A DNA stretch of 64,000 nt from Thermogutta terrifontis (GTDB lineage: Bacteria; Planctomycetota; Planctomycetia; Pirellulales; Thermoguttaceae). The notes beneath the pieces were generated by a model, which saw only the letters and a list, made by a program, of their open reading frames with translations, did not search any database and was not told the origin of the DNA. Numbering within the stretch: position 1 is the stretch's first letter; each line of letters starts with the position of its first letter. A program made the translations under genes and the position numbers. The stretch spans positions 1,240,001-1,304,000 of the forward strand of contig NZ_CP018477.1 of NCBI RefSeq assembly GCF_002277955.1, in the 5' to 3' direction. Shown here in pieces: positions 1 to 64,000 of this stretch.

Positions 1-734
1 CGCTGCCCCAGACGTCGCTCAGTATCGAAGAACAGCGCCTTCTGGACCGGCTGGCCACTGCAGTGCCGGTGCGGTCGCTGCCCGACGGCACGCGCGTTTT
101 CCGCTACCCGGGTGATTTTCCCATGTGGGCAATCATAAAGCCGGCAACTTCGCCGAAGCCAGGGCCGGTGGAGAATCATAAGGACACGCCGCGGGAGGCG
201 CACCACGGGAATTCCACAGCGGGAATTAATTCCGTTTTCACGAGTGGCACAGGTCGTTCGCATGTGTCCCAGCGCGTGATCGGGTGGGCGGTGCTGATGC
301 GGGCGGGTGGAAATCTCTGGTCGCTGTACGTTCTTACTCCAGAACAATCCAAGAAAATTTCGGACACTGCTAAAAGAACGTCTTCCGGAGAAGGCGTTGA
401 GCGGGGACCTTTGAAAGAGCCTCCCTTGGGGGCCCGGTGGGTGGCCCGGTTTGCATTTTCTTCGGAAAACTGGGTGGGAATTTTCGAGGAGACGGTTTCC
501 GGGAATGCAGCCGCCTGGCCCCTGTGGATTGATCAACAGTTATCGCGCGATGGGTGGAAAGCAGTCGGCGGTTGGAACAGCTCCAGCCATGAGAGTTGGA
601 AGAGGTACGTGCGAAGCGGTGATGTTTCGGGAGGGGAACATTTAACGGTACGGCTTCGCACCATCCCTGGGGAAAAGCCTCGTGGAGTGGTGGTTTACCT
701 GCGCCACATTGCTACACCACCGGACGGCGACTGA
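1..734 (+). CDS. Hypothetical protein, 3' end only
   Basis: The reading frame is open from the first bases of the window (first full codon at 3) to the stop at 732-734, so the true start lies upstream. The visible 243 residues resemble no family I recognise. The middle is polar and low in complexity; the C-terminal half (about residues 160-240) looks folded, with several Trp/Gly-rich strands. I see no membrane segment or metal-binding motif. It lies directly upstream of cpaB on the same strand, so it may be an accessory gene of the Tad pilus locus; that is inference from position only. An internal GTG at 63 could also serve as a start, but the uninterrupted upstream frame argues for a longer protein. 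Confidence 0.6.
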   Translation, partial: LPQTSLSIEEQRLLDRLATAVPVRSLPDGTRVFRYPGDFPMWAIIKPATSPKPGPVENHKDTPREAHHGNSTAGINSVFTSGTGRSHVSQRVIGWAVLMRAGGNLWSLYVLTPEQSKKISDTAKRTSSGEGVERGPLKEPPLGARWVARFAFSSENWVGIFEETVSGNAAAWPLWIDQQLSRDGWKAVGGWNSSSHESWKRYVRSGDVSGGEHLTVRLRTIPGEKPRGVVVYLRHIATPPDGD

Positions 735-918
735 ACAGATTTTTTGAGAACTCTCTAGTGAAAGATTCTTTGAAAAGAAAACCGGCGCAACGAACCTTTG
801 TGGCTGGGCGTCATAGCGGGTGGAGCCGACATCAAACGGGGCATTACAATAAAGTGGCAGGGCCGTGTCCATCGTCAGGATTTGTGGTGCGAGGACTCCC
901 GGAGAAAGACGCGCTTCC

Positions 919-1680
919 ATGAAAGGTATCCAAGGACTCATTCTCGGTTTGGGTGTTGGGTTGGCTGCGGCTCTTTTCAACTGGGCGTATATGACCCGGG
1001 CAACGGGTGATATCGAGGCTGTCGCTTTTGTTGGAATTGCCCCCAACAAGGACCTGGATATTGGCCATGTCCTGGCCGAGGAGGACCTGGTACCGGTCGC
1101 GATTCCTCCTCTTCCCGCGCGACGGCTCAAGGATTTTGCTTATCTTTACGCGGACCGGGCAAGTATCATCGGGCTGCGTGTGACACGTCCCGTGCCCGGC
1201 GGGTCGCTTTTGCTTCAGGATGACCTTCGCCCTCCGCCACCCCGTCTTCGGTTCGGCGGTCAGCCCGCCGGGAACACCGAAGAGATTGCGATGTTCATTC
1301 CCATCGATACCCGGACAATTGTGCCGAGTTTGATCGAGCCGGGGGATACGGTGTCTTTCATCGTTTCGGCACCCACCCCTGTTCCTGGTGGGAATCCCCT
1401 TTCCGGTGAAAATCCCACAGCACCGGCGAGCGATGGAGCGGGCGGCCCGCAGGTCATTGGCAAATTCAAAGTGCTGGCAGTGGGTAATCGGCTGACGAGC
1501 GTGGAAGCCCATCGGGCCTATCAACTCCCGCAATCCCAGGAAAACATTTTGACCATCAGTGTTAAGCTCGAAAATGGGCGTCTTGAACCCAAGGCGGAGC
1601 GTCTGTGGAAAATGCTTGAGGCTACGAATTTTCGGCAGGTGGGGGTGATTCTCCATTCACGGGATACTTCCCAGAACTGA
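919..1680 (+). CDS. cpaB: Flp pilus assembly protein CpaB/RcpC
   Basis: This 253-residue protein is CpaB (RcpC), the periplasmic component that works with the secretin in Tad/Flp pilus biogenesis. The N-terminus has one hydrophobic segment (about residues 5-22) acting as signal or anchor. It is followed by a SAF-like domain (about residues 45-110) with the typical pattern of a delayed-activation start and a leading Val/Pro-rich strand. A second domain (about 120-240) contains the 'DTVSFIV' strand typical of the family. I chose ATG 919 over the upstream in-frame GTG at 865 because it places the hydrophobic segment at the N-terminus and has a GGAGAA site upstream. The next gene is the FHA-CpaF ATPase, 33 bases downstream. 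The secretin, TadZ and pilin genes are not in the window and may lie to the left. Confidence 0.85.
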   Translation: MKGIQGLILGLGVGLAAALFNWAYMTRATGDIEAVAFVGIAPNKDLDIGHVLAEEDLVPVAIPPLPARRLKDFAYLYADRASIIGLRVTRPVPGGSLLLQDDLRPPPPRLRFGGQPAGNTEEIAMFIPIDTRTIVPSLIEPGDTVSFIVSAPTPVPGGNPLSGENPTAPASDGAGGPQVIGKFKVLAVGNRLTSVEAHRAYQLPQSQENILTISVKLENGRLEPKAERLWKMLEATNFRQVGVILHSRDTSQN

Positions 1681-1713
1681 ACGTTCGCTGAGGAAAATCA
1701 CAGTGGGGGACAC

Positions 1714-3681
1714 ATGAAGATCTGGTACAACCGCATCAATGAAAGCCGACGGACCATGATCGAGGTCGATGCCACGGAAGTGTGGATCGGCCGGGACAGC
1801 TCCAACACGGTGGTGCTTCCCAGTCCCCTGGTGTCGCGACGGCATGCGGTGGTGCGGCTGCTGGAGGATGGGCGTTTGCAGTTGGAAAACCTCGGGCTCA
1901 ACAGTTGCCTGGTGGGGGAGGAGGAGGTCCTGGGTGGGCAAACGGTCGTTTTCACGCCAGGGACGAAGGTGCGGATCTGGCCTTTCACCCTGACCTTTGA
2001 AGCCGAAAAGGCCGTTACCGTCTCGCGGCAGGAACTGGAGGCCCACCTCCGGTCGCTGATTGCCGATCTGGAATTGCGGATTCACCGCAAGCTGCTGGAA
2101 CGGCTCGACCTTTACGAATTTGAAAACCGTCGGACGAATGATCCTCAGAGCATCCTCCTCCTGGAGAACAACATTGAGGATATTTGTCGTGATCTGCGGG
2201 TGTTTGAGCCAGAGAATGAGCCGGTTCTGGAAGAAATCACGGGGCTCGTGCTCCGTGATTACCTGGTCAATAGTTTGATCATGGAGTCGGGGAGCCAGTC
2301 GTTTTATGAAATGACGGGATTGAGTGCCAACGAGTTTGATATTCCCGCCACACTGGTGCCCGAGCGGGAAGCGGAACTCGCGGGGATTCTCAATTTCATC
2401 CGAGAACGGCTCCGGCTTTCGGAATGTCGGGACACCACCGAGCAGGTCCAGCGGATTGAGGAGCATTTCAGTGAAGCGTTCCAGCTTGTCCGTCCCCACC
2501 TTCACAGCGAGTTGCGGAAATACCTGATTCTGCGAACCCTCAAGAAGGATTTGAAGGACACGATCTTCGGATTTGGGCCGCTGCAGGATCTTCTCCGAGC
2601 GGATTCCATCACGGAAATCATGGTGGTGGGTAAGGATCAGATCTACGTGGAACGCAACGGGGTCATTGAAAAGTCGGGACGGCGTTTCATCTCGGACAAG
2701 GTCACGGAAGCGATCATCGAGCGAATCGTGGCCCAGGTGGGACGGCGGATCGACAAGAGTCAGCCGCTTGTCGATGCTCGCCTGCCCGACGGTTCCCGCG
2801 TCAATGCCATCATCCCGCCGCTCGCTGTGAAAGGCCCGTGCCTGACGATCCGGAAATTCCCGTTGCAGCGGATGACGATGGACGACCTCATTGAGCTGGG
2901 GTCGATCACCAAAGCTGCTGCGACGTTTCTCCGGGCGGCGGTCATCGATCGAAAGAACATCCTTGTCAGCGGGGGCACAGGGGCAGGAAAAACCACGCTG
3001 CTCAACGTCCTGAGCAGCTTCATCCCGTTCAAAGAACGGATCATCACCATCGAGGATACTGTTGAACTTCGCCTCCATCAGGAGCATGTCGTCACACTCG
3101 AAGCTAAGCCGCCCAACGTGGAAGGGCAGGGAGCCTACACCATCCGCGACCTGGTCCGGAACGCACTCCGGATGCGGCCAGACCGGATCATCGTGGGTGA
3201 ATGCCGTGGGCCGGAAGCCCTGGACATGATTCAGGCAATGAATACCGGCCACGATGGGTCACTGACGACGCTCCACGCTAACACCGCGCGAGAGGTTATC
3301 GAACGGCTGGAGGTGCTCATCCTCATGGCGGCCGATTTGCCGATTTACTCCATTCACCGGCAAATTGCCTCGGCGATCGATCTGATCGTCCACATCTCGC
3401 GGCTGCCGGGCGGAAGGAGGGTGATCACGGAAATCACCGAGGTCGTGGGCGTCGATCCCGAAACGAAAAACGTGATCATGCACGACATCTTCAACTTCCG
3501 GAATGGCCAGTCCCTGGAGCCGACCGGCTATCTTCCCACCTTCATCGACTCACTGGTGGAAAAGGACCTGCTGGACCTCAACTTTCTTTATGGGGAAGGC
3601 TATCAATCCGTGCAGGCTGCTCCCGGGGGTACGGGCCCTCAGCACGAAGCCGTCGGGGAGGACCGGAGGGTTCGGGTATGA
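1714..3681 (+). CDS. cpaF: FHA-domain CpaF/TadA pilus assembly ATPase
   Basis: A 655-residue fusion. Residues about 1-95 form an FHA domain with the GR (26-27) and SRRH (41-44) motifs that bind phosphothreonine. Residues about 200-600 are a CpaF/TadA secretion ATPase, with Walker A GGTGAGKTT at 420-428 (Lys 426), an Asp box near VGECRGPEALDM and a His box near LTTLHANT. The family powers assembly of Flp/Tad pili from the cytoplasmic face of the inner membrane. Ordinary CpaF proteins are about 450-500 residues; the extra length here is the FHA domain and a helical linker. The start ATG 1714 follows a GGGGGA site. The stop overlaps the tadB start by four bases (ATGA), so the two are translationally coupled. 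An FHA module implies control by a Ser/Thr kinase, and one lies 3 kb downstream. Confidence 0.93.
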   Translation: MKIWYNRINESRRTMIEVDATEVWIGRDSSNTVVLPSPLVSRRHAVVRLLEDGRLQLENLGLNSCLVGEEEVLGGQTVVFTPGTKVRIWPFTLTFEAEKAVTVSRQELEAHLRSLIADLELRIHRKLLERLDLYEFENRRTNDPQSILLLENNIEDICRDLRVFEPENEPVLEEITGLVLRDYLVNSLIMESGSQSFYEMTGLSANEFDIPATLVPEREAELAGILNFIRERLRLSECRDTTEQVQRIEEHFSEAFQLVRPHLHSELRKYLILRTLKKDLKDTIFGFGPLQDLLRADSITEIMVVGKDQIYVERNGVIEKSGRRFISDKVTEAIIERIVAQVGRRIDKSQPLVDARLPDGSRVNAIIPPLAVKGPCLTIRKFPLQRMTMDDLIELGSITKAAATFLRAAVIDRKNILVSGGTGAGKTTLLNVLSSFIPFKERIITIEDTVELRLHQEHVVTLEAKPPNVEGQGAYTIRDLVRNALRMRPDRIIVGECRGPEALDMIQAMNTGHDGSLTTLHANTAREVIERLEVLILMAADLPIYSIHRQIASAIDLIVHISRLPGGRRVITEITEVVGVDPETKNVIMHDIFNFRNGQSLEPTGYLPTFIDSLVEKDLLDLNFLYGEGYQSVQAAPGGTGPQHEAVGEDRRVRV

Positions 3682-4532
3682 CGGGAAACCAGGATTTACT
3701 CCTGCTGGGCTGTCTGTGCTCGGGAATCGCGGCTGCGATCCTGGTGTACAGCGGTCGTGATTGGCTTGCCCAGGCATTCGCCTGGATGGAAGCCGACGTC
3801 ACCGACAAGCTGCGGCGTTTGCGAGTGAGGACCACACGGGTAAGGTTCTGGCTGGTTCTCTGGCTGGTCGGCATCGCCGTAGCTTTTTTTGGCTTCTGGC
3901 TGCTGGTGGACAGCCTCATCTTCGCGATTTTGGCGGCTGTGTTGCTCCTGGCAGCGCCGTGGTACCTTCTGCGACGGATGGCCGAGTTCTATCGGCGAAA
4001 AATCGAGGATCAACTCGCTGATGCGATGGTGACCCTTGCCAACGCGGTGAGAGCCGGTTTGTCACTGGCCCAGTCGCTGGAGATTCTGGCGGCCCAGTGC
4101 CCCCGGCCTATCAACGCGGAATTTCGCCAGATTGTGGCGGAATACAACCTCGGCAAGCCCCTCGATCGGACACTCATCGAGGCCAAACAGCGACTCAAAA
4201 GCGAAAATTTCGCGCTGTTTGCGGCGGCCTTGCTGGCCAGCCACGAACACGGTGGGCGACTGAACGAAACGGTGGAACGAATCGCGGGGTCCGTCCTGGA
4301 GCTTCAGCGGCTGGAGCGTAAAGTCCTTTCAGAAACGGCCCAGGCCCGCAAATCGGCGGTGTACATGGCCATTGCCCCGGTGATCTTTCTCATTGGCTTT
4401 TACATCATGGATCCCGCCAACACGATGCTTTTGTTCACACAGCCGTTGGGACACCTCCTGTTGGGGATGGCCGTCATGTTGGATGTGATCGCCTATCTCT
4501 GGGCCCGCGCTTTATTAAGACCTGACATCTAA
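3678..4532 (+). CDS. tadB: Tad pilus inner-membrane protein TadB
   Basis: A 284-residue type II secretion F (T2SF) domain membrane protein matching TadB, the platform on which the CpaF ATPase acts. Two hydrophobic helices are visible near residues 55-95, then a cytoplasmic T2SF domain (about 105-245) with the family feature 'DALVTLANAVRAGLSL'-like helix and an HGGRLNETVERIA stretch. Two more membrane segments occur at about 230-280. The start overlaps the cpaF stop by four bases. About 90 bases separate it from tadC, with a purine-rich stretch but no clear terminator, so cpaB-cpaF-tadB-tadC probably form one operon. Confidence 0.88.
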   Translation: MTGNQDLLLLGCLCSGIAAAILVYSGRDWLAQAFAWMEADVTDKLRRLRVRTTRVRFWLVLWLVGIAVAFFGFWLLVDSLIFAILAAVLLLAAPWYLLRRMAEFYRRKIEDQLADAMVTLANAVRAGLSLAQSLEILAAQCPRPINAEFRQIVAEYNLGKPLDRTLIEAKQRLKSENFALFAAALLASHEHGGRLNETVERIAGSVLELQRLERKVLSETAQARKSAVYMAIAPVIFLIGFYIMDPANTMLLFTQPLGHLLLGMAVMLDVIAYLWARALLRPDI

Positions 4533-4621
4533 TACCGAAAAACCGAAAACGGGTGCGCACGCCGTGAGCGTCAGCAAAAAGAATCGCAAACCACCCCATC
4601 CTGAAAAGGGATGAGTTGCCT

Positions 4622-5557
4622 ATGGAGACCTGGCAAGCTGGACAGCAACATGCATTTCTGCTGGTTGTTTCCTCGGCGCTGTGGGCAGCAGCCGGCTTTT
4701 TTGTGACCCAGTGGCTGTGGCAGATCGTTCATACGGAAGATCTACCCCAGGGTGCCGAGTGGCGCTATGACGTGAGTCGAATCAATGAACTGCGTCGGGC
4801 GGACCGCTTTTTCCGGCTGTTTCAGCCGCTTATTCAACTTTTAGCGCGATTCAATCGGGCGGCGTTTCGCGATGCACTTCCCGAGATCCAGCGGCACATT
4901 CACTGTGCTGGGTTGCCACGATTCTGGCTGGCGGAGGAATACCTGGCGAAGCTCGAACTCATCGCGGTGATGCTTTTCCCGCTGTATACCTATGTCGCGG
5001 TGCGGGCAGTGGGAGCCGCGGGAGTTCTCCTCGCTGTGATTTTCTCGGGGCTCACTGTATGGCTGTTGCGATTGCGGCTGGCTGACCGGGCAGCCCGACG
5101 GCTGCAGGCCATTAAACGTCGGCTCCCGTTTCTTCTGGACTTGCTGACCCTTTTGATGGAAGCGGGCTCCACGTTTCTTAACGCCCTGGCGCAGGCTGTG
5201 GAAGAGTATCGCGGGCATCCCATTGCCGAGGAATTTGGCCGGGTTCTCGCCGACATCCGAATGGGAAAAACACGGTATGAGGCCTTCCACGCCATGCGAG
5301 AACGCTTGGCCGATGACGAAATCACAAGCATCATCGGCTCCATCTTGCAGGGAGAAACCCTGGGAACACCGTTGGCCTCCATCTTCCGCACCCAGGCCGA
5401 CGTGCTCCGCATCAAGCGATCCCAGCGAGCCGAGATGATCGCCGGAGAGGCGGGGGTCAACATGCTTTTGCCGGGAATCCTGGTCATGGCGGCAGCCGTG
5501 CTCATCCTGGTGGGGCCGTTTCTCATGAACTATCTTTACTTCGGTTTGTCGCTGTGA
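4622..5557 (+). CDS. tadC: Tad pilus inner-membrane protein TadC
   Basis: A 311-residue T2SF-domain protein, the usual partner of TadB in the inner-membrane platform of Tad pili. Hydrophobic helices lie near residues 12-32, about 115-150, and at the C-terminus (about 275-308). The T2SF domain (about 155-290) has the RLPFLLDLLTLLMEAGSTF helix and 'GETLGTPLASIFRTQAD', characteristic of the family. I chose ATG 4622, placed 11 bases after an AAAAGGG site; a TTG at 4616 (5-base spacing) is a possible alternative adding two residues. It is the last clearly pilus-specific gene of the cluster. Confidence 0.87.
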   Translation: METWQAGQQHAFLLVVSSALWAAAGFFVTQWLWQIVHTEDLPQGAEWRYDVSRINELRRADRFFRLFQPLIQLLARFNRAAFRDALPEIQRHIHCAGLPRFWLAEEYLAKLELIAVMLFPLYTYVAVRAVGAAGVLLAVIFSGLTVWLLRLRLADRAARRLQAIKRRLPFLLDLLTLLMEAGSTFLNALAQAVEEYRGHPIAEEFGRVLADIRMGKTRYEAFHAMRERLADDEITSIIGSILQGETLGTPLASIFRTQADVLRIKRSQRAEMIAGEAGVNMLLPGILVMAAAVLILVGPFLMNYLYFGLSL

Positions 5558-5671
5558 GGCAAAGAAGTTTTCAGAAAGCATGCACTTTAAAGAGCCAGAA
5601 GTGAATACCTGGCGGAAGAATCCCGGTCGAACAACCTGAAAGTCTGGGTTGGCAGAGAACGGATTGGTGGC

Positions 5672-6628
5672 ATGCCCGTTAAGATTCAATGTCCATTGTG
5701 CGGCACGGAAATGACCGTGAGCGACGCAGCGATGCAGAGCAAGGTGGCCTGCCCCTGGTGCCGCCATCGCTTCCGCCCGGAGTCCGTTCTCGCACAGCAG
5801 CCGGAATCAAAAGCCAGTCCGGCGGAACCACCGGTGGCAAGTCCCCCCGTTGCTTCGGCCGCTTCCGACGTGGCGAGAGATGAGGCGAAAAAAGAAAGCA
5901 AAAAAGTCCCGGAAATCTCCCCAGCCAAAGCGGAGCGTCCAGGAGTGAAAGACACGGGGACGCCACCCGCAACTCATGAAAGACCGGGCCTCGAACAGGC
6001 CCGGCGGGAGGTGGCGCCCGAAAAGAACAGGCCACGCGGCGATGGCGCCGGGGCGGCTCGGGTTGAAAAAGCGGCTAAAGTCGATACGCCCGTCGGAACG
6101 GGGAAGGTCGCCACTGCCGCTGCAGGAAAAAAGGTGGCTCGACTGATCCTCACCCAGACAGCGGAGCCCGCGTGGAAACTGGCTCCAGACGGAAGTCTGC
6201 CCAGTCTGCACCTGGAAGAAGATTCCTCCGACGAGAAGAAACGCGAGGTCAAGCGGTCCAGCAATCCTGTTCTCCTTGCGGTTGTGTTGGCTGCCAGTCT
6301 TTTGACCTCGTTAGCGCTCCTTTTTGTGGAACCTGTTCCGACCACCCGGAGTAATCTGGAAGAGCTTGAACGCGCAAGGGAAGAACTGGCCGCTGAGTAC
6401 TATTCCAATCTCAATCCGAACACCCCGTTGGCCGAGTATCAGAGACTGCTCCGCGAGGCTCACTGGGCCCACAGCCGCGGTGATCATCAGCGAGAGCGGC
6501 AACTCTACCGCCAGGTTCTCCTCTTGCTCTACGCAGAAAAAGGTCGAAACTCTTATACTGGATTGACGGGAAGTCGCTCGCGGGATGAGCGGCTGGAGGA
6601 GCTTTTGCGAATCCTCCTCAAAGAATAA
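5672..6628 (+). CDS. Zinc-ribbon single-pass membrane protein
   Basis: A 318-residue protein of unknown function. The N-terminus is an MJ0042-like zinc ribbon with Cys 7, 10, 27 and 30. A long Ala/Lys/Glu/Pro-rich, probably disordered linker (about 40-190) follows, then one transmembrane helix (about 198-218) and a helical C-terminal domain (about 225-315) resembling a short TPR-like pair. The predicted layout is a cytoplasmic ribbon and an external helical tail, though this orientation is inference. It lies between tadC and the large kinase gene on the same strand with gaps of about 100 bases each side, so co-expression with the pilus genes is plausible. A ribbon of the same Cys spacing occurs on the ExbD protein at 34667-35287. 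Confidence 0.75.
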   Translation: MPVKIQCPLCGTEMTVSDAAMQSKVACPWCRHRFRPESVLAQQPESKASPAEPPVASPPVASAASDVARDEAKKESKKVPEISPAKAERPGVKDTGTPPATHERPGLEQARREVAPEKNRPRGDGAGAARVEKAAKVDTPVGTGKVATAAAGKKVARLILTQTAEPAWKLAPDGSLPSLHLEEDSSDEKKREVKRSSNPVLLAVVLAASLLTSLALLFVEPVPTTRSNLEELERAREELAAEYYSNLNPNTPLAEYQRLLREAHWAHSRGDHQRERQLYRQVLLLLYAEKGRNSYTGLTGSRSRDERLEELLRILLKE

Positions 6629-6712
6629 TCTTTCAACATGCACAGGATTTGAGAAGATAGGTCGGAAACAAACACGCAGGCCACGCCGTCGCGGTTCGGT
6701 GTGAGGTTGGGA

Positions 6713-9700
6713 ATGGGCCAAGCATCCCGTTATGATATTGTGGGCACGATCGCTACCGGGGACTTTGCCACGGTCTATCGGGGTCGAGACCGCGAACTGG
6801 GCCGCGATGTGGCAATTAAGGAGATCCATCCTCATTTTCGACGGGATCCCAAGCAACTCGAGCGCTACTGGAAGGAAGCGCAGCTTCTAGCCACCCTCCA
6901 GCATCCCAACATCATCACCATCTACGATGTGGTGCGGCCCCGCGGGTGGCTGATTCTGGAGTTGATGCGAGGCAGCCTGCAGGCCAGTGCGCAAAAGGGG
7001 CCGATCGACCTGGATTTCCTCCGCGAAATTCTCATCGATTCTCTTCAGGCCCTGGATTTCCTCCACACCAACGGCATCATTCACGGCGATATTAAACCGA
7101 GTAATCTGCTGTTGGATTCCCGTGGACGGGTAAAGCTGGGAGACTTTGGTCTGGCACGCAGGGCCACGGATGAGCATGGAAGTCTTTTGAAGGGCACCAC
7201 CAAGTACATGGCCCCAGAGCTCATCAGCGCGCAGTTTGGCCCCGTCGGACCCGCCAGCGATTTGTATTCCCTGGGGTTTACGGCCTACGAACTGATGTGT
7301 GGCCCGGATTTCGAGTTGCTCTTCCCGACGCTCAGCACATTTGGTCGGGATCGCCAGATCGCGTGGATGATGTGGCATGCGTCACCCGATCAAAAGTTGC
7401 CCCCCATCCATCGCGTCCTGGAGGGTGTGCCCGAGGACCTAGCCCAGGTGGTGGACCGTCTGGTCGTTAAGGATCAGCAGCAGCGCTTGGGTTCTGCTCG
7501 GGAGGCCCTTGCGCTCTTAAAAGCGCCGCAGGTGAGTGTGCCCGCAAGCATCTCGGGGGAGCGAGCGGAGCCCAGCGAAGAAGAGCTCAAGCAGCAGCGG
7601 CAAAAAAGGCTGATGCGGATCATAGCGGGTGTGGCCGTTGCGTGCTCACTTCTGGTGTCGATTCTCATGCTTCTTCCCGAACGGTCTCCACCTCCGGCGC
7701 CGCCCCCGGCGGTGGCCCCGGTCCAGGGACGCCTGGAGGCCGTTCTTTTGGATGCTCGGCGGTTGATCATCGACCACGATGGTCAGGGCAAAGAAGAGCG
7801 TGAAATCCGTTCATGGGATGAAGTCATCATCAATGACAAAAAGTCGTTGTTGCGCGACCTTCAACCGGGCGATCTCATCACGATTACAGTCTACCGAGAT
7901 GAACAGGGCCGTCAGGTTCAGCGAATCGAGGCCATTCGCCCAGAGCGGCTGATCGGCCAGATAGAGGCCGTCTCTCCCGAGCAGGGGACGATCACCGTCG
8001 CCAGGGAACCGGAGGGGGAAAAAGTGGTTCTACGCGTGCCACGGGGAACCCCTGTGACGCTGAACGGCCAGCCCACTTTTCAGGGACAAAAGCTGGAGTA
8101 CACGCAGCTCAGAAGTGGGGATCGGGTGGAATTGTATTATCAGCGCGAAGGGCCTGAGTTCGTTGTGAGGGAGGTGGCCGCCTTTCGGGTTGTCCAGATG
8201 AAAGGAATCGTGCGGGAAGTGGACGTCAAAAACGCCCGCTTAACTGTGGAATCGGACGCGGCGGGACAGGTGGTCACACTCCCCTGGTCGGAGAACTGTG
8301 TGGTTACGCTCAATGGTCAGGCCAATGTGGGGGGGCAGATTCTGCGGCCTGCTGACCTCCGGGTGAATGACCAGGTTGAAATTGAGCACGACACCCGCAT
8401 CCGGCGGGTGGACGCCTATCGAGTTCTCGGCGTGGCTGGGGTAATCGAACGCGTTCATTTCGATGCGGGATCGATTGACGTGATCCTGAGTCAGGATCAG
8501 AAGTCCATGCAGTTCCTGGTGCCCCCGACTTGTGAAATCACGCTGGCCGGCGAACCCGCCCAGCTTGCGGATTTGCGGGCCGGCGACAAAGTGGACATCC
8601 AGCATGACACGCCCGATGGTCGCATCGCGCGGGCTCTTAAAATCACGGTCGTGCGGCCCGAGGATCGCAGGCGGTTTGCGCTTCTGGTGGCTGTCGGTGA
8701 GTTCGATGATGAATCGCTGCCCGACGTACCTGTTTTGTCCACGGGCATCCAGAAGTTTGCCGACGTGCTCATTCGACGAGGGGCTTTCCCACGCAACCAG
8801 ACCCTGGTGCTGAGCAACCCCAGTCGGGTGCGATGGGAGCAGGCCCTAACGGCTTTTTTAAAGGATGTGCCCTCGGAGGGTGAGGTGGTCGTGTGCTATT
8901 CGGGCATAGCGATCCGAGATGCGAGCAAACGTGTGTATTTGCTCTGTCGCGACAGCAGCGTCAATCGGCTGGCGGAAACAGCGCTTCCGATTCAAACACT
9001 CGCCGATGCTCTGGAAAAATGCTCGGCTTCCAAAAAGCTGTTGATCCTGGATGTTTCTCCCGCGGGAGTTCAGATCTCTGGTGATGTGGTGTCTGCGGAG
9101 GAGGCGCTTCAGGCTGTTCAGGGGCCGCCCGGTCGAGCGGCATTCCGCACCGTCACGGCGGTTGCCGCAACTGCTTCCGGTCAGGGGGTTGTCACCAACC
9201 AGGAAGGGTCGGCCACGGTGGCGGCGCTTATGGAAGCCTATCGAGGAGCAGCCGACGAAAATCGGGATGGGCACATCGACGCAGGCGAACTTTACGCCTT
9301 TCTCACGCGCCAGTTACCTCAGATTGCCGGGACGTCGCAGTCGCCGCGGCTGCTTTTGCCGGATAATCGTCCTTCCCGTCTGACAGAAGAGGCCAAGAAT
9401 GCCCTGCGGAGCCTCGGCGCGATGCTCCTGCAGGACAATCTGGATGCGAGAGTGGTGAATGACACTTATCGCACGGCCCTGAAACTGGCAGGCAAGGAGC
9501 CGGAACCTGCCCTTTTGTACGGGCTGTTGCAGATCAAAATGGCGCAATTCAGCGAAGCGGAGCGGGTATTCGAACCGCTGAAACTGGAACGTCCCGAAGA
9601 ATTGGTGAGTTATCTGGCTCTCGCGTGGACGAAACTCTTCCGCCGCGACTACAACGGCGGGGTGGGAGAAATGCTGGCGCTTGCTTCGCACTGGGAAAGT

Positions 9701-10066
9701 TCCCAGGTGAAGCCGAAACCTGGCTTGATCGTCACGGTTCTGAATGGGCCGGAAGTATTCCATTTTCTGGGTCAGCTCCGCGAATATGCAGCCCGAGTGG
9801 GCGAGGGAAGTGAACGCCCGCCGGATTCTCTCTTTCAGAAACTGGACGACAAGGTCCAGGAATTGGGCGAACCTTTGACGTCGGCGTATCAACAGGGGCG
9901 AGAGCAGAGTCGCCAGATCCTGGATCGGTTCGACGAGCAGTTGGCCCGAGCACCGGACCCGGCGACTCAGGTTAAAATCCGTTACGAGAGAAGGCAACTG
10001 GGACGATACGCGTCATTTCCGTTCGAGTCACTCTCGCGGCAGATTCTCAGCGGTTTGGACCGGTAG
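6713..10066 (+). CDS. Ser/Thr protein kinase with barrel repeats and pseudo-caspase domain
   Basis: A 1117-residue multidomain protein. Residues 7-270 are a Hanks-type kinase: Gly loop IATGDFATV (13-21), Lys 36 in VAIK, HGD (124-126) in place of HRD, DFG starting at Asp 144, and an APE motif. A transmembrane helix spans about 303-322. Next come four repeats of about 75-80 residues (about 339-650) with the pattern G-x-I/V-E-x-V, then VTLNG, then L-R-x-G-D-x-V, resembling DUF5666-type small beta barrels. Residues about 650-880 look like a caspase (Peptidase C14) domain, but YSGIA (729-733) replaces the usual GHG and Ser 782 sits where the catalytic Cys is expected. An EF-hand-like DENRDGHIDAGEL and helical TPR-like repeats finish it. 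ATG 6713 is preferred over GTG 6701 because GAGG precedes it. It may phosphorylate partners of the upstream FHA-CpaF (inference). Confidence 0.85.
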   Translation: MGQASRYDIVGTIATGDFATVYRGRDRELGRDVAIKEIHPHFRRDPKQLERYWKEAQLLATLQHPNIITIYDVVRPRGWLILELMRGSLQASAQKGPIDLDFLREILIDSLQALDFLHTNGIIHGDIKPSNLLLDSRGRVKLGDFGLARRATDEHGSLLKGTTKYMAPELISAQFGPVGPASDLYSLGFTAYELMCGPDFELLFPTLSTFGRDRQIAWMMWHASPDQKLPPIHRVLEGVPEDLAQVVDRLVVKDQQQRLGSAREALALLKAPQVSVPASISGERAEPSEEELKQQRQKRLMRIIAGVAVACSLLVSILMLLPERSPPPAPPPAVAPVQGRLEAVLLDARRLIIDHDGQGKEEREIRSWDEVIINDKKSLLRDLQPGDLITITVYRDEQGRQVQRIEAIRPERLIGQIEAVSPEQGTITVAREPEGEKVVLRVPRGTPVTLNGQPTFQGQKLEYTQLRSGDRVELYYQREGPEFVVREVAAFRVVQMKGIVREVDVKNARLTVESDAAGQVVTLPWSENCVVTLNGQANVGGQILRPADLRVNDQVEIEHDTRIRRVDAYRVLGVAGVIERVHFDAGSIDVILSQDQKSMQFLVPPTCEITLAGEPAQLADLRAGDKVDIQHDTPDGRIARALKITVVRPEDRRRFALLVAVGEFDDESLPDVPVLSTGIQKFADVLIRRGAFPRNQTLVLSNPSRVRWEQALTAFLKDVPSEGEVVVCYSGIAIRDASKRVYLLCRDSSVNRLAETALPIQTLADALEKCSASKKLLILDVSPAGVQISGDVVSAEEALQAVQGPPGRAAFRTVTAVAATASGQGVVTNQEGSATVAALMEAYRGAADENRDGHIDAGELYAFLTRQLPQIAGTSQSPRLLLPDNRPSRLTEEAKNALRSLGAMLLQDNLDARVVNDTYRTALKLAGKEPEPALLYGLLQIKMAQFSEAERVFEPLKLERPEELVSYLALAWTKLFRRDYNGGVGEMLALASHWESSQVKPKPGLIVTVLNGPEVFHFLGQLREYAARVGEGSERPPDSLFQKLDDKVQELGEPLTSAYQQGREQSRQILDRFDEQLARAPDPATQVKIRYERRQLGRYASFPFESLSRQILSGLDR

Positions 10067-10627
10067 CACGAAGATTGTGCCGAGGTTTCCGGTGCTGCAG
10101 AGAGGCCGCTGGGAAGACTGTCGCTGGTGAAGAGTCGCGCCGCTGGTAGAACGGGCTGGGTATAAAAAAAGTGGGCTTCCGGCGTGCCACCTCCGCAGTG
10201 GCGAAATCATGCGGTAGGGCAAGGTACCCGCATGACGACCGCTGCGCCGGAAACCCCACGGGCCAGCCTGATTTACTGAAAGGTGATTGAGCACAATTTG
10301 TGCCAATCAGTGGGGTAAACTCTATTTCTTAAGGTATGTTCGGAAAAAGACTTAGGAACGACGTTTCGGAATAGCCAAAATGTGCCCCAGGTTCCGGATA
10401 GGGTACGGTGCAGTGATTTGCAACACCCTGGTCAATCTAGCAACACGGGTCTCGTGAGTTAAAATCGCCGTCAAAATCACTGTTGCATTGTGCTACACTC
10501 CCGAGGTGGGTATCATCATACAAGTTGGACGGGGTTACGGTGGATATTGGGAAGGGGCTCTGTTAGGTATCATGGTGTTTTCGAGCGGTTCGCCGCAGTT
10601 TCCCCTGACCAATTGATACGGCCCGAT
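10067..10627. other. Gene-free stretch with structured element
   Basis: No convincing coding frame lies between the kinase gene and the lipid kinase. The most notable content is the long nested inverted repeat at 10171-10259 (listed separately). The rest is AT-richer than its surroundings, notably 10310-10380. Weak promoter-like hexamers such as TACACT occur near 10493, but no well-spaced -35/-10 pair is visible. Confidence 0.6.
10171..10259. other. Nested imperfect inverted repeat (about 89 nt hairpin)
   Basis: The outer arms, GTGGGCTTCCGGCG (10171-10184) and its near complement ending in CCCCAC (10245-10259), pair with one mismatch and one bulge. An inner arm CAGTGG pairs with CCGCTG including one G-U, and an innermost CATGCGG pairs with CCGCATG. 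A run of A's lies immediately before the left arm (10164-10170), so the minus strand has T's after the hairpin. It could be a bidirectional or minus-strand terminator, a structured RNA, or a MITE-like repeat; the sequence alone does not decide. Confidence 0.6.
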
Positions 10628-11620
10628 ATGACACCGCAGAGGAGCGACTGCAACTGTATTGTGATACTGCATAACCCAAAAGCGGGGAGATGGCCCTCCG
10701 ATAAGAAAGTCGGTCGCCTCGTGAGCGCGCTCACTGACCAGGGTTACTCGGTACGGGTCAGTCAAAATCTGGGAGAAGCTGTGGAGTTGGCGAATGCGGC
10801 GTTCGAGACCGGGCGGCTGAAATGTTTGATCGGTGCGGGGGGAGATGGAACCGCCGGGGAGTTGATCAATCGCGTGGTGCCGGGCTTGCCGCTGTCTTTC
10901 TTTCCCACTGGAACATCCAACCTGGTGGCAAGTTATTTTGGATTTTCTCGCAAGCCGCGTAAAACAGTGGAAACACTGATGAACGGCGAGCCAGTCGCCA
11001 TCGACGCGGGTATAGCCAACGGTAGGTTGTTCCTGGTGATGCTCAGTTGCGGGTTTGATGCTGCCGCCGTGGAGATGGTCCACCGGAAACGGATGGAAGG
11101 TCATCGGGGGGGCCGAGGTGGATTTGCCACTTTCATCGGCCCAATTTGCCATCTCATTGGGACTTATCCTTTTCCTCAAATGGCGGTGGAAGTTCTGGAT
11201 GGAAACGGGGGTGCGGGCACCTCTTTGATGCGTCCACAGGAGGGCTCGGCGGCCACTCTCGCAGCCAAGTGGGTATTTGTATTCAATTTACCCCGATATG
11301 GGTGGGGGCTGCCGATCTCACCCGAGGCCAACGGTACGGACGGACTTCTTGATCTGTGCACATATCGAGGGGGTGGGTTCTGGAAGGGGCTGTGGTACAC
11401 GCTCACAACCCAGCTCCAGCTCCATCGGCGTTTGCGGGATTTTCAGCATCTCCGCGGTCGGCGTTTTCGGATAACGGCCGACGCCCCAGTCCCTTATCAG
11501 CTTGACGGCGATCCGGCCGGATACCTTCCTGTGGAAGTCGAGGTCGCGCCACGGCGTGTTCACCTCGTCGTGCCCAAATGGGTAGCGCGACGGTTGGTAT
11601 CGACTGCACCGGGAAGCTGA
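10628..11620 (+). CDS. Diacylglycerol kinase catalytic-domain lipid kinase
   Basis: A 330-residue protein of the DAGK/sphingosine-kinase family (YegS/BmrU/DgkB-like), which phosphorylates diacylglycerol or a related lipid using ATP. Seen in the sequence: an N-terminal strand with the 'NPKAGR' motif (about residues 15-22), the GGDGT nucleotide-binding motif (about 75-79) and PTGTSNLVA (about 95-103), a typical family signature. The C-terminal beta-rich domain ends with the 'QLDGDPAGYLPVEVEV' stretch usual for the family. I chose ATG 10628, 15 codons before the conserved core; a longer frame reaches 10490 but adds sequence unlike the family. It may act in lipid or lipid-linked glycan recycling; the exact substrate cannot be told. 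Confidence 0.8.
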   Translation: MTPQRSDCNCIVILHNPKAGRWPSDKKVGRLVSALTDQGYSVRVSQNLGEAVELANAAFETGRLKCLIGAGGDGTAGELINRVVPGLPLSFFPTGTSNLVASYFGFSRKPRKTVETLMNGEPVAIDAGIANGRLFLVMLSCGFDAAAVEMVHRKRMEGHRGGRGGFATFIGPICHLIGTYPFPQMAVEVLDGNGGAGTSLMRPQEGSAATLAAKWVFVFNLPRYGWGLPISPEANGTDGLLDLCTYRGGGFWKGLWYTLTTQLQLHRRLRDFQHLRGRRFRITADAPVPYQLDGDPAGYLPVEVEVAPRRVHLVVPKWVARRLVSTAPGS

Positions 11621-11651
11621 GTTCGATCAAACTGGGTAGGGAGAACGTGCA

Positions 11652-12482
11652 GTGGCTGAAGGAAAGGCCCAGGTTGCTGGTTATGCATGCGGACCAGGGG
11701 AGCCGCTCCTGTTTATTGCCGGTCCCTGCGTGATTGAAAACGAGTCAATCACACGGGAAATCGCGGAGTTTTTGGCGGAGTTCGCTCGCTCTCACCAAAT
11801 TCGCCTTATTTTCAAGGCATCCTTTGACAAGGCTAACCGTACCAGCCTGCATTCATTTCGCGGACCCGGACTGGCCGAGGGCCTGCGGATTCTCAGCAGA
11901 ATCAAAGAGAGCACGGGGCTGCCTGTCACGACGGATATTCACGAGCCAGCACAGGCCCTTCCGGTGGGGGAAGTGTGCGACCTCATTCAGATTCCAGCAT
12001 TTTTGTGCCGGCAGACGGACCTACTGGTGGCTGCCGCTCAAACGGGGAAACCGGTCCATGTCAAAAAGGGCCAGTTTCTGGCTCCCTGGGATATGCGGTA
12101 CGTGGTGGAGAAGCTCCGGTCCGCCGGATGTCAGAACGTTCTCGTGGGGGAACGTGGAACCTTCTTTGGATATGGGCGCCTGGTCAACGACATGCAGGCC
12201 ATCCCCATCCTCCACGAAGTTGGTGTCCCGGTGATCTTTGACGCCACCCACAGCGTACAGCAACCGGGGGCCCAGGGAGGACGTTCCGGGGGCAACCGCC
12301 AGATGGTCGCGCCGCTTGCCCGGGCCGCCGTGGCGGCCGGCGCCGACGGGGTCTTCTTCGAAACTCACCCCCGACCTGACGAGGCCCTCAGTGATGGTCC
12401 CAACATGGTACCTCTGTCGGAATTGCCCGCTTTGATCCAAACCCTTGTGGAATTACGACAATGGGTTCTGTCACATCCCTGA
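11652..12482 (+). CDS. kdsA: 3-deoxy-8-phosphooctulonate (KDO-8-P) synthase
   Basis: A 276-residue enzyme that condenses phosphoenolpyruvate with arabinose 5-phosphate to give KDO-8-phosphate, the first committed step toward the KDO sugar of lipopolysaccharide. Diagnostic motifs are FIAGPCVIE near residues 21-29, [11 protein letters not shown] near 56-66, TTDIHEP, and the [10 protein letters not shown] stretch near the C-terminus. The length matches the family. It starts at GTG 11652 with an AGGGAGAA site upstream, 31 bases after the lipid kinase stop. The next gene starts inside its last codons (22-base overlap), which suggests translational coupling. Its presence supports a Gram-negative envelope. 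Confidence 0.96.
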
Positions 12483-14164
12483 TTTCGAGTGGAAAAAGCA
12501 ACACCTTACGATTCAATCTTACTACGCGCCCTTTTTTGGCCCGCCTCGGTGCGATGATATTAATTGTTTTCATATCGCTTTGCTTGACGGCGGTGGGATG
12601 CCGTCCAGGCATGCAGGCCGGCTCCGCAGGCAAGTCTCAGGCCTCCACTGACACCGCTGGTCAAACGGCTACCCTTCATCGCGATGAGCTATTCGAAATT
12701 GCCATCAGCAATCTCAATCGGCTTTATCAGTTCGAAGGCACCGAAATGGCTCTCCAAGTGGCCGATCGGCTTGACCAGTGGATCAAAACCCAGCCCCCGT
12801 TGACTGATTGGACACCTGATCCGCTCCTCCAGAAGCTACCGCCCGATCTCGCACAACTCAAGGCGGTGAAAGAACTTGGGGAACTCAGGTTCACTCGGGA
12901 TGACGGGATCTTTCTGCAGACTGCCGTATGGCTTCGCGACATCGCTGGTTGGGCCCGTGGGGAACAACCCGATGAATTAAGCCGCGCCATCGAATTGTTC
13001 GATTGGGTGGTGATCAACGTTCAGTTGGATTCGCAGGAGCGGATGATCCGGCTTCCCTCCGGGCAGTTGCTCATCCACACTCCGTGGGAAACTCTGCTAT
13101 TGGGGCACGGGACGGTCTTTGATCGGGCCTGGGTCTATCTCCTGCTGTGTCGGCAGGAAGGGTTGGATGCAGCGGTGGTGGCTGTCAATCGTGCGGCGGC
13201 AGGGGCTCCGCCGCTTTGGGAAGTCTTCGCTGTGGGGGTTCTCATCAACGGGGAGTTGTACCTGTTCGAGCCGGCACTGGGAGTTCCGATTCCCGCGAAG
13301 GACGGCCTGAAGGTGGAAAAAGGAAAAGGGCTCGTCATTCGACCGGCCACACTCAGGGAATTGGCAGCGGATGATTCCCTTCTCCGCCGATTGGATGCGG
13401 ATCCCCGCAATCCTTATCGTGTCAAAGCGGAAGACCTTCGGGAAGTCATGCTGTACGTGGAAGGTTCTCCCCCGTATTTGTCTCGGCGCATGGAAATGGT
13501 GCAGAAGATGCTCGCCGGGACGGAGTCCCTCGTCATAACAACTCATCCCAGCGAAATTGCCGAGCGGCTTCGCCAGACGCGGCATGTAAAGGATGTGGAG
13601 CTTTGGGTGGTGCCCTACGAAGCGGAACAGCAGCGGGAGACATTCGGACAGCAGATTGGACAGCATATTTTGCGGGAAGTGATGCCCTATCTGGCGCCCG
13701 TTGGGGAAGTGGTGCCTTTATGGCGGGGGAGAGTTCTCCACTTTCGTGGGGATCTCGTCGGGGAGGAGAGCGCCGCATATTACTACCAACTCGCCAGACC
13801 ACCGGAAAGGCTTCTGGCGTCGGGAAACCTGGCGCCCGATCAGGAGGCTATCCTCAACCGGGCCAAAATCAACGCCAGCTACTGGCTGGGAATTCTTGCT
13901 TTGTATCAGGGAAACCGCAAGAGCGCCGAAGACTACTTTATCAAGCGGACCGCCTTATCCGAACCCGATTCTCCGTGGGAGTCGGGGGTCCTCTATGCAC
14001 TGGGCCGGCTCAACGAGAAGCTGGGGGACTACTCCCGGGCGATTACAGCATACCGCTCTGAGATGCACCTGCCGAACCGGTATGGCAATTTAGTTCGGGC
14101 AAAATGGCTGGAGGAGTTGACAGGCGCCAAGCCGCTCGAGATTAAGGAGAGGCCCCAAGAGTGA
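12461..14164 (+). CDS. Lipoprotein with degenerate transglutaminase-like domain and TPR tail
   Basis: A 567-residue protein. An N-terminal hydrophobic segment ends in the lipobox LTAVGC (Cys about residue 47 from ATG 12461), so it is probably an exported lipoprotein. A start at ATG 12554 is possible but would remove the basic n-region. Residues about 205-275 resemble a transglutaminase-like fold: an [21 protein letters not shown] helix-strand unit followed by [19 protein letters not shown]. The catalytic Cys, His and Asp of active family members are not in their expected places, so activity is doubtful. The C-terminal 100 residues look like TPR helices. The coding start overlaps kdsA by 22 bases. 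Its role is unknown; envelope maintenance is a guess. Confidence 0.7.
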
Positions 14165-14751
14165 TCGGTGGGACCTGGCGGAAAGGGCCGGGTAGCTTCG
14201 AGAATACCTCGTCCACCGCCCGGCAAGGCGGGAAGCATGCCGCAAAGCCCTCCAATTCGGTACCTGATCCATCGCGTCTTCTGGCAACTCCGCTGGGATG
14301 ACGTTGCCGCAACGTGTTGTTGCGGCCATTCACGAATGGCCCCACGGTGCAGCCAAAAGACTGAACCCAGCAGTCAGGGCGCGGCTGATAGAATGCATCA
14401 TGCAAACGCTGGAATGTCGAGCCGGCAAGGAGGTCTCTCCGTGTTGAATGGAGCCCCCCGCGAGCCAGTGTGGACCTCTGCGTCCAGGGATAGGGGGATG
14501 GGGAGTTGGCTCAGATTCTCGGTACCAATTGAGGGTTTCGGCATTCTGCAGTACACTGAAAAAGAGGGAACGGTTGGCCTCCGCATGTCCTGGGCGTTTC
14601 CCTTCTGTGGTGGGGTTTTTACGCGGCGACATGGAGTTTTGGACAAGCCTGGAATGCCGGCCAAATTGGCAGGTTTTCTCAGGCGATCCCTCATTTCGCA
14701 AGCCCGGGTCGATTACGTGGATATACCGAGAATGTATGCGAGGACTGGCTT
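14165..14751. other. Long gene-free leader before rpmE
   Basis: Open frames exist on both strands here (a plus-strand frame covers nearly the whole stretch), but the translations are rich in Arg, Ser and Pro with no family resemblance or conserved pattern, so I do not call a gene. A perfect 8-bp stem, GCCGCAAC with GTTGCGGC and a 5-base loop, lies at 14306-14326 without a T tract. No strong promoter is evident. An unusually long 5' region before a ribosomal protein gene may hold regulation. Confidence 0.5.
14306..14326. other. Perfect hairpin, 8-bp stem
   Basis: GCCGCAAC, loop GTGTT, GTTGCGGC. It lies 142 bases after the lipoprotein gene and 426 bases before rpmE. No T run follows on either strand, so it is at best a weak or Rho-assisted terminator or part of a leader structure. 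Confidence 0.4.
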
Positions 14752-14976
14752 ATGAAAGAAGGTATTCACCCCAAGTATGTGGACTGTAAGGTCACCTGCG
14801 GGTGTGGTAACACATTCATGACCCGCAGCGTGAAGCCCGAGCTGAGAATCGACATTTGCAACATGTGTCACCCCTTTTTTACCGGTAAGCTCAAATACGT
14901 TGACACCACGGGACGGATCGAGAAGTTCCGCTCGAAGTTCTCTGGGGGTTACGCGGGCGGGAAGAATAAGAGCTGA
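14752..14976 (+). CDS. rpmE: Ribosomal protein L31
   Basis: A 74-residue large-subunit ribosomal protein. The zinc-binding form is indicated by Cys 12, 16 and 18 and the C-x-x-C in 'ICNMCHPF', with the conserved 'HPKY' near the N-terminus and 'HPFFTGK' in the middle. Length and motif order match the type A (Zn-containing) L31. It is followed by prfA and prmC on the same strand, a grouping seen in many bacteria. Confidence 0.97.
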
Positions 14977-15126
14977 GGACATTCTCTGGCCTCGCTCAGC
15001 CTTGTCGAGCGTTACAATAACTGGCGAGAAGTGACGAGGGATCGCGAACGCCGATAATGGGACACTCCGCCAGCCTGGGGAATCCTGTGGCGAAGCCGGT
15101 GGCGTATCTGTTTATGCGCAGAGAAT

Positions 15127-16200
15127 ATGCGCAAGGAACTGGACGAAAAACTCGCGCGGTTTGAAGAGCTGGAGCGGCAGCTTCATGATCCGGACGTGCT
15201 CGCCGATTCGGCACGTCTGGCGGCGGTCATGCGCGAGCATGGGGCGCTGGCCAAAGTTGCCGTCAAATACCGCAAATTCAAGGAAGTGAACCAGCAGATC
15301 CTGGAATTGCGGAATCTGCTGGAGGGTGATGATCCGGAATTACGCGAGCTGGCGGAAGAGGAACTGCCTCGGCTTCGTCGCGAGCGAGAAGCGCTTTGGG
15401 ACGAGCTGCTGGATTTGACCATCGGGGGAGAGGACGCGAATCGCACCCGGTGTATCCTGGAGATTCGGGCGGGAACAGGGGGAGAAGAGGCCGCTCTTTT
15501 TGCCCGCGATCTTTTCGAAATGTATCGCCGGTATGCTGAATCCAAGGGTTGGAAAGTTGAAATCCTCGGGATGAACCCAACCGAATTGGGGGGCTTTAAG
15601 GAAATCAGCGTGGGGCTGGAAGGTGAAGAGGTTTACCGGCGGCTTCAGTACGAAAGCGGTGGTCATCGGGTGCAGCGGGTGCCGGAAACCGAGGCCAAAG
15701 GCCGGATTCATACCTCCCTGGCCACCGTGGCGGTGCTCCCTGAGCCTGAAGACGTCGAAATAGAGATCAAGCCGGAGGATTATCGCCGGGATACTTTTCA
15801 CGCCAGTGGCCCTGGGGGACAGCACGTCAACAAGACTTCCTCGGCTGTTCGCCTGACCCACTACGCCACGGGGATCGTTGTCCAGTGCCAGGACGAAAAG
15901 AGTCAGCACAAGAATTTTGCCAAGGCCCTGCGGGTGCTCAAAACCCGGGTGTATGAATACTATCGGCGTGCGAAGGAGGCCGAACGGGCTCAGGAGCGTC
16001 GCAGCAAGATTGGTTCGGGAGATCGCAGCGAGCGAATTCGCACTTATAATTTTCCCGAAAATCGGGTGACGGATCACCGCATTAACTTGACGCTCTATCA
16101 GCTCGACAGCATTTTGGAAGGCAATCTCGATCCGATCATCGAGGCCCTTCTCGATTACGAACGGAATGAACTCCGCGCGACGTTTGGGGCACTCGATTGA
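15127..16200 (+). CDS. prfA: Peptide chain release factor 1
   Basis: A 357-residue class I release factor reading UAA and UAG. The GGQ motif that triggers peptidyl-tRNA hydrolysis is in [11 protein letters not shown] (about residues 225-235). The upstream coiled N-terminal domain and the 'RAGTGGEEA' stretch (about 114-122) are typical. The start ATG 15127 gives the usual N-terminus. The Gln of GGQ is the target of PrmC, encoded 112 bases downstream, so enzyme and substrate sit together. Confidence 0.97.
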
Positions 16201-16312
16201 GCGACGGGGCCTTGGTTGTTTTTGCAATGTCGGTGCATTCCACACGACCCGGGCGGGAAAAAAGGCGCGCAAAACGGCGTGGGAACCGCGTGATAAGAAG
16301 GATCGCTTCCCG

Positions 16313-17200
16313 ATGACCCAGGCCGATGTCTGGACGGTAGGCCGACTTCTCAACTGGACCACGGAATATCTCCGCCGACACGGTTCGGACAGCCCGCGTT
16401 TAGACGCCGAGGTCCTGCTCGCCTCTGCGCGCGGCTGCCAGCGGATCGATCTGTACACTCGCTTTGACGACATCCCTTCGGAGGAGGAAAAGGCGCGGTT
16501 CCGCGAGATGATCAAGCGTCGGGCGGAAGGCGTGCCGGTGGCCTATCTGGTGGGAGAACGGGAGTTTTTCTCGCTCAAATTCCGTGTCACGCCCGATGTG
16601 CTGATCCCTCGCCCGGAGACCGAGTTTGTGATGGTCACTCTTTTGGAATGGGCCCGCAAACAGGGAGCGGATCGCCCCTGGCTGATCTGTGATGTCGGGA
16701 CGGGCTCGGGGATCCTCGCCATTTGCGCAGCCAAACACCTGCCGCATGCCCGCGTGACGGCCGTGGACATCAGCTCCGCAGCCCTGGCAGTTGCCCGGGA
16801 GAATGCTGAGCGGCACGGCGTGGCGGACCGCATCCAATTCCTTGAAAGTGACCTTTTGCAAGGCGTGCCGAACGAGTTGCGATTCGATTTCATCGTGTCC
16901 AACCCTCCCTACGTGAGTGAGGCGGAGTACGAACAGCTTTCCCCGGACGTCAGGAAGTACGAACCCTACCAGGCGCTTGTGGCTGGGCCACGCGGGACGG
17001 AAATCATCGAGCGGCTCGTTCCGCAGGCTGCCGAAAGGCTTGTCCCAGGAGGAGGATTGATCTTTGAGATTTCGCCCATGATTCACGACGCCGCTCGCCA
17101 AATAGTGGCCGATGATCCACGCTTTGAATTGGGTCCCACCGTTCGCGATTTGGCGCGATTACCCCGTGTCATTCAGGCTCGTCGCAGGGAAACAGTTTGA
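16313..17200 (+). CDS. prmC: Release factor glutamine N5-methyltransferase
   Basis: A 295-residue SAM-dependent methyltransferase (HemK/PrmC) that methylates the GGQ glutamine of release factors. Motifs are IPRPETE, the SAM-binding DVGTGSGILAI (about residues 125-135), and the catalytic NPPY in VSNPPYVSEAEY. The small N-terminal helical domain with 'RLDAEVLLA' is also visible. I chose ATG 16313; an in-frame start at 16166 inside prfA would add about 50 residues unlike the family. Its neighbour prfA encodes the substrate. Confidence 0.95.
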   Translation: MTQADVWTVGRLLNWTTEYLRRHGSDSPRLDAEVLLASARGCQRIDLYTRFDDIPSEEEKARFREMIKRRAEGVPVAYLVGEREFFSLKFRVTPDVLIPRPETEFVMVTLLEWARKQGADRPWLICDVGTGSGILAICAAKHLPHARVTAVDISSAALAVARENAERHGVADRIQFLESDLLQGVPNELRFDFIVSNPPYVSEAEYEQLSPDVRKYEPYQALVAGPRGTEIIERLVPQAAERLVPGGGLIFEISPMIHDAARQIVADDPRFELGPTVRDLARLPRVIQARRRETV

Positions 17201-17223
17201 GTCATCCGATTTTCTACCAGCCT

Positions 17224-18258
17224 TCATCTGCTTGGCGGAGAGCTGGACTGTGAGGAAGGTGGCAGGTGCCGGAAGAGCCGTTGCCGCAGGATGTTGCGGT
17301 CCGAAGTGAGCGACTCGTCCCCAGAATCGGTGAAGAGAATCTGGTAATAGATGTGGAACTTGGCATCCAAGTCGTCAGCATAGTGAACGATGAGGGCTTC
17401 CGGCGTCATGGGCGGTTTGGGAGATCCCCATTCAGGCAGTCGCTGATGGGCAATGATCAGGTGTTCCAGGCGAAGCTGAGTCTCCGGGCAAAGCGGAACA
17501 CGGCTGGCGAATTCACGGACAATGTCCCGGCCGAGTAAGAGGTGTCCCAAAAGGGCCCCCTCCTCCGAATACTCTGTGGTAATGGTGGAGAAACGTAACT
17601 CGCGGAGTTTGCCAATGTCATGGAGGATTCCCCCCGCAATGACCAAATCGCGGTCGAGGGGGGGACGCAAATCGGGATAGAGCTGCCGGTATTTATCGGC
17701 GAGAAAGACGCACGTTCGCGCCACCGAGAGGGTGTGCTCCAGCCAACCGCCCACATAGGCGTGATGGTGGGTACGGGCGGCAGGTAAGGTCAGAAGCGAT
17801 TCGCGAAACTCCTCAAGGATTGTCGTGACAAAAGTTCGCAGGCTTTCATTCGCGAGTTCTTTCCGCGTAAGCTCAAGCAATTCCCGATAAAGCTCTTCAG
17901 GAGGGTATCGCGATTGGGGAAGACACATGAGAGGGTCAAAGCCATCCTGGCGGTCTTGTTCGACAACCTCTCGAATCCGACGGATTTCAAGTTGCGGGCC
18001 AAAGCGTGTGTCGCGGCGGACTGCCCGCAGCTTGTAAAACACGCCCACCGCCCACTCGTCTCGGCATACGGCGGCCAGGGGAGAATCACACCAGATAGGA
18101 AATGTGAACTCCATGGTGGCATCCCGGAAGGTGACCATCCAATAAGGTTTGCCATCGCGGGTGGTGGATTCTTCTTTTCGGCTGAGGAGGGCGAAGGTGT
18201 CGCATTCCTGATCGCACGGTAATTCACTGAGAGCTCGCAAGGGAACCTTGGTGGCCAT
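17224..18258 (-). CDS. YhaM-like 3'-5' exoribonuclease (OB-fold plus HD domain)
   Basis: A 344-residue protein with an N-terminal OB-fold nucleic-acid-binding region (about residues 15-110) and a C-terminal HD phosphohydrolase domain (about 160-310). The HD motif is GGILHDIGK, with an upstream HHAYVGGWLEHT helix and a downstream 'LEHLIIAHQ' helix supplying further metal ligands. This arrangement matches YhaM-family 3'-5' exoribonucleases. It is convergent with prmC (23 bases between stops). The first 20 residues and the start ATG at 18258 are reasonable, but no strong ribosome site is visible. An HD nuclease acting on DNA is a less likely alternative. Confidence 0.8.
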   Translation of the reverse strand: MATKVPLRALSELPCDQECDTFALLSRKEESTTRDGKPYWMVTFRDATMEFTFPIWCDSPLAAVCRDEWAVGVFYKLRAVRRDTRFGPQLEIRRIREVVEQDRQDGFDPLMCLPQSRYPPEELYRELLELTRKELANESLRTFVTTILEEFRESLLTLPAARTHHHAYVGGWLEHTLSVARTCVFLADKYRQLYPDLRPPLDRDLVIAGGILHDIGKLRELRFSTITTEYSEEGALLGHLLLGRDIVREFASRVPLCPETQLRLEHLIIAHQRLPEWGSPKPPMTPEALIVHYADDLDAKFHIYYQILFTDSGDESLTSDRNILRQRLFRHLPPSSQSSSPPSR

Positions 18259-18421
18259 CGTTCGTATTGTCGATTGAAAGGCAATTGGCCCGACTGATTG
18301 GCAACGTGTTTAACGACGCTCAAGCTGCGATGGAATCAGCGCCCGGGTTGGGTTAAGACGACATCTCACGAATGAGTTGCAGCGAATTGTAACAGGGACC
18401 GCTGGGCTTTGCCAGTTGGAC

Positions 18422-18451
18422 AAAAAACCCCCAGTGTGGCGAGCACTGGGG
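18422..18451 (-). terminator. Rho-independent terminator of the VIT/vWA gene
   Basis: On the minus strand, CCCCAGTG, a 7-base loop and CACTGGGG form a perfect 8-bp stem followed by G and six T's. It lies 47 bases after the stop of the gene at 18498-20858, the classic position and shape. Confidence 0.85.
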
Positions 18452-18497
18452 ACGCAGCCAGTTATCTCCGCTGCCGGTTTGGGGAAAAAGGGGAAAT

Positions 18498-20858
18498 CTA
18501 CGGCTCGATCAGGTAGGCCTGGCCCTCGATATTCAGCAGGACAGGTTCGTCGAAGACGACATACGGGGCAATCTGGCGTCCGTATTTTCGCAGCAGTTCG
18601 AAATACTCGTCGCTTAACTGCTTGATGCGTCGTGGGGATTTTTGCTGTTCAGGGGTGAGGGTGCTGTCAATCCACTGGCCCTGACGGCGATAGAACACCC
18701 GATTGCCGACGTACCGTACTGTTTGGCCCGCGGTGGCCTGTGCGATTTCTCGATCGGCGTCGCGGAGCGGAGCCGGGGCCGCGGCTGCCAGGCCGGCCTG
18801 GCCTGGTGCTCCGGCAGCGCCGTAGCCACCGAACGAGCGGAGCTCTCTCGTTGCGGCCTCTGGGCTGGTGGCCGACTGGATCCGACCTTTAAAAGCCCGC
18901 TGGGCAAATCCTGCAATTCCCTCCGTAGCCTGGAGTGCATCCAGTCGGATGCTGGCCTGCCGCCGGGCCTCGGTGAGTTCGTGAAGAGGCACGTTTTCAT
19001 CGGCGAAAAACGATGTGTATGGCGTGAGGATACCATGCTTGAGTGCAAGCTGGGTCAACTCGTCGATAAGCTCCTGATTCTTCCCGTGCAAGTCAATCTC
19101 ATCCAGAATATCCCCGACTCGTCGCACCGCCCACAACTTTTCCACAAAGGCTTTTGATTCGTCACCTGCACGAGCGGTGAATTCCACTGGAAATTTGAAG
19201 GTCTTGGTCTGGTCGCCCATTTTTCCTCGCAGGACAAGCTGAGCCGCACCTGAGCGCCGATACCGGCCCACCATCGCGAGCTGTTCTCCCGCGAAAAGAT
19301 CGAACGGGGGCTGTGGACTCAGCCGGTAAACGGGCGCAACACTCTCACTGTCATCGAAGTTGAACTCTACCTCCACGTCAGTGAGCACCGGCGCTTCGAT
19401 GCGACGATAAAAGCGACTGATGCGATCTTCGAGGTTCTCATCCGGCCGGACATATTCGGTGTAACCGCGGCTGGATCGCGCCAGCTTGTCCAGCAGCCGG
19501 CTATTCACGTCGTAGCCCACGCCAAAACAGAAGATCCGGGCGCGGACCGTGTTGGCCTTGCGGGCATTCTCCACGATTTGCATTTCGCTGGTGACGCCTG
19601 TCGTGGGTAAGCCGTCGGTCATGAAGACGACGTAGTTGGGGCGACTTTCATCCTGTAGCTGGGCGAGAGCAGTTCTTAAAGCGGCGTCGATGTTGGTACT
19701 CCCTCCCGCCACCAGGCCTTCCACAAACGCCAGGGCCTGCTGGCGGGTTTTGTCATTGTAGCGCTGAAGTTCCGGGCGAAATGTTTCCACATCGCTATCG
19801 TAAGCGATGATGTTGAAAAGGTCACCTTCGCGGAGATTGTTGATGACAAACCGCATCGCTTCGCGGAGCTGTTCGATTTTCTTGCCGCTCATGCTGCCGG
19901 AGCGGTCCAGGACAAAAATGACCGTTTTGGGTAACGGTTTGGTGTGGTCCTCTGCGATTTGCGGGGTGGCCAAAAGCAGGAAAAATCCATCTTTCTCATC
20001 GAGAGATTTGTAACTGATGAGTTTGGCTGCCACAGGACCTGGAGCCACATCGTACATGAGGCGAAAATCACTCATCGGCACGATATCCCGCGCCGAGTAA
20101 GTAACTGTCACGGTGTTTTCATCGAGACGTTTGACTTCGACTTCCTGGGTGGGGGAGTAAACATTCTTGATGGGCTCATCTTCCCGAAGGTTGAGACGAA
20201 TACTGAGCCGATCGAGCGGTTTCGACGTGTACTTGGCCGTGCTAAGCGGGAAAAGAAAATCCACCATCCCATCGGATTGCCGGCACAACTGGGTGTAGCG
20301 CAGCGACACGGTTCGCTTTTGTCCGGGCGGAATGGGAAAGACGCTTGTTTTGAACATGCCCGTTCCAACCCATTCCAGAAGCGCGGGATCACGATTCCGG
20401 CGGACGATCTCCTCGTAATGCCTCCGGGCCTCATCGGCCTTGAGAAGCCGCGCGGGAATCTCCTTGCCGTCCACAAGCAGCGTCATGCGGTCGATGGCTC
20501 CGTCGTAAGGGAGTGGAAACACAAACGAGGCCTCCAGAGTACGGCTCCCGGTGTTAACGAATGTCTGCGAGACTTCCACCTGGGCGACGCGATTGCTGAT
20601 GCGACCATTCACTTCCAGTGAGTCGACCGCATAGCTGATAGCCGGAGGCGGGGGAACAGGACGAGGCGGAGGAACGGGAGGATGAGGTGGGATCGGTGGC
20701 CAAATGATGATCGGTGGCCTGGGCAATCGGAAGCCCTCGGTCTCAACAACAAGGATTCCCTGTGCCTGGGCCGCAGTTGTCGCAACAAGGCCCAAAACTG
20801 CAGCCATCACGACAACCAGGCTGTGTCGAAAGTGGGGGAATTGAGAATAGATCGCCAT
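18498..20858 (-). CDS. Exported VIT and von Willebrand factor A domain protein
   Basis: A 786-residue protein with an N-terminal signal peptide (about residues 1-32, cleavage after AQA), a Pro-rich stretch (about 40-68), a VIT domain (about 68-200) and a vWA domain (about 300-480). The vWA carries the MIDAS metal site DRSGSMS and the downstream MTDG. The rest (about 480-786) is a helical/beta tail of unknown kind, with an Ala/Gly/Pro-rich patch near 690. Proteins of this inter-alpha-trypsin-inhibitor heavy-chain-like layout are frequent in Planctomycetota and presumably bind ligands or cell-surface partners. The GGAGG ribosome site at 20867-20871, eight bases before the ATG, fixes the start. 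A strong terminator follows. Confidence 0.9.
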   Translation of the reverse strand: MAIYSQFPHFRHSLVVVMAAVLGLVATTAAQAQGILVVETEGFRLPRPPIIIWPPIPPHPPVPPPRPVPPPPAISYAVDSLEVNGRISNRVAQVEVSQTFVNTGSRTLEASFVFPLPYDGAIDRMTLLVDGKEIPARLLKADEARRHYEEIVRRNRDPALLEWVGTGMFKTSVFPIPPGQKRTVSLRYTQLCRQSDGMVDFLFPLSTAKYTSKPLDRLSIRLNLREDEPIKNVYSPTQEVEVKRLDENTVTVTYSARDIVPMSDFRLMYDVAPGPVAAKLISYKSLDEKDGFFLLLATPQIAEDHTKPLPKTVIFVLDRSGSMSGKKIEQLREAMRFVINNLREGDLFNIIAYDSDVETFRPELQRYNDKTRQQALAFVEGLVAGGSTNIDAALRTALAQLQDESRPNYVVFMTDGLPTTGVTSEMQIVENARKANTVRARIFCFGVGYDVNSRLLDKLARSSRGYTEYVRPDENLEDRISRFYRRIEAPVLTDVEVEFNFDDSESVAPVYRLSPQPPFDLFAGEQLAMVGRYRRSGAAQLVLRGKMGDQTKTFKFPVEFTARAGDESKAFVEKLWAVRRVGDILDEIDLHGKNQELIDELTQLALKHGILTPYTSFFADENVPLHELTEARRQASIRLDALQATEGIAGFAQRAFKGRIQSATSPEAATRELRSFGGYGAAGAPGQAGLAAAAPAPLRDADREIAQATAGQTVRYVGNRVFYRRQGQWIDSTLTPEQQKSPRRIKQLSDEYFELLRKYGRQIAPYVVFDEPVLLNIEGQAYLIEP

Positions 20859-20904
20859 TTCTCGAACCTCCTGCTATCGTGACCCCACGACCCTGTCGAA
20901 TCGG

Positions 20905-20932
20905 AGCTTAGCACAGCGTACCTCCCCTTCAA
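20905..20932 (-). promoter_or_regulatory. Candidate sigma-70 promoter for VIT/vWA gene
   Basis: The minus strand reads TTGAAG, 16 bases, TAAGCT, ending 47 bases before the ATG. The hexamers are moderate matches. Confidence 0.4.
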
Positions 20933-21070
20933 CCAGACCGCTCTACGGAGAAGCAAACACCATGCTGGTTGGCGGTTTCATTAGGTCCGACGTGTTTTGC
21001 CGGGAAAAAGTTCCGCATCGGGATCATATTTCGGTCGAAACGTGAGGGTCCCGCCGCCCCATCTTTATGG

Positions 21071-21099
21071 TTGACTCGCCTGTTGGGGGAACGTATCCT
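21071..21099 (+). promoter_or_regulatory. Candidate sigma-70 promoter for ACT-domain gene
   Basis: TTGACT, 17 bases, TATCCT, about 120 bases before the ATG at 21222. This is one of the best -35/-10 matches seen in the window. Confidence 0.5.
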
Positions 21100-21221
21100 T
21101 TTGTCAGGACCGCTCGGGAAGGCGACTCGCCTGAGTAGGTCCACGGGGGAGGAGGCACTGCTCGTCTCGCTGGAGGAAATGCGGTTCTGGCCACGTCTTA
21201 CTTGCACGAAAGGGAGACGCT

Positions 21222-21677
21222 ATGGAAACGGCCAAACAGGTCTCTGTCAAGCTCGTCAACAAGCCCGGTCGGCTTGCCCAGCTCCTGGATGCTTTAGCCA
21301 AGGCTAAAGTGCGGTGCCGGGCACTCGTGGTGATGGACTCGGGAGATCGGGGCACAGTACGGTTTGTGCCGACAGAGAGTGATCGGGCTGTCAAGGTGGT
21401 GGAACAATTGAATCTCCCCTATGAGGTAGCCGACGTCCTGCTCGTGGATGTACCCAAGCAGCCCGGGGGATTTCGCAAGATCTGCGAGCGGCTGGCTGAA
21501 CATCATCTCAATATCGATTACGCTTATCACTCATTCGGTACGGAGTTAGGGGCCAAAGGTGGGGGCGTGGCCGTCGTCAAAGTCAACGATCTCAGCAAGG
21601 CGCAGCGGGTACTGTCCAACAATGAATCGGCGGGGAAACAACGGGCATCGGTGAGGCGTCCGGTGTACGCCCGGTAA
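21222..21677 (+). CDS. Stand-alone double ACT-domain protein
   Basis: A 151-residue protein consisting almost entirely of two ACT domains (about residues 5-70 and 75-140). Each begins with the typical strand and NKPGRL / KQPGGF turn, where a Gly binds small ligands in characterised ACT domains. No enzymatic domain is attached, so it is probably a ligand-sensing regulator of amino-acid metabolism. The ligand cannot be told from the sequence. An AAGGGAG site lies just before the ATG. A 9-bp hairpin follows the stop. No enzyme gene that it might control is adjacent. Confidence 0.82.
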   Translation: METAKQVSVKLVNKPGRLAQLLDALAKAKVRCRALVVMDSGDRGTVRFVPTESDRAVKVVEQLNLPYEVADVLLVDVPKQPGGFRKICERLAEHHLNIDYAYHSFGTELGAKGGGVAVVKVNDLSKAQRVLSNNESAGKQRASVRRPVYAR

Positions 21678-21686
21678 TCTTTCCCG

Positions 21687-21711
21687 TTAGGTTGGTCTTC
21701 CCACCACCTAA
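21687..21711 (+). terminator. Hairpin after the ACT gene, weak terminator candidate
   Basis: TTAGGT and GGT pair with ACC and ACCTAA around the loop CTTCCC with one bulged T, nine bases after the stop. No T run follows, so intrinsic termination is uncertain. Confidence 0.3.
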
Positions 21712-21912
21712 ACCGGAAGCTGCAGTGAAGGCCACTGATCAGTACCGGGGAGGCTGGCCGATTTGGCTGCAGACGCGGTCTGCGCGCTGCGAAGTGCAAA
21801 ATTTGGTCTTGCCTGAATAGCCTTCCCGTGCGACACTAATCCGCCTTCCAGCGGAGCCGGGGCTGCATTGGTTCGGGCGGGAGGTCGTTCTCAGGGAAGG
21901 AATCCTGCACGG

Positions 21913-22638
21913 GTGATTGACCAAAAGGTAACAACGACTGGAATTCTGGCTGGTCTGTTACTGATAGGGGGGTGCTTCCGGCCGTTTTTTTTGACACCCA
22001 GCCCGGTCCTGAACGTCTACTATCCGAATCCCATTTTCGTGGCGGCGAAGGATCCTCAGGTCCTCTGGGAGACGCTGGTTGACGTGGTGGATGATTACTT
22101 CGAGATTGAACGCGAAGAGCCCATTCGCCAGTTTGACACAGTTCTTACCTCTGGCCGAATCGATACCTTGCCCAAAATAGGGGCCACCATTCTGGAGCCG
22201 TGGCACAAAGATTCGGTGGATCGCTACGCGCGCTGGGAGGCCACCCTCCAAAGTATTCGGCGGCGAGCGGAAATTCGGGTGGATCCACGTGACGGCGGTT
22301 ACTGGATTACCGTGCTCGTTTTCAAGGAGCTGGAGGATGTTGGCCAGCCCCTTGCCGCCACGACATCCTCGGCAACTTTCCGAAACGATAGTTCTCTCAC
22401 GCGGGTCGTCTCGCCCATCGGAGAACAGCAAACCCACGCGGGTTGGATTCCCATGGGGCGGGACACCGCGCTCGAGCAGCGAATCATCGAGGCGATTGGG
22501 ACTCGGTTCGGTCTGCTCCCTGTTCCTACCGCTTCGACACCACCCATGGAAAGTATCAACGTCCCTGGTGCGGGCGGCAATGGCACTCAGCAGAATCCCT
22601 TACCGCCATTGGAAACAATTTCCACGAGAGGCTCCTGA
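21913..22638 (+). CDS. Predicted lipoprotein of unknown function
   Basis: A 241-residue protein with a short signal peptide ending in the lipobox LLIGGC (Cys about residue 20). The body (about 35-200) is one compact domain with strands 'NPIFVAA', 'VDDYFEI' and 'AEIRVDPRDGGYWITVLVFKE'. The last 40 residues are low in complexity, rich in Pro, Asn and Thr. I chose GTG 21913 because it puts the hydrophobic segment at the N-terminus and an AAGGA site lies upstream. I do not recognise the family. It is convergent with the histidine kinase gene downstream (80 bases apart). Confidence 0.72.
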   Translation: MIDQKVTTTGILAGLLLIGGCFRPFFLTPSPVLNVYYPNPIFVAAKDPQVLWETLVDVVDDYFEIEREEPIRQFDTVLTSGRIDTLPKIGATILEPWHKDSVDRYARWEATLQSIRRRAEIRVDPRDGGYWITVLVFKELEDVGQPLAATTSSATFRNDSSLTRVVSPIGEQQTHAGWIPMGRDTALEQRIIEAIGTRFGLLPVPTASTPPMESINVPGAGGNGTQQNPLPPLETISTRGS

Positions 22639-22717
22639 GTCGCCATAGCGCCCGGTCTTCGATGCGAACGCCGGCCAAAAAACGGGTTGGCGTCGCTTTT
22701 CACTGGCGTTTTGCTGA

Positions 22718-23638
22718 TCAGGATCCGGAAGAGACGTTGTCCATCGGTCGCTCGTGGCTTGATGGAAGCTGTTCGAGTGCGAAGTCGCCGTTGGCAAGCT
22801 GGGCGAACGTGGGAGCCGCCGGCGCGGACTGCACGCGTGAAGTCCCCAAGGGTGTGGATTCACTGGAAGGAGATGATGTGGATGTCGCCGCGCAGGGCAA
22901 CCGAACGGTGAAACAGGTCCCTTTGCCCACCGCACTTTCCACCCGAATGCGCCCTCGGTGCGCCTCGATAATCTCCTTGCAGGCAGAGAGTCCCAGTCCC
23001 GTTCCGCCCTTGCCAGTCGCATCCGGGCCCGTCTTGGTTGTAAAGAAGGGATCGAAGATTTTGGGCAGGATTTCTGGCGGAATACCTGTGCCGTAATCGC
23101 GAATTTGAAGATCCACGAACTCCGAGCCGGGGTCGTGGTGGAGTCGGATGACCAGGCGTCCACCCCGCGGCATGGCCTGTCGGGCATTGGTCAAGAGGTT
23201 GAGGAGCACCTGCTGGATCTGGCCCGGGTTGGCCATCACGGGAGGCACTTCTTCCATGGCCACCTCCACTCGAATGTGGTATTTGTTCATTTCCCGTTCC
23301 AGAAGCAGCAGTGTATCGGCAAGGAGTTGGCGGAGGTCGGTCGGCTCCATGGCATTGGAACGTCGCCGTGCCATTCCCAAAATCGTCTGCGTGATCCGCG
23401 ATCCGCGCGTGGCAGCGGCGAGTATTGCGTCAAAGGCTTTGTCGCGCGTGGCATCATCGCGATGCCGCAGGCCGTGCCGTGCCCAGTTGATGATGGTGGT
23501 GAGGACGTTGTTGAACTCGTGGGTCGTGGTGCCCACAAGCTCGCCGAGGGCGGTGTAACGCTGGGTTTGCAGAAGTTGTTCTTTGAGAAACGCGATTTGT
23601 TGCTCGGGTGGAAGTGATTGCAGGGTGTTTTCGTCCAC
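22718..23638 (-). CDS. Sensorless histidine kinase (NtrB-like core)
   Basis: A 306-residue histidine kinase with no membrane segment, PAS or GAF domain. A short N-terminal helix leads into a HisKA region with the phospho-acceptor His 40 in THEFNN. The HATPase domain (about 140-265) has the N box NLLTNARQAM, G1 box DYGTGIPP, a DPFFTTK F box and the GGTGLGLS G2 box, so it should be active. The C-terminal 35 residues are Ser/Pro/Ala-rich. The partner regulator is not adjacent; the receiver-less sigma-54 activator at 61640 cannot be a direct phospho-acceptor. Input may come through a separate protein. The start is GTG 23638. Confidence 0.88.
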   Translation of the reverse strand: MDENTLQSLPPEQQIAFLKEQLLQTQRYTALGELVGTTTHEFNNVLTTIINWARHGLRHRDDATRDKAFDAILAAATRGSRITQTILGMARRRSNAMEPTDLRQLLADTLLLLEREMNKYHIRVEVAMEEVPPVMANPGQIQQVLLNLLTNARQAMPRGGRLVIRLHHDPGSEFVDLQIRDYGTGIPPEILPKIFDPFFTTKTGPDATGKGGTGLGLSACKEIIEAHRGRIRVESAVGKGTCFTVRLPCAATSTSSPSSESTPLGTSRVQSAPAAPTFAQLANGDFALEQLPSSHERPMDNVSSGS

Positions 23639-23903
23639 GGAAGTGCCCTTGCAACAAGAGTATCACGATGACTATAGACTGCCTTCAGGCCGTGTTTTTG
23701 CGGGTGTTCCTGGTGAGCAAGCACCCGATTCCACGCCAGTTCTCTGGAACTTCGCCGCGTGGGAACACGGCTTCCCCACCGAACGCATGAGACATTGCTA
23801 TAGAGTTCATCGGCTGGACCATACCTGTTTCACAGGAACAGTTTGCAGCACGCAAACAGACCCGCCAGGTTTTGCAATTTTTCGGAAGCGGGGACGCGAA
23901 AGC

Positions 23904-24149
23904 ATGGATGGAAGCGATATTCTGCATAGCTTGGATGAATTGAGGAGAAAATTAATCGGCAAAGGATGGGCAATAAGAGAAGAATGGCTTAATGGGGGAG
24001 GGTGCCATATGTGCGAAGTCCGCGGACAAAAGGTTGTCTTCGTCGATATCAGCCTCACCCCCCGAGAGCAATTGGCCCAACTCCAGGGGCTGTGCTCAGC
24101 CCTGGAATCACGCGTCAATTCGGCCGAGGAGTTCGCCACACCAGCTTGA
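23904..24149 (+). CDS. Small protein of unknown function
   Basis: An 81-residue protein. The N-terminal half is a basic/acidic amphipathic helix ('LDELRRKLIGKGW'), followed by a beta hairpin with a C-x-x-C-like pair, 'GGCHMCEV', then strands 'KVVFVDIS' and a C-terminal helix. The compact alpha/beta content and ordinary codon use suggest a real gene rather than a chance frame. I do not recognise the family. It sits divergent from the histidine kinase and convergent with nadD, seven bases before the nadD stop. Function unknown. Confidence 0.55.
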   Translation: MDGSDILHSLDELRRKLIGKGWAIREEWLNGGGCHMCEVRGQKVVFVDISLTPREQLAQLQGLCSALESRVNSAEEFATPA

Positions 24150-24156
24150 ATCAGCC

Positions 24157-24807
24157 TCAGCAGACCTGGCTTTGCTTTATGACCGGCCCGTTGGCGGGAG
24201 CGTCTTTGTATAGTCCGTGGTGCAGGATGTACATTTCCACGGCCTTGGGGACACGGAACCGAATGCTTTTACCGGACGCCACACGAGCACGGATCTCTGA
24301 AGCGGATAGCTCGATTTGTGGCATATCAACCTGAAGTCGGGAAAGCGTTTCGAAGCGGCTGGGCTCCATTATCGCGCGGAGGCTCTCCAGACACGGTGGT
24401 GGCGTTCCCGCCCGGCGGACCCCTACAGGGATGGCCAGGCGGCAGATTTCGGCGGCCTCGCGCCAGTTGGGAAGGTCATTGAGCATGTCCGCGCCAACCA
24501 GGAGGAAGAGTTCTGCCTGCGGGAACTGACCTTTCAAAAAGCGAAGCGTCTCAACCGTGTAACTGACTTCTCGCCGCTCGATTTCGTACCGGCAGATTTC
24601 GAAACCCGGCTCCCCCCCGATTGCCAGCTCCAGCATGGCCAGACGGTGTGCTGCTGGAGTGAGTTGCCGCTGGCGTTTGTGGGGCGGTTGCCCAGCCGGC
24701 ACGAAGAGAACTTTCTCCAGGCAGAGCTGCTCCCGGCAGCTTTCTGCCATCAGGAGATGTCCGTAGTGCACCGGATCGAAACTACCGCCAAAGACTCCCA
24801 ATCGCAT
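24157..24807 (-). CDS. nadD: Nicotinate-nucleotide adenylyltransferase
   Basis: A 216-residue enzyme that adenylates nicotinic acid mononucleotide in NAD synthesis. The nucleotidyltransferase signature GGSFDPVHYGHL (residues about 6-17) is intact, and the C-terminal 'SASEIRARVASG' with 'VPKAVEMYI' is the family's second hallmark (usually ISST/S-x-x-IR). I moved the start to ATG 24807, just before the first beta strand; an in-frame start at 24846 would add 13 residues not found in the family. It lies downstream of an exported PQQ protein with a 130-base gap. Confidence 0.95.
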   Translation of the reverse strand: MRLGVFGGSFDPVHYGHLLMAESCREQLCLEKVLFVPAGQPPHKRQRQLTPAAHRLAMLELAIGGEPGFEICRYEIERREVSYTVETLRFLKGQFPQAELFLLVGADMLNDLPNWREAAEICRLAIPVGVRRAGTPPPCLESLRAIMEPSRFETLSRLQVDMPQIELSASEIRARVASGKSIRFRVPKAVEMYILHHGLYKDAPANGPVIKQSQVC

Positions 24808-24940
24808 CTGAACCCAGCGGCCCTTGGTAGACAAATGGACATTCATTCGTCCACGAACAACAAAAACACACCCCGTTCCCGGTGCAAGCGTTCGGGAAAG
24901 CGAGGATTCGCTTCATTCTATCGTGGTCAGCAAGGCAGCG

Positions 24941-26167
24941 TCAGGGCAGCGTCCAGAGGCTGAGAGATTCGGCGTCTTTGATGTAAATGCGTTTTCCGGC
25001 CACGACAGGGGTGGCATAAACTGGCGTTGAAGACACCTCGTAACGTGCGACGGGACGCAGACCCTCGCCGCTGGGTGGGAACACAACCAGACCCGCGCGC
25101 TCCGTCATGGCCAGGAGGACGGGACCCGCGTCGAGGAGAGCGCCAAATGCCGTATAGGAGTTGTCATCCATCCAAAGTGTCTTTCCAGTTTGGGCATCGA
25201 GGCAATAGAAGTTGCCCCGTTGCGAAAGCCCAAACAGTTTACCATCCTTGAGAATCGGCGAGTTGAATTGGGGAGCGACGTCGGGGTTGGTCCACAGATC
25301 GCGGATCACATACTCGGCGCCACTTTTTTCCACGCGAATGGCCCGGCTTCCACGACCCGCGCCGGCAAAGTAGATCGTCTGGCCATCCGCGATTGGCGTG
25401 GCAGCGTTGTAATTGCGACTGGAAGCCGGGAAGGAAACTTTCCAGAGGAGTTTCCCGTCTTTAGCCGACAGGCCGACCAAACTCTGCTCGGTGAATGTGA
25501 CGATCTGTTTTTCATCACCGACCGTGACAAGGATGGGCGAGGCGTAGGATGGAGCTTCGCCCTCCCATTTCCAGCGGACCTCTCCAGTGGAGAGATCGAA
25601 GGCCACGGCCGTGCCCGAATCAGGCCCACCCAGTTGAAGGACAGCGAGGCCATCCACGATGATCGGTGACATGGCGGTGAAAAAGCGGGGAGTGCCTTTG
25701 AAATCCTTGTTCTGCCACAGCAGCTTGCCCGATGCTGCGTCCACGCACGAAACGATCCCTGCCACTCCCAGCGTGACCACTTTGCCCTCGGCCACCGCAG
25801 GAGAACTTCGTGGCCCTGGATGTCGGGATGCGGGGCCGGTAACAGGGGGACTGGGATACTTTGTCGCCCAGATTTGTTCTCCCGATTCTGCATCCAGACA
25901 GAGGATCACTTCCTCATCGCCCTGCCGGGTGTGCAGATAAAGGCGGCCTTCCACAAGCGCGGGAGTCGCGTCTCCCGCCCCGACAGCGACTTCCCATTTT
26001 TTGTTGAGGGAAGCGGGCCAACTTTCCGGGGCCTGAAAAACGGGAATTTTGCCGTCGCGGTTGGGGCCTCGCCATTGTGGCCAGTCTTCCCGCGCGAAAT
26101 CACCGGCCAGCCCCAGCGGTCCGAAGAGTAATAGGGCGCTTGCGACAATCCAGCCAAGTCTGCGCAT
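24941..26167 (-). CDS. Exported PQQ-type beta-propeller protein
   Basis: A 408-residue protein with a signal peptide (about 1-22) followed by the 'DWPQWRGPNRDG' entry motif typical of planctomycete PQQ-like repeat proteins. At least six blades with patterns such as 'GEQIWATKYP', 'GKLLWQNKDF' and 'GKTLWMDD' form a beta-propeller filling the protein. The residues that bind the PQQ cofactor in quinoprotein dehydrogenases cannot be identified, so it is more likely a binding scaffold like BamB than an enzyme. I chose ATG 26167 (preceded by GGGAGGG) over the in-frame start at 26218 because it starts just before the signal peptide. Confidence 0.85.
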   Translation of the reverse strand: MRRLGWIVASALLLFGPLGLAGDFAREDWPQWRGPNRDGKIPVFQAPESWPASLNKKWEVAVGAGDATPALVEGRLYLHTRQGDEEVILCLDAESGEQIWATKYPSPPVTGPASRHPGPRSSPAVAEGKVVTLGVAGIVSCVDAASGKLLWQNKDFKGTPRFFTAMSPIIVDGLAVLQLGGPDSGTAVAFDLSTGEVRWKWEGEAPSYASPILVTVGDEKQIVTFTEQSLVGLSAKDGKLLWKVSFPASSRNYNAATPIADGQTIYFAGAGRGSRAIRVEKSGAEYVIRDLWTNPDVAPQFNSPILKDGKLFGLSQRGNFYCLDAQTGKTLWMDDNSYTAFGALLDAGPVLLAMTERAGLVVFPPSGEGLRPVARYEVSSTPVYATPVVAGKRIYIKDAESLSLWTLP

Positions 26168-26306
26168 GATCGTGTCCCTCCCGTCGTGTTGTGCTGAGAA
26201 CGCGCTCCAAACCCACAAGGAAATCTGCCACCGTCAGTGTATCGAGCGGAATTTCGCCGTCAATCGCCGGGCGTGGGGCAGAATTAGCGTAGATTTTCCC
26301 AAAGGG

Positions 26307-26336
26307 TTGCATCCGCGGGGGGATTGCTCGTACAAT
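26307..26336 (+). promoter_or_regulatory. Candidate sigma-70 promoter
   Basis: TTGCAT, 18 bases, TACAAT, placed 39 bases before the ATG of the gene at 26375. Confidence 0.5.
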
Positions 26337-26374
26337 GCCAGTGGACGGTTGGTTGGGGAAAGTGGGGCCCTATC

Positions 26375-26848
26375 ATGGCGGACGAGCTTTCGCTCATTCT
26401 GATTCCTCTCGCTGCGGCGGCGATCCTAGCGGCGCTATGGCGACCCCTCCGCAGGCTGCAAGATCGGGCCGTGTTTGAAAAGGCACGCCGCCAGTTCCAT
26501 CGCCAGCGCGAAAGCCTGGAGGCAAGGCTTGTCCGCCAAATTGCCGTTCCCGTGGTGGCGGGCGAGCTCGAGTGGGTGGATTGCGAGTTTGATGATGAAG
26601 TTCTTTATCTGCGGGAACGTCACGGCCACCGGCTCGCTGCAGTTGTGCTGGTCACCCTGGGAACGGACTCCGATTGGCTGCCCGCCACAGAGGAGTCTCA
26701 GCGGTGTGGCGTGGCCATTTTCCGCTTCGACAAGGATCACTGGACCGTTGATCCCAAGGTGTATATGAATCTCACCCCGGAAGATGTCGTGCGCCAGTTT
26801 TCGGGCACGATGGAAGTACTGTATCGCGAATCAACACGCAGGCATTAG
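26375..26848 (+). CDS. Single-pass membrane protein of unknown function
   Basis: A 157-residue protein with one N-terminal transmembrane helix (about residues 5-23), a basic helix (about 25-55) and a compact beta-rich domain (about 60-150) with 'VVAGELEWVDCEFDDEVLYL' and 'AAVVLVTLGTD' strands. I see no catalytic motif and do not recognise the family. The start ATG 26375 is preferred to an upstream in-frame start at 26324 because it puts the hydrophobic helix at the N-terminus. A good promoter lies just upstream. It is convergent with the next gene, 16 bases apart. Confidence 0.62.
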   Translation: MADELSLILIPLAAAAILAALWRPLRRLQDRAVFEKARRQFHRQRESLEARLVRQIAVPVVAGELEWVDCEFDDEVLYLRERHGHRLAAVVLVTLGTDSDWLPATEESQRCGVAIFRFDKDHWTVDPKVYMNLTPEDVVRQFSGTMEVLYRESTRRH

Positions 26849-26864
26849 GACGCTCGATGTGGAA

Positions 26865-28391
26865 TCAGGGCGTATCACTTCGCCGGGGTGCCTTCATGGC
26901 GATCTCCTTGACAAGCTCCTCGACTTCCCGTGGATTGAGGTAAAGATTGACCAGCCGGCGGGTTTCTTCGAACATTTTGTCGATCTGCTTTTGCCCCACC
27001 GGATCGGGACAAAGCAGTCGCTGTTGTTGCTGCGTCAACTCGCTGGAAAAGATTTCTCTGGATTTGAGCTGCAAAAGCTGGTCTCGCAATCGGATGGCCT
27101 GGTCCCAGTCTCCGTTGGCAATGCGGGCACGGAGGCGCGCGATGAGCACACTCCGCAAGGTGACGAGATCCACCAGTTGGTCCTGGACGCTCATGAGGTA
27201 TCCCTCGGCCAGAAGCCGGGGATCATCGTCAGGAAGGGCGAGTTCAGTGAACTCATTTGATCCATCCACCAGGGGCACTTTGGCAAGGACCCGGCGGCCG
27301 TGTCTGACCCAGAGGAGTTTCCATCCTGGTGGGGCCTGGGCGGGTACTTCAACCTGGCCGGCAAAATCTGTGCGACCCAGGACTTGAGGCGAGCCCTCGC
27401 CGCCGGGCTGAGCCAGAACTTCGTAACCCACCAGCGGGTTTTGCGGTGCCTGACGATTCTTGAGCGAGATAGTCACTGGACGTACCTGGGGTGTCACCGC
27501 CCAGGCCAGAAGCTGCACCCTCCCGCGGCGGCGGGCGCTGAGGGGATTTTTCAGGCCGGAAATAACCTGGCAACTTACGCTTCCGTCTTCGGCAGGGGGA
27601 CCTTCCGGCGATTGCAAGATGGTCCACGGGAGGGGAACCACCGCCCGAGCATTTCCGTCGCGATCTTCATACCGCGCGAGTGTAAGAAACAGCCGGCCGG
27701 GCAACGTGGGACGTTCCGCCATCAAAAGACTTCCCTGGAGATCCAGGCGGACAGCCTGTTGTTCCACCAGGCGGATCCGTGCCACCGGAACGAGAGCCTG
27801 GCGTACTGACTCTGCCGCGGCCTCCGGCACGTCGGACCAGGTTGGAACGGTTTTTTCCACAAGCGGGCCCAGGCGTTCGACCCTCACATCCCAATCCCGC
27901 GCCAGAATGTGCCAACCGAGCCCGCTTCTCCTCACCGCAACAACCGCCACTTTGTCGCGAAGGGCCAGCTTTCGCCAGGATGTCGGCGGATCAAAATTCA
28001 GATCTCGGCGGAGTGCGGCGCGGAGAATTGCCCGGTCTTGAAAAGAAGGTGGTGCCACCGAGACACGCCAAGCGGGACCCTGTTCGCTGGCGAGCCTCTC
28101 AGCAAGTTGGTCGCAGAACTCATGCTCCAGGTCATTGGAAGTATCGAACTCTGGAGGGAGCAGGCAGATCACCTCCAGCCGGCACGGTACCAGCGTGAAA
28201 AAGCTCTGGCCGGAAACCCTTTGAAAAGCACCCAGCCAAATAAGAACCGTTGCGCCAAGAAGTATTTCCCACGGCAGATGTGTTTTGCCGGTCGATCGCC
28301 GCCTCATCGTCCTTCGTGTCAGCATGGGAAGATGGAACTTCATTCTTCGCCGCATTGCAACCGATCTTGGCTTCGGCACATGTTTCTCCAT
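26865..28391 (-). CDS. Membrane-anchored protein of unknown function, last gene of the ExbB/ExbD run
   Basis: About 508 residues. An Arg-rich N-terminus precedes one transmembrane helix (about residues 41-56), then a large external domain. An Asp/Gly-rich middle has strand repeats (about 140-350), and a helical C-terminus (about 400-505) has 'RLRARIANGDWDQAIRLRDQLLQL', a TPR-like helix pair. No known family is recognised. The start is uncertain: the frame runs back to 28664 across the end of the gene upstream, and Met codons at 28391, 28355, 28343 or 28307 all give sensible starts. Its place after the TPR/solute-binding gene on the same strand suggests a shared function with that run. Confidence 0.6.
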   Translation of the reverse strand: MEKHVPKPRSVAMRRRMKFHLPMLTRRTMRRRSTGKTHLPWEILLGATVLIWLGAFQRVSGQSFFTLVPCRLEVICLLPPEFDTSNDLEHEFCDQLAERLASEQGPAWRVSVAPPSFQDRAILRAALRRDLNFDPPTSWRKLALRDKVAVVAVRRSGLGWHILARDWDVRVERLGPLVEKTVPTWSDVPEAAAESVRQALVPVARIRLVEQQAVRLDLQGSLLMAERPTLPGRLFLTLARYEDRDGNARAVVPLPWTILQSPEGPPAEDGSVSCQVISGLKNPLSARRRGRVQLLAWAVTPQVRPVTISLKNRQAPQNPLVGYEVLAQPGGEGSPQVLGRTDFAGQVEVPAQAPPGWKLLWVRHGRRVLAKVPLVDGSNEFTELALPDDDPRLLAEGYLMSVQDQLVDLVTLRSVLIARLRARIANGDWDQAIRLRDQLLQLKSREIFSSELTQQQQRLLCPDPVGQKQIDKMFEETRRLVNLYLNPREVEELVKEIAMKAPRRSDTP

Positions 28392-28563
28392 CGCCCGCTG
28401 CCCAGTTACCAAACTGCTCCGGATTGCGCGAGACGTGATGGGCTTCTGTAAAAAAGCGTCGGTGCAAAGATATTGGCCAACCCGGCGGCAAATTGCCTGC
28501 CCATTGAGGGACCTCCTCACTCTCCGGGACACAACTTGTCTTGGTTGTGCGTCGGCCATCAAA

Positions 28564-31017
28564 CTATTTTGCGGTGAACTGCCAGGTTTCGACATTCTGG
28601 TAAAGGGAGACGCACGGCTCGTCCAGTCCTCTGATTCCGGAACGGTATGCGTAAAAATCCACAAGTTGCCACAGCGGCAGGACCGTTAGATCGTCATACA
28701 CCCAGCGATGAAGCTCGCGGAGCCGCTGTCCCAGTGTGGGCCAGTCTGCGGAACTACCGAGCCCTGCAAGGACGAGCTCCACCTGGGGTGAAAGAAACTG
28801 TCGCTCGGTGATCAGGTTGGCGATCAACCGGAGGAGATCGATTTCCGGCTCCCATATGGCGGCCTCCACATAGAGGAAATCGTAATCTGGCGGTGGGGGC
28901 CGATCGGGCGACACTTCCACCAATTTCACCGTCCATCCAATTAACCGCCACTGCTCCTGGATCTGTCGGCAGGCTTCCCGAGCGATTTCGTGGGGGGGAT
29001 GGACGACTACCACTTCCCGAGATTCCAGCGGTGTTAGCCCCCGCTGTTTCGCCGCTTCCTGAGCCTGACGGAAGGCGATCTCGCTGAGGGCCAGGGCAAG
29101 GGACGGTTGATAGTCGCGGGGTTTGATCTGCGCGTCATAGGCATAGCCGAGCGGGTCGCCGAAAGACATGCCCGCCGGGAAAGGACCGCTGATGACCCGA
29201 CTTCCCGGCTGAGTTTTGCCTCCCAGCAACGATTGCAGGATGCGTTCCCGATCGATGGCGTACAGCATGGCGCGGCGAAAATCACGGTTGCCGGGCAACG
29301 GTTTGGCGAGGTTCGGAACGAGCATGTGGACAAGCGGTGTCCGGTACGGCCGCACCGTGACGTCGCGGGCTTCGGCGAGCAGAGGTAATTCCCATGGATT
29401 GACGCGATCCACGATGTCGATTTCTCCGCCACGCAGGGCGTTCAAAGCGTCCCGGCATCGGGGAAAGGCAATCTCCTCAATCTCGGCTGGACCACCGGAA
29501 ATCGAGTTGCCTTGGTTTGAAGCGGCCGCCCCGTCGGTCCTGCGAAGGAAAACCCACCGCGATGAGGAAGATTCTTCTGTGGAAAGTACAAACGGCCCGA
29601 TGTCGGGCTTGTGATCATTGCCGGAAGCCAGAATAACCGCGGGCACCGGCACGCACTGTAAGAGTGACTCAGGTTTAAGCGGCGCAAATCGCAGGTTGAC
29701 GGTCACCTCCTCGGGCGAGGAAACCCGGATACCCGCTGCGACTTCCGCCCACGGTGGGAAGTATGCCTCGTGATGCCGGTCTGCCCGATTGGCCAGTTGC
29801 TGGGCGAGATCGTATGCGGTGTAGGATCGGCCATTCGCAAATTGGGGGCGGTCCGGCCGAAGCCGAAGCCTCAGCGTCTGCTTTTCAGTATCGAGCTGCC
29901 ATATCAGGAATGCGGATTGATACTCGCCGCCCTCCGGACCGGGGCCCGTGTATTCTACCAGGGCTTTGCGGATGAGTCGCCCACAGCGTCGGCTTCCCCA
30001 GTCGATTAAAGAAGTGGGATCAGCCTGGGCACCTGGTTGGGTGATCCCCACCTGGAATCGGGGATATGCCTTCCGAACCTCCGCGATCAATTGATCAAGG
30101 CCTGGTTGCTGGGGCCAAACCTGCCTGAGCTTGCGGACCAGGCGGTCTGCCTGGCGGGGATTGCCCGCGGAGAGCGCCTGGTTTACCTGTTTTTCCAGTT
30201 CGGCCGCCTCGGTTTGCCACTGCTGTCGCCACTTTTGAACGGCCGGGTGTTGAGGAAGAAGTTTCGATAACGTCTCCACCGCCCCCCGCGCCGCGGCATA
30301 CTCCCCTTTTTGCCAGCGCTGTTGAACCAGCGCATCGACTGCCTGTCCGATCAAATTGGAGAGTTCCGGATGATTGGGGTTAATTTCGCTCAGACGGCAG
30401 AGATCGGCAAAAGCGCGTTCCGATTCTCCCTGAGCGAGGGCCGCCCGTGCTTCCTCAATCAAAAACAATTGCTCGACCTCAGCAAATCCACTGACGTTGG
30501 GATAATGGGTGGCCACGTAGTCCAGATAGTCGTAAGCCTCATCAAAACGTTTTTCCTGGATCAGTTTGCTCGCCTGCTCCAGCAAGAGCTGTTCGAACAG
30601 CTTGAGCTGCACGATTGCCTGCCACGGCACGCGATAACGTTCTCCTGGACGATCGAAAAGTTCTATCTCCAGATACCCACTTCGCGGCAGCGGTTGCGGA
30701 ACTTTGCGATCTGGCAAGGGAACAGGCGACAGCTTGAGGACGGCATTATTGTTGGCCGCGTTGAGATACAGCAGGTCGAACGGCGGTTGCTCGTATAACG
30801 GGGTGGTCGTATCGATGCTGGGTTCCGATAGTTGTTTTGACACCTGCGGCGTGAGCGGAGATGGTTGCTGCGGCGTTTCGGCAAAGGCACCAATTCCCAA
30901 GACACAAATGGCCGCGAGGCAGGCGGCACCGCGTATCCAGCAGCCCCATGGAAGCCGCTGCGTTTCGTTGGTATGCCGCTTCCGCAGCTCGAATTGTTCT
31001 TTTCCAAGATGATCCAT
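28564..31017 (-). CDS. TPR plus oligopeptide-binding-like (SBP family 5) protein
   Basis: An 817-residue protein with an N-terminal hydrophobic signal or anchor (about residues 25-46). TPR-like helices (about 120-310) include 'KRFDEAYDYLDYV' and similar repeats. The second half (about 345-800) resembles the family 5 extracellular solute-binding proteins of dipeptide ABC transporters, for example 'GRSYTAYDLAQQL' and 'DFRRAMLYAIDRERI'. No permease or ABC ATPase genes are adjacent, so it probably does not serve a classical transporter. I chose ATG 31017; GTG 31077 overlapping the previous stop is possible. It belongs to the minus-strand run with ExbB/ExbD. Confidence 0.8.
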   Translation of the reverse strand: MDHLGKEQFELRKRHTNETQRLPWGCWIRGAACLAAICVLGIGAFAETPQQPSPLTPQVSKQLSEPSIDTTTPLYEQPPFDLLYLNAANNNAVLKLSPVPLPDRKVPQPLPRSGYLEIELFDRPGERYRVPWQAIVQLKLFEQLLLEQASKLIQEKRFDEAYDYLDYVATHYPNVSGFAEVEQLFLIEEARAALAQGESERAFADLCRLSEINPNHPELSNLIGQAVDALVQQRWQKGEYAAARGAVETLSKLLPQHPAVQKWRQQWQTEAAELEKQVNQALSAGNPRQADRLVRKLRQVWPQQPGLDQLIAEVRKAYPRFQVGITQPGAQADPTSLIDWGSRRCGRLIRKALVEYTGPGPEGGEYQSAFLIWQLDTEKQTLRLRLRPDRPQFANGRSYTAYDLAQQLANRADRHHEAYFPPWAEVAAGIRVSSPEEVTVNLRFAPLKPESLLQCVPVPAVILASGNDHKPDIGPFVLSTEESSSSRWVFLRRTDGAAASNQGNSISGGPAEIEEIAFPRCRDALNALRGGEIDIVDRVNPWELPLLAEARDVTVRPYRTPLVHMLVPNLAKPLPGNRDFRRAMLYAIDRERILQSLLGGKTQPGSRVISGPFPAGMSFGDPLGYAYDAQIKPRDYQPSLALALSEIAFRQAQEAAKQRGLTPLESREVVVVHPPHEIAREACRQIQEQWRLIGWTVKLVEVSPDRPPPPDYDFLYVEAAIWEPEIDLLRLIANLITERQFLSPQVELVLAGLGSSADWPTLGQRLRELHRWVYDDLTVLPLWQLVDFYAYRSGIRGLDEPCVSLYQNVETWQFTAK

Positions 31018-31045
31018 TTCCTGAGACGCCAAGTCCGTCACATTC

Positions 31046-34000
31046 TTAAGGAGTGGCGGAAAGGCTTGCGCTATCACTGGTTCGACTCAGCCGGAGCGAA
31101 TCCAAAGAGACACGCAACCAGCAGCCCTCCAGCGTGCCCAACCAAAGCTCATTCCCCAGCAGTGTGCCACCTGCCGAAAGAGGGGTTTCCAGCCGCGCCG
31201 TGTCAGTGATCTTTTCGGTGGTCAGATCGATGGTAATAAGCTCTCCAGACGATGTGGCCACAAGTAACGATTGACCGCGGCGGATCGGGAGTCCTACCGG
31301 GCTGCGATTTCCCATCGGCACCTTCCTCACGCTGTTGGCATCGTTCAACCAGAAAAAGGTGCCGTCGGCTGTCATGAAACACACGAGGTTATCGCCGGTT
31401 ACTGGCCCCCAGATGCACTCGCCGGGAAGAGGAATCGTTGCCGTGGACTGAAGGGTCTCCGCGTCGAAGAACACCAGATTGTTTTCGGCATCGCTGATTA
31501 CGACAAGCTTATCGAGTTGCGCCAGTGGAGAGACGAATGGTACGCGATGGGATTGCTGGCGTTCTAAACGGAAGTGATCCGGGGGATTCCCCTCCAGCCG
31601 GAGCTTGACGAGATGCCCTCGGCTATCCGCTGCAATAAGGGTTTGGTCTTTCAAGGCGACGGCGCCTGAATAGTGGGTCGTCTCTCCCGGAACTGTAGGC
31701 CCCAGATAGGCAACCGGTTGCGGCGTTTCCTGTTCGCAGGAGAGCCAGACGAGGCTTCCATCCTCGAGTCCGACTGTGCACCCATTTGCCAATGGAACGA
31801 GCGGACCAGCCACCGCCCTTGCGAATCGCACAAGTTGCTGCTTAGGGGGATCGGATCGCGCATCAATCTTGAGCAAAGCAGTCGTTCCCGGGTAGGTCAT
31901 CACCCACAGGCCGGGGACAGGAGAACAGGTGAGCGGCTCCACTTTCGGCGAAGGAACCGTCGGCATCTCAGTGGTTGCGAGGGCTTCCACCACCTGCGGG
32001 AATTGTTTTTCTCCGAGATTCCACCCAGCCACGTGTCCGCTCCAGGTCACTGCCACGAGCGACTGAAGAGAAGCGGATGGGGCCAGGCTGACTCCCGGAT
32101 CACTGAGATGGACCTCCCAGTAACTTCGTCCATCGGCGGAATTGACGGCCGTGACAAAAATCCCGGGACGGTTTGGCCGACGATACGCATAGAAGACCGT
32201 GGAGTCCATAATCACTGGCGGCGCGATGGCCAGGGTGTTTTCGCAGGCCACCCACCGAGGGATGAGTCGTGCGGCCGATGCCTGAAGCTCAAATTGAGCC
32301 AGGGAGGTGTCGGCTGTGAACAGGGATTCGCCCGTCAGGACAACCCACGGTGCCACCCACTGATCCGATCGCGGGAGCCCTCCCGGCGACTTTCCTTCCG
32401 CAAGAAGGGCCAGGGGCTTCTGACGCTCCCGCGCCCGTAATTGATAGACCTGAACGTGGCCGCCGTGGGTGATCAAACTCAGTCGGGATTCCTGAACTTG
32501 CAGAGGTGTGAGGAGTTTTCCCGGCAGTTCGATGTCCTGAATCGATGCTTCGTCCGCCTGGCTGCCCGGAGATTCCGCGTTTTTCTGGGAAAGTGCCAGG
32601 ACGCGGAGTTGCGCCGTTTGTCCGTTCTTCTGCATTGGCAGAACGAGATACTCGCCGACAATCACCGGCGGGACGCAGAGCTGGCCCGGTTCGTGTCCCA
32701 GATACCACACGTCCACACATGTTCCTTTATCAGGATCGATGACGAAGAGATTGGAATGCTCTCCGACGAGATACCATCGGGGCGGACTCTCCGTTAGCAC
32801 CGGAAGGAACGCCGGCTTTTGGGGAAGAATCAGTTCTCGAAGAATTTTTTCCTCCTGGAAATCGACCAGATAGATACGCCTCGAGCTTCCCAAAATCGTT
32901 CCCACGTGCCCAGTTGCAAGGGCGCACTCGGCTGGGGGTTCGGGGAGCCGAATTTCCCGCAGGGAATTTCCTGTGCTCAACTCCAAACAGGCAACGCATC
33001 TGTTGATGCGGTCCGGAAGTGCGACGGCCGGATGATTATCAATCTCAACGATGCACGGCATTTGAAAGGACCCGGCGGCACCGACTGATTCACCGATGCG
33101 GCGCTGCCACAGGAGCTTTCCCGTACGCGCCTCGAGGGCGAAAGCCGATGACTGGTCGGAGACCACTACAACCCGATCTTCCGGCAATGGGGCTTCCCCC
33201 TTTTTGAGGAAAGCAAACACCGCCGTTTGCTCTACCTGAGGTCGGTTGGGCGGGTTTGGAGCAGGGGACGGCTCAACAAACTTCACCCGGTCCTTTTCCG
33301 CCTCCGCAACGCGCCGCATGACGCGAATGAGTTCGGCGTTGTTTTTGGCCTGGGGATAGTTCTGAAGAAATTTCCTTCTTACCTCATAAACCTGATCAAG
33401 ATCCCCTTTTGCCAGCAACTCTTTCAGACGGCCGATTGTTTGAGCCAATTCTTCCGTTTCGGAAATGCGACGCCGTGCCAGCTCGAGCGTGGTGGCGATT
33501 TCGTCGAGTTTCGCCACCGGGCGTTTGTCCTGCGGGATGAATCGCCGACAGTAGGCAAGGGCCTCCTGAGCTTTCTCCACAAGGGCGGGATCTGCTTTTT
33601 GAAGGGCCGCCCGCGCTAGATTCTCAGCAAGCGGCGGTAGAATCGCCGTGAGTTCTGCGTCTGCCTCGGCGTGGAAATCGGGAAGGGGGCTGATTTGGTC
33701 GAGGACCTCCTTAATCGCAGAAAGTGCCGCCGCACTCTCCTGAGTTTGCACGGCTTGCCGGATTTGCGCTAGTCCCCGCCGCACTTTCACCGGTCCGGCC
33801 TGGGGATGTCGGGGAAAATTATCCAGAAACTGCGTGTACTTATGGATGGCTTGCGTGTACGAGCCGGCATGGTAGTCGGCATCTGCTTCGGCCAGCAAAT
33901 CGTCCCCACTTCGCCTGTTGAGAGACCAGAGAAGCACCACCCCGGCGAACAGCAAAAGAAGGATTCCCCCACCACCAAACAGGATGAGCGGCGATTCCCA

Positions 34001-34555
34001 TGGCGTTTTGCGACGGGGCGAAGTCCAGGTTGTTACCGGTGGGACAGTCGCGGGTGTTGGACTGGTGGGAGGCAAGAGTTCGCTCAGCAAATCCTCGGTA
34101 GGGCTGGATGGTGGCGGCTCGAAGTCGCGCGACGGGGCTGGCGAGGTCGTATCAGCAGATTCCAGGGGGACAGCCCGGGGAGGTGGCGAAGGCGCCGCCG
34201 GTGTTTTCCGCGGAGGTTCTTCTTCGAGCGGCAACAAATCCACGGGTTCGTCTGCCAGCCCAATGTTCTCTTCATCCGGGACGGGCGTGCCTTCCAGGGG
34301 ACGAAGGACCAGCGGTTCGATTTTCTGTCGCGGATTCCTGGCCGCCCACTCCGCCTCAATCTGGGTCATCAGCCGCTGGGCCAGAAGCCTTGACAGATAT
34401 CCCTGTTCCACAAGAATACGGGCGGCCATCGCCGCGTTGATGGGTTTGGCCGTCTTCAGCGAGCGTGCCACGTGCGCCCGAAGCTCCGCCAGGACTTCGG
34501 GCGGGACGAGATCTTTTTCTTCGAGGACTTTGAAAAGTGCTTCCGCGGGAATCAT
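31046..34555 (-). CDS. Membrane-anchored TPR/beta-propeller protein
   Basis: A 1169-residue protein. The N-terminal 70 residues are helical and resemble the short N-terminal segment ('GYLSRLLAQRLM') found before the membrane anchor in several planctomycete proteins. A Pro/Ser-rich linker (about 90-185), one transmembrane helix (about 190-212), TPR-like repeats (about 215-430) and a large PQQ/WD-like beta-propeller (about 450-1160) follow. Blade motifs such as 'SAFALEARTGKLLWQRR' and 'SLREIRLPE' recur. The propeller is presumably periplasmic. It ends 29 bases before the start of the TPR/solute-binding gene, so the two are likely co-transcribed. Confidence 0.82.
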   Translation of the reverse strand: MIPAEALFKVLEEKDLVPPEVLAELRAHVARSLKTAKPINAAMAARILVEQGYLSRLLAQRLMTQIEAEWAARNPRQKIEPLVLRPLEGTPVPDEENIGLADEPVDLLPLEEEPPRKTPAAPSPPPRAVPLESADTTSPAPSRDFEPPPSSPTEDLLSELLPPTSPTPATVPPVTTWTSPRRKTPWESPLILFGGGGILLLLFAGVVLLWSLNRRSGDDLLAEADADYHAGSYTQAIHKYTQFLDNFPRHPQAGPVKVRRGLAQIRQAVQTQESAAALSAIKEVLDQISPLPDFHAEADAELTAILPPLAENLARAALQKADPALVEKAQEALAYCRRFIPQDKRPVAKLDEIATTLELARRRISETEELAQTIGRLKELLAKGDLDQVYEVRRKFLQNYPQAKNNAELIRVMRRVAEAEKDRVKFVEPSPAPNPPNRPQVEQTAVFAFLKKGEAPLPEDRVVVVSDQSSAFALEARTGKLLWQRRIGESVGAAGSFQMPCIVEIDNHPAVALPDRINRCVACLELSTGNSLREIRLPEPPAECALATGHVGTILGSSRRIYLVDFQEEKILRELILPQKPAFLPVLTESPPRWYLVGEHSNLFVIDPDKGTCVDVWYLGHEPGQLCVPPVIVGEYLVLPMQKNGQTAQLRVLALSQKNAESPGSQADEASIQDIELPGKLLTPLQVQESRLSLITHGGHVQVYQLRARERQKPLALLAEGKSPGGLPRSDQWVAPWVVLTGESLFTADTSLAQFELQASAARLIPRWVACENTLAIAPPVIMDSTVFYAYRRPNRPGIFVTAVNSADGRSYWEVHLSDPGVSLAPSASLQSLVAVTWSGHVAGWNLGEKQFPQVVEALATTEMPTVPSPKVEPLTCSPVPGLWVMTYPGTTALLKIDARSDPPKQQLVRFARAVAGPLVPLANGCTVGLEDGSLVWLSCEQETPQPVAYLGPTVPGETTHYSGAVALKDQTLIAADSRGHLVKLRLEGNPPDHFRLERQQSHRVPFVSPLAQLDKLVVISDAENNLVFFDAETLQSTATIPLPGECIWGPVTGDNLVCFMTADGTFFWLNDANSVRKVPMGNRSPVGLPIRRGQSLLVATSSGELITIDLTTEKITDTARLETPLSAGGTLLGNELWLGTLEGCWLRVSLDSLRLSRTSDSASLSATP

Positions 34556-34666
34556 GATCGTTCAGTCCGGCGTCTTTCCTCCCGTGTGCTTTCATCGTTA
34601 TTCATTAAGCCGCCATAAAACCATTTCCAGCACGCCCGGTTAGAGCTTCGTTTTTTAGGGTGTTTT

Positions 34667-35287
34667 TTAAAATGCTGTATCTTCTACAGTGGCCAGTCGA
34701 ATGCGTTCCATCCCCACCGCGTTCCCCGCATCCAGTGCCTTGACAACCGTTTCATGACGGCATTGCGGGTCTGCCAAAACTAACAGGCCTGTACGCCCGG
34801 GAACACCCTGTCCCAGTTGGCCCAGCTTCGCCTCACGCAACTTGTTGAGGAGCTCTTGGTCGCTGGGGGCATCCTCTCCGTCCACCGTGATGTTATTATC
34901 GCGGTCGATTCGCACGATGACGAAATCGCTTTCGTTTTCCAATTCTTCCAGCGTTTGGGCCTGTGCCGTCTTTTCCTGATTGTCGGAAGGCGGCATTTCG
35001 AGAGCTTTTTGCAGACTGAATGCCGCCGTCATCATAAAGAATATCAGCAACTGAAACACGACGTCCACCATCGGCGTCATGTCCATGACCTCTTCGGGCA
35101 TTTCCGGCCGGGTGAAGCTGATGGGTACGTTCTGCGCTTCTTCGACGGTCTCCACAGACATATCTGTTGAAGTTGAAGCATCAAACGCAACGACGTGTCC
35201 ACATGCCGGGCAGGGACCGGATGTGCCGCGAAGATTGTCGGCCACTGTTATCACCGTTCCACAGTGTGGACAGCTTACCCGAAGCAT
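34667..35287 (-). CDS. ExbD/TolR-type protein with N-terminal zinc ribbon
   Basis: A 206-residue fusion of an MJ0042-like zinc ribbon (Cys 6, 9, 26, 29) to an ExbD/TolR proton-channel subunit. The transmembrane helix (about 69-92) carries Asp 75 in MTPMVDVVF, the residue that takes part in proton conduction in ExbD. The periplasmic domain (about 115-200) contains the 'VIVRIDRDNNITVDGE' strand pair. ExbD normally has a short cytoplasmic tail, so the ribbon is an unusual cytoplasmic addition. The AGGAG site before ATG 35287 fixes the start. It follows a second ExbD and an ExbB gene. Confidence 0.9.
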   Translation of the reverse strand: MLRVSCPHCGTVITVADNLRGTSGPCPACGHVVAFDASTSTDMSVETVEEAQNVPISFTRPEMPEEVMDMTPMVDVVFQLLIFFMMTAAFSLQKALEMPPSDNQEKTAQAQTLEELENESDFVIVRIDRDNNITVDGEDAPSDQELLNKLREAKLGQLGQGVPGRTGLLVLADPQCRHETVVKALDAGNAVGMERIRLATVEDTAF

Positions 35288-35368
35288 GCCGACTCCTGAG
35301 TTTTTTGACTTCGCGCGCGATGATCGTTAGCGGTTCAGTATGAAGCGGCGCAAAGCATGCCCATTGCT

Positions 35369-35857
35369 TCAGTCTTTTTCCAGAACGCCAATATAAATGC
35401 GGACGCCTTGCACCTCACCGATATCTTCGAGAATTCTCGCCACGTCTTTATGCCTGAGCTTCCGTTCCGCCTTGACGATCACATCCCGCTTTCCGCTGAG
35501 CACTCCTTCGCGGACCGCTGCCACAATTTGTTCTCGTTGTTGCTGGGGGTCATCGGGCAAAGGTGTGCCAACCTTTCCGTCAGCGAGGTACACAGCCGGG
35601 GACGCATTATCACCCTGGTAGGCCACTGTGATGATGGTCGCCTGGGCGGGACTGGCGCCCTTGCCATGTCGGGCAGGGGGAAGTTCCAGCGCACGCCCCA
35701 CATCCATGGATGACGCCACCAGAAAGAAAATCAGCAGCAGGAACGTCACGTCAATCATCGGTGTGATATCAAAATCCACCGATTCCTGGCGAGGCCGGCG
35801 GAAGACGATGGCTTCAGATTCCTCGCCCACGACACGTGTCCAGACGTCGGTGCTCAT
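35369..35857 (-). CDS. ExbD/TolR-type proton channel subunit
   Basis: A 162-residue protein. The transmembrane helix (about 31-53) has Asp 36 in DITPMIDVTF, the proton-path residue, followed by the periplasmic domain (about 75-160). In TonB, Tol and related machines ExbD/TolR couples with ExbB/TolQ to harness the proton motive force across the inner membrane. I chose ATG 35857; a TTG at 35884 would add nine residues. It lies between the ExbB gene and the zinc-ribbon ExbD, so the channel has two different ExbD-type genes. Confidence 0.9.
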   Translation of the reverse strand: MSTDVWTRVVGEESEAIVFRRPRQESVDFDITPMIDVTFLLLIFFLVASSMDVGRALELPPARHGKGASPAQATIITVAYQGDNASPAVYLADGKVGTPLPDDPQQQREQIVAAVREGVLSGKRDVIVKAERKLRHKDVARILEDIGEVQGVRIYIGVLEKD

Positions 35858-35923
35858 GGCCGTTTCCAGGCGTATTTGACTCAATCCGCAATTCTTTGAC
35901 GTTCGACATATTTCCCGCTCGGC

Positions 35924-36643
35924 CTATTCAGTGCGGAAGGTTCGCTCAGCTGCGGTCCGACCTGCCGGAGCAGGCGCCGGAGGGGGCGTCGCGGCACTTT
36001 CGGTGCGGACTCCCGCGCTTTTAAGCACATCGAGGAGGCGATTGAGCCCCGAGCTAACGAAGTCTTCCAGCTTGCGAATCTGGATGCTCGCAGATGCCGC
36101 GCAAAGGACCAGCGGGATAGCGATCGCGAGCCCGATGGCGGTGGTGACGAGGGCCAGACTGATGTCGTCAGCGAGTTTGGTGGGGTCCACCTTTTCACCA
36201 CCCGAAAGTTTGGCGAAGGCCCCCATCATTCCCAGCACGGTTCCAAACAGCCCCAGCATGGGAGCGCTCTTGATGACGGTGTAGATCCAGGAGAGACGGT
36301 ATTCGAGATCGGCAAGGACGTCCCGCTGGAAGCGCTCCACGAGGAGTGTACGGAGCCGGGAAAGGCCGAGTCGTCGGTTGAGCAGGGCCAGCCGGACCAA
36401 TTGCGGCAAAGCGCGACTGTCCTCCGAACACATGTCCACCGCGGCTGTGAAATCTCCCCGTGTGATGAGGTCTTCCACCCGGAGAAGGAATTCCTCCTGC
36501 TGCTGTTCCGTCACGAACCGAAAGCGCCGAATTCGGCGGACAAGCATCACCATGCAGAACGCACCCCAAAGAGCCACGAGGGCAAGGGCCGCGTAGTCCG
36601 CAGTTCCTAGGTAAGTCGTGATTGTGCTCAGATCAAATCTCAT
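35924..36643 (-). CDS. ExbB/TolQ/MotA-type proton channel protein
   Basis: A 239-residue inner-membrane protein. The N-terminal helix (about 14-35) is followed by a cytoplasmic segment and the conserved channel helices (about 130-200) with 'SAPMLGLFGTVLGMMGAF' and 'ALVTTAIGLAIAIP', hallmark motifs of the MotA/TolQ/ExbB family. The C-terminal 35 residues are Ala/Pro-rich. I chose ATG 36643 rather than the upstream in-frame start at 36688. It is 66 bases upstream of the ExbD gene and should be co-transcribed. Together they would drive an energised envelope process. Confidence 0.93.
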   Translation of the reverse strand: MRFDLSTITTYLGTADYAALALVALWGAFCMVMLVRRIRRFRFVTEQQQEEFLLRVEDLITRGDFTAAVDMCSEDSRALPQLVRLALLNRRLGLSRLRTLLVERFQRDVLADLEYRLSWIYTVIKSAPMLGLFGTVLGMMGAFAKLSGGEKVDPTKLADDISLALVTTAIGLAIAIPLVLCAASASIQIRKLEDFVSSGLNRLLDVLKSAGVRTESAATPPPAPAPAGRTAAERTFRTE

Positions 36644-36806
36644 GGGGCTATAGTCTTCCTGGAAACTCACCAAGATGCAGGAACGCAACTCGCTTCCTCG
36701 GCGAACCGCGGAATCGTTTACCCGCGCGTTCTCTCGCCGAGTTCAGAGCCAATCCTCAATAATAACGGGCGACCACGTTTGTGCCGACGATCAGTATGCA
36801 CAATTT

Positions 36807-37724
36807 TTATCGATATTGTTGGGAAATAACATAGAACGCAAAACCGTTTCCCTCACGTCGGATCCCAAATCGCGTGGAACTCACCCGATCGGCGCGGCTG
36901 CCAGCATGGGCGCGTTCCAGGGCGGCGAGCTGGGCTTCGACTTCTGGCGGCAGAAATTTGAGAATGATCCGGTTGTCCGCGTCGATTCCCGCCTTGGCCA
37001 GCAACTGTTTGTCAGCCTCCTGCAGATCGCCACGCTGCCAGGTCAGATAAAAGCGTTTTTCGGCGTCGGCCGGGCCGACCCTGACTTTGGGCTGGGGTTG
37101 CGAAAACCCCGATGCGTACTGAACTTTGTTTCCCGGAAGGAGCACACCCAGTTCAATTTTGAAGTAGTCGAGCTGACGAGCATACGTATCCAGGGTGTTG
37201 CCTTTGTCGAAGAAGATCTCCCACCGACGCGGGACACCGCTTCCACCAGTGCCGCCTGCGCCGCTGCGGAGGGGTGAGCCTTTCGGGCCGCCACGCTCCG
37301 TCGATTCCGGATCGGCAACGAGTGGGTTTTCCAGGTCAGCCAGTCGGGCCGCCACCACGTCCGCCACCGAGGCCAGGGCATCGCGAAGTTCCGGCTCTTC
37401 CAGCTCCTCTTCCTGACCAGGGGGTTCCGTGTTGATTTCCATCTCCGGTCCAAGGGGCAGTCCCCCCTCGCCGATCGGCTGGTAACTGACGGGAACCACC
37501 ACCTGAGAAATGTGCGAGCGTCCTGTCAACCAGATGATGAAGAGCCCCAGCACGCAGATCCCCAGCAGAATCAGGCAGGAAATAATGGCGCTGACCGCGC
37601 GATCGTAAGCCGACACGCGGAGAGCATAATCGGGATCGTTGAAGACCGGTGCGGTGCGATCCGTCATTTTTCGTGTATCAGCAGCGCGTCCGCGTTCTGA
37701 CTGTTGGGCGAAAAACTGTTCCAC
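36807..37724 (-). CDS. Single-pass membrane protein next to ExbB, TonB-like layout
   Basis: A 305-residue protein. A cytoplasmic N-terminus precedes one transmembrane helix (about 44-67), an acidic Glu/Pro-rich stretch (about 100-125), a Gly-rich linker and a C-terminal domain (about 165-305) with 'WEIFFDKGNTLDTYARQLDYF'. The order of anchor, extended linker and compact C-terminus recalls TonB/TolA, but no TonB family motif is visible, so any such role is inference. The start GTG 37724 has no clear ribosome site; ATG 37667 is an alternative. It is 163 bases upstream of ExbB on the same strand. Confidence 0.68.
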   Translation of the reverse strand: MEQFFAQQSERGRAADTRKMTDRTAPVFNDPDYALRVSAYDRAVSAIISCLILLGICVLGLFIIWLTGRSHISQVVVPVSYQPIGEGGLPLGPEMEINTEPPGQEEELEEPELRDALASVADVVAARLADLENPLVADPESTERGGPKGSPLRSGAGGTGGSGVPRRWEIFFDKGNTLDTYARQLDYFKIELGVLLPGNKVQYASGFSQPQPKVRVGPADAEKRFYLTWQRGDLQEADKQLLAKAGIDADNRIILKFLPPEVEAQLAALERAHAGSRADRVSSTRFGIRREGNGFAFYVISQQYR

Positions 37725-37846
37725 GCTCGGTCAAGAGAAACGGTTTCCCGGGAAAAGGGCTTGCTCTCCCTCGCGTTTCCCTTTGACGATATCGCATGTG
37801 CTTCCATCTGGCCATTCCAGCGTGACGCACAGCTTGGAGGCCCCCA

Positions 37847-39526
37847 TCAGTCAAAACTGGCAGTTGGGTCGATTTGCCGGTACCAGGCTTTCCATTTTGC
37901 CACAGCCGCCTGCCGTTCTGTGTCGGTAAAATTGGGCCGGAGGCCGCCTTCGAACCGCCGACTCAGGCGCCGGAGGGCCCTATCGGCAGCCAGCACGACC
38001 TCCGGGTTGGGATCGTTGAGCGCGAAAATGAGGACAGGGGCGTTGCGGACATCTCCGCCTCGCCCCAGCGCTGTGAGGGCGGCGATTTTCGCTTCTGGAC
38101 GATCGCTGGCGGCAAGCCGCCGCAGTTGCTCTTCCTGATCGGACACAAGCAGTCGGACCTGCTGAGGAGGCAAGGTCTCCAGCGTTTCAATGACGCCCAG
38201 AACCTGCGATTTCTCACCGGAGTTCAAGATGGCGATCAGGTCTTCCGGCGTGGTCCGCAGCGGCAGGGCCACCACCTGGCCGTTTCTGACAATAGCGTTG
38301 TCGGTTTCCTTGGGGAGTCCGCGGGCACCGACCAGGACGCCGGGTCCAAAGTCCCGCACCCGTTCGATGCTCTGTTTCGTGGATCGCACGAGAAAAAGGA
38401 TGGCGAACGCCGTGTCGGGTACAGCGCCGCACTGGTGATTCCAGCTTCCGTCACTGTTTTGAGTCTTAAGAATGAAGTCGGCGCCGGCCTCGTACCAACC
38501 CGGGATGGTGCTTCCCGGCCCGTCAACAAGTTCACGAAAGGTGAAATACCGCTCCAGGGTGTAAAGGTAGTAGTAGTTGTACATTCCCGACGGAATTTTG
38601 AAGTTGTTGTGGATGTACGCATTGCCGCGCTGGAGACAGGCCCGAAGGGCTGACGGATCGATCGACAATCGGAGCTGGCCGCTGTCTCGGGCGTTGTCAA
38701 TACGTTGCAGGGCAGGGGGGAGGTCGGTCTCGGGGAGGGAAGTTCGCTGTCTGTCGAGCAGCGATGCCAGCACGTACGCGCTCCCGACTCCGGCAACGGC
38801 CATACCGATGCGGACGCTGTTCTGAGGAATGAGTTGGGGACCCGGGGCCACCTGCCCCTGGTACCCGTAGCCGCCGCTGGGATCCTGGGTGCGCAGAAGC
38901 CACAGCGCGACGCGATTGAGCGGCTCGGAGGGGACGGAAAAACCGGCCTGGATGGCCTCCCATAAACCAAGCACAGCATACTGTGTTTGGGATGTATCCC
39001 CGGTAGCGGCATGCGTGTGTCCCGGGGGATAACCCCAACCGCCGTGCGGCTTCTGCCGATACAGAAGATAATTGATGATGGCCTGGATTTCTCGGCGGTA
39101 ATTCTGTGGATCGTAGGTGCACAGGAAGATAATGGAGAGACCAGTACTATAGATGTCCCAGCTTCCAATGTCAAAATCCTGCGGCTGGCCGCTCTGCGGA
39201 ATCCGCTGGCAGATTTCTCGCGCTGCTTCGAGGATCACGGGATGATTGGCCGGGCGATGGGCCTTGATCATGGCCAGGCCGTTGAGGGCCCAGGCCCCGA
39301 TCTGCATTCCGCTGTAATGGGAATCAGGCTTTTCCAGAAAAGCCAGCCCGCGTTCCACAGCTTGCCGCACAACAGGGCTGTCCGGGGAAAGCTGCCCCAT
39401 CGCCGGTTGCCCAGCAGTCAGGCACAGGACGACAAGAATCACGCTGACCGGCACAGAGCCCCCGGCCTGGACCGGGAACGGGAAATCCAGCGAGCGGCCG
39501 TCAGCCAGAACACCGTTCGTCGGCAC
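37847..39526 (-). CDS. Secreted prenyltransferase/squalene-cyclase-fold protein with HEAT-like tail
   Basis: A 559-residue protein with a signal peptide (about 23-45, after a basic/Gly-rich n-region). An alpha-alpha barrel (about 50-380) carries QW-like repeats such as 'HGGWGYPPG', 'DPSGGYGYQG' and 'NSDGSWNHQCG' as in terpene cyclases and protein prenyltransferases. The DxDD catalytic motif of squalene-hopene cyclases is not found, and the protein looks secreted, so it is probably a non-enzymatic member common in planctomycetes. Residues about 400-540 form HEAT-like helices. The AAGGA site upstream supports GTG 39526. Confidence 0.8.
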   Translation of the reverse strand: MPTNGVLADGRSLDFPFPVQAGGSVPVSVILVVLCLTAGQPAMGQLSPDSPVVRQAVERGLAFLEKPDSHYSGMQIGAWALNGLAMIKAHRPANHPVILEAAREICQRIPQSGQPQDFDIGSWDIYSTGLSIIFLCTYDPQNYRREIQAIINYLLYRQKPHGGWGYPPGHTHAATGDTSQTQYAVLGLWEAIQAGFSVPSEPLNRVALWLLRTQDPSGGYGYQGQVAPGPQLIPQNSVRIGMAVAGVGSAYVLASLLDRQRTSLPETDLPPALQRIDNARDSGQLRLSIDPSALRACLQRGNAYIHNNFKIPSGMYNYYYLYTLERYFTFRELVDGPGSTIPGWYEAGADFILKTQNSDGSWNHQCGAVPDTAFAILFLVRSTKQSIERVRDFGPGVLVGARGLPKETDNAIVRNGQVVALPLRTTPEDLIAILNSGEKSQVLGVIETLETLPPQQVRLLVSDQEEQLRRLAASDRPEAKIAALTALGRGGDVRNAPVLIFALNDPNPEVVLAADRALRRLSRRFEGGLRPNFTDTERQAAVAKWKAWYRQIDPTASFD

Positions 39527-39682
39527 GGGCGAAGGTCCTTATCGAGCACCGGGTTTATCAACAAGCCACGAAATTGGGCGCAGTTCGATCGCCACAATTT
39601 GAATGCTACCGGTCGCTGGAGACCGTGTCAACGAAAGGGCTGCATCTTGGGGGTTGGGCTTCGGCTTATTCACAGATGCCAC

Positions 39683-42379
39683 TCACGGAGTGGCTTTGCG
39701 CTCGAGCAGGATGGTCCACGCCAAGGCCCCCTGCCGGTCACTGCTGGGTGTGTCGAAGCGTGTCGGCTCCAACCTGAGAATGTGGAAATCGCGGGAAAAA
39801 TCTTCGCGGATTTCTTCTTCGCGAACCCGGGGCGGCCCGCCCGTCCCCGGTTCATTGGCGTTGCCCGCCAGAATAAGCACACGGCTGCCGGGCTTGGTCA
39901 CACGGCGTAAAGTGGCGATATACTCGGCGGCGGCCGTGCGGCGGACGCCGTGGTAGCAGCCCCGATCATAGACATAATCAAACTTGGGCAGATACGAGGG
40001 AGGATTGAGCACGTCGCCCAGCAACCATCGGACGCTCACGCCGGCCTTTTTGGCTTTGTCGCGAGCGATGGCGAGAGCGGTGGGGGCCAGATCGATCGCC
40101 GTCACATCAAAACCCTGCTCCGCCAGATAGATCGCGTTTGTGCCCGTGCCGCATCCGAGTTCGAGGGCCCGGCCCGGCTGCAACCATTTTTCGGCGATCG
40201 CCTGACGCAGATCGCTAGAAGGCCGACCCGTATCCCACGCTGGTCTGTTCCCCGCGTGATACGCACGGTCCCAACGCTCGATGAGGGCAAGCCCCTCCGC
40301 GGTGAACGGCAAGACGCCCGCAGCCAACGGCCAGGGACGATCAGTGGAAATGATTGGGTCCCCCTCGTAGGCGATAGTGGCCTGAGTCCAGTCCGGGAGC
40401 GGTAGATCTAGCTGGACGGTGGCTCCCTCCGCCAGGCGGACGCTCAGTGAAATCATCTCCGCAGTGGCTGAAAGGATTTTGAGCCGGTCCTTCAGATGCG
40501 GGGGATGGTCCGCCTTCCCCACTGCCATGACCCAGAGGTTCCGCTGGACGGATTGGCTGGGTAAGGAAACGGTAACGCGGACGCTTCGCCGCTTCTGCTG
40601 CCCGGCCACCTCCTCACTGACGGCGATGGCTTCCGCGGGGAGAGACGGCGGCCAAATCCGCAGCATTTCCAGCGACGATCGGGCCCCAGCGTAACGGATC
40701 ATGTCTCCATCAATCGCGGGAGCCTGGGGAAAGTGGAAAAGCACGGACACAGGGGTTGCAGGAGTTGGAGGAACCACATAGTCATCCAGGACCAGCACGT
40801 CAGGTTTGAGGAAGAGCAGCCGCCGGATGAATGTCGGTCGGGGGTCGATTCGCCGGCCTTTCTCGAAGCGACCATAAGCGTTCGAGGCATCGCCTACCAC
40901 CATCGTGAAACGCGGGTTCTCCTGGAAGGCCAAAATGTCGCCGGTGTCGAACGGTCCTCCCGGCACCGTGGGACCGACAAACTGTCGCGGATCATTTCCC
41001 AGCACGCGCTGGCCACCACCGATCAAAAGCGTGTTGTGAAATTCTGCGGCCTTTGCCCCGTACTGCCCCGCGTCCACAAGCAGTTCCTCCCCGGCGGAGA
41101 GCACAAAACTGTTTTGATCGGCGTGCTGGTGGCCGGCGAAGCTATCACCACACACAAACACCCCCCAAATGGCTTCGGGGCCCCAGTCGCTGCGGAAGCT
41201 GGCCCAGCCGACACCCGGGAAAAGACAGCCCGTGGGAAGGCTCTCCCGCTGCACTTCGCGGATCGAGGCATCAAACCAGAGAATCTTGGGCCAGATGTGG
41301 AAGGGATACCGCAAGGGAGTATGGTTGGCCACCCATTGGGCAAAAGGATCCCGATACCGCTGGGCGAGCAGCCAGAGGTAGGCTGTTTCCTGGTGACCCC
41401 ATCGGGCAGGGGTTTCGATGTCGGCGATCGGGGCGAAAGAATTGTCGAAAGGCCGAGTGCAGTACAGCAGCCATCGACCGGCGCCGCCCAGCCCGGGACA
41501 CATTGCGAACAGATCTTCGCCGGTGGCTGTCCGCCAGGCCTCCATTTGATGGGCCAGTTCGTACGCGAAGAAACTGAAATAACTCATGCTTTCGTGCCAG
41601 CCACCCTCGCCTTTCTGACCGGGCTTGCCGCCGCCGAGTTGGTTTACAGTGGGAATGAAGTGCTGCTTGAGCATCTGGTCACATTCCGCCAACAGCTCGG
41701 TCGCCCATGGGGATGCCTCTTCGTGCGCCAGAGCTAGGGCTGCATAGACCAGTGGACCGTATTCCAGATACACGTGATTGTTGTAATCGGAATGGCGGTA
41801 CTGCTTTTTCATTACCTCAACCACCTCCTGCATTCGCCGGATCAGGCGGTCTTTCTCCTTCGGGGACAGCAGCGGATGGAGCCAGTCGTAGGTTATTGCC
41901 AGAGCTTTGAGCATCCGAAGCCGCGTCCACGAGTCCCCCTCGGCGGTGCAAAGATAGTCGGTAAATCTGTCAATCCGTGGCCGAAGTGCGGGGTCCTGCT
42001 TTTCCATGAGAAACACCACGAGGGTGGCGATGGCCTGATCCGGCGTGACCCAAAGATTGGGGTTGAAACTTTGGGAATAGGCAAAACGTCGCAGGTCTTC
42101 GTATTCTTTGGCGGGAAAGCCGTCCTGTTCTCGGCGAAAAGGAAGTCGTCGCCAATCCTCGGGAGTCAGCCAGATTCGTGGGTGTTCGCGACGAACTTTT
42201 TCGGCAATCGGAGGAGCACTCTCCGAGGCCACAAGGGTGGGACGCCAAAGCAGCATCCCCGAAGCAGTAATCGCCAGAGTGATCAACAGAAAGACTTTTT
42301 GCCGCAGGGCGTTTTCGGTGAAAACAGCGGCTCGTGTCGATTCGCGTCTGCAGGTTTTCACGGGGGCATCCTCCCTCAT
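39683..42379 (-). CDS. Heparinase II/III-like protein fused to a SAM methyltransferase
   Basis: An 898-residue two-part protein. A long basic N-terminus and hydrophobic segment (about 27-46) suggest export or a signal anchor. An alpha-helical toroid (about 50-340) and a heparinase II/III-like beta domain (about 370-620) follow, with GHQHADQNSF and FHNTLLIGG, features of polysaccharide lyases acting on uronic-acid polymers. The last 200 residues are a class I methyltransferase with the SAM-binding ELGCGTGTN (about 738-746) and 'VTAIDLAPTALAIA'. A normal lyase would end before it. Location is puzzling because SAM is cytoplasmic. I chose ATG 42379; the frame extends to 42517 but adds sequence unlike a signal region. 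An upstream TATAAT lies at 42408-42413. Confidence 0.82.
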   Translation of the reverse strand: MREDAPVKTCRRESTRAAVFTENALRQKVFLLITLAITASGMLLWRPTLVASESAPPIAEKVRREHPRIWLTPEDWRRLPFRREQDGFPAKEYEDLRRFAYSQSFNPNLWVTPDQAIATLVVFLMEKQDPALRPRIDRFTDYLCTAEGDSWTRLRMLKALAITYDWLHPLLSPKEKDRLIRRMQEVVEVMKKQYRHSDYNNHVYLEYGPLVYAALALAHEEASPWATELLAECDQMLKQHFIPTVNQLGGGKPGQKGEGGWHESMSYFSFFAYELAHQMEAWRTATGEDLFAMCPGLGGAGRWLLYCTRPFDNSFAPIADIETPARWGHQETAYLWLLAQRYRDPFAQWVANHTPLRYPFHIWPKILWFDASIREVQRESLPTGCLFPGVGWASFRSDWGPEAIWGVFVCGDSFAGHQHADQNSFVLSAGEELLVDAGQYGAKAAEFHNTLLIGGGQRVLGNDPRQFVGPTVPGGPFDTGDILAFQENPRFTMVVGDASNAYGRFEKGRRIDPRPTFIRRLLFLKPDVLVLDDYVVPPTPATPVSVLFHFPQAPAIDGDMIRYAGARSSLEMLRIWPPSLPAEAIAVSEEVAGQQKRRSVRVTVSLPSQSVQRNLWVMAVGKADHPPHLKDRLKILSATAEMISLSVRLAEGATVQLDLPLPDWTQATIAYEGDPIISTDRPWPLAAGVLPFTAEGLALIERWDRAYHAGNRPAWDTGRPSSDLRQAIAEKWLQPGRALELGCGTGTNAIYLAEQGFDVTAIDLAPTALAIARDKAKKAGVSVRWLLGDVLNPPSYLPKFDYVYDRGCYHGVRRTAAAEYIATLRRVTKPGSRVLILAGNANEPGTGGPPRVREEEIREDFSRDFHILRLEPTRFDTPSSDRQGALAWTILLERKATP

Positions 42380-42407
42380 CCGAGATTTGACATTTTCGTC
42401 CGGGAGT

Positions 42408-42413
42408 ATTATA
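42408..42413 (-). promoter_or_regulatory. Candidate -10 box of the heparinase-methyltransferase gene
   Basis: A perfect TATAAT on the minus strand, 29 bases before the ATG at 42379. No convincing -35 hexamer is seen at 16-18 bases upstream. Confidence 0.35.
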
Positions 42414-42510
42414 CCGTGGGGGCTGCGCGCGGAAGTGGGCCGAGCGTCTTTGTGTGTCGCCCGATTTGGGAAAACGGCCGGGTGTGCGAGGCCGATCATC
42501 TGGGCTGACC

Positions 42511-42540
42511 TTGCCAATGGGGCAAAAACTCGGCTAACAT
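42511..42540 (+). promoter_or_regulatory. Candidate sigma-70 promoter for hpt
   Basis: TTGCCA, 18 bases, TAACAT, about 100 bases before the hpt ATG at 42642. Confidence 0.4.
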
Positions 42541-42641
42541 GCGGAAAGTCGATGGTTTAAATCCTGCACCAGGGTAGATTGCCGGCTGGCTAGCGGCGGT
42601 AGACCTGCTGACACTGTTTTCACGCTCCAAAGGAGGTACGC

Positions 42642-43187
42642 ATGCAGGTCCTTTTGGATGAGAACACACTTCGGGAAGGAGTTGACCGTCTTGCCCAGCA
42701 GATTGAGGAGCGCTATCGGGGGAAGAAACTTACCCTCGTGGGGGTCCTTCTGGGAAGTGTCGTGTTCCTTGCCGATTTGATGCGGCGGCTGACGATTCCG
42801 TACGGGGTGGCGATGATTTCGTCACGGCAAATGGCTACCGAGGACAATCGGCCGGGACATCTTGTCATCCACGCCGATTCCCTCATGCCGGAAGTAAAAG
42901 GGCGGCACGTGCTGATCATCGACGACATTTATGACACGGGTGAGACGTTGTGGGAACTGATTCCGCAATTTGATGAATTCAATGTCAGTTCTGTCCACTC
43001 CGCGGTCCTGTTAAGGAAGAAGGGGCGGCAGCGTGTGCCGGTGGCCCCCGATTTCGTGGGCTTTGAAATTCCCGATGTTTACGTGGTTGGTTACGGGATG
43101 GATTACCGCGGGTATTACCGGAATCTTCCGTATATCGCTTCTCTGAGCCCCGAGGAGATGGCCAACTTTCGGGAGAACGATAGGTGA
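42642..43187 (+). CDS. hpt: Hypoxanthine phosphoribosyltransferase
   Basis: A 181-residue purine salvage enzyme that joins hypoxanthine or guanine to PRPP. The PRPP-binding motif is VLIIDDIYDTGET (about residues 87-99), and the family's 'GVLLGSVVFLADL' and the C-terminal 'GYGMDYRGYYRNLPYI' are present. A strong AAGGAGGT site (42630-42637) precedes the ATG. The stop overlaps the GTG of the next glycosyltransferase (GTGA), so the two are translationally coupled. Confidence 0.95.
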   Translation: MQVLLDENTLREGVDRLAQQIEERYRGKKLTLVGVLLGSVVFLADLMRRLTIPYGVAMISSRQMATEDNRPGHLVIHADSLMPEVKGRHVLIIDDIYDTGETLWELIPQFDEFNVSSVHSAVLLRKKGRQRVPVAPDFVGFEIPDVYVVGYGMDYRGYYRNLPYIASLSPEEMANFRENDR

Positions 43188-44374
43188 TCGCTGCTCGGCT
43201 GGTGTGTGTGACGCGGCGATTTTGGCCACTGGTTGGTGGGGCGGAGCGATTTATGGGAGAATTCGCGGTGGAAGCCCAACGGCAAGGGCGATCCACGAGG
43301 CTTCTCACAGCCCGGTGGGAACCTTCCTGGCCCAGCACACTCACCTATCGAGATGTGCCCGTGATTCGACTCCGCCAGTTGAAAGCGCGCTTCATCGGCA
43401 CGCTTGTCTATATGGCAGCGCTGCGGCGCTGGCTTCGCCGGTATCAGTCGTCCTATGATTTGGTGTTTGTATCTCTTTTGAAGCATGACGCCGTGGCGGC
43501 TCACTGGGCTGTGAAAAGCCGCCGACCCCTGGTCCTCATCGCGGAGGGAAGTGGCAGCACAGGGGACTGCGCCTGGCAGGAGCAGGCCGTTTTGGGCAGG
43601 TGGATTCGCCGGATCTGCTACCGGGCGGACGCGGTAATCGCACCCAGTCGAGAAATTCAGGAAGAGCTTCTCCAGGCCGGTTACCCGCCGAAAAAAATCC
43701 ATTATCTGCCTCATGGTGTAAAAATACCCCCAGAACGGACACCGGAGCGTCGCCACCAGGCGCGTCAGAGTCTTGCGGCGTTGCATCCACGGTTTCATCT
43801 TCAGCCGGACGAAGAGCTGGCCGTCTTCGTGGGGCGGCTTCATCCAGGGAAAGGACTGCGGGAACTGGTGGAAGCATGGAGGCTGGTTGTCCAACGACGC
43901 CCAACTGTGCGGCTGTGGCTGGTGGGGGAAGGGCCCATGGAAACCGAGCTCCACCGCCAAATCGACACCGCAGGACTGCATTCCCGAGTTGTGCTGGCCG
44001 GCAGTTTTGATGATGTGGGGGAAATCCTTCAGGCAGCAGATCTGTTTGTGTTCCCATCCCACCGGGAAGGCATGTCTCTGGCACTGCTGGAGGCGATGGC
44101 GGCGGGACTGCCGATTGTGGCGACCGATATCCCGGGCAATCGGGCCTTGGTGCAGAGTGGGGAATCAGCGCTGCTGGTTCCGGTTGAATCGCCACGGGAC
44201 CTCGCTGAAGCCGTCATCCACATTGCAGAAAATCGAGAGTTGGCCCAGCGTTTGGCACAGCGCGCCCGCTCTGTGGCGGTCACGCAGTTCTCCCTCGAGG
44301 AGACAGTCCGCCGACATCTGGAGCTTTTTGATGATATCTACACTCAATTCATGAAAAATCGGCAGGTACGGTGA
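43184..44374 (+). CDS. Glycosyltransferase, GT4 family
   Basis: A 396-residue GT-B fold glycosyltransferase. The N-terminal half holds the 'GGAERFMGEFAVE' acceptor-side start, and the C-terminal half has the nucleotide-sugar site EGMSLALLEAMAAGLP (about 286-301) with the E-x7-E signature. The 'VFVGRLHPGKGL' strand is the usual start of the donor domain. The donor and acceptor sugars cannot be told. It starts at a GTG overlapping hpt and lies upstream of a second GT4 gene, so it probably belongs to a surface-glycan cluster. Confidence 0.9.
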   Translation: MIAARLVCVTRRFWPLVGGAERFMGEFAVEAQRQGRSTRLLTARWEPSWPSTLTYRDVPVIRLRQLKARFIGTLVYMAALRRWLRRYQSSYDLVFVSLLKHDAVAAHWAVKSRRPLVLIAEGSGSTGDCAWQEQAVLGRWIRRICYRADAVIAPSREIQEELLQAGYPPKKIHYLPHGVKIPPERTPERRHQARQSLAALHPRFHLQPDEELAVFVGRLHPGKGLRELVEAWRLVVQRRPTVRLWLVGEGPMETELHRQIDTAGLHSRVVLAGSFDDVGEILQAADLFVFPSHREGMSLALLEAMAAGLPIVATDIPGNRALVQSGESALLVPVESPRDLAEAVIHIAENRELAQRLAQRARSVAVTQFSLEETVRRHLELFDDIYTQFMKNRQVR

Positions 44375-44538
44375 TAAGAACCACTCGATCCGTTCTTTTG
44401 AGACGATGTATTAACAAGGCTTCGGCAGCAAGTCGCTTTGGAAATCGAGTGATCAACCAATCGGCTAGTTTGGGCATCCTTCGAGGAATTAAATCAAACG
44501 GATCGTCTGGAATCGCGTGTGAGGTTCTTTAGTCTGCA

Positions 44539-45705
44539 ATGAACGCATTGGGCACAGATAGAATTGTGCATATCATTCCAACGCTGGATCAGGCGGGCGC
44601 GGAAAAACAGATGACGACGCTCGCTTGCCAACTCCGGCGTCGGGGCTGGGATGTTCGGGTGGCCGTTCTCACCCGGGATGGCCCTTATCGGGCCGAGCTG
44701 AAAGCTGCGGGCGTGCCTGTTTTTTATGTGAACAAACGGGGCAAGCTGGACCTCTCGGCGCTCGTTCGCCTGCGGCGCTGGCTGGAAGAAGTGAAACCGG
44801 CCATCGTCCAAACGTGGCTTTTTGCGGCCAACGTGTACGGACGGATCGCTGCCAAACAGGCAAAAGTTCCGCACATCCTGGCCTCTGAACGCTGCGTGGA
44901 CTTGTGGAAAAGCTGGTGGCATTTCGTGTTCGATCGGTACCTCGCCCGGTGGACCGATCGCATCGTGGTGAACAGCTCGGGCGTGGCGTCTTTTTATGAG
45001 TCCAGGGGAATACCCCAAAACAAAATCGTGGTCATCCCTAATGGAATGGCGATTCCGGAGCGACCAGCCGGATCGCGACAATCCCTGCTCTTAGAACTGA
45101 AGTTACCACCCGATGCCCGGCTGGTGGGAGTGGTCGGACGGCTGTGGCCGCAAAAGAGTCTTCGGGATGCGATTTGGGCGGAGGACCTTCTGAAACGTCT
45201 TCGCGACGACGTTCATCTGCTCATTGTGGGAGACGGCCCCGAACGGCGGGCTCTGGAGCGCTACTGCGGACACCTAGAAATCACCGATCGCGTCCATTTT
45301 CTGGGCCATCGGCGCGACGCGGTGCGCATCATGGCGCATCTGGATGTCTTCTGGAACACGAGTCGATACGAAGGTCAGTCCAATTCTCTCATGGAAGCCA
45401 TGGCGCTGGGGGTTCCGGTGGTGGCCTCGGATATTCCCGGCAATCGGGACCTCGTGGTTCATGGCGCGACGGGATACCTGGTGCCGCGGGGCTTTCAATT
45501 TCGGGCGGGGATAGCCAAATACACGCAGAAAATACTTGAGGATCCGGAACTGGCCGCCCGTTTAGGAATGGCAGGTCGGGAAAGGATTGCAACCCACTTT
45601 TCCGTGGAACGGATGGTGGATGCCTATGAGGCGCTCTATCGAACCTTAACGGGTGCCGGGACGATTTCCGCCGGTCAATTGGAGCCAAGCAAGGTACAGC
45701 AGTGA
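44539..45705 (+). CDS. Glycosyltransferase, GT4 family
   Basis: A 388-residue GT-B fold glycosyltransferase. The N-terminal domain begins with 'HIIPTLDQAGAEKQM', typical of GT4 enzymes. The donor domain starts at 'GVVGRLWPQKSL' and carries E-G-Q-S-N-S-L-M-E-A-M-A-L-G (about 280-293). Its stop at 45703-45705 is directly followed by the asnB ATG at 45707, implying one transcript. It probably adds a sugar to the same surface polymer as its upstream neighbour (inference). Confidence 0.9.
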   Translation: MNALGTDRIVHIIPTLDQAGAEKQMTTLACQLRRRGWDVRVAVLTRDGPYRAELKAAGVPVFYVNKRGKLDLSALVRLRRWLEEVKPAIVQTWLFAANVYGRIAAKQAKVPHILASERCVDLWKSWWHFVFDRYLARWTDRIVVNSSGVASFYESRGIPQNKIVVIPNGMAIPERPAGSRQSLLLELKLPPDARLVGVVGRLWPQKSLRDAIWAEDLLKRLRDDVHLLIVGDGPERRALERYCGHLEITDRVHFLGHRRDAVRIMAHLDVFWNTSRYEGQSNSLMEAMALGVPVVASDIPGNRDLVVHGATGYLVPRGFQFRAGIAKYTQKILEDPELAARLGMAGRERIATHFSVERMVDAYEALYRTLTGAGTISAGQLEPSKVQQ

Positions 45706-45706
45706 C

Positions 45707-47668
45707 ATGTGTGGAATAGCGGGAGCCGTTTGGTACGACGAACGAAAGGCCCTGAGTGAAGCTGATCTTGGGCGGATGACGCATGTTTTACGGCATCGCG
45801 GCCCGGATGATGAAGGTTTTTATGTCAAGCATTTGGCAGGCGGAAATCAGCCCGAGTGTGGCGTCGCCCTGGGGCATCGGCGGCTTTCGATTATTGACAT
45901 CTCGGGCGGCCATCAGCCGATGTGCAATGAAGAGGAGACGCTGTGGATCGTCTTTAACGGGGAGATTTACAACTTTCGCAGCCTTCGCAGGAATCTTGAA
46001 GAGTCAGGGCATCGGTTCACCACTCGCTCGGATACGGAAGTCCTTCTGCACCTGTACGAAGAAAAAGGGCTGGATTTTCTTGCCGACGTCAACGGCATGT
46101 TCGCCCTGGCGCTGTGGGACGAGCCGCGCCGGCGGCTTGTGCTGGCACGGGATCGGTTGGGTGAAAAGCCGCTCGTCTATCGGTGTGAACCCGATCGTCT
46201 CCTTTTCGCCAGCGAACTGAAAGCCCTATTGGAGGTGCCCGGTATCGGCCGGGAAGTTGATCCCGAAGCCCTCGACGCGTACCTACTGTACCAGTACGTG
46301 CCGTATCCCTGGACGATTTATCGCGGGATCCGAAAACTACCGCCGGGGCACTTTGCCGTCTATGAGAACGGGCAGTTGAAGGTCCGACCTTACTGGGTAC
46401 CGGATTTTTCCCACGAAGAGCGCCCCGATTGGGAAGACGCCGTCGAGCAGGTCCGAGAACTCCTGCGGCGATCGGTGGAATTGCGGCTGGAAGCGGAGGT
46501 TCCGCTGGGGGCGTTTCTCTCCGGCGGCATCGATTCCACGATCGTGGTGGGGCTCATGCAACAACTGGCCACGGAACGGGTGCGGACCTTCTCAATCGGC
46601 TTTCCCGTAGTCGAGTACGATGAAACCCGTTATGCCAGAATTGCAGCGGAAGCCTTCCACACTGATCATCGCGAATTCTGCGTGGAGCCGGACGCGATAA
46701 AGATTCTGCCGCGATTGGTCTGGCATTACGACGAACCCTTCGCAGACAGTTCTGCCATTCCCACGTGGTATGTGGCAGAAATGACCCGGCAACACGTGAC
46801 GGTGGCCCTTACCGGAGATGGGGGCGATGAACTCTTCGGCGGTTATCCGCGGTATTGGGCTATTGCCCTGGCGGAAGGTATTCATGGGCTTCCGTTCTGG
46901 CTGCGGTGGGTCTTTCACGAGCGCTTGTGGCGCTGGGCCTCGCAGGCGCGGCAGAAGTCGTTCTGGGGCCGGGTTCGACGTTTTACGGAGGCTCTCCATC
47001 TGCCTGTGGGTGAACGGTATCTCGAATGGATCGCGATCTTCAATAGCTGCCGCCGCTGGGCACTTTACACGCCTGAATTTCAGGACTGCCTGGCGATGGC
47101 CCATCCCGAGAGATTCTTTCTGGACACCTACGCCCGGGTGGCCGGCCGGGATGTGATTTCAGCAATCAGTCTGGCCGACCTGTTCACATATTTGCCGTGC
47201 GATCTGCTGGTCAAGGTGGACATCGCGGCCATGGCCCACAGTTTGGAGACGCGGCCGCCGTTCCTTGATCACCACCTCGTGGAGTATGCAGGAAAACTGC
47301 CTGGGGCGTGGAAAGTTCGGGGTAGGCGGGGTAAACGCATCCTTCTGGCGGCGTTTAAGGACCTCATACCCCCGGCCATCCAAACGCGGGGAAAGATGGG
47401 ATTTGGCGTACCGCTTGATCACTGGTTTCGCGGGCCACTGGCCGAACTGGCCCGTGGGCTTTTGCTCCATCCGCGGACAATTCGGCGCGGTTATTTTCGC
47501 CGAGAGGCTGTGGAAAAGCTACTCGCGGAGCACCAGCAAGGACGATGGAACCACAGCTACCGCATCTGGGCGCTGCTTTTCCTGGAATTGTGGATTCGCC
47601 GCTGGATCGACGGGGAGGAGTCCCCCGACCTGGAAGGCTTCCTGACCCCGGCGAGCCAGACTCTCTAA
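45707..47668 (+). CDS. asnB: Asparagine synthase-type glutamine amidotransferase
   Basis: A 653-residue protein of the AsnB family. It has an N-terminal glutaminase domain with the nucleophile Cys 2 after Met (MCGIAGA) and a synthetase domain with the ATP-binding SGGIDST (about 265-271) and TGDGGDELFGGYPRY. In glycan clusters the family often amidates a sugar carboxylate rather than aspartate. The start ATG 45707, one base after the preceding stop, puts Cys at position 2 as required; an in-frame GTG-like start upstream would not. The last three genes (two GT4s and this one) look like a unit. Asparagine synthesis remains possible. Confidence 0.92.
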   Translation: MCGIAGAVWYDERKALSEADLGRMTHVLRHRGPDDEGFYVKHLAGGNQPECGVALGHRRLSIIDISGGHQPMCNEEETLWIVFNGEIYNFRSLRRNLEESGHRFTTRSDTEVLLHLYEEKGLDFLADVNGMFALALWDEPRRRLVLARDRLGEKPLVYRCEPDRLLFASELKALLEVPGIGREVDPEALDAYLLYQYVPYPWTIYRGIRKLPPGHFAVYENGQLKVRPYWVPDFSHEERPDWEDAVEQVRELLRRSVELRLEAEVPLGAFLSGGIDSTIVVGLMQQLATERVRTFSIGFPVVEYDETRYARIAAEAFHTDHREFCVEPDAIKILPRLVWHYDEPFADSSAIPTWYVAEMTRQHVTVALTGDGGDELFGGYPRYWAIALAEGIHGLPFWLRWVFHERLWRWASQARQKSFWGRVRRFTEALHLPVGERYLEWIAIFNSCRRWALYTPEFQDCLAMAHPERFFLDTYARVAGRDVISAISLADLFTYLPCDLLVKVDIAAMAHSLETRPPFLDHHLVEYAGKLPGAWKVRGRRGKRILLAAFKDLIPPAIQTRGKMGFGVPLDHWFRGPLAELARGLLLHPRTIRRGYFRREAVEKLLAEHQQGRWNHSYRIWALLFLELWIRRWIDGEESPDLEGFLTPASQTL

Positions 47669-48078
47669 CGCTGGCCCGCGGCAATGCGGCCATCGCCTGC
47701 CGAGTTGTGCGCTCCCCCGTTAAAATAGTGTCCAGGTGGCGACTCGCACCGATGGGTGCCAAGGTCGGGAATCGAGCCATTCACCCTGCTTCAGCGTACT
47801 CGACAAAGGTGTTGTCTGTGGGGATGGGTAAAATCGCGACCATTTGGAGGCGGTCGCCGAAAAAACGCGAGCCGTCAGTGAGGATCGAAAATTGGCACTA
47901 CAGGCTGACATTTTTGGCAAAGAGGCTTTCAAAGAGAACACTCGCGCTGAGCAGCAGAACGGATTTCCGTTCACAGCCCGACGTGCCATCTGTCCGAGAA
48001 TAGTGTTGGCACGCTGTTTTGCCTCAGAAGAAGACAGCATTTCTGAATCCCCGGATGACGATTCAGGGAGGGTAGACG
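47669..48078. other. Gene-free stretch between asnB and glgC
   Basis: No convincing gene is found. A TGAATC/GATTCA stem (10-base loop) lies just before the glgC ribosome site. A near-sigma-54 pattern at about 48007-48022 has GG and GC eleven bases apart instead of ten, so I do not call a promoter. Confidence 0.4.
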
Positions 48079-49338
48079 ATGGCTTACGTGAGAAACGACC
48101 AGATTGTCACGGTTATCCTGGCCGGGGGAAGAGGTTCGCGACTTGATCCGCTGACTCGTGATCGCGCTAAGCCCGCGGTGCCTTTTGGCGGGGCTTACCG
48201 CATCATCGATTTCACTATGTCGAACTGTCTCAACAGTGGGCTGAGAAAAATTCTGATTTTAACACAGTACAAGGCGATGAGTTTGGATCGCCATATCAAT
48301 ATGGGCTGGCAAAAGTATTTTTGCCGAGAACTTGGGGAGTTTGCCGATGTTGTGCCGCCCCAACAGCGGATCGACGAAAACTGGTACCAGGGTACCGCGG
48401 ACGCCGTCTATCAGAATATTTACGCCATCGAGAAAGAACAGCCAGAATACGTCGTGATCCTGGCCGGTGACCATATTTACAAAATGGACTATCGCAAATT
48501 TGTGGACTATCACATCGAGCGGGGTGCCGACGTCACCATCGGCGTTCTTAAAGAACGTTGCGAGCTGGCTAGCCGCCGCTTCGGTGTGCTCCAGGTGGAC
48601 CGAGACAACCGGGTGATCGGTTTCGAGGAGAAACCAGAGCATCCCAAGCCGATTCCGGGAGAACCCGAGTTCTGTTACGCTTCCATGGGAATCTACGTTT
48701 TTCCTGCGAGATTCCTGTTCGAAGTTCTGTGCCGGGACGCCACACGGCGGGGAAGCACCCACGATTTTGGACGGGACGTTATCCCTACGCTCATCGACGA
48801 GAACCGTGTGTATGCGTATCCGTTCATGGACGAAAACCGTAAAAAGAACGCCTACTGGCGGGATGTGGGGACCCTCGACAGCTATTACGAAGCCAACATG
48901 GATCTGGTGGCCGTCGAACCGGAACTGAATCTCTACGACGAGCTCTGGCCGATCCGCACATATCAGCCCAATTATCCACCACCCAAGTTTGTGTTTGCGG
49001 ATCCCCAGCGCCGCGGTCAGGCGCTCGACAGCATTGTCTGTAATGGCACGATCGTTTCAGGTGGGACGGTGATTCGGTCCATTCTGGGGCATCGCGTCCG
49101 CATCAATAGTTACGCCTGGGTGGAGGACTCGATTCTTTTTGCGGGGGTCGAAATCGGCCGACACTGCCGCATCCGTCGGGCCATCATCGATAAGCGGGTG
49201 CGAATTCCCGAAGGGACCGAAATCGGTTACGACCCAGAGAAAGACCGTGCCCGCGGATTTGTGGTTACGGAAAACGGCGTGACGGTCATTGCTAAGGCGG
49301 AGACGTCGGGCGAACTTTGGGAGCAGGCCGCCTGGTAA
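48079..49338 (+). CDS. glgC: Glucose-1-phosphate adenylyltransferase
   Basis: A 419-residue enzyme making ADP-glucose from ATP and glucose 1-phosphate, the committed step of glycogen synthesis. The nucleotidyltransferase motif LAGGRGSRLDPLT (about 13-25) and the conserved 'PAVPFGGAYRIIDF' are visible. The N-terminal domain is followed by a left-handed beta-helix (about 300-400) with typical 'VEDSILFAGVEIG' repeats. A GGGAGGG site precedes ATG 48079. It stands alone; no other glg genes are near. Regulatory residues for fructose-bisphosphate or AMP cannot be judged here. Confidence 0.97.
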   Translation: MAYVRNDQIVTVILAGGRGSRLDPLTRDRAKPAVPFGGAYRIIDFTMSNCLNSGLRKILILTQYKAMSLDRHINMGWQKYFCRELGEFADVVPPQQRIDENWYQGTADAVYQNIYAIEKEQPEYVVILAGDHIYKMDYRKFVDYHIERGADVTIGVLKERCELASRRFGVLQVDRDNRVIGFEEKPEHPKPIPGEPEFCYASMGIYVFPARFLFEVLCRDATRRGSTHDFGRDVIPTLIDENRVYAYPFMDENRKKNAYWRDVGTLDSYYEANMDLVAVEPELNLYDELWPIRTYQPNYPPPKFVFADPQRRGQALDSIVCNGTIVSGGTVIRSILGHRVRINSYAWVEDSILFAGVEIGRHCRIRRAIIDKRVRIPEGTEIGYDPEKDRARGFVVTENGVTVIAKAETSGELWEQAAW

Positions 49339-49800
49339 CCTACCAGCGCAAAGAAAAAGCCCCCGGAATGCAGCGTCCCAGGGGGGAGGACATAAGACTG
49401 TTCCGGGAGCAAGTGGGAGGTATTTCCTTGACCCGCCGTTACGCCGTCCCTGGCCAAGCGGTCAGGACCCGGATGCGAATTCTGCCTTCCGTGGCTTGCC
49501 TGTACCGGGGACTAGCCACCTAGTAGTCGCCTTTTATCTGTCGGTGGTCTAATTTCCCCTCCGACTTCTCTTCACACCAGGGAATGACACCTCCCAGCGA
49601 ATGACCAACAGGCGTAGGTTACCAAGAAAAAGTTCCGGGGGTCAAGGGCAAATTTTCAAAGCAAGGACCCAGTGTGCAATGCTGGTGGACATGGTGCGGA
49701 TCGTTACCGGGCTTATGTCAGCGGAAGCATGAGGCGTTCGCCACTCGGTTAAGGCACGGTCGCTCACTGCTGATAGTCACGGTCAATTGGGACACACGGT
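49339..49800. other. Gene-free convergent stretch
   Basis: Lies between the stops of glgC and the minus-strand glycoside hydrolase. Apart from the hairpin at 49352-49386 I see no promoter, RNA gene or coding frame of quality. Confidence 0.4.
49352..49386 (-). terminator. Possible minus-strand terminator
   Basis: On the minus strand CCCCC and GGA pair with TCC and GGGGG (two bulged bases), then CTTTTTC. It is about 415 bases downstream of the glycoside hydrolase stop, which is long, so the assignment is tentative. Confidence 0.35.
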
Positions 49801-52800
49801 TTATTGGGGAGTTACTTGCCATGCCCAGGCGGACCGGGGAGGAATGGTCAGCGGAACTCGCACGCCGGCTGGGGAAGTTTCTGCGGTCACAGCGGGTGCT
49901 GGCCCCACCGGCTCAACACGGAGGGGTGTGTCGGACGAAAATGCAGGCGCGAGATCTGCGATCAACGTGGTTTCCACCGGTTGATCGCTCACATTGACGG
50001 CGATAACGACCGCCCGGGATTTGCCAGGTTGCCACCAGCAGCCGCTGAGGATCGCATTCGTGGTAACCCAGCGGGTACCACCCCATTGCCAATCCGCCTT
50101 CACCGTGGGGACTGGCCGATCAGATTGCGGTGGCCTGAGCATTCGGCCGGCATAGAAGTATTCCCGCAATTGCCATCTCAATTGCGCAAGTTGTTTGAGA
50201 AACTCTGCGTTTTCTTTTTCATTGACGACGGCAGGTGAAATCCAGCCCAATTGTTCACCGAATACGAGTTGCTGTGCGGCCCGCATGCGGAGTGCCAAAT
50301 CGCGGGTGGGACCACCTCCGTAGGAACGCCCGAACATCTGAATAGCACCCCCGTAGACCGCAGGAAAGGCCGGAACCTGGCCGTCGTATTGCCAGTGCCA
50401 GGTAAGATAGCCGTCCATCCAGCGGATATACGGTTCGCCGTTGCATTCCGTGGTCAGCATGCAATCGGCGGGCTTTTCCTGACGAACTTTTTCGAGGAGA
50501 TGCCAGTATCCTTCTGTCCACCAGTGGCCACCGCCGAGTGGATGGCCGTGCGTGGGGTCGCAACACAGCGTGGGAGCGGCTGCCGCGATCTGATCAATGT
50601 ATACGGCGTCCACTTTGAATTCGCGGAATAGGCGGAGGACAATCTCCCGCACGGTGCTCTGCCACAGTTCGGTGGTGGGACACATCACGGCAAGGCGAAC
50701 CGGTGAACCATCGCTTTCTTTGCTGCCATAGGTTTCGATGAAGGGCTCGTGCTTCTCGTTCTTGGTAGCTGCCGGAAGCGCCCGTTGGGTGAACTGCCAG
50801 TCTTCCAGGCCTTTATCGCGAGTATCCCACAGACGCCCATTGATGTAGGGCATGACATGAATTCCTGCCTTGCGAAGCGTTTCCACGCCAGGGGGAAACT
50901 CGGGCTTGGTGGGAAAGTAATGGGGATAGTCGTTATCAAATGGATTCATGTGCCAGTTGTACCAGTGAACTCCGCATGGGACCCCGAAATACTCGGCGAA
51001 GCGGATCGTTTGTTCAGCGCACTCATCCGTGGGTCCTCCATAGAGGGCCCACAGCGGCAGTTCCCGCATCCACAACGGGGTATCTTGGCGGCCGCCTTCA
51101 CCAAGCTGCGGATACCACCGGGCCTCCCGGACGACCCATTCCCGATATATCTGGGAAGCATCGTACCAGTCCCCACGCAGAAGCCGCCAAACCGCCTGGC
51201 CCGAGAGCGTAAAATCGTTCTCCGGCTTTCCCATGTCGGGGGCGGGATGCTCGTAAGCCACTTGAAGAAGCCGCATTTCGGAGATCGTACGGATGGCCAT
51301 TTCCTTGGTGCTGGCGAAGGGATCATGCAGCCCGACATAGAGGCCGGTCTTGAGGGTTGGTTCATACGCTGCAAGGAATTGCATGGTGGTCCAGCCGCTA
51401 GGATAGCGACCCTGATATTGGAAATTGTGGGACCACGGATCCGGCGTGACGATGCCACATCCCTGGGGGTAAAGAACACATCCTTGTGGGCCCAGGTCGG
51501 AGATCGCAAGCTGGGGAAAAGTCACCTGCCGTACGCTCCAGGGCGATGGAACGTTCCGGATCGAGACTGCCCAGGTAAGGGACGACGTTGCGGCATTGGG
51601 TTCGGCAGTGGCCTCCACTTCCAGCGGTGCTCCCGGCAGATCACGCGGTGACTTCCAAGCAAGCTTGATGGCATCCTTTTGCTCTGCGGTGACAATTTCC
51701 CAGCCCCTATCCGCGCGAAGATGCCGAGCAGGGCTTTCAGGATGGGCGGTGTCCTGGAGCGTGAGGTCGAACAGCGGCGACTCCTGCGAGGATGCCAGCA
51801 ATCGCCCCTGTGGAATGTCGTATAGACCGAGTATCTCTACCCCTTCCCCTGTGCGCTCGAGAATGAGCCCCAACTCGCCGGCAGAGATAACCGACCACTG
51901 TGCGGGCATTTCACCGTTGAGGACCGCGATGGCTTGCTTCAGCTCTCCCCGCTTTTCGAGTTCCTCCGCGGCCAGTTGCCACCAGGTTTGCTGGCGTTCC
52001 TCCGCGGGCAGCTTGTGATATTTGGCCCGAAGCTCCGCCAGAAGACGGCTAAGCTCCAAAGTTGTGGCCACAACTTTTTCCCGGCGGGGCCAGGCTTGGG
52101 AGAGCGATGCCAGTTCTGAGGCGGCTTTTTCGGTGGGCCCCAACCAGATGACGGCCGATTTTTTAACCAATGGCGTGTCCCACGTTTGCCAGGCACGTTC
52201 TCCGCATGCCTGGATGTAGTTGCCGTCCTCAGCGGGTGCGTCATAAATCAACACGGTTCCGGCTGCCAGCATCGCCAGAGCGTGATCATCGTCGCTGATG
52301 AATCCCCACTGCGGACCGCGCTGGCTCTGTTGGGTGTTCGCAAAAGAGCCGTTTTCCATGGGGTCGGCCACAGTCCAGCGAGGCATTTCTTTCTGGTTGA
52401 ATTGCAGCTCGAGAAAATGGTGCTCGTTCCAGGGGTGAATGGAAGTCTGGGAAGCGACGGCCTGCACAAGGATCAGGGGCCGGTCATGGAAATAGATCCA
52501 GTCATAGACGGCGCTGGGTTGACCCGGGGGCGGATTTTGCTGCGTCGCCCCGTACCGGGCGCGAATTCTGATGACGGTACACAGGGGACCTTCAGAAAGC
52601 TTCGTGACCTCCGGCTGAGGATCGTTTGTCAGCAGGAAGCTTCCAAGCTGACGATCGTGGACGCGGTCGGCCCAACGGGACACATGAAATGTCTTGGACG
52701 GCTCTGAATAGACGAATTCCACTGGGAATCCCGCCTGATGCTCGAGGTCACACCGGATGCGAACAGCACCGGTCTGGACAGTGCCATCCCAGGCGGTGGG

Positions 52801-53229
52801 TAACCGGGATGGAGTTTCAAAGCGAAGGCGAATGGACTGCACATCTGGGCGGGGCAAACTCACGATGAGCGTGCCGAGAAAGTTCGATTGTGCATCGAAA
52901 TCCACGGCAGGGATGAACTGCAACGGCACGGCATCGCCCGTCTCAAGGTATCCCCGTAGGCCTCGCCAGTCCCCCGGCGTCATTCCGCATGCCTGGAATG
53001 TCGGCGTGAGATTGACCTCGGCAACGACCAGCCCATCTGGAGCGGGTCGGTTGATCCGCAAGACCGGCTCACTGGCCGTCAGCGTGTGTACCGGAAAACC
53101 GCCCAAAAGCAGCACCAGGACCGCGCCGCGGAACATCGTCCTGGCCTGGCTGGTTTGGGTGTGACATCTCAGGCTGGAGCAGTCCAAAAGCGTGTGAAAC
53201 ATCAGGCCGAGGTTTACCTGGCAGGGCAT
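49801..53229 (-). CDS. Large secreted glycoside hydrolase-like protein
   Basis: A 1142-residue protein. A hydrophobic signal-like segment (about 33-50) is followed by a beta-rich N-terminal region (about 60-380), a middle with helical stretch, and a TIM-barrel-like part (about 700-960). The barrel contains 'GVHWYNWHMNPFDNDYP', 'VDAVYIDQIAAA' and 'WMDGYLTWHWQYDG', resembling DUF6259-type or alpha-galactosidase-like glycosidases. The Asp in 'YIDQI' is a plausible nucleophile by analogy (inference). The C-terminus is a beta-sandwich-like domain. An AAGGAG site at 53236-53241 supports ATG 53229, although ATG 53136 would start at the signal peptide. Substrate unknown. Confidence 0.75.
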   Translation of the reverse strand: MPCQVNLGLMFHTLLDCSSLRCHTQTSQARTMFRGAVLVLLLGGFPVHTLTASEPVLRINRPAPDGLVVAEVNLTPTFQACGMTPGDWRGLRGYLETGDAVPLQFIPAVDFDAQSNFLGTLIVSLPRPDVQSIRLRFETPSRLPTAWDGTVQTGAVRIRCDLEHQAGFPVEFVYSEPSKTFHVSRWADRVHDRQLGSFLLTNDPQPEVTKLSEGPLCTVIRIRARYGATQQNPPPGQPSAVYDWIYFHDRPLILVQAVASQTSIHPWNEHHFLELQFNQKEMPRWTVADPMENGSFANTQQSQRGPQWGFISDDDHALAMLAAGTVLIYDAPAEDGNYIQACGERAWQTWDTPLVKKSAVIWLGPTEKAASELASLSQAWPRREKVVATTLELSRLLAELRAKYHKLPAEERQQTWWQLAAEELEKRGELKQAIAVLNGEMPAQWSVISAGELGLILERTGEGVEILGLYDIPQGRLLASSQESPLFDLTLQDTAHPESPARHLRADRGWEIVTAEQKDAIKLAWKSPRDLPGAPLEVEATAEPNAATSSLTWAVSIRNVPSPWSVRQVTFPQLAISDLGPQGCVLYPQGCGIVTPDPWSHNFQYQGRYPSGWTTMQFLAAYEPTLKTGLYVGLHDPFASTKEMAIRTISEMRLLQVAYEHPAPDMGKPENDFTLSGQAVWRLLRGDWYDASQIYREWVVREARWYPQLGEGGRQDTPLWMRELPLWALYGGPTDECAEQTIRFAEYFGVPCGVHWYNWHMNPFDNDYPHYFPTKPEFPPGVETLRKAGIHVMPYINGRLWDTRDKGLEDWQFTQRALPAATKNEKHEPFIETYGSKESDGSPVRLAVMCPTTELWQSTVREIVLRLFREFKVDAVYIDQIAAAAPTLCCDPTHGHPLGGGHWWTEGYWHLLEKVRQEKPADCMLTTECNGEPYIRWMDGYLTWHWQYDGQVPAFPAVYGGAIQMFGRSYGGGPTRDLALRMRAAQQLVFGEQLGWISPAVVNEKENAEFLKQLAQLRWQLREYFYAGRMLRPPQSDRPVPTVKADWQWGGTRWVTTNAILSGCWWQPGKSRAVVIAVNVSDQPVETTLIADLAPAFSSDTPLRVEPVGPAPAVTAETSPAGVRVPLTIPPRSAWAWQVTPQ

Positions 53230-53235
53230 AATGTG

Positions 53236-53241
53236 CTCCTT
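53236..53241 (-). promoter_or_regulatory. Ribosome binding site AAGGAG of glycoside hydrolase gene
   Basis: A strong site, six bases before ATG 53229, which decides for this start over the in-frame Met at 53136. Confidence 0.6.
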
Positions 53242-53525
53242 AAATGGGGTGAAAGCAACGGGTAGCAGGGCCGTGCCATACACAACATCTCTTCCACGCT
53301 CCCCATGATAGCGTCTCGGCTGACACAAGGAAGCCAAGGCCTGGTTCGTTGAATAATCAAGAGAATGCTGTTACGGGATGAGTGCGGGAGAGATGAAAGG
53401 GACGGCCAGTCCGCGCGGGCGACCAGTCGGGTAGCCGCGATGATCCTTCGCTCGCATCTGTTTACCGGAAAATGATTTTTCGCGGCACGGTGCGTATAGG
53501 CCGTTCTCGCCGCGCAAAGGGACGA

Positions 53526-56500
53526 TCAGTAAGCACCGGGTTTGCCGTAGTTGGGGAATCGATCCTGAACGGCCTCGACGTCGAATTCCGCATTTTCCTG
53601 CATGGCCTCCATGGCTTTTACAGCGGCCTCGGCGGCGGAGATTGTGGTGATGCAGGGAATTCCCTGAGCGATCGCCAGGGCGCGGATTTGGCCTTCGTCG
53701 GTGCGTGCACCTTTACCGCTTGGAGTATTGATGATGAGCTGGATGTCGCCGTTGAGAATGTAATCCACCACGTTGGGATGACCTTCCTTGATTTTTTTCA
53801 GCCGGATGACCTTGACGCCCGCCTGTTCCAGACGGTCCGCCGTGCCCTTGGTGGCGAGTAGTTCGTAACCCATACTCTGAAGACGCTGGGCGAGATGGAC
53901 GATTTGATGCTTGTTGCGATCGGCCACACTGATAAAAATCCGCCCGCTGCGGGGAAGTGCCGTCCCTGCCGCAATCTGACTTTTGGCATACGCGATGGAA
54001 AAATACCGGCTGACCCCCATAACCTCCCCGGTGGACTTCATCTCGGGCCCGAGAACGATGTCCACGCCAAAGAACTTCACGAACGGGAGGACGGCTTCTT
54101 TGACCGATACCCGATTGGGAATCGGTGCTCGCGTCCAGCCCTGTTCCTTCAGTGAGACCCCCACCATCACCTTGGCGGCTGATTTGGCGAGCGGCCAGCC
54201 CACTGCCTTCGACACGAACGGCACGGTTCGGCTGGCCCGCGGATTCACTTCCAAAACGTAAACCACCGGCCGTCCGTCTTCCCGTTTGACGGCAAACTGG
54301 ACGTTCATAAGGCCTTTGACCTGGAGATCTTTGGCCATGAGACAGGTTGCCTGTCGAATCTCCTCCACCACCGGACCAGGGAGACTATAGGGTGGAATGG
54401 CACATGCGGAGTCGCCCGAATGAACCCCGGCTTCTTCAATATGTTCCATAACCCCGGCCACTACGACCGTCTCTCCGTCCGCGATGGCATCCACGTCCAC
54501 CTCGGTGGCGTCCTCCAGGAATCGGTCGATGAGGACGGGCTGGCCTTCCGCCGCTTCGAACGCCTCTTTGACGAAGCGTTCGAATTGTTCCATGTCGTAG
54601 CAGATTTCCATGGCCCGGCCGCCCAGTACGAAGCTCGGACGAACGAGCACCGGAAAACCGACTTTCTGGACCGCGAGCTGGGCCTCGGGCAGAGTTCTGG
54701 CGATTGCATTCGGCGGCTGCCGCAGGTTGAGTCGCCGGAGAACGTCGGCGAATTTTTCGCGGTCTTCGGCATCCTCGATGGTGTCCACACTCGTTCCGAT
54801 GATCGGCAGGCCTGCCACCTGGAGGGCACGGGCAAGATTGAGCGGGGTCTGTCCACCGAACTGGACAATGACCCCATCAGCCTGCACGCGGTCCTGGATG
54901 TTGAGAATGTCTTCACAGGTGAGCGGTTCAAAGAAGAGCAGATCGCTGGTGTCGTAGTCCGTGCTCACCGTTTCCGGGTTGGAGTTGACCATCACGCTTT
55001 CGATGCCGAGCTCTCGCAGGGCGAAACTCGCGTGGCAGCAGCAGTAGTCGAATTCAATCCCCTGACCGATGCGATTGGGACCGCCCCCCAGGATCATGAT
55101 CCGTTTTTTGCCGGGCTTTTTGGGCGGGGTCTCATCTTCCTCTTCGTAGGTGGAATAGTAGTAGGGGGTGTAGGCCTCGAATTCCGCGGCGCAGGTATCG
55201 ACGGCCTTGAAGGTGGCGACAATCCCCCGGCGTTTCCGTTCTTCCCGGATTTCCATCTCGGTGCGGTTCCAGATGACCGCGAGTTGGCGGTCGGAAAACC
55301 CATACTGTTTGGCCTGCCGGAGCTTGGGCGTGCTCACCTCGCTGATGTCGCGGTAGCCGCGGAGCTCGTTTTCAAGATCGACAATCTCTTTGATGTTGTG
55401 CAAAAACCACGGATCGATGGAAGTGAGTTCGTTCACCTCCTCCACTGACATGCCCGCCTTAAAGGCGTAGCGGATGTACCAGATCCGCTGAGCATTGGGA
55501 TGGGCCAGTTTATAGCGAATTTCATCGAGCGTGGGCTGCTGCGGAGTGCCCCAGAGGTCCTTCCCGTCGCAACCCAGACCGAACGCCCCCACTTCCAGAC
55601 CGCGGAGCGCTTTCTGCAGCGATTCCTTGAAAGTGCGGCCAATCGCCATGGTTTCGCCCACGCTTTTCATCTGCGTGGTGAGTGTCGGATCCGCCTCCGG
55701 GAATTTCTCAAAAGCGAAGCGGGGAATTTTGGTCACCACGTAGTCGATGGTGGGCTCAAAGCAGGCCTTGGTGAGCCGCGTGATGTCGTTGGCCAGTTCG
55801 TGCAGACGGTATCCTACCGCCAGTTTCGCAGCGATCTTGGCGATCGGAAAGCCGGTGGCCTTGGATGCCAACGCACTGGAGCGGCTGACCCGCGGATTCA
55901 TTTCGATGACCACCATCCGTCCGGTCTTGGGATTGACCGCAAACTGGATATTTGACCCTCCGGTATCCACCCCAATTTCCCGGATCACGGCGATCGCCGC
56001 GTCACGCATCCGCTGATATTCCTTGTCCGTCAGGGTTTGTACGGGCGCGACGGTGATGGAATCCCCGGTGTGGATTCCCATGGGATCGAGGTTTTCAATC
56101 GAGCAGATGATGACGACGTTGTCGTCCGCGTCCCGCATGACTTCCAGCTCGAACTCTTTCCAGCCAAGCACCGATTCCTCAAGCAGGACTTCATGGATGG
56201 GCGAGGCGGTCAGCCCGCGGGTGACGAGGTCCAGAAACTGCTCGCGATTGAACGCTACGCTCGAACCGGTTCCCCCGAGGGTGAAGCTGGGACGCACGAC
56301 GCAGGGGAGACCAATCTCCTTGAGAACTTCCTGGGCTTCCTCAAGATTGTGAACGGTTCGGCCGCGGCAAACATCCAGACCGATTCGCTCCATTGCCAGT
56401 CGAAACCGGTCGCGTTCCTCGGCCTTGGCGATGGCCTCGGCATTGGCTCCGATCATTTCCACCTTGTACTGATCGAGAATCCCGTGGCGGTAGAGATCCA

Positions 56501-56798
56501 TCGCGACGTTCAGACCAGTTTGACCGCCGAGCGTGGGGAGAAGAGCGTCCGGTCGTTCTTTCTCGATGACCTTGGCCACGAATTCCCATGTGATCGGCTC
56601 GATATAGGTGCGATGGGCCATTTCCGGATCGGTCATTATGGTGGCCGGGTTGGAGTTGATGAGCACGACCTCGTACCCCTCTTCGCGAAGGGCCTTGCAC
56701 GCCTGCGATCCGGAATAGTCGAATTCACATGCCTGACCGATAACGATCGGACCAGAACCAATCAGCAGGATTTTGTGGATGTCGTTGCGTCGTGGCAC
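53526..56798 (-). CDS. carB: Carbamoyl-phosphate synthase large subunit
   Basis: A 1090-residue enzyme making carbamoyl phosphate for arginine and pyrimidines. Two homologous ATP-grasp halves are visible: '[20 protein letters not shown]' near residue 14 with '[12 protein letters not shown]', and '[17 protein letters not shown]' near 560 with '[13 protein letters not shown]'. The C-terminal MGS-like allosteric domain (about 950-1085) has '[23 protein letters not shown]'. The length matches bacterial CarB. It starts at GTG 56798. The carA gene is not in the window. argH is divergent on the other side of the 683-base gap. Confidence 0.98.
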
Positions 56799-57174
56799 GT
56801 CTGTAGTAACCCCCAGGATTGTCTCAGTGGTCTAGCGAACTTCAGAGAAATTTACCAGATAAAAACCGGGCGGCCAGCATGTTACCCACAAGCAATGCGG
56901 ACAACCCGCCAGTATTTCCGCCATTGGTCCGCCGGTATCATGGGCGAGCTGCAAATTCACGACTGATCGAGAGCCTCCGGTCCGCACCTCCACGTTGCGG
57001 TGAGGCGGGGCGCAAATTACTTCATTTATGGACGATCGGCGCAGAATTTCAACCCACCCTTGGGCTGGAATTCAGCTACTTCTGAAATGGCCGAGGGATG
57101 AGAATCCTGGTGGGGGACCAAGAACGTTGCTGGTTTTGCTTCTGATGGGTGGGGTGATCCATGAACATTCCGGT

Positions 57175-57198
57175 AGGGGCAATTCACGAATTGCCCCT
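57175..57198. repeat. Perfect palindromic repeat element
   Basis: AGGGGCAATTC, two bases AC, GAATTGCCCCT: an 11-bp perfect inverted repeat. It resembles the short GTAGGGGCAATTC-type palindromes that recur in many bacterial genomes. Copies elsewhere in this genome cannot be checked here. Confidence 0.65.
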
Positions 57199-57360
57199 TC
57201 AACCCACTGCGCCAGAAATGTGTCAGAGGTTTCTACAAAAGTGGGGGTGGCTCAGCCGGGAGACTCGATTGACGGAAGCGGCCAACTCGTCTAGAAAAAA
57301 TCCGTGCGCCGTCGTGATTGCAGTTTTTAGAGCCATTCCTCTGGAGGAGGGGCTGCACAC

Positions 57361-57394
57361 ACGGGGAGGAGCTTTCAGCTGCGCGCCTCCCCGT
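57361..57394. repeat. Inverted repeat ACGGGGAGG / CCTCCCCGT
   Basis: A 9-bp perfect stem with a 16-base loop, about 90 bases before argH. It is too GC-rich and lacks a T run directly after the stem, though a T-rich patch begins at 57415. It may be a leader structure or part of a dispersed repeat. Confidence 0.45.
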
Positions 57395-57481
57395 TGCGGT
57401 ATGAACGCTGAAAAATTTTTTTGCGCACAGTCAACAAGGCACTGTTTGTTTAATGCATAAGTCCGTGGGGAGACAACTGCC

Positions 57482-58867
57482 GTGACGGAAAAGCCCTGGG
57501 GTGGAGTGTTCCGGGAAGCCACGGATCGTCGTGTGGAACGCTTCACGGAGAGTATCAGCTTCGATCGGCGACTCTATCAGCAGGATATCGCGGGCTCCAT
57601 GGCCCACGCCAGGATGCTGGCCCAGGTGGGATTGCTTACCCCAGATGAGGCAAATCAGATCATCACAGCACTTCAGGAAATCCGGGAGGAGATTGCCACC
57701 GGTCGATTCCCATTCTCGGATGAATGGGAAGACATCCACATGCACATCGAAAAGTCGCTCATCGACCGCCTGGGGGACGTGGGACGAAAATTGCACACAG
57801 CCCGCAGCCGCAACGATCAGGTGGCCACAGATTTTCGCCTCTGGGTCCGCGACGCGATTGACGCACTCATTCCGCGCATCCGAGCTGTGCAGGCAGCCTT
57901 CGTCGATCGCTGTGAAACCGATTTCGATGTCATTCTTCCGGGTTATACCCATTTGCGACGGGCGCAACCTGTGCTTGCTCCCCACTACTGGTTGGCCTAC
58001 TGCGAAAAGTTAGAACGCGACGTCGAAAGACTCATGGACTGCCGGAAGCGGGTGAATGTGTGTCCGCTGGGCTCGGCCGCAGTTGCGGGAACGAGCTTGC
58101 CCATCGATCGCGAGATGACAGCGAGGGAACTGGGGTTTGACGCACCCAGCCGGAACAGCATCGACGCCACGAGCGACCGCGATTTCGCCGTCGAATTTGT
58201 GTTTGCGCTCAGTCTTCTGGCGGTTCATCTCAGTCACTGGGCGGAGGAATGGATCCTCTGGTCCACCACCGAATATGGATTTTTAAAGTTGCCCGAGGGT
58301 TTTTGCACGGGCTCATCGATCATGCCTCAGAAGGTAAATCCGGATGTTCTTGAACTCATCCGCGGTAAGACCGCCCGGGTGATTGGGGATTTGCAGATAC
58401 TGCTTGTGCTCCTCAAAGGTTTGCCGCTGGCCTACAACCGGGATCTTCAGGAAGACAAACCGCCGGTTTTCGACGCCTACGATACGGTGGCGAGTTGCCT
58501 GGAGGTGGCTGAACCCCTCATCCGGGGCGCGGAGCTTAATCGTGAGGCGATTGCCGCTCGACTGGAAGAGGGCCACCTGGATGCCACCACATTGATGGAG
58601 TACCTGGTATCGCGGGGAATTCCGCAGCGGACGGCCCACGCGATGGTGGGGCAGCTTGTCCGCGAGGCGATGGATCGCAACTGTCGGCTGGCCGACCTGC
58701 CACTCGACGTTTTTCGCGCGGTGGAGCCGAATTTGGATTCCCGCGTCTACGGTGTGCTCGGCGTGCGAAATGCCGTCCAGGCCATGCACAGTTATGGCTC
58801 GACATCCCCCGATGAGGTGAGGCGGCAGATCGACTGGTGGCGGGAAAAGCTTGCGCAGCGACCGTGA
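57482..58867 (+). CDS. argH: Argininosuccinate lyase
   Basis: A 461-residue enzyme that splits argininosuccinate into arginine and fumarate, the last step of arginine synthesis. The fumarase/aspartase-superfamily signature [12 protein letters not shown] (about residues 280-291) holds the catalytic Ser, and '[17 protein letters not shown]' (about 102-118) and '[11 protein letters not shown]' supply other substrate contacts. The start is GTG 57482. CarB is encoded divergently, so two steps feeding arginine share this intergenic region. Confidence 0.97.
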
Positions 58868-59180
58868 GATCGACGCCTCAAGGCTGCCCGTTGGAGCATC
58901 AGGCCTCAGCGGCGAGCAAATCAGCGGAGGTGGCCCGTCCCTCCGGCGGGTGTTTCACCCCGTGTTGCGGCGAATGGCCCTCGGGCTCACCCCACCCGTT
59001 GCAATCCTCCAGCCGACGGAAAAATTTCACACCGCGTGAGGGGCTAATTATCATGGAAAGCAGGGCAAAAGTATTTTTCCCTGACCGAGGAGGCCGGGCA
59101 AGCGCACTGGCTTGTCTTGAGTCCACGGGACCGCCCGGCAATCAATGGCGATCTGGATCAGATCGATGAGGGTTTTGCGA
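58868..59180. other. Gene-free stretch between argH and HEAT gene
   Basis: No gene. It contains CCCGTGTTGCGG and CCCACCCGTTGC phrases reminiscent of those at 57000 and 57390, and no clear terminator or promoter. Confidence 0.4.
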
Positions 59181-61502
59181 ATGGGTGAGCACCGCCGGCT
59201 CCAACGGGTGGCTATTATCGTTGCCATGACGGCAGTCTGCCTGCTCGCTCTTCCCCTGCATGGAGCGAGGGCTGAAGCACCAGGCCGGCCGGTTGCAAAC
59301 CCAAATCCGGCTCCCACCGACGAGCAGGTGGCTCCCCCGGAAGATCCTGCCGTGGCTGCCATTCTGGCGGCCAATCCATTGACTGCTCGCGAAAGAGTCC
59401 GGGCGGCCATTGTGCTTCTAAAACTGGGGCGAGTGGATCTCGCCAAGCAGATGCTCCAGAAAGTCGTGAGCAGTCCCCTCGATCCGGTTACACTCAACGC
59501 CCTCCATCAGGAATTTGGCTCGGCGCCTTTTTTTGAATTTGCTTCTCGCCCGGACCTGGCCCCCGAGGGAGGTCAACTGGCCCAGCTTGTATTTGACGCC
59601 GTGCGGCAATTTCGAACCGACCCATCGCGTCTGCAATCGCTCGTGGATCGACTTTGTCAGGAAACAGGAGAGGGGTGGGTCCAGGCGGTCCGAGAACTTA
59701 TCGAGGCAGGAACCCCGGCCACGGTTCCTCTGATCACCGTTCTCCTGGATCCGGCCCGCCTTTCAGTCTGGCCGCGCGTGGAGACGGTGCTCGCCCGCCT
59801 CCGCCCGGAATCGGAGGAAGCCCTCATTTCCCTTTTGTTGTCGGTGCCGGAAGAGAAGAAAATGGGGCTCATCCATGCGGTGACGGCTCTTCAGATAAAG
59901 TCGGCTGTTCCATACTTACTGGCCACCGCCACCTGCCAAAAGTGTAGCCTCGAGGTCCGCGGCGCGGCCCGAGCGGCCGTGGAAGCCCTTGTGGGGGCGA
60001 TACCCAGTGCCCGCGATTCGGTGCGGCTCATGATTCGCGAGGCAGAGGCGGTCGTCAAATCGCCGGTACCACTGGGACGTGAGGTGGTGTCGGTTCTTCA
60101 ATGGGATGCAGCGACAGGGACAGTTGTTTTTCGCCAGATGACGTATGAGCTGTGGCGGAGGGAACGAGCTGCCTATCTGGCGGAGGCGGCCTACGCGCTT
60201 TCACAAGATGATCCACAACTCCGCGACCTGGCGGCGGTACTGAATCTGGAAAAACTTGGTTTTGGGCATCGGGAAGAGTGGACGCAAAAGACGGCGCAAC
60301 CGGGGCAGGATGGTCACGCCCCAACTGAAAGCGCCAGGCCAGCCGACGATTTCGCCGCTGTACATCAGGAGGTGGACCGGGCATTGGCTGCCTTGAAGCC
60401 CACTCTCGACGATATGAACCGCTGGCTCGATCGATGCCTGGATCAGGGGTGGAATGCCGGAGCGTGGGCAGCCATCGCGTGGCTGGCGGAGGAGAAGAAC
60501 CCGGCGGCATTGCAGTCCGGCGCAGTTCCTCCGCTTGTAAAGGCAGCGCGGGCGGCTGACCGGTCGCTTCGCTTCGCCGCTTTGCGGACGGTCCTCGAGC
60601 TGGCTCCGGGCGGGGCGTTTCGCGGCAGCAGTTACCTGTGGCAGGAGCTGTTGTTTTTCGCGCGGGGGACGGGGAGGCGCGAGGCTGTGGTGGCTACGCC
60701 GAGTCCGGCCGAGGGAGCGCAGTTGGCTGCCTACTTGAAGACCATCGGATTTAGCCGTGTGGTGGTTGTCGCGACAGGAGGCGATCTTCTGCGGGTGGCG
60801 CCTAAAATGCCCGACTGCGAAGTGATCCTCGCGTCGGCTGCGATTCAAAATCCCCCGGTGGATTTGACACTTCAGCGTTTGCGATCGGATCCGCATGCCG
60901 CGCAGATTCCCGTCCTGCTGTACGCCGAGAGCGAGTGGCTGCCGCGTGCAGACCACGTGGCCCAGACGATTCCCGTCAGTATCAGTGTGGCAACGCCGCA
61001 AAGCCCGGAAGATTTGGCGGGATTAATTGCTCGGGTGAGCGGTTTACCGGGTGCCGATCGGACGCCGGCCGCACAGCGCCTTGAACAGGCCCGGCAGGCG
61101 CTCAACTGGTTGCTCGTCCTGTGTGACAGTCCGCCTCAGGGCGTCTCAATCGTGGACCTGGAGCAGATTGCCACGGCCGCTCTGGACACGCCCGGCCAGG
61201 AAACACTGGCCATCGAGATTCTCGCCCGTTTGGCGACTCCGGCAGCGCAAACACAATTGGTGGAAGCGGCCAGTCGGGACAACTGGCCTCTGGAACTTCG
61301 CGTGAAGGCGCTCGGGGGTTTTCGAGAGGCCGTTGAGAAGCGTGGGGTGCAACTGACGACCCAGCAGATCCTTCGGCAGTACGAGCGATACAATCAAAGC
61401 GCGCACCGCGATCCGGCCGTGCAAAAGCTCCTGGGACTCATCCTCGATTGTATCGAAACTCCGGCACGGCTCCGCGAAACAAGGGCGGCACTGAACCCTT
61501 AG
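59181..61502 (+). CDS. Exported HEAT-repeat protein with degenerate receiver-like domain
   Basis: A 773-residue protein with a basic N-terminus and signal peptide (about 10-33, cleavage near ARAEA). Helical HEAT/ARM-like repeats (about 60-500) are interrupted by a Rossmann-like block (about 501-610). Its order of strands and helices ('EAVVATPSPAEGAQLAAYLK', 'LRSDPHAAQIPVLLYAE') matches response-regulator receivers, but the acidic pair and phospho-acceptor Asp are replaced by small residues. HEAT-like helices resume to the end. GAGGG eight bases before ATG 59181 favours this start over 59145 or 59166. Function unknown; scaffold or partner binding is likely. Confidence 0.72.
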   Translation: MGEHRRLQRVAIIVAMTAVCLLALPLHGARAEAPGRPVANPNPAPTDEQVAPPEDPAVAAILAANPLTARERVRAAIVLLKLGRVDLAKQMLQKVVSSPLDPVTLNALHQEFGSAPFFEFASRPDLAPEGGQLAQLVFDAVRQFRTDPSRLQSLVDRLCQETGEGWVQAVRELIEAGTPATVPLITVLLDPARLSVWPRVETVLARLRPESEEALISLLLSVPEEKKMGLIHAVTALQIKSAVPYLLATATCQKCSLEVRGAARAAVEALVGAIPSARDSVRLMIREAEAVVKSPVPLGREVVSVLQWDAATGTVVFRQMTYELWRRERAAYLAEAAYALSQDDPQLRDLAAVLNLEKLGFGHREEWTQKTAQPGQDGHAPTESARPADDFAAVHQEVDRALAALKPTLDDMNRWLDRCLDQGWNAGAWAAIAWLAEEKNPAALQSGAVPPLVKAARAADRSLRFAALRTVLELAPGGAFRGSSYLWQELLFFARGTGRREAVVATPSPAEGAQLAAYLKTIGFSRVVVVATGGDLLRVAPKMPDCEVILASAAIQNPPVDLTLQRLRSDPHAAQIPVLLYAESEWLPRADHVAQTIPVSISVATPQSPEDLAGLIARVSGLPGADRTPAAQRLEQARQALNWLLVLCDSPPQGVSIVDLEQIATAALDTPGQETLAIEILARLATPAAQTQLVEAASRDNWPLELRVKALGGFREAVEKRGVQLTTQQILRQYERYNQSAHRDPAVQKLLGLILDCIETPARLRETRAALNP

Positions 61503-61558
61503 AGACTCCGTTCTGGCATACGTGAAGTCAGTACCGCACTGACTGTGAGTAATCCCCG

Positions 61559-61586
61559 TTGAGAACGGTTCCGCGTACAATAACAC
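61559..61586 (+). promoter_or_regulatory. Weak candidate promoter
   Basis: TTGAGA, 16 bases, TAACAC, about 54 bases before the sigma-54 activator ATG at 61640. A GTCAGT/ACTGAC stem at 61527-61543 lies just upstream. Confidence 0.3.
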
Positions 61587-61639
61587 TCTGGATGAGAGAG
61601 TGCCTCGCCTGGTGAGGAAAGTAGCGGAGCAGATGCTGA

Positions 61640-62761
61640 ATGAATTCCAGGATTCCCCCATTTTCCGGGGCCGACGATTCGCCACCCATACCCGAGATCA
61701 TCGGCTCTTCCCCTGCCATGCGGGAAGTCTACCGGCTTGTTCGACGGGTGGCGAATTCTGATGCCTCCGTACTCATTTTGGGCGAGACGGGGACAGGAAA
61801 GGAACTCATCGCCAAGGCCATCCACCAACTCAGCCCTCGCCGTGGCGGGCCTTACATTCGGGTGAATTGCGGAGCCCTCCCGGAAGGGCTTCTGGAAAGC
61901 GAACTCTTCGGTCACGTGCGAGGGGCTTTTACGGGGGCTGTGGAGAACCGGACGGGAAGGTTCGAAGCCGCCCACACCGGCACGATCTTCCTGGATGAAA
62001 TCGACTCGACCACTCCCAAGCTCCAGGTGAAGCTTTTGCGCGTACTGCAACAGCACGAATTTGAACGGGTCGGCGATACCCGGACCATTCAGGTCGATGT
62101 TCGTGTTATCGCCGCAAGCAACCGCGATCTTCTGGAAGAGGTTGAGGCAGGGAGGTTTCGCGAGGACCTTTACTATCGGCTCAACGTGGTGACGGTCTAT
62201 CTTCCACCCCTGCGTGAAAGGCGGGAAGATATCCCGGAACTGGTGGGACATTTTCTGCGATTGTACAACGAAAAAAACCGGCGACATGTGCCCTTTGTTC
62301 ATCCGGACGCGATGCGGGCACTCCAGGCGTATGATTGGCCGGGCAATGTCCGCGAACTTCAGAATTACATCGAACGCGCTGTGATTCTCGCACCGGGGGA
62401 TGAGATCACCTGCGACCTTTTACCGGACGCCGTTGTCGGAAGGCAAGCCCCTCGGCTGGGATACCGTCGCCGGAATCTGGACCGTATGATCAGGGATTTG
62501 GTGTCCACCGCCCTGTCGCAGTTTTTCCCGGGCAAGGGAAACCTCTATGAAGAGATCGTAGGGCGGGTCGAGCGCGAGCTGATCTTCCAGGTCATGGATC
62601 GGTGTCATCATGTTCAGATCAAAGCGGCAGCACAACTCGGGCTGAATCGCAATACCCTGCGCAAGAAGCTAAAAGAGTGGGGGATGGAACTGGATTCCGG
62701 GGATCATGAGGAGGTGCCGGACACGCAAGAGAAATCGTCGGCGCCCGTCGGCGATGTTTGA
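61640..62761 (+). CDS. Sigma-54-dependent activator without receiver domain
   Basis: A 373-residue NtrC-type AAA+ protein. Walker A is GETGTGKE (about 48-55), the sigma-54-contacting loop GAFTGA (about 95-100) is intact, and Walker B is TIFLDEID (about 115-122). Conserved '[11 protein letters not shown]' and '[10 protein letters not shown]' occur downstream. The C-terminus has a Fis-type helix-turn-helix '[19 protein letters not shown]' (about 332-350) for DNA binding. There is no receiver, GAF or PAS domain, so activity must be controlled by abundance or another protein. Its target genes are not visible; no consensus -24/-12 promoter was found nearby. Confidence 0.93.
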
Positions 62762-62870
62762 TAAACCTTAAAACTCCGGTTTCTCCCGCCAGTCTCCTGG
62801 GCGCAGGCGTCAACAGATTGAATCGGACAACCCTTCCTCCACAGCATCCTGTCGGGAAATCACACAAACC

Positions 62871-63821
62871 ATGATGGAAGTTTTGCTCTTATGCATGGCG
62901 CTGGCCTACGCGGTGGTCATTGGGGCAGAGTGGCTCCGACTCCGCGGAGTGCGGATTCAACCGGGCCTGGCCATGGGACTTCTCGTGGCGGGGTTGCTGG
63001 TGCATACCGTCTGGCTGGCTTACCGGGGAGTGATGTTTTTCGAGCAATCACAATCGGGAGGCACGCCGCTGTCCGTACGGCAGGACTGGTATTACGGTAT
63101 TGCGTGGGGATTGGCGGTGGTGTGCGTCATTTGGATGAAACTTCGTCCGAAAACGCCATTCGCCCTGTTCTTGCTTCCTCCGGCGTTGGTGCTGATCGTG
63201 GTGGGGTATTTCTGGGGTGATCCGCTGCCGTTTGCCCGCCATGCCGCTTCCCGGGTGTGGGGGTTCATTCACGGGGCGTCGCTGCTTCTGGCCATCCTTG
63301 CTGTTTCGGTGGCCTTTGTGGCCGGGTTGATGTACCTCGGCCAGGTGCGGCGGCTGAAGTCCCGGCCGTTGCGGACGAGTCGATGGACACTCCCCAGTTT
63401 GGAATGGTCTCAAAAAGCCAACACACATGCTTTGGGATTGGCGCTGGCGATGCTCGCCGTGGGGATTTTCTCGGGAGCTTTTCTCAACGCGATCGAAGGT
63501 AGCAGACCGCAGGAGCGCCTCCCCTGGAGTGATCCCGTCGTGGTGGCGACCTCGGTGTTGTTTTTATGGCTGGGGACCTCACTGGTGGTGGGGCTGGTCT
63601 ATCCACCGCTGCGCGAGGGACGTCGGGTGGTGTTTTTGACCGTGGTGAGCTTCCTCTTCATGCTGGTGGTGCTCATCCTCGCCGTCATGGGGATGACGCA
63701 GCACGGACGCCCCCGCGGGACCGCGCTGCATGCGACCCCAGGTGGTGAAAGACCGGTCGAAGTACGAGGTGCAGCACAGCCGAACCAGACGAGCGACAAC
63801 GATGAACCCCCACCTGAATAA
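62871..63821 (+). CDS. HemX/CcsA-like cytochrome c assembly membrane protein
   Basis: A 316-residue polytopic membrane protein with about seven or eight hydrophobic helices across residues 1-260 and a polar C-terminal tail. It resembles the HemX/CcsA group (cytochrome c assembly family), for example 'RVWGFIHGASLLLAILAVS'. In other bacteria HemX is encoded next to hemA and affects glutamyl-tRNA reductase levels. Here hemA begins 42 bases downstream, which supports the HemX reading. A haem-handling role in cytochrome c maturation is the alternative. Confidence 0.82.
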   Translation: MMEVLLLCMALAYAVVIGAEWLRLRGVRIQPGLAMGLLVAGLLVHTVWLAYRGVMFFEQSQSGGTPLSVRQDWYYGIAWGLAVVCVIWMKLRPKTPFALFLLPPALVLIVVGYFWGDPLPFARHAASRVWGFIHGASLLLAILAVSVAFVAGLMYLGQVRRLKSRPLRTSRWTLPSLEWSQKANTHALGLALAMLAVGIFSGAFLNAIEGSRPQERLPWSDPVVVATSVLFLWLGTSLVVGLVYPPLREGRRVVFLTVVSFLFMLVVLILAVMGMTQHGRPRGTALHATPGGERPVEVRGAAQPNQTSDNDEPPPE

Positions 63822-63863
63822 ACCTGGGGACCGAAATCAAAATCGGCAATTTTTGAGATAAGC

Positions 63864-64000
63864 ATGCATATTCGGGTCGTTGGATGCAGTCATCACACAA
63901 CCCCCCTGGTGGTCCGGGAGAAACTGGCTTTCGGACTCCAGGAGGTCCCGGACGTTTTGCGGGCATGGCGGCAGCAAATGGGGCCCACCGAAGCCGTTTT
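63864..64000 (+). CDS. hemA: Glutamyl-tRNA reductase, 5' end only
   Basis: The first 45 residues from ATG 63864 match the N-terminus of HemA: 'GCSHHTTPLVVREKLAF' corresponds to the family's strand-turn with the catalytic Cys expected further on. The gene runs off the window. It reduces glutamyl-tRNA to glutamate-1-semialdehyde, the first step of tetrapyrrole synthesis. It follows a HemX-like gene, the usual pairing. Confidence 0.9.
   Translation, partial: MHIRVVGCSHHTTPLVVREKLAFGLQEVPDVLRAWRQQMGPTEAV

Follow-up and report, generated by a model that had tools for sequence, protein, structure and literature searches.

A conserved eight-gene run of Planctomycetia with a TolQR-type motor: a candidate trans-envelope machine

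Results and Discussion

The window analysed here is a 64,000-nucleotide stretch of Thermogutta terrifontis DNA. It contains a run of eight genes that is real and conserved across much of the class Planctomycetia. We consider it reasonably probable that the eight genes encode a single proton-driven trans-envelope machine, specific to this class and working like Tol-Pal and the AglRQS-Glt system of Myxococcus. The support is computed and comes from gene content, gene order, motor orthology, co-occurrence, intact motor aspartates and predicted folds.

The minus strand carries all eight open reading frames, and their order agrees with that of an earlier note on this DNA. The first gene (37847..39526), CYC, encodes a secreted squalene-cyclase-like alpha-toroid with HEAT repeats. 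It is followed by TonBl (36807..37724; likely ATG 37667), a single-pass protein with a linker and a periplasmic C-terminal domain. The motor genes come next, namely an ExbB/TolQ-type subunit (35924..36688; likely ATG 36643), an ExbD/TolR-type subunit (35369..35884; likely ATG 35857) and a second, ZnExbD (34667..35287), which carries a zinc ribbon. PROP (31046..34555), the exported TPR plus family 5 solute-binding protein (SBP; 28564..31077; likely ATG 31017) and MP (26865..28355) complete the run. Pfam confirms the domain calls of the earlier note for MotA_ExbB, two ExbD, the PQQ propeller with TPR, the TPR with SBP_bac_5 and the toroid. TonBl and MP had no family or structure match in Pfam, NCBIfam and PDB sequence searches (E 0.1 for the two family collections), save one sub-threshold TPR match in MP. 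A sigma-70-like promoter match, as a pattern only, is found on the same strand in the gap before CYC (39603..39631); it agrees with 10/12 consensus positions and is one of 11 matches found against 3.8 expected. The genes on either side of the run (24941-26218 and 39683-42517) were rejected as members, as neither was seen in 20 related loci searched. The gene at 24941-26218 gave one weak match in related loci, located within a PROP gene.

The earlier note had proposed a gene-order search and stated that lack of conservation would refute its reading. We fetched 80 loci from named genomes with TonBl, and the order proved to be conserved outside this genome. All eight genes occur in the order of the window in 21/80 loci. 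In the remainder, either the contig ends too early or CYC, the motor or further genes are missing. The MAG loci L156 and L158 (Gimesia or Rubripirellula) have the complete run. Where the contig is long enough, ExbB lies behind TonBl in 62/74 loci, PROP in 50/58 (it is not there in the other 8/58) and the TPR-binding protein in 41/50. Of 63 testable loci, 43 have CYC on the upstream side of TonBl, and in 20 it does not adjoin TonBl. These denominators exclude loci on contigs too short to reach the gene in question; frames shorter than 60 codons and, in the order strings, CYC matches below 60 bits were also dropped. Three loci scored as ExbB misses are L090 and L091, where the absence may be an ORF-calling loss, and L124, which has an altered gene order. 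A chance run of eight genes is ruled out, since the same order recurs in dozens of loci.

Where the locus is motor-less, a cognate motor was found elsewhere in 8/9 genomes examined. Four f22 genomes have the core CYC-TonBl-PROP-SBP-MP without motor genes; each has a cognate ExbB-ExbD pair elsewhere, with ZnExbD behind the pair in three of the four. A detached cognate motor triplet is present in G054, G687, G688 and G689, and no cognate ExbB was found in G690. Whether their motor is linked or detached, the cognate ExbBs group in a single clade (25/25 rows, support 100/99) against 20 paralogues. In this tree, "cognate" means a profile score >150, and the rows so labelled are those of the by-locus list minus the duplicate. 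Both this tree and an earlier one used chosen rows, one ExbB per locus. Five rows were left out of the cited tree: L006, L004 and L179 (long branches), and L167 and L182 (duplicates). In the earlier tree of all 50 rows, the very long L006 fell among the cognates, giving 2 changes for 26 rows.

Among 60 relatives, SBP, TonBl and cognate ExbB share one pattern of presence and absence, with 5 genomes as exceptions (relatedness uncorrected). SBP is strong in 37 of the 60, with TonBl in 35 of these and cognate ExbB in 34; the other 23 have no cognate ExbB, and a weak TonBl occurs in G021 only. TonBl is missing from all ten f8, both f9 and both f3 genomes examined; the system is thus not essential to the body plan. 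Three f118 genomes and one f121 genome have a weak TonBl-like gene, and their best ExbB is of paralogue grade. The neighbourhoods of these TonBl-like genes contain no SBP, MP or CYC, and there is a single PROP match (6e-11, L197). In G373, TonBl stands alone within 16 kb.

The earlier note had named an ExbB/ExbD motor. Pfam places the subunits in these families (MotA_ExbB, PF01618, 7e-24; ExbD, PF02472, 4e-16 and 1e-21 for the first and second subunit, respectively), but the profile scores favour TolQR over ExbBD. The ExbB subunit matches NCBIfam tolQ at 4e-17, exbB2 at 1e-13 and exbB at 4e-11, and the two ExbD-type subunits match tolR at 2e-11 and 9e-10, all of these tolQ and tolR matches falling under the curated equivalog cut-offs. 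PDB profiles give TolQ at 3e-18 and ExbB at 3e-13. By profile score, the motor appears nearer to TolQ/TolR than to ExbB/ExbD. The intramembrane aspartate of ExbD, D45, is invariant in 20 aligned rows (the window and 19 of 60 listed). The motor Asp motif is found in 64/65 ExbD and 56/58 ZnExbD proteins of the named loci, and in 16/17 of each in the first set. In ZnExbD, residues C6, C9, C26, C29 and D75 do not vary across the window protein and 23 of 45 rows; as the rows had been pre-selected for profile coverage, this alignment overstates the ribbon frequency. The CxxC-CxxC pattern is present in 42/58 orthologues of the named loci and 13/17 of the first set (40 and 12 with a stricter script). 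ZnExbD scores ≤100 and ExbD scores ≤60 were dropped from the Asp and ribbon counts. The ribbon is predicted to be cytoplasmic, preceding the ExbD domain. The "zinc-ribbon ExbD" of the earlier note is an apt name for the window protein (Zn_ribbon_3, 7e-6); part of the family lacks the ribbon.

The TonBl model has a helix at residues 39-70, a linker of ~90 residues rich in Gly, Glu and Pro, and a confident region at 167-304. The best Foldseek match of the C-terminal domain in the PDB is below significance (E 0.11), and the best VIA Z is 3.5. The TonB, TolA, vWA and OmpA folds are absent among the matches listed in the fold searches, and vWA is absent among the best 25 of 36 Pfam families for the 80 TonBl rows. 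The TonB and TolA transducers have a transmembrane SHLS motif with an essential histidine, according to the available text of PMC12204202. No conserved transmembrane His was found in TonBl: any His occurs in helix columns 39-70 in 5/80 rows, with at most 2 per column. The description "TonB-like" holds for the single-pass topology; the histidine is not conserved, and the C-terminal domain has no significant match. A plain TonB system is ruled out, as the run has no receptor and the likeness of TonBl is one of topology only.

PROP matches PQQ_2 (2e-10) and YfiO (2e-4) in Pfam, and BamB at 1e-20 among the PDB profiles, where designed propellers score higher. Its topology, as read from the sequence, comprises a cytoplasmic N-terminal helical region, one transmembrane helix, and periplasmic TPR and propeller parts. 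The TPR-binding protein matches SBP_bac_5 at 3e-23, with the TPR sub-threshold. The family profile covers most of the SBP folds (e.g., 4wed and 7kz8), and the solute-binding domain appears to be retained across the family.

The earlier note had seen no ABC genes and no TonB-dependent receptor in the run. Pfam agrees that no ABC permease or ATPase genes are present among the eight genes and two neighbours, and the one TonB-dependent receptor of the genome is far off at 3.448 Mb. The note had also held that clear pairing of the SBP with an ABC transporter would speak against its reading. No such transporter adjoins the run, and the one complete dipeptide-type ABC operon examined, at 845-852 kb, carries its own SBP. 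An ABC importer at this locus is ruled out on these grounds. The genome also carries an orphan Opp-type permease gene, at 3.380 Mb, and another SBP that has no evident permease neighbour; given these, the run's SBP might have a distant ABC partner.

At its upstream end, the 1800-base frame of MP runs into the SBP gene. The likely start is one of the candidates at about 28307-28355, and the conserved homology lies after it. The predicted fold consists of a TolB-N/FlgT-like domain, a second beta domain, a CnaB-like domain and C-terminal helices. Foldseek matched the model to 8z5n_0 (1.5e-7) and TolB (7mx5; 2.6e-6). VIA-align 2 gave Z 8.5 for TolB (106 aligned residues, rmsd 3.0) and Z 8.1 for FlgT (3w1e; 125 aligned, rmsd 4.0). 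These matches are moderate (VIA Z 7-9, with an rmsd of 8.6 for 8z5n), the CnaB-like domain matches better (Z 10.1), and sequence searches gave no support for the TolB-N/FlgT likeness. The best reading of MP is that of an exported protein bearing a predicted signal peptide, TolB-N/FlgT-like by predicted fold, rather than that of the "unknown membrane protein" of the earlier note.

CYC matches SQHop_cyclase_C (5e-7) and HEAT_2 in Pfam. Among the PDB profiles, squalene-hopene cyclase (1.5e-11) and alpha-2-macroglobulin (1.7e-3) both score under HEAT-type designed repeats. Class II terpene cyclases have the catalytic acid motif DxDD, which is missing from the window protein and from 21/24 aligned rows; in the other three, it lies past residue 465, in the HEAT part. 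The secreted, cyclase-like toroid of the earlier note is borne out, but the reading as a terpene cyclase is rejected for the lack of DxDD in the window protein.

In the machine that we propose, ExbB and the two different ExbD subunits would form the inner-membrane motor. TonBl, with its one-helix anchor and long flexible linker, may carry the motor force into the periplasm. The anchored PROP, the TPR-binding protein and the exported MP would contact one another as a periplasmic train, which would hand the force to a partner at the outer membrane or close to it. The machine may have the outer membrane or its pores as its load and so play a part like that of Tol-Pal, a system that a published survey describes as largely reduced among Planctomycetes. 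No outer-membrane barrel, lipoprotein or Pal-like gene was found among the eight by Pfam. CYC would be a secreted accessory, and the binding domain a docking or sensing module, not the feeder of an ABC importer. The earlier note had pictured a proton-motive-force motor driving a machine of propeller and binding proteins. The motor does co-occur with the periplasmic parts even when relocated, but the predicted TolB-N/FlgT-like fold of MP shifts the balance from an SBP-centred uptake system towards an envelope machine of the Tol or Agl/Glt kind.

The AglRQS-GltG system of Myxococcus xanthus, as described in the available text of PMC3169522, sets a precedent for a single ExbB with two ExbD subunits and a TonB-like transducer. 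The run resembles AglRQS-Glt in one ExbB-type and two different ExbD-type subunits, a single-pass protein of TonB topology and TPR proteins; the motor genes have their own cluster in Myxococcus and at times in planctomycetes. It differs in lacking the FHA/TonB protein GltG, GltI and OmpA-like, autotransporter or other outer-membrane Glt proteins, and in adding the family 5 binding domain, the BamB-like propeller, the TolB-N/FlgT-like protein and the cyclase-like toroid. The likeness to Tol-Pal lies in the motor, which scores best against TolQ/TolR, and in the presence of a propeller, TPR and a TolB-N-like fold. However, MP carries the TolB-N-like domain and PROP the propeller, instead of both being on one TolB, there are two TolR-type subunits, the transducer domain is unmatched to TolA, and Pfam and NCBIfam gave no OmpA or Pal match for any of the eight proteins. 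The vWA force transducers of PVC bacteria, as far as the available text of PMC12204202 describes them, share a tolQ-like gene, two different tolR-like genes, a TPR gene and a transducer, putative in the run, of TonB topology with an end domain unmatched to TonB. The His that is reported as conserved in those transducers is not so in TonBl, and the run is a larger conserved set with the SBP, the propeller and MP. The binding proteins of oligopeptide/nickel ABC importers (SBP family 5) share the binding domain by profile, whereas the run's SBP is fused to TPR and linked to a proton motor, with no adjacent permease or ATPase.

Three other readings were weighed. The motor could open an outer-membrane entry, perhaps at crateriform structures, with the SBP capturing peptide or glycan fragments in the periplasm; we regard such macromolecule or peptide uptake as unlikely. 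Planctomycete dextran uptake is uncoupler-sensitive, with periplasmic entry seen in none of 816 CCCP-treated cells, and the crater structures seem to join both membranes like press studs (PMC5394234, available text). The retained binding domain and the inference of the earlier note favour this reading as well. However, dextran uptake was seen in Gemmata obscuriglobus as well as in P. limnophila (PMC5394234), and the examined f118 genomes (probably Gemmatales) have only a weak TonBl-like gene and no cognate-grade ExbB; the run also has neither an outer-membrane receptor nor an adjoining permease.

Surface movement or secretion in the strict Agl-Glt or Nfs sense, where the motor would move surface adhesins or polymer along the cell, seems to us improbable. 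The parts list of one ExbB, two ExbD, TPR proteins and a TonB-topology protein does match, and clusters of vWA transducers with TPR, tolQ and paired tolR in PVC bacteria are guessed to serve gliding (PMC12204202, available text), but the FHA, OmpA-like and autotransporter partners are absent from the eight genes by Pfam. That a generic TolQR motor was merely inserted into an unrelated envelope-protein operon is the most improbable of the three. Such an insertion could account for the runs that lack the motor triplet (four f22 and several Pirellulales genomes) and for the frequent absence of CYC. Against it, the relocated motor belongs to the cognate clade and is not a random paralogue, and the presence and absence of the motor follow those of the periplasmic parts, with genome relatedness uncorrected.

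Conclusion

We found no published description of the eight-gene machine in the titles and abstract beginnings listed, with subscription journals mostly outside the coverage, and no experiment on it; a word search of PMC12283558 and PMC6461901 gave no match. ExbD, TolQ and TonB are not named in the main text of a study of essential genes in P. limnophila (PMC10632474, available text). In R. baltica, exbB (RB12053) and exbD (RB12055) are described as salt-induced in the available text of PMC2754498, with no tie to this cluster established. Planctomycetes lack FtsZ, according to the available text of PMC8871954.

As a bolder and doubtful extension, the run might be a third Ton/Tol-type energised machine, confined to Planctomycetia, that has a new transducer domain and the TolB halves split between two proteins, replaces Tol-Pal and powers proton-dependent outer-membrane traffic of these budding bacteria. 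Planctomycetes possess an outer membrane, and we know of no machine joining their two membranes identified so far. The run is a concrete eight-gene candidate for such a machine. TonBl adds to the Ton/Tol group a putative transducer with an unmatched C-terminal domain. Beside the vWA transducers, the run gives a second line of evidence that the envelope machines powered by TolQR-type motors extend beyond Ton, Tol, Agl and Mot.

Organization and conservation of the gene run

The window occupies positions 1,240,001–1,304,000 of a single contig of 4,810,751 bases. On the minus strand, the run reads in order of transcription: CYC (a secreted squalene-cyclase-like toroid protein), TonBl (a single-pass protein of TonB topology), ExbB, ExbD, ZnExbD (a second ExbD-type subunit with a zinc ribbon), PROP (an anchored TPR/propeller protein), SBP (TPR plus family 5 solute-binding protein) and MP (an exported protein). 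A sigma-70-like match, by pattern only, precedes CYC. A propeller protein lies downstream and a heparinase-methyltransferase protein upstream; comparison of related loci showed that the conserved unit excludes both. The upstream gene (window 39683–42517) is an odd fusion of a heparinase II/III-like protein and a SAM methyltransferase in one open frame.

The conservation search of 392 genomes drawn from the phylum gave 41 matches: 40 fall within the window's class, and the remaining one, at 9e-5, lies outside it. Within the class, TonBl matched in 263 of 297 genomes and was absent from all ten genomes of family f8 and both of f9. By hand count, about 200 of the 263 matches reach 1e-40 or better, and about 60 are weaker than 1e-25, nearly all of these from f118 (probably Gemmatales) and f121.

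An SBP homologue was found in 38 of 60 genomes (the window's own and 59 relatives), with one match (G021) reaching only 4.5e-5. Twenty regions around these matches repeat the gene order with variants: the motor genes are absent from the run in L047, TonBl is relocated in L056, and CYC was not seen in several; some contigs are too short. When the TonBl alignment was used to scan named genomes, 191 relatives came up, from which 80 loci were kept, all titled as planctomycete or plain "bacterium" MAGs; the closest named match is a Thermogutta MAG, whose TonBl is 93% identical. All eight genes stand in order in 21 of the 80. Where the contig reaches, CYC is present in 43/63, ExbB in 62/74, ExbD in 59/70, ZnExbD in 49/62, PROP in 50/58, SBP in 41/50 and MP in 36/45.

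Linkage of motor and periplasmic parts

In four genomes of f22 (probably Isosphaerales), CYC, TonBl, PROP, SBP and MP form a contiguous core without motor genes, and the cognate ExbB lies with ExbD at another locus, ZnExbD being detected behind them in three of the four. G054 and the genomes holding L118, L138 and L146 likewise have their motor triplet detached; a search of the L148 genome found no cognate ExbB. In G037, both the cognate ExbB and TonBl are present in two copies. In a tree built after five rows were dropped, the ExbBs from motors inside the run group with those from detached motors in a single clade (support 100/99) against 20 paralogues. Its nearest neighbours (98/94) are ExbBs of two f118 genomes and one f121 genome, one of which adjoins a TonBl-like gene (L199).

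A strong SBP occurs in 37 of the 60 genomes; TonBl accompanies it in all but G004 and G026 (35 genomes), the cognate ExbB in all but G004, G025 and G055 (34 genomes). The other 23 genomes have no cognate ExbB, and TonBl only in G021, weakly; these counts are raw and ignore kinship. Comparative genomics lends good support to the prediction that the eight genes form one system of two modules.

Several further loci were seen. In one f118 genome (L199:6965–12596), the weak TonBl-like gene is flanked on one side by a gene whose sequence reads as dnaK-like and on the other by an ExbB/ExbD pair; L197, from another f118 genome, has dnaK and then a weak TonBl-like gene without the pair. In the window's own genome, L213:7575–12219 and L214:2486–8857 each hold ExbB with paired ExbDs, the former with a long protein of no clear family downstream and the latter with TPR-type proteins upstream. 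L215:3348–11933 of the same genome (about 4.673–4.682 Mb) encodes a TPR protein, ExbB, ExbD and then a protein of 1219 residues, one segment of which resembles squalene cyclase at a sub-threshold score (4.6e-5). Because this segment adjoins ExbB/ExbD, cyclase-like toroids and such motors may meet here a second time. Elsewhere in this genome, the starts of neighbouring frames gave no evident binding protein or ATPase beside an Opp-type permease (L216:3399–4316; 3.380 Mb), and no evident permease or ATPase near a second family 5 binding protein (L234:5844–7973; 1.608 Mb).

Features of the subunits

TolQ/TolR models outscore ExbB/ExbD models for ExbB and both ExbDs, all below equivalog cut-offs, and ExbB also scores higher against TolQ in PDB profile comparison. 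The intramembrane Asp motif is kept in 64 of 65 ExbD and 56 of 58 ZnExbD rows from the named loci.

In the TonBl model, a helix (residues 39–70) is followed by a linker that is disordered and by a C-terminal domain of 140 residues, modelled with confidence. The helix lacks a conserved His (any His in 5 of 80 rows). For the modelled C-terminal domain, Foldseek against the PDB gave a best E of 0.11 and VIA structure alignment nothing above Z 3.5; such poor matching does not prove a new fold.

MP is modelled with a TolB-N/FlgT-like domain (65–200), a second β domain to about residue 296, a CnaB-like domain (300–384; VIA 3e8v, Z 10.1) and C-terminal helices. Foldseek matched 8z5n_0 "LPHT ring" (1.5e-7) and TolB 7mx5 (2.6e-6); VIA gave 6uxc (Z 9.4), TolB (Z 8.5) and FlgT 3w1e (Z 8.1). 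In the Vibrio flagellum, FlgT makes up the H ring. The PROP propeller matches BamB by PDB profile, and the SBP binding domain is kept across the family by profile. The CYC toroid matches squalene-hopene cyclase, and α-2-macroglobulin weakly; the DxDD motif is absent from the window CYC.

Proposed mechanism

In related motors, proton flow moves a transducer. TonBl would be the transducer here, and PROP, SBP and MP would pass force on towards the outer membrane or anchor it in that direction. By analogy, the parts list resembles those of AglRQS-Glt and Tol-Pal. The run probably encodes an envelope machine that a Tol/Exb-type motor drives and whose periplasmic components are new. The literature search returned no description of the eight-gene set among the matches listed; the closest published idea found is a family of vWA transducers in PVC bacteria, encoded alongside a TPR gene and a pair of tolR genes (PMC12204202).

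The motor might instead open an outer-membrane entry, with the binding protein capturing substrate in the periplasm. CCCP-blocked dextran uptake and press-stud-like craters have been described in planctomycetes, yet G. obscuriglobus is among those with this uptake (PMC5394234), while the f118 genomes examined do not show the run; we consider an uptake machine unlikely.
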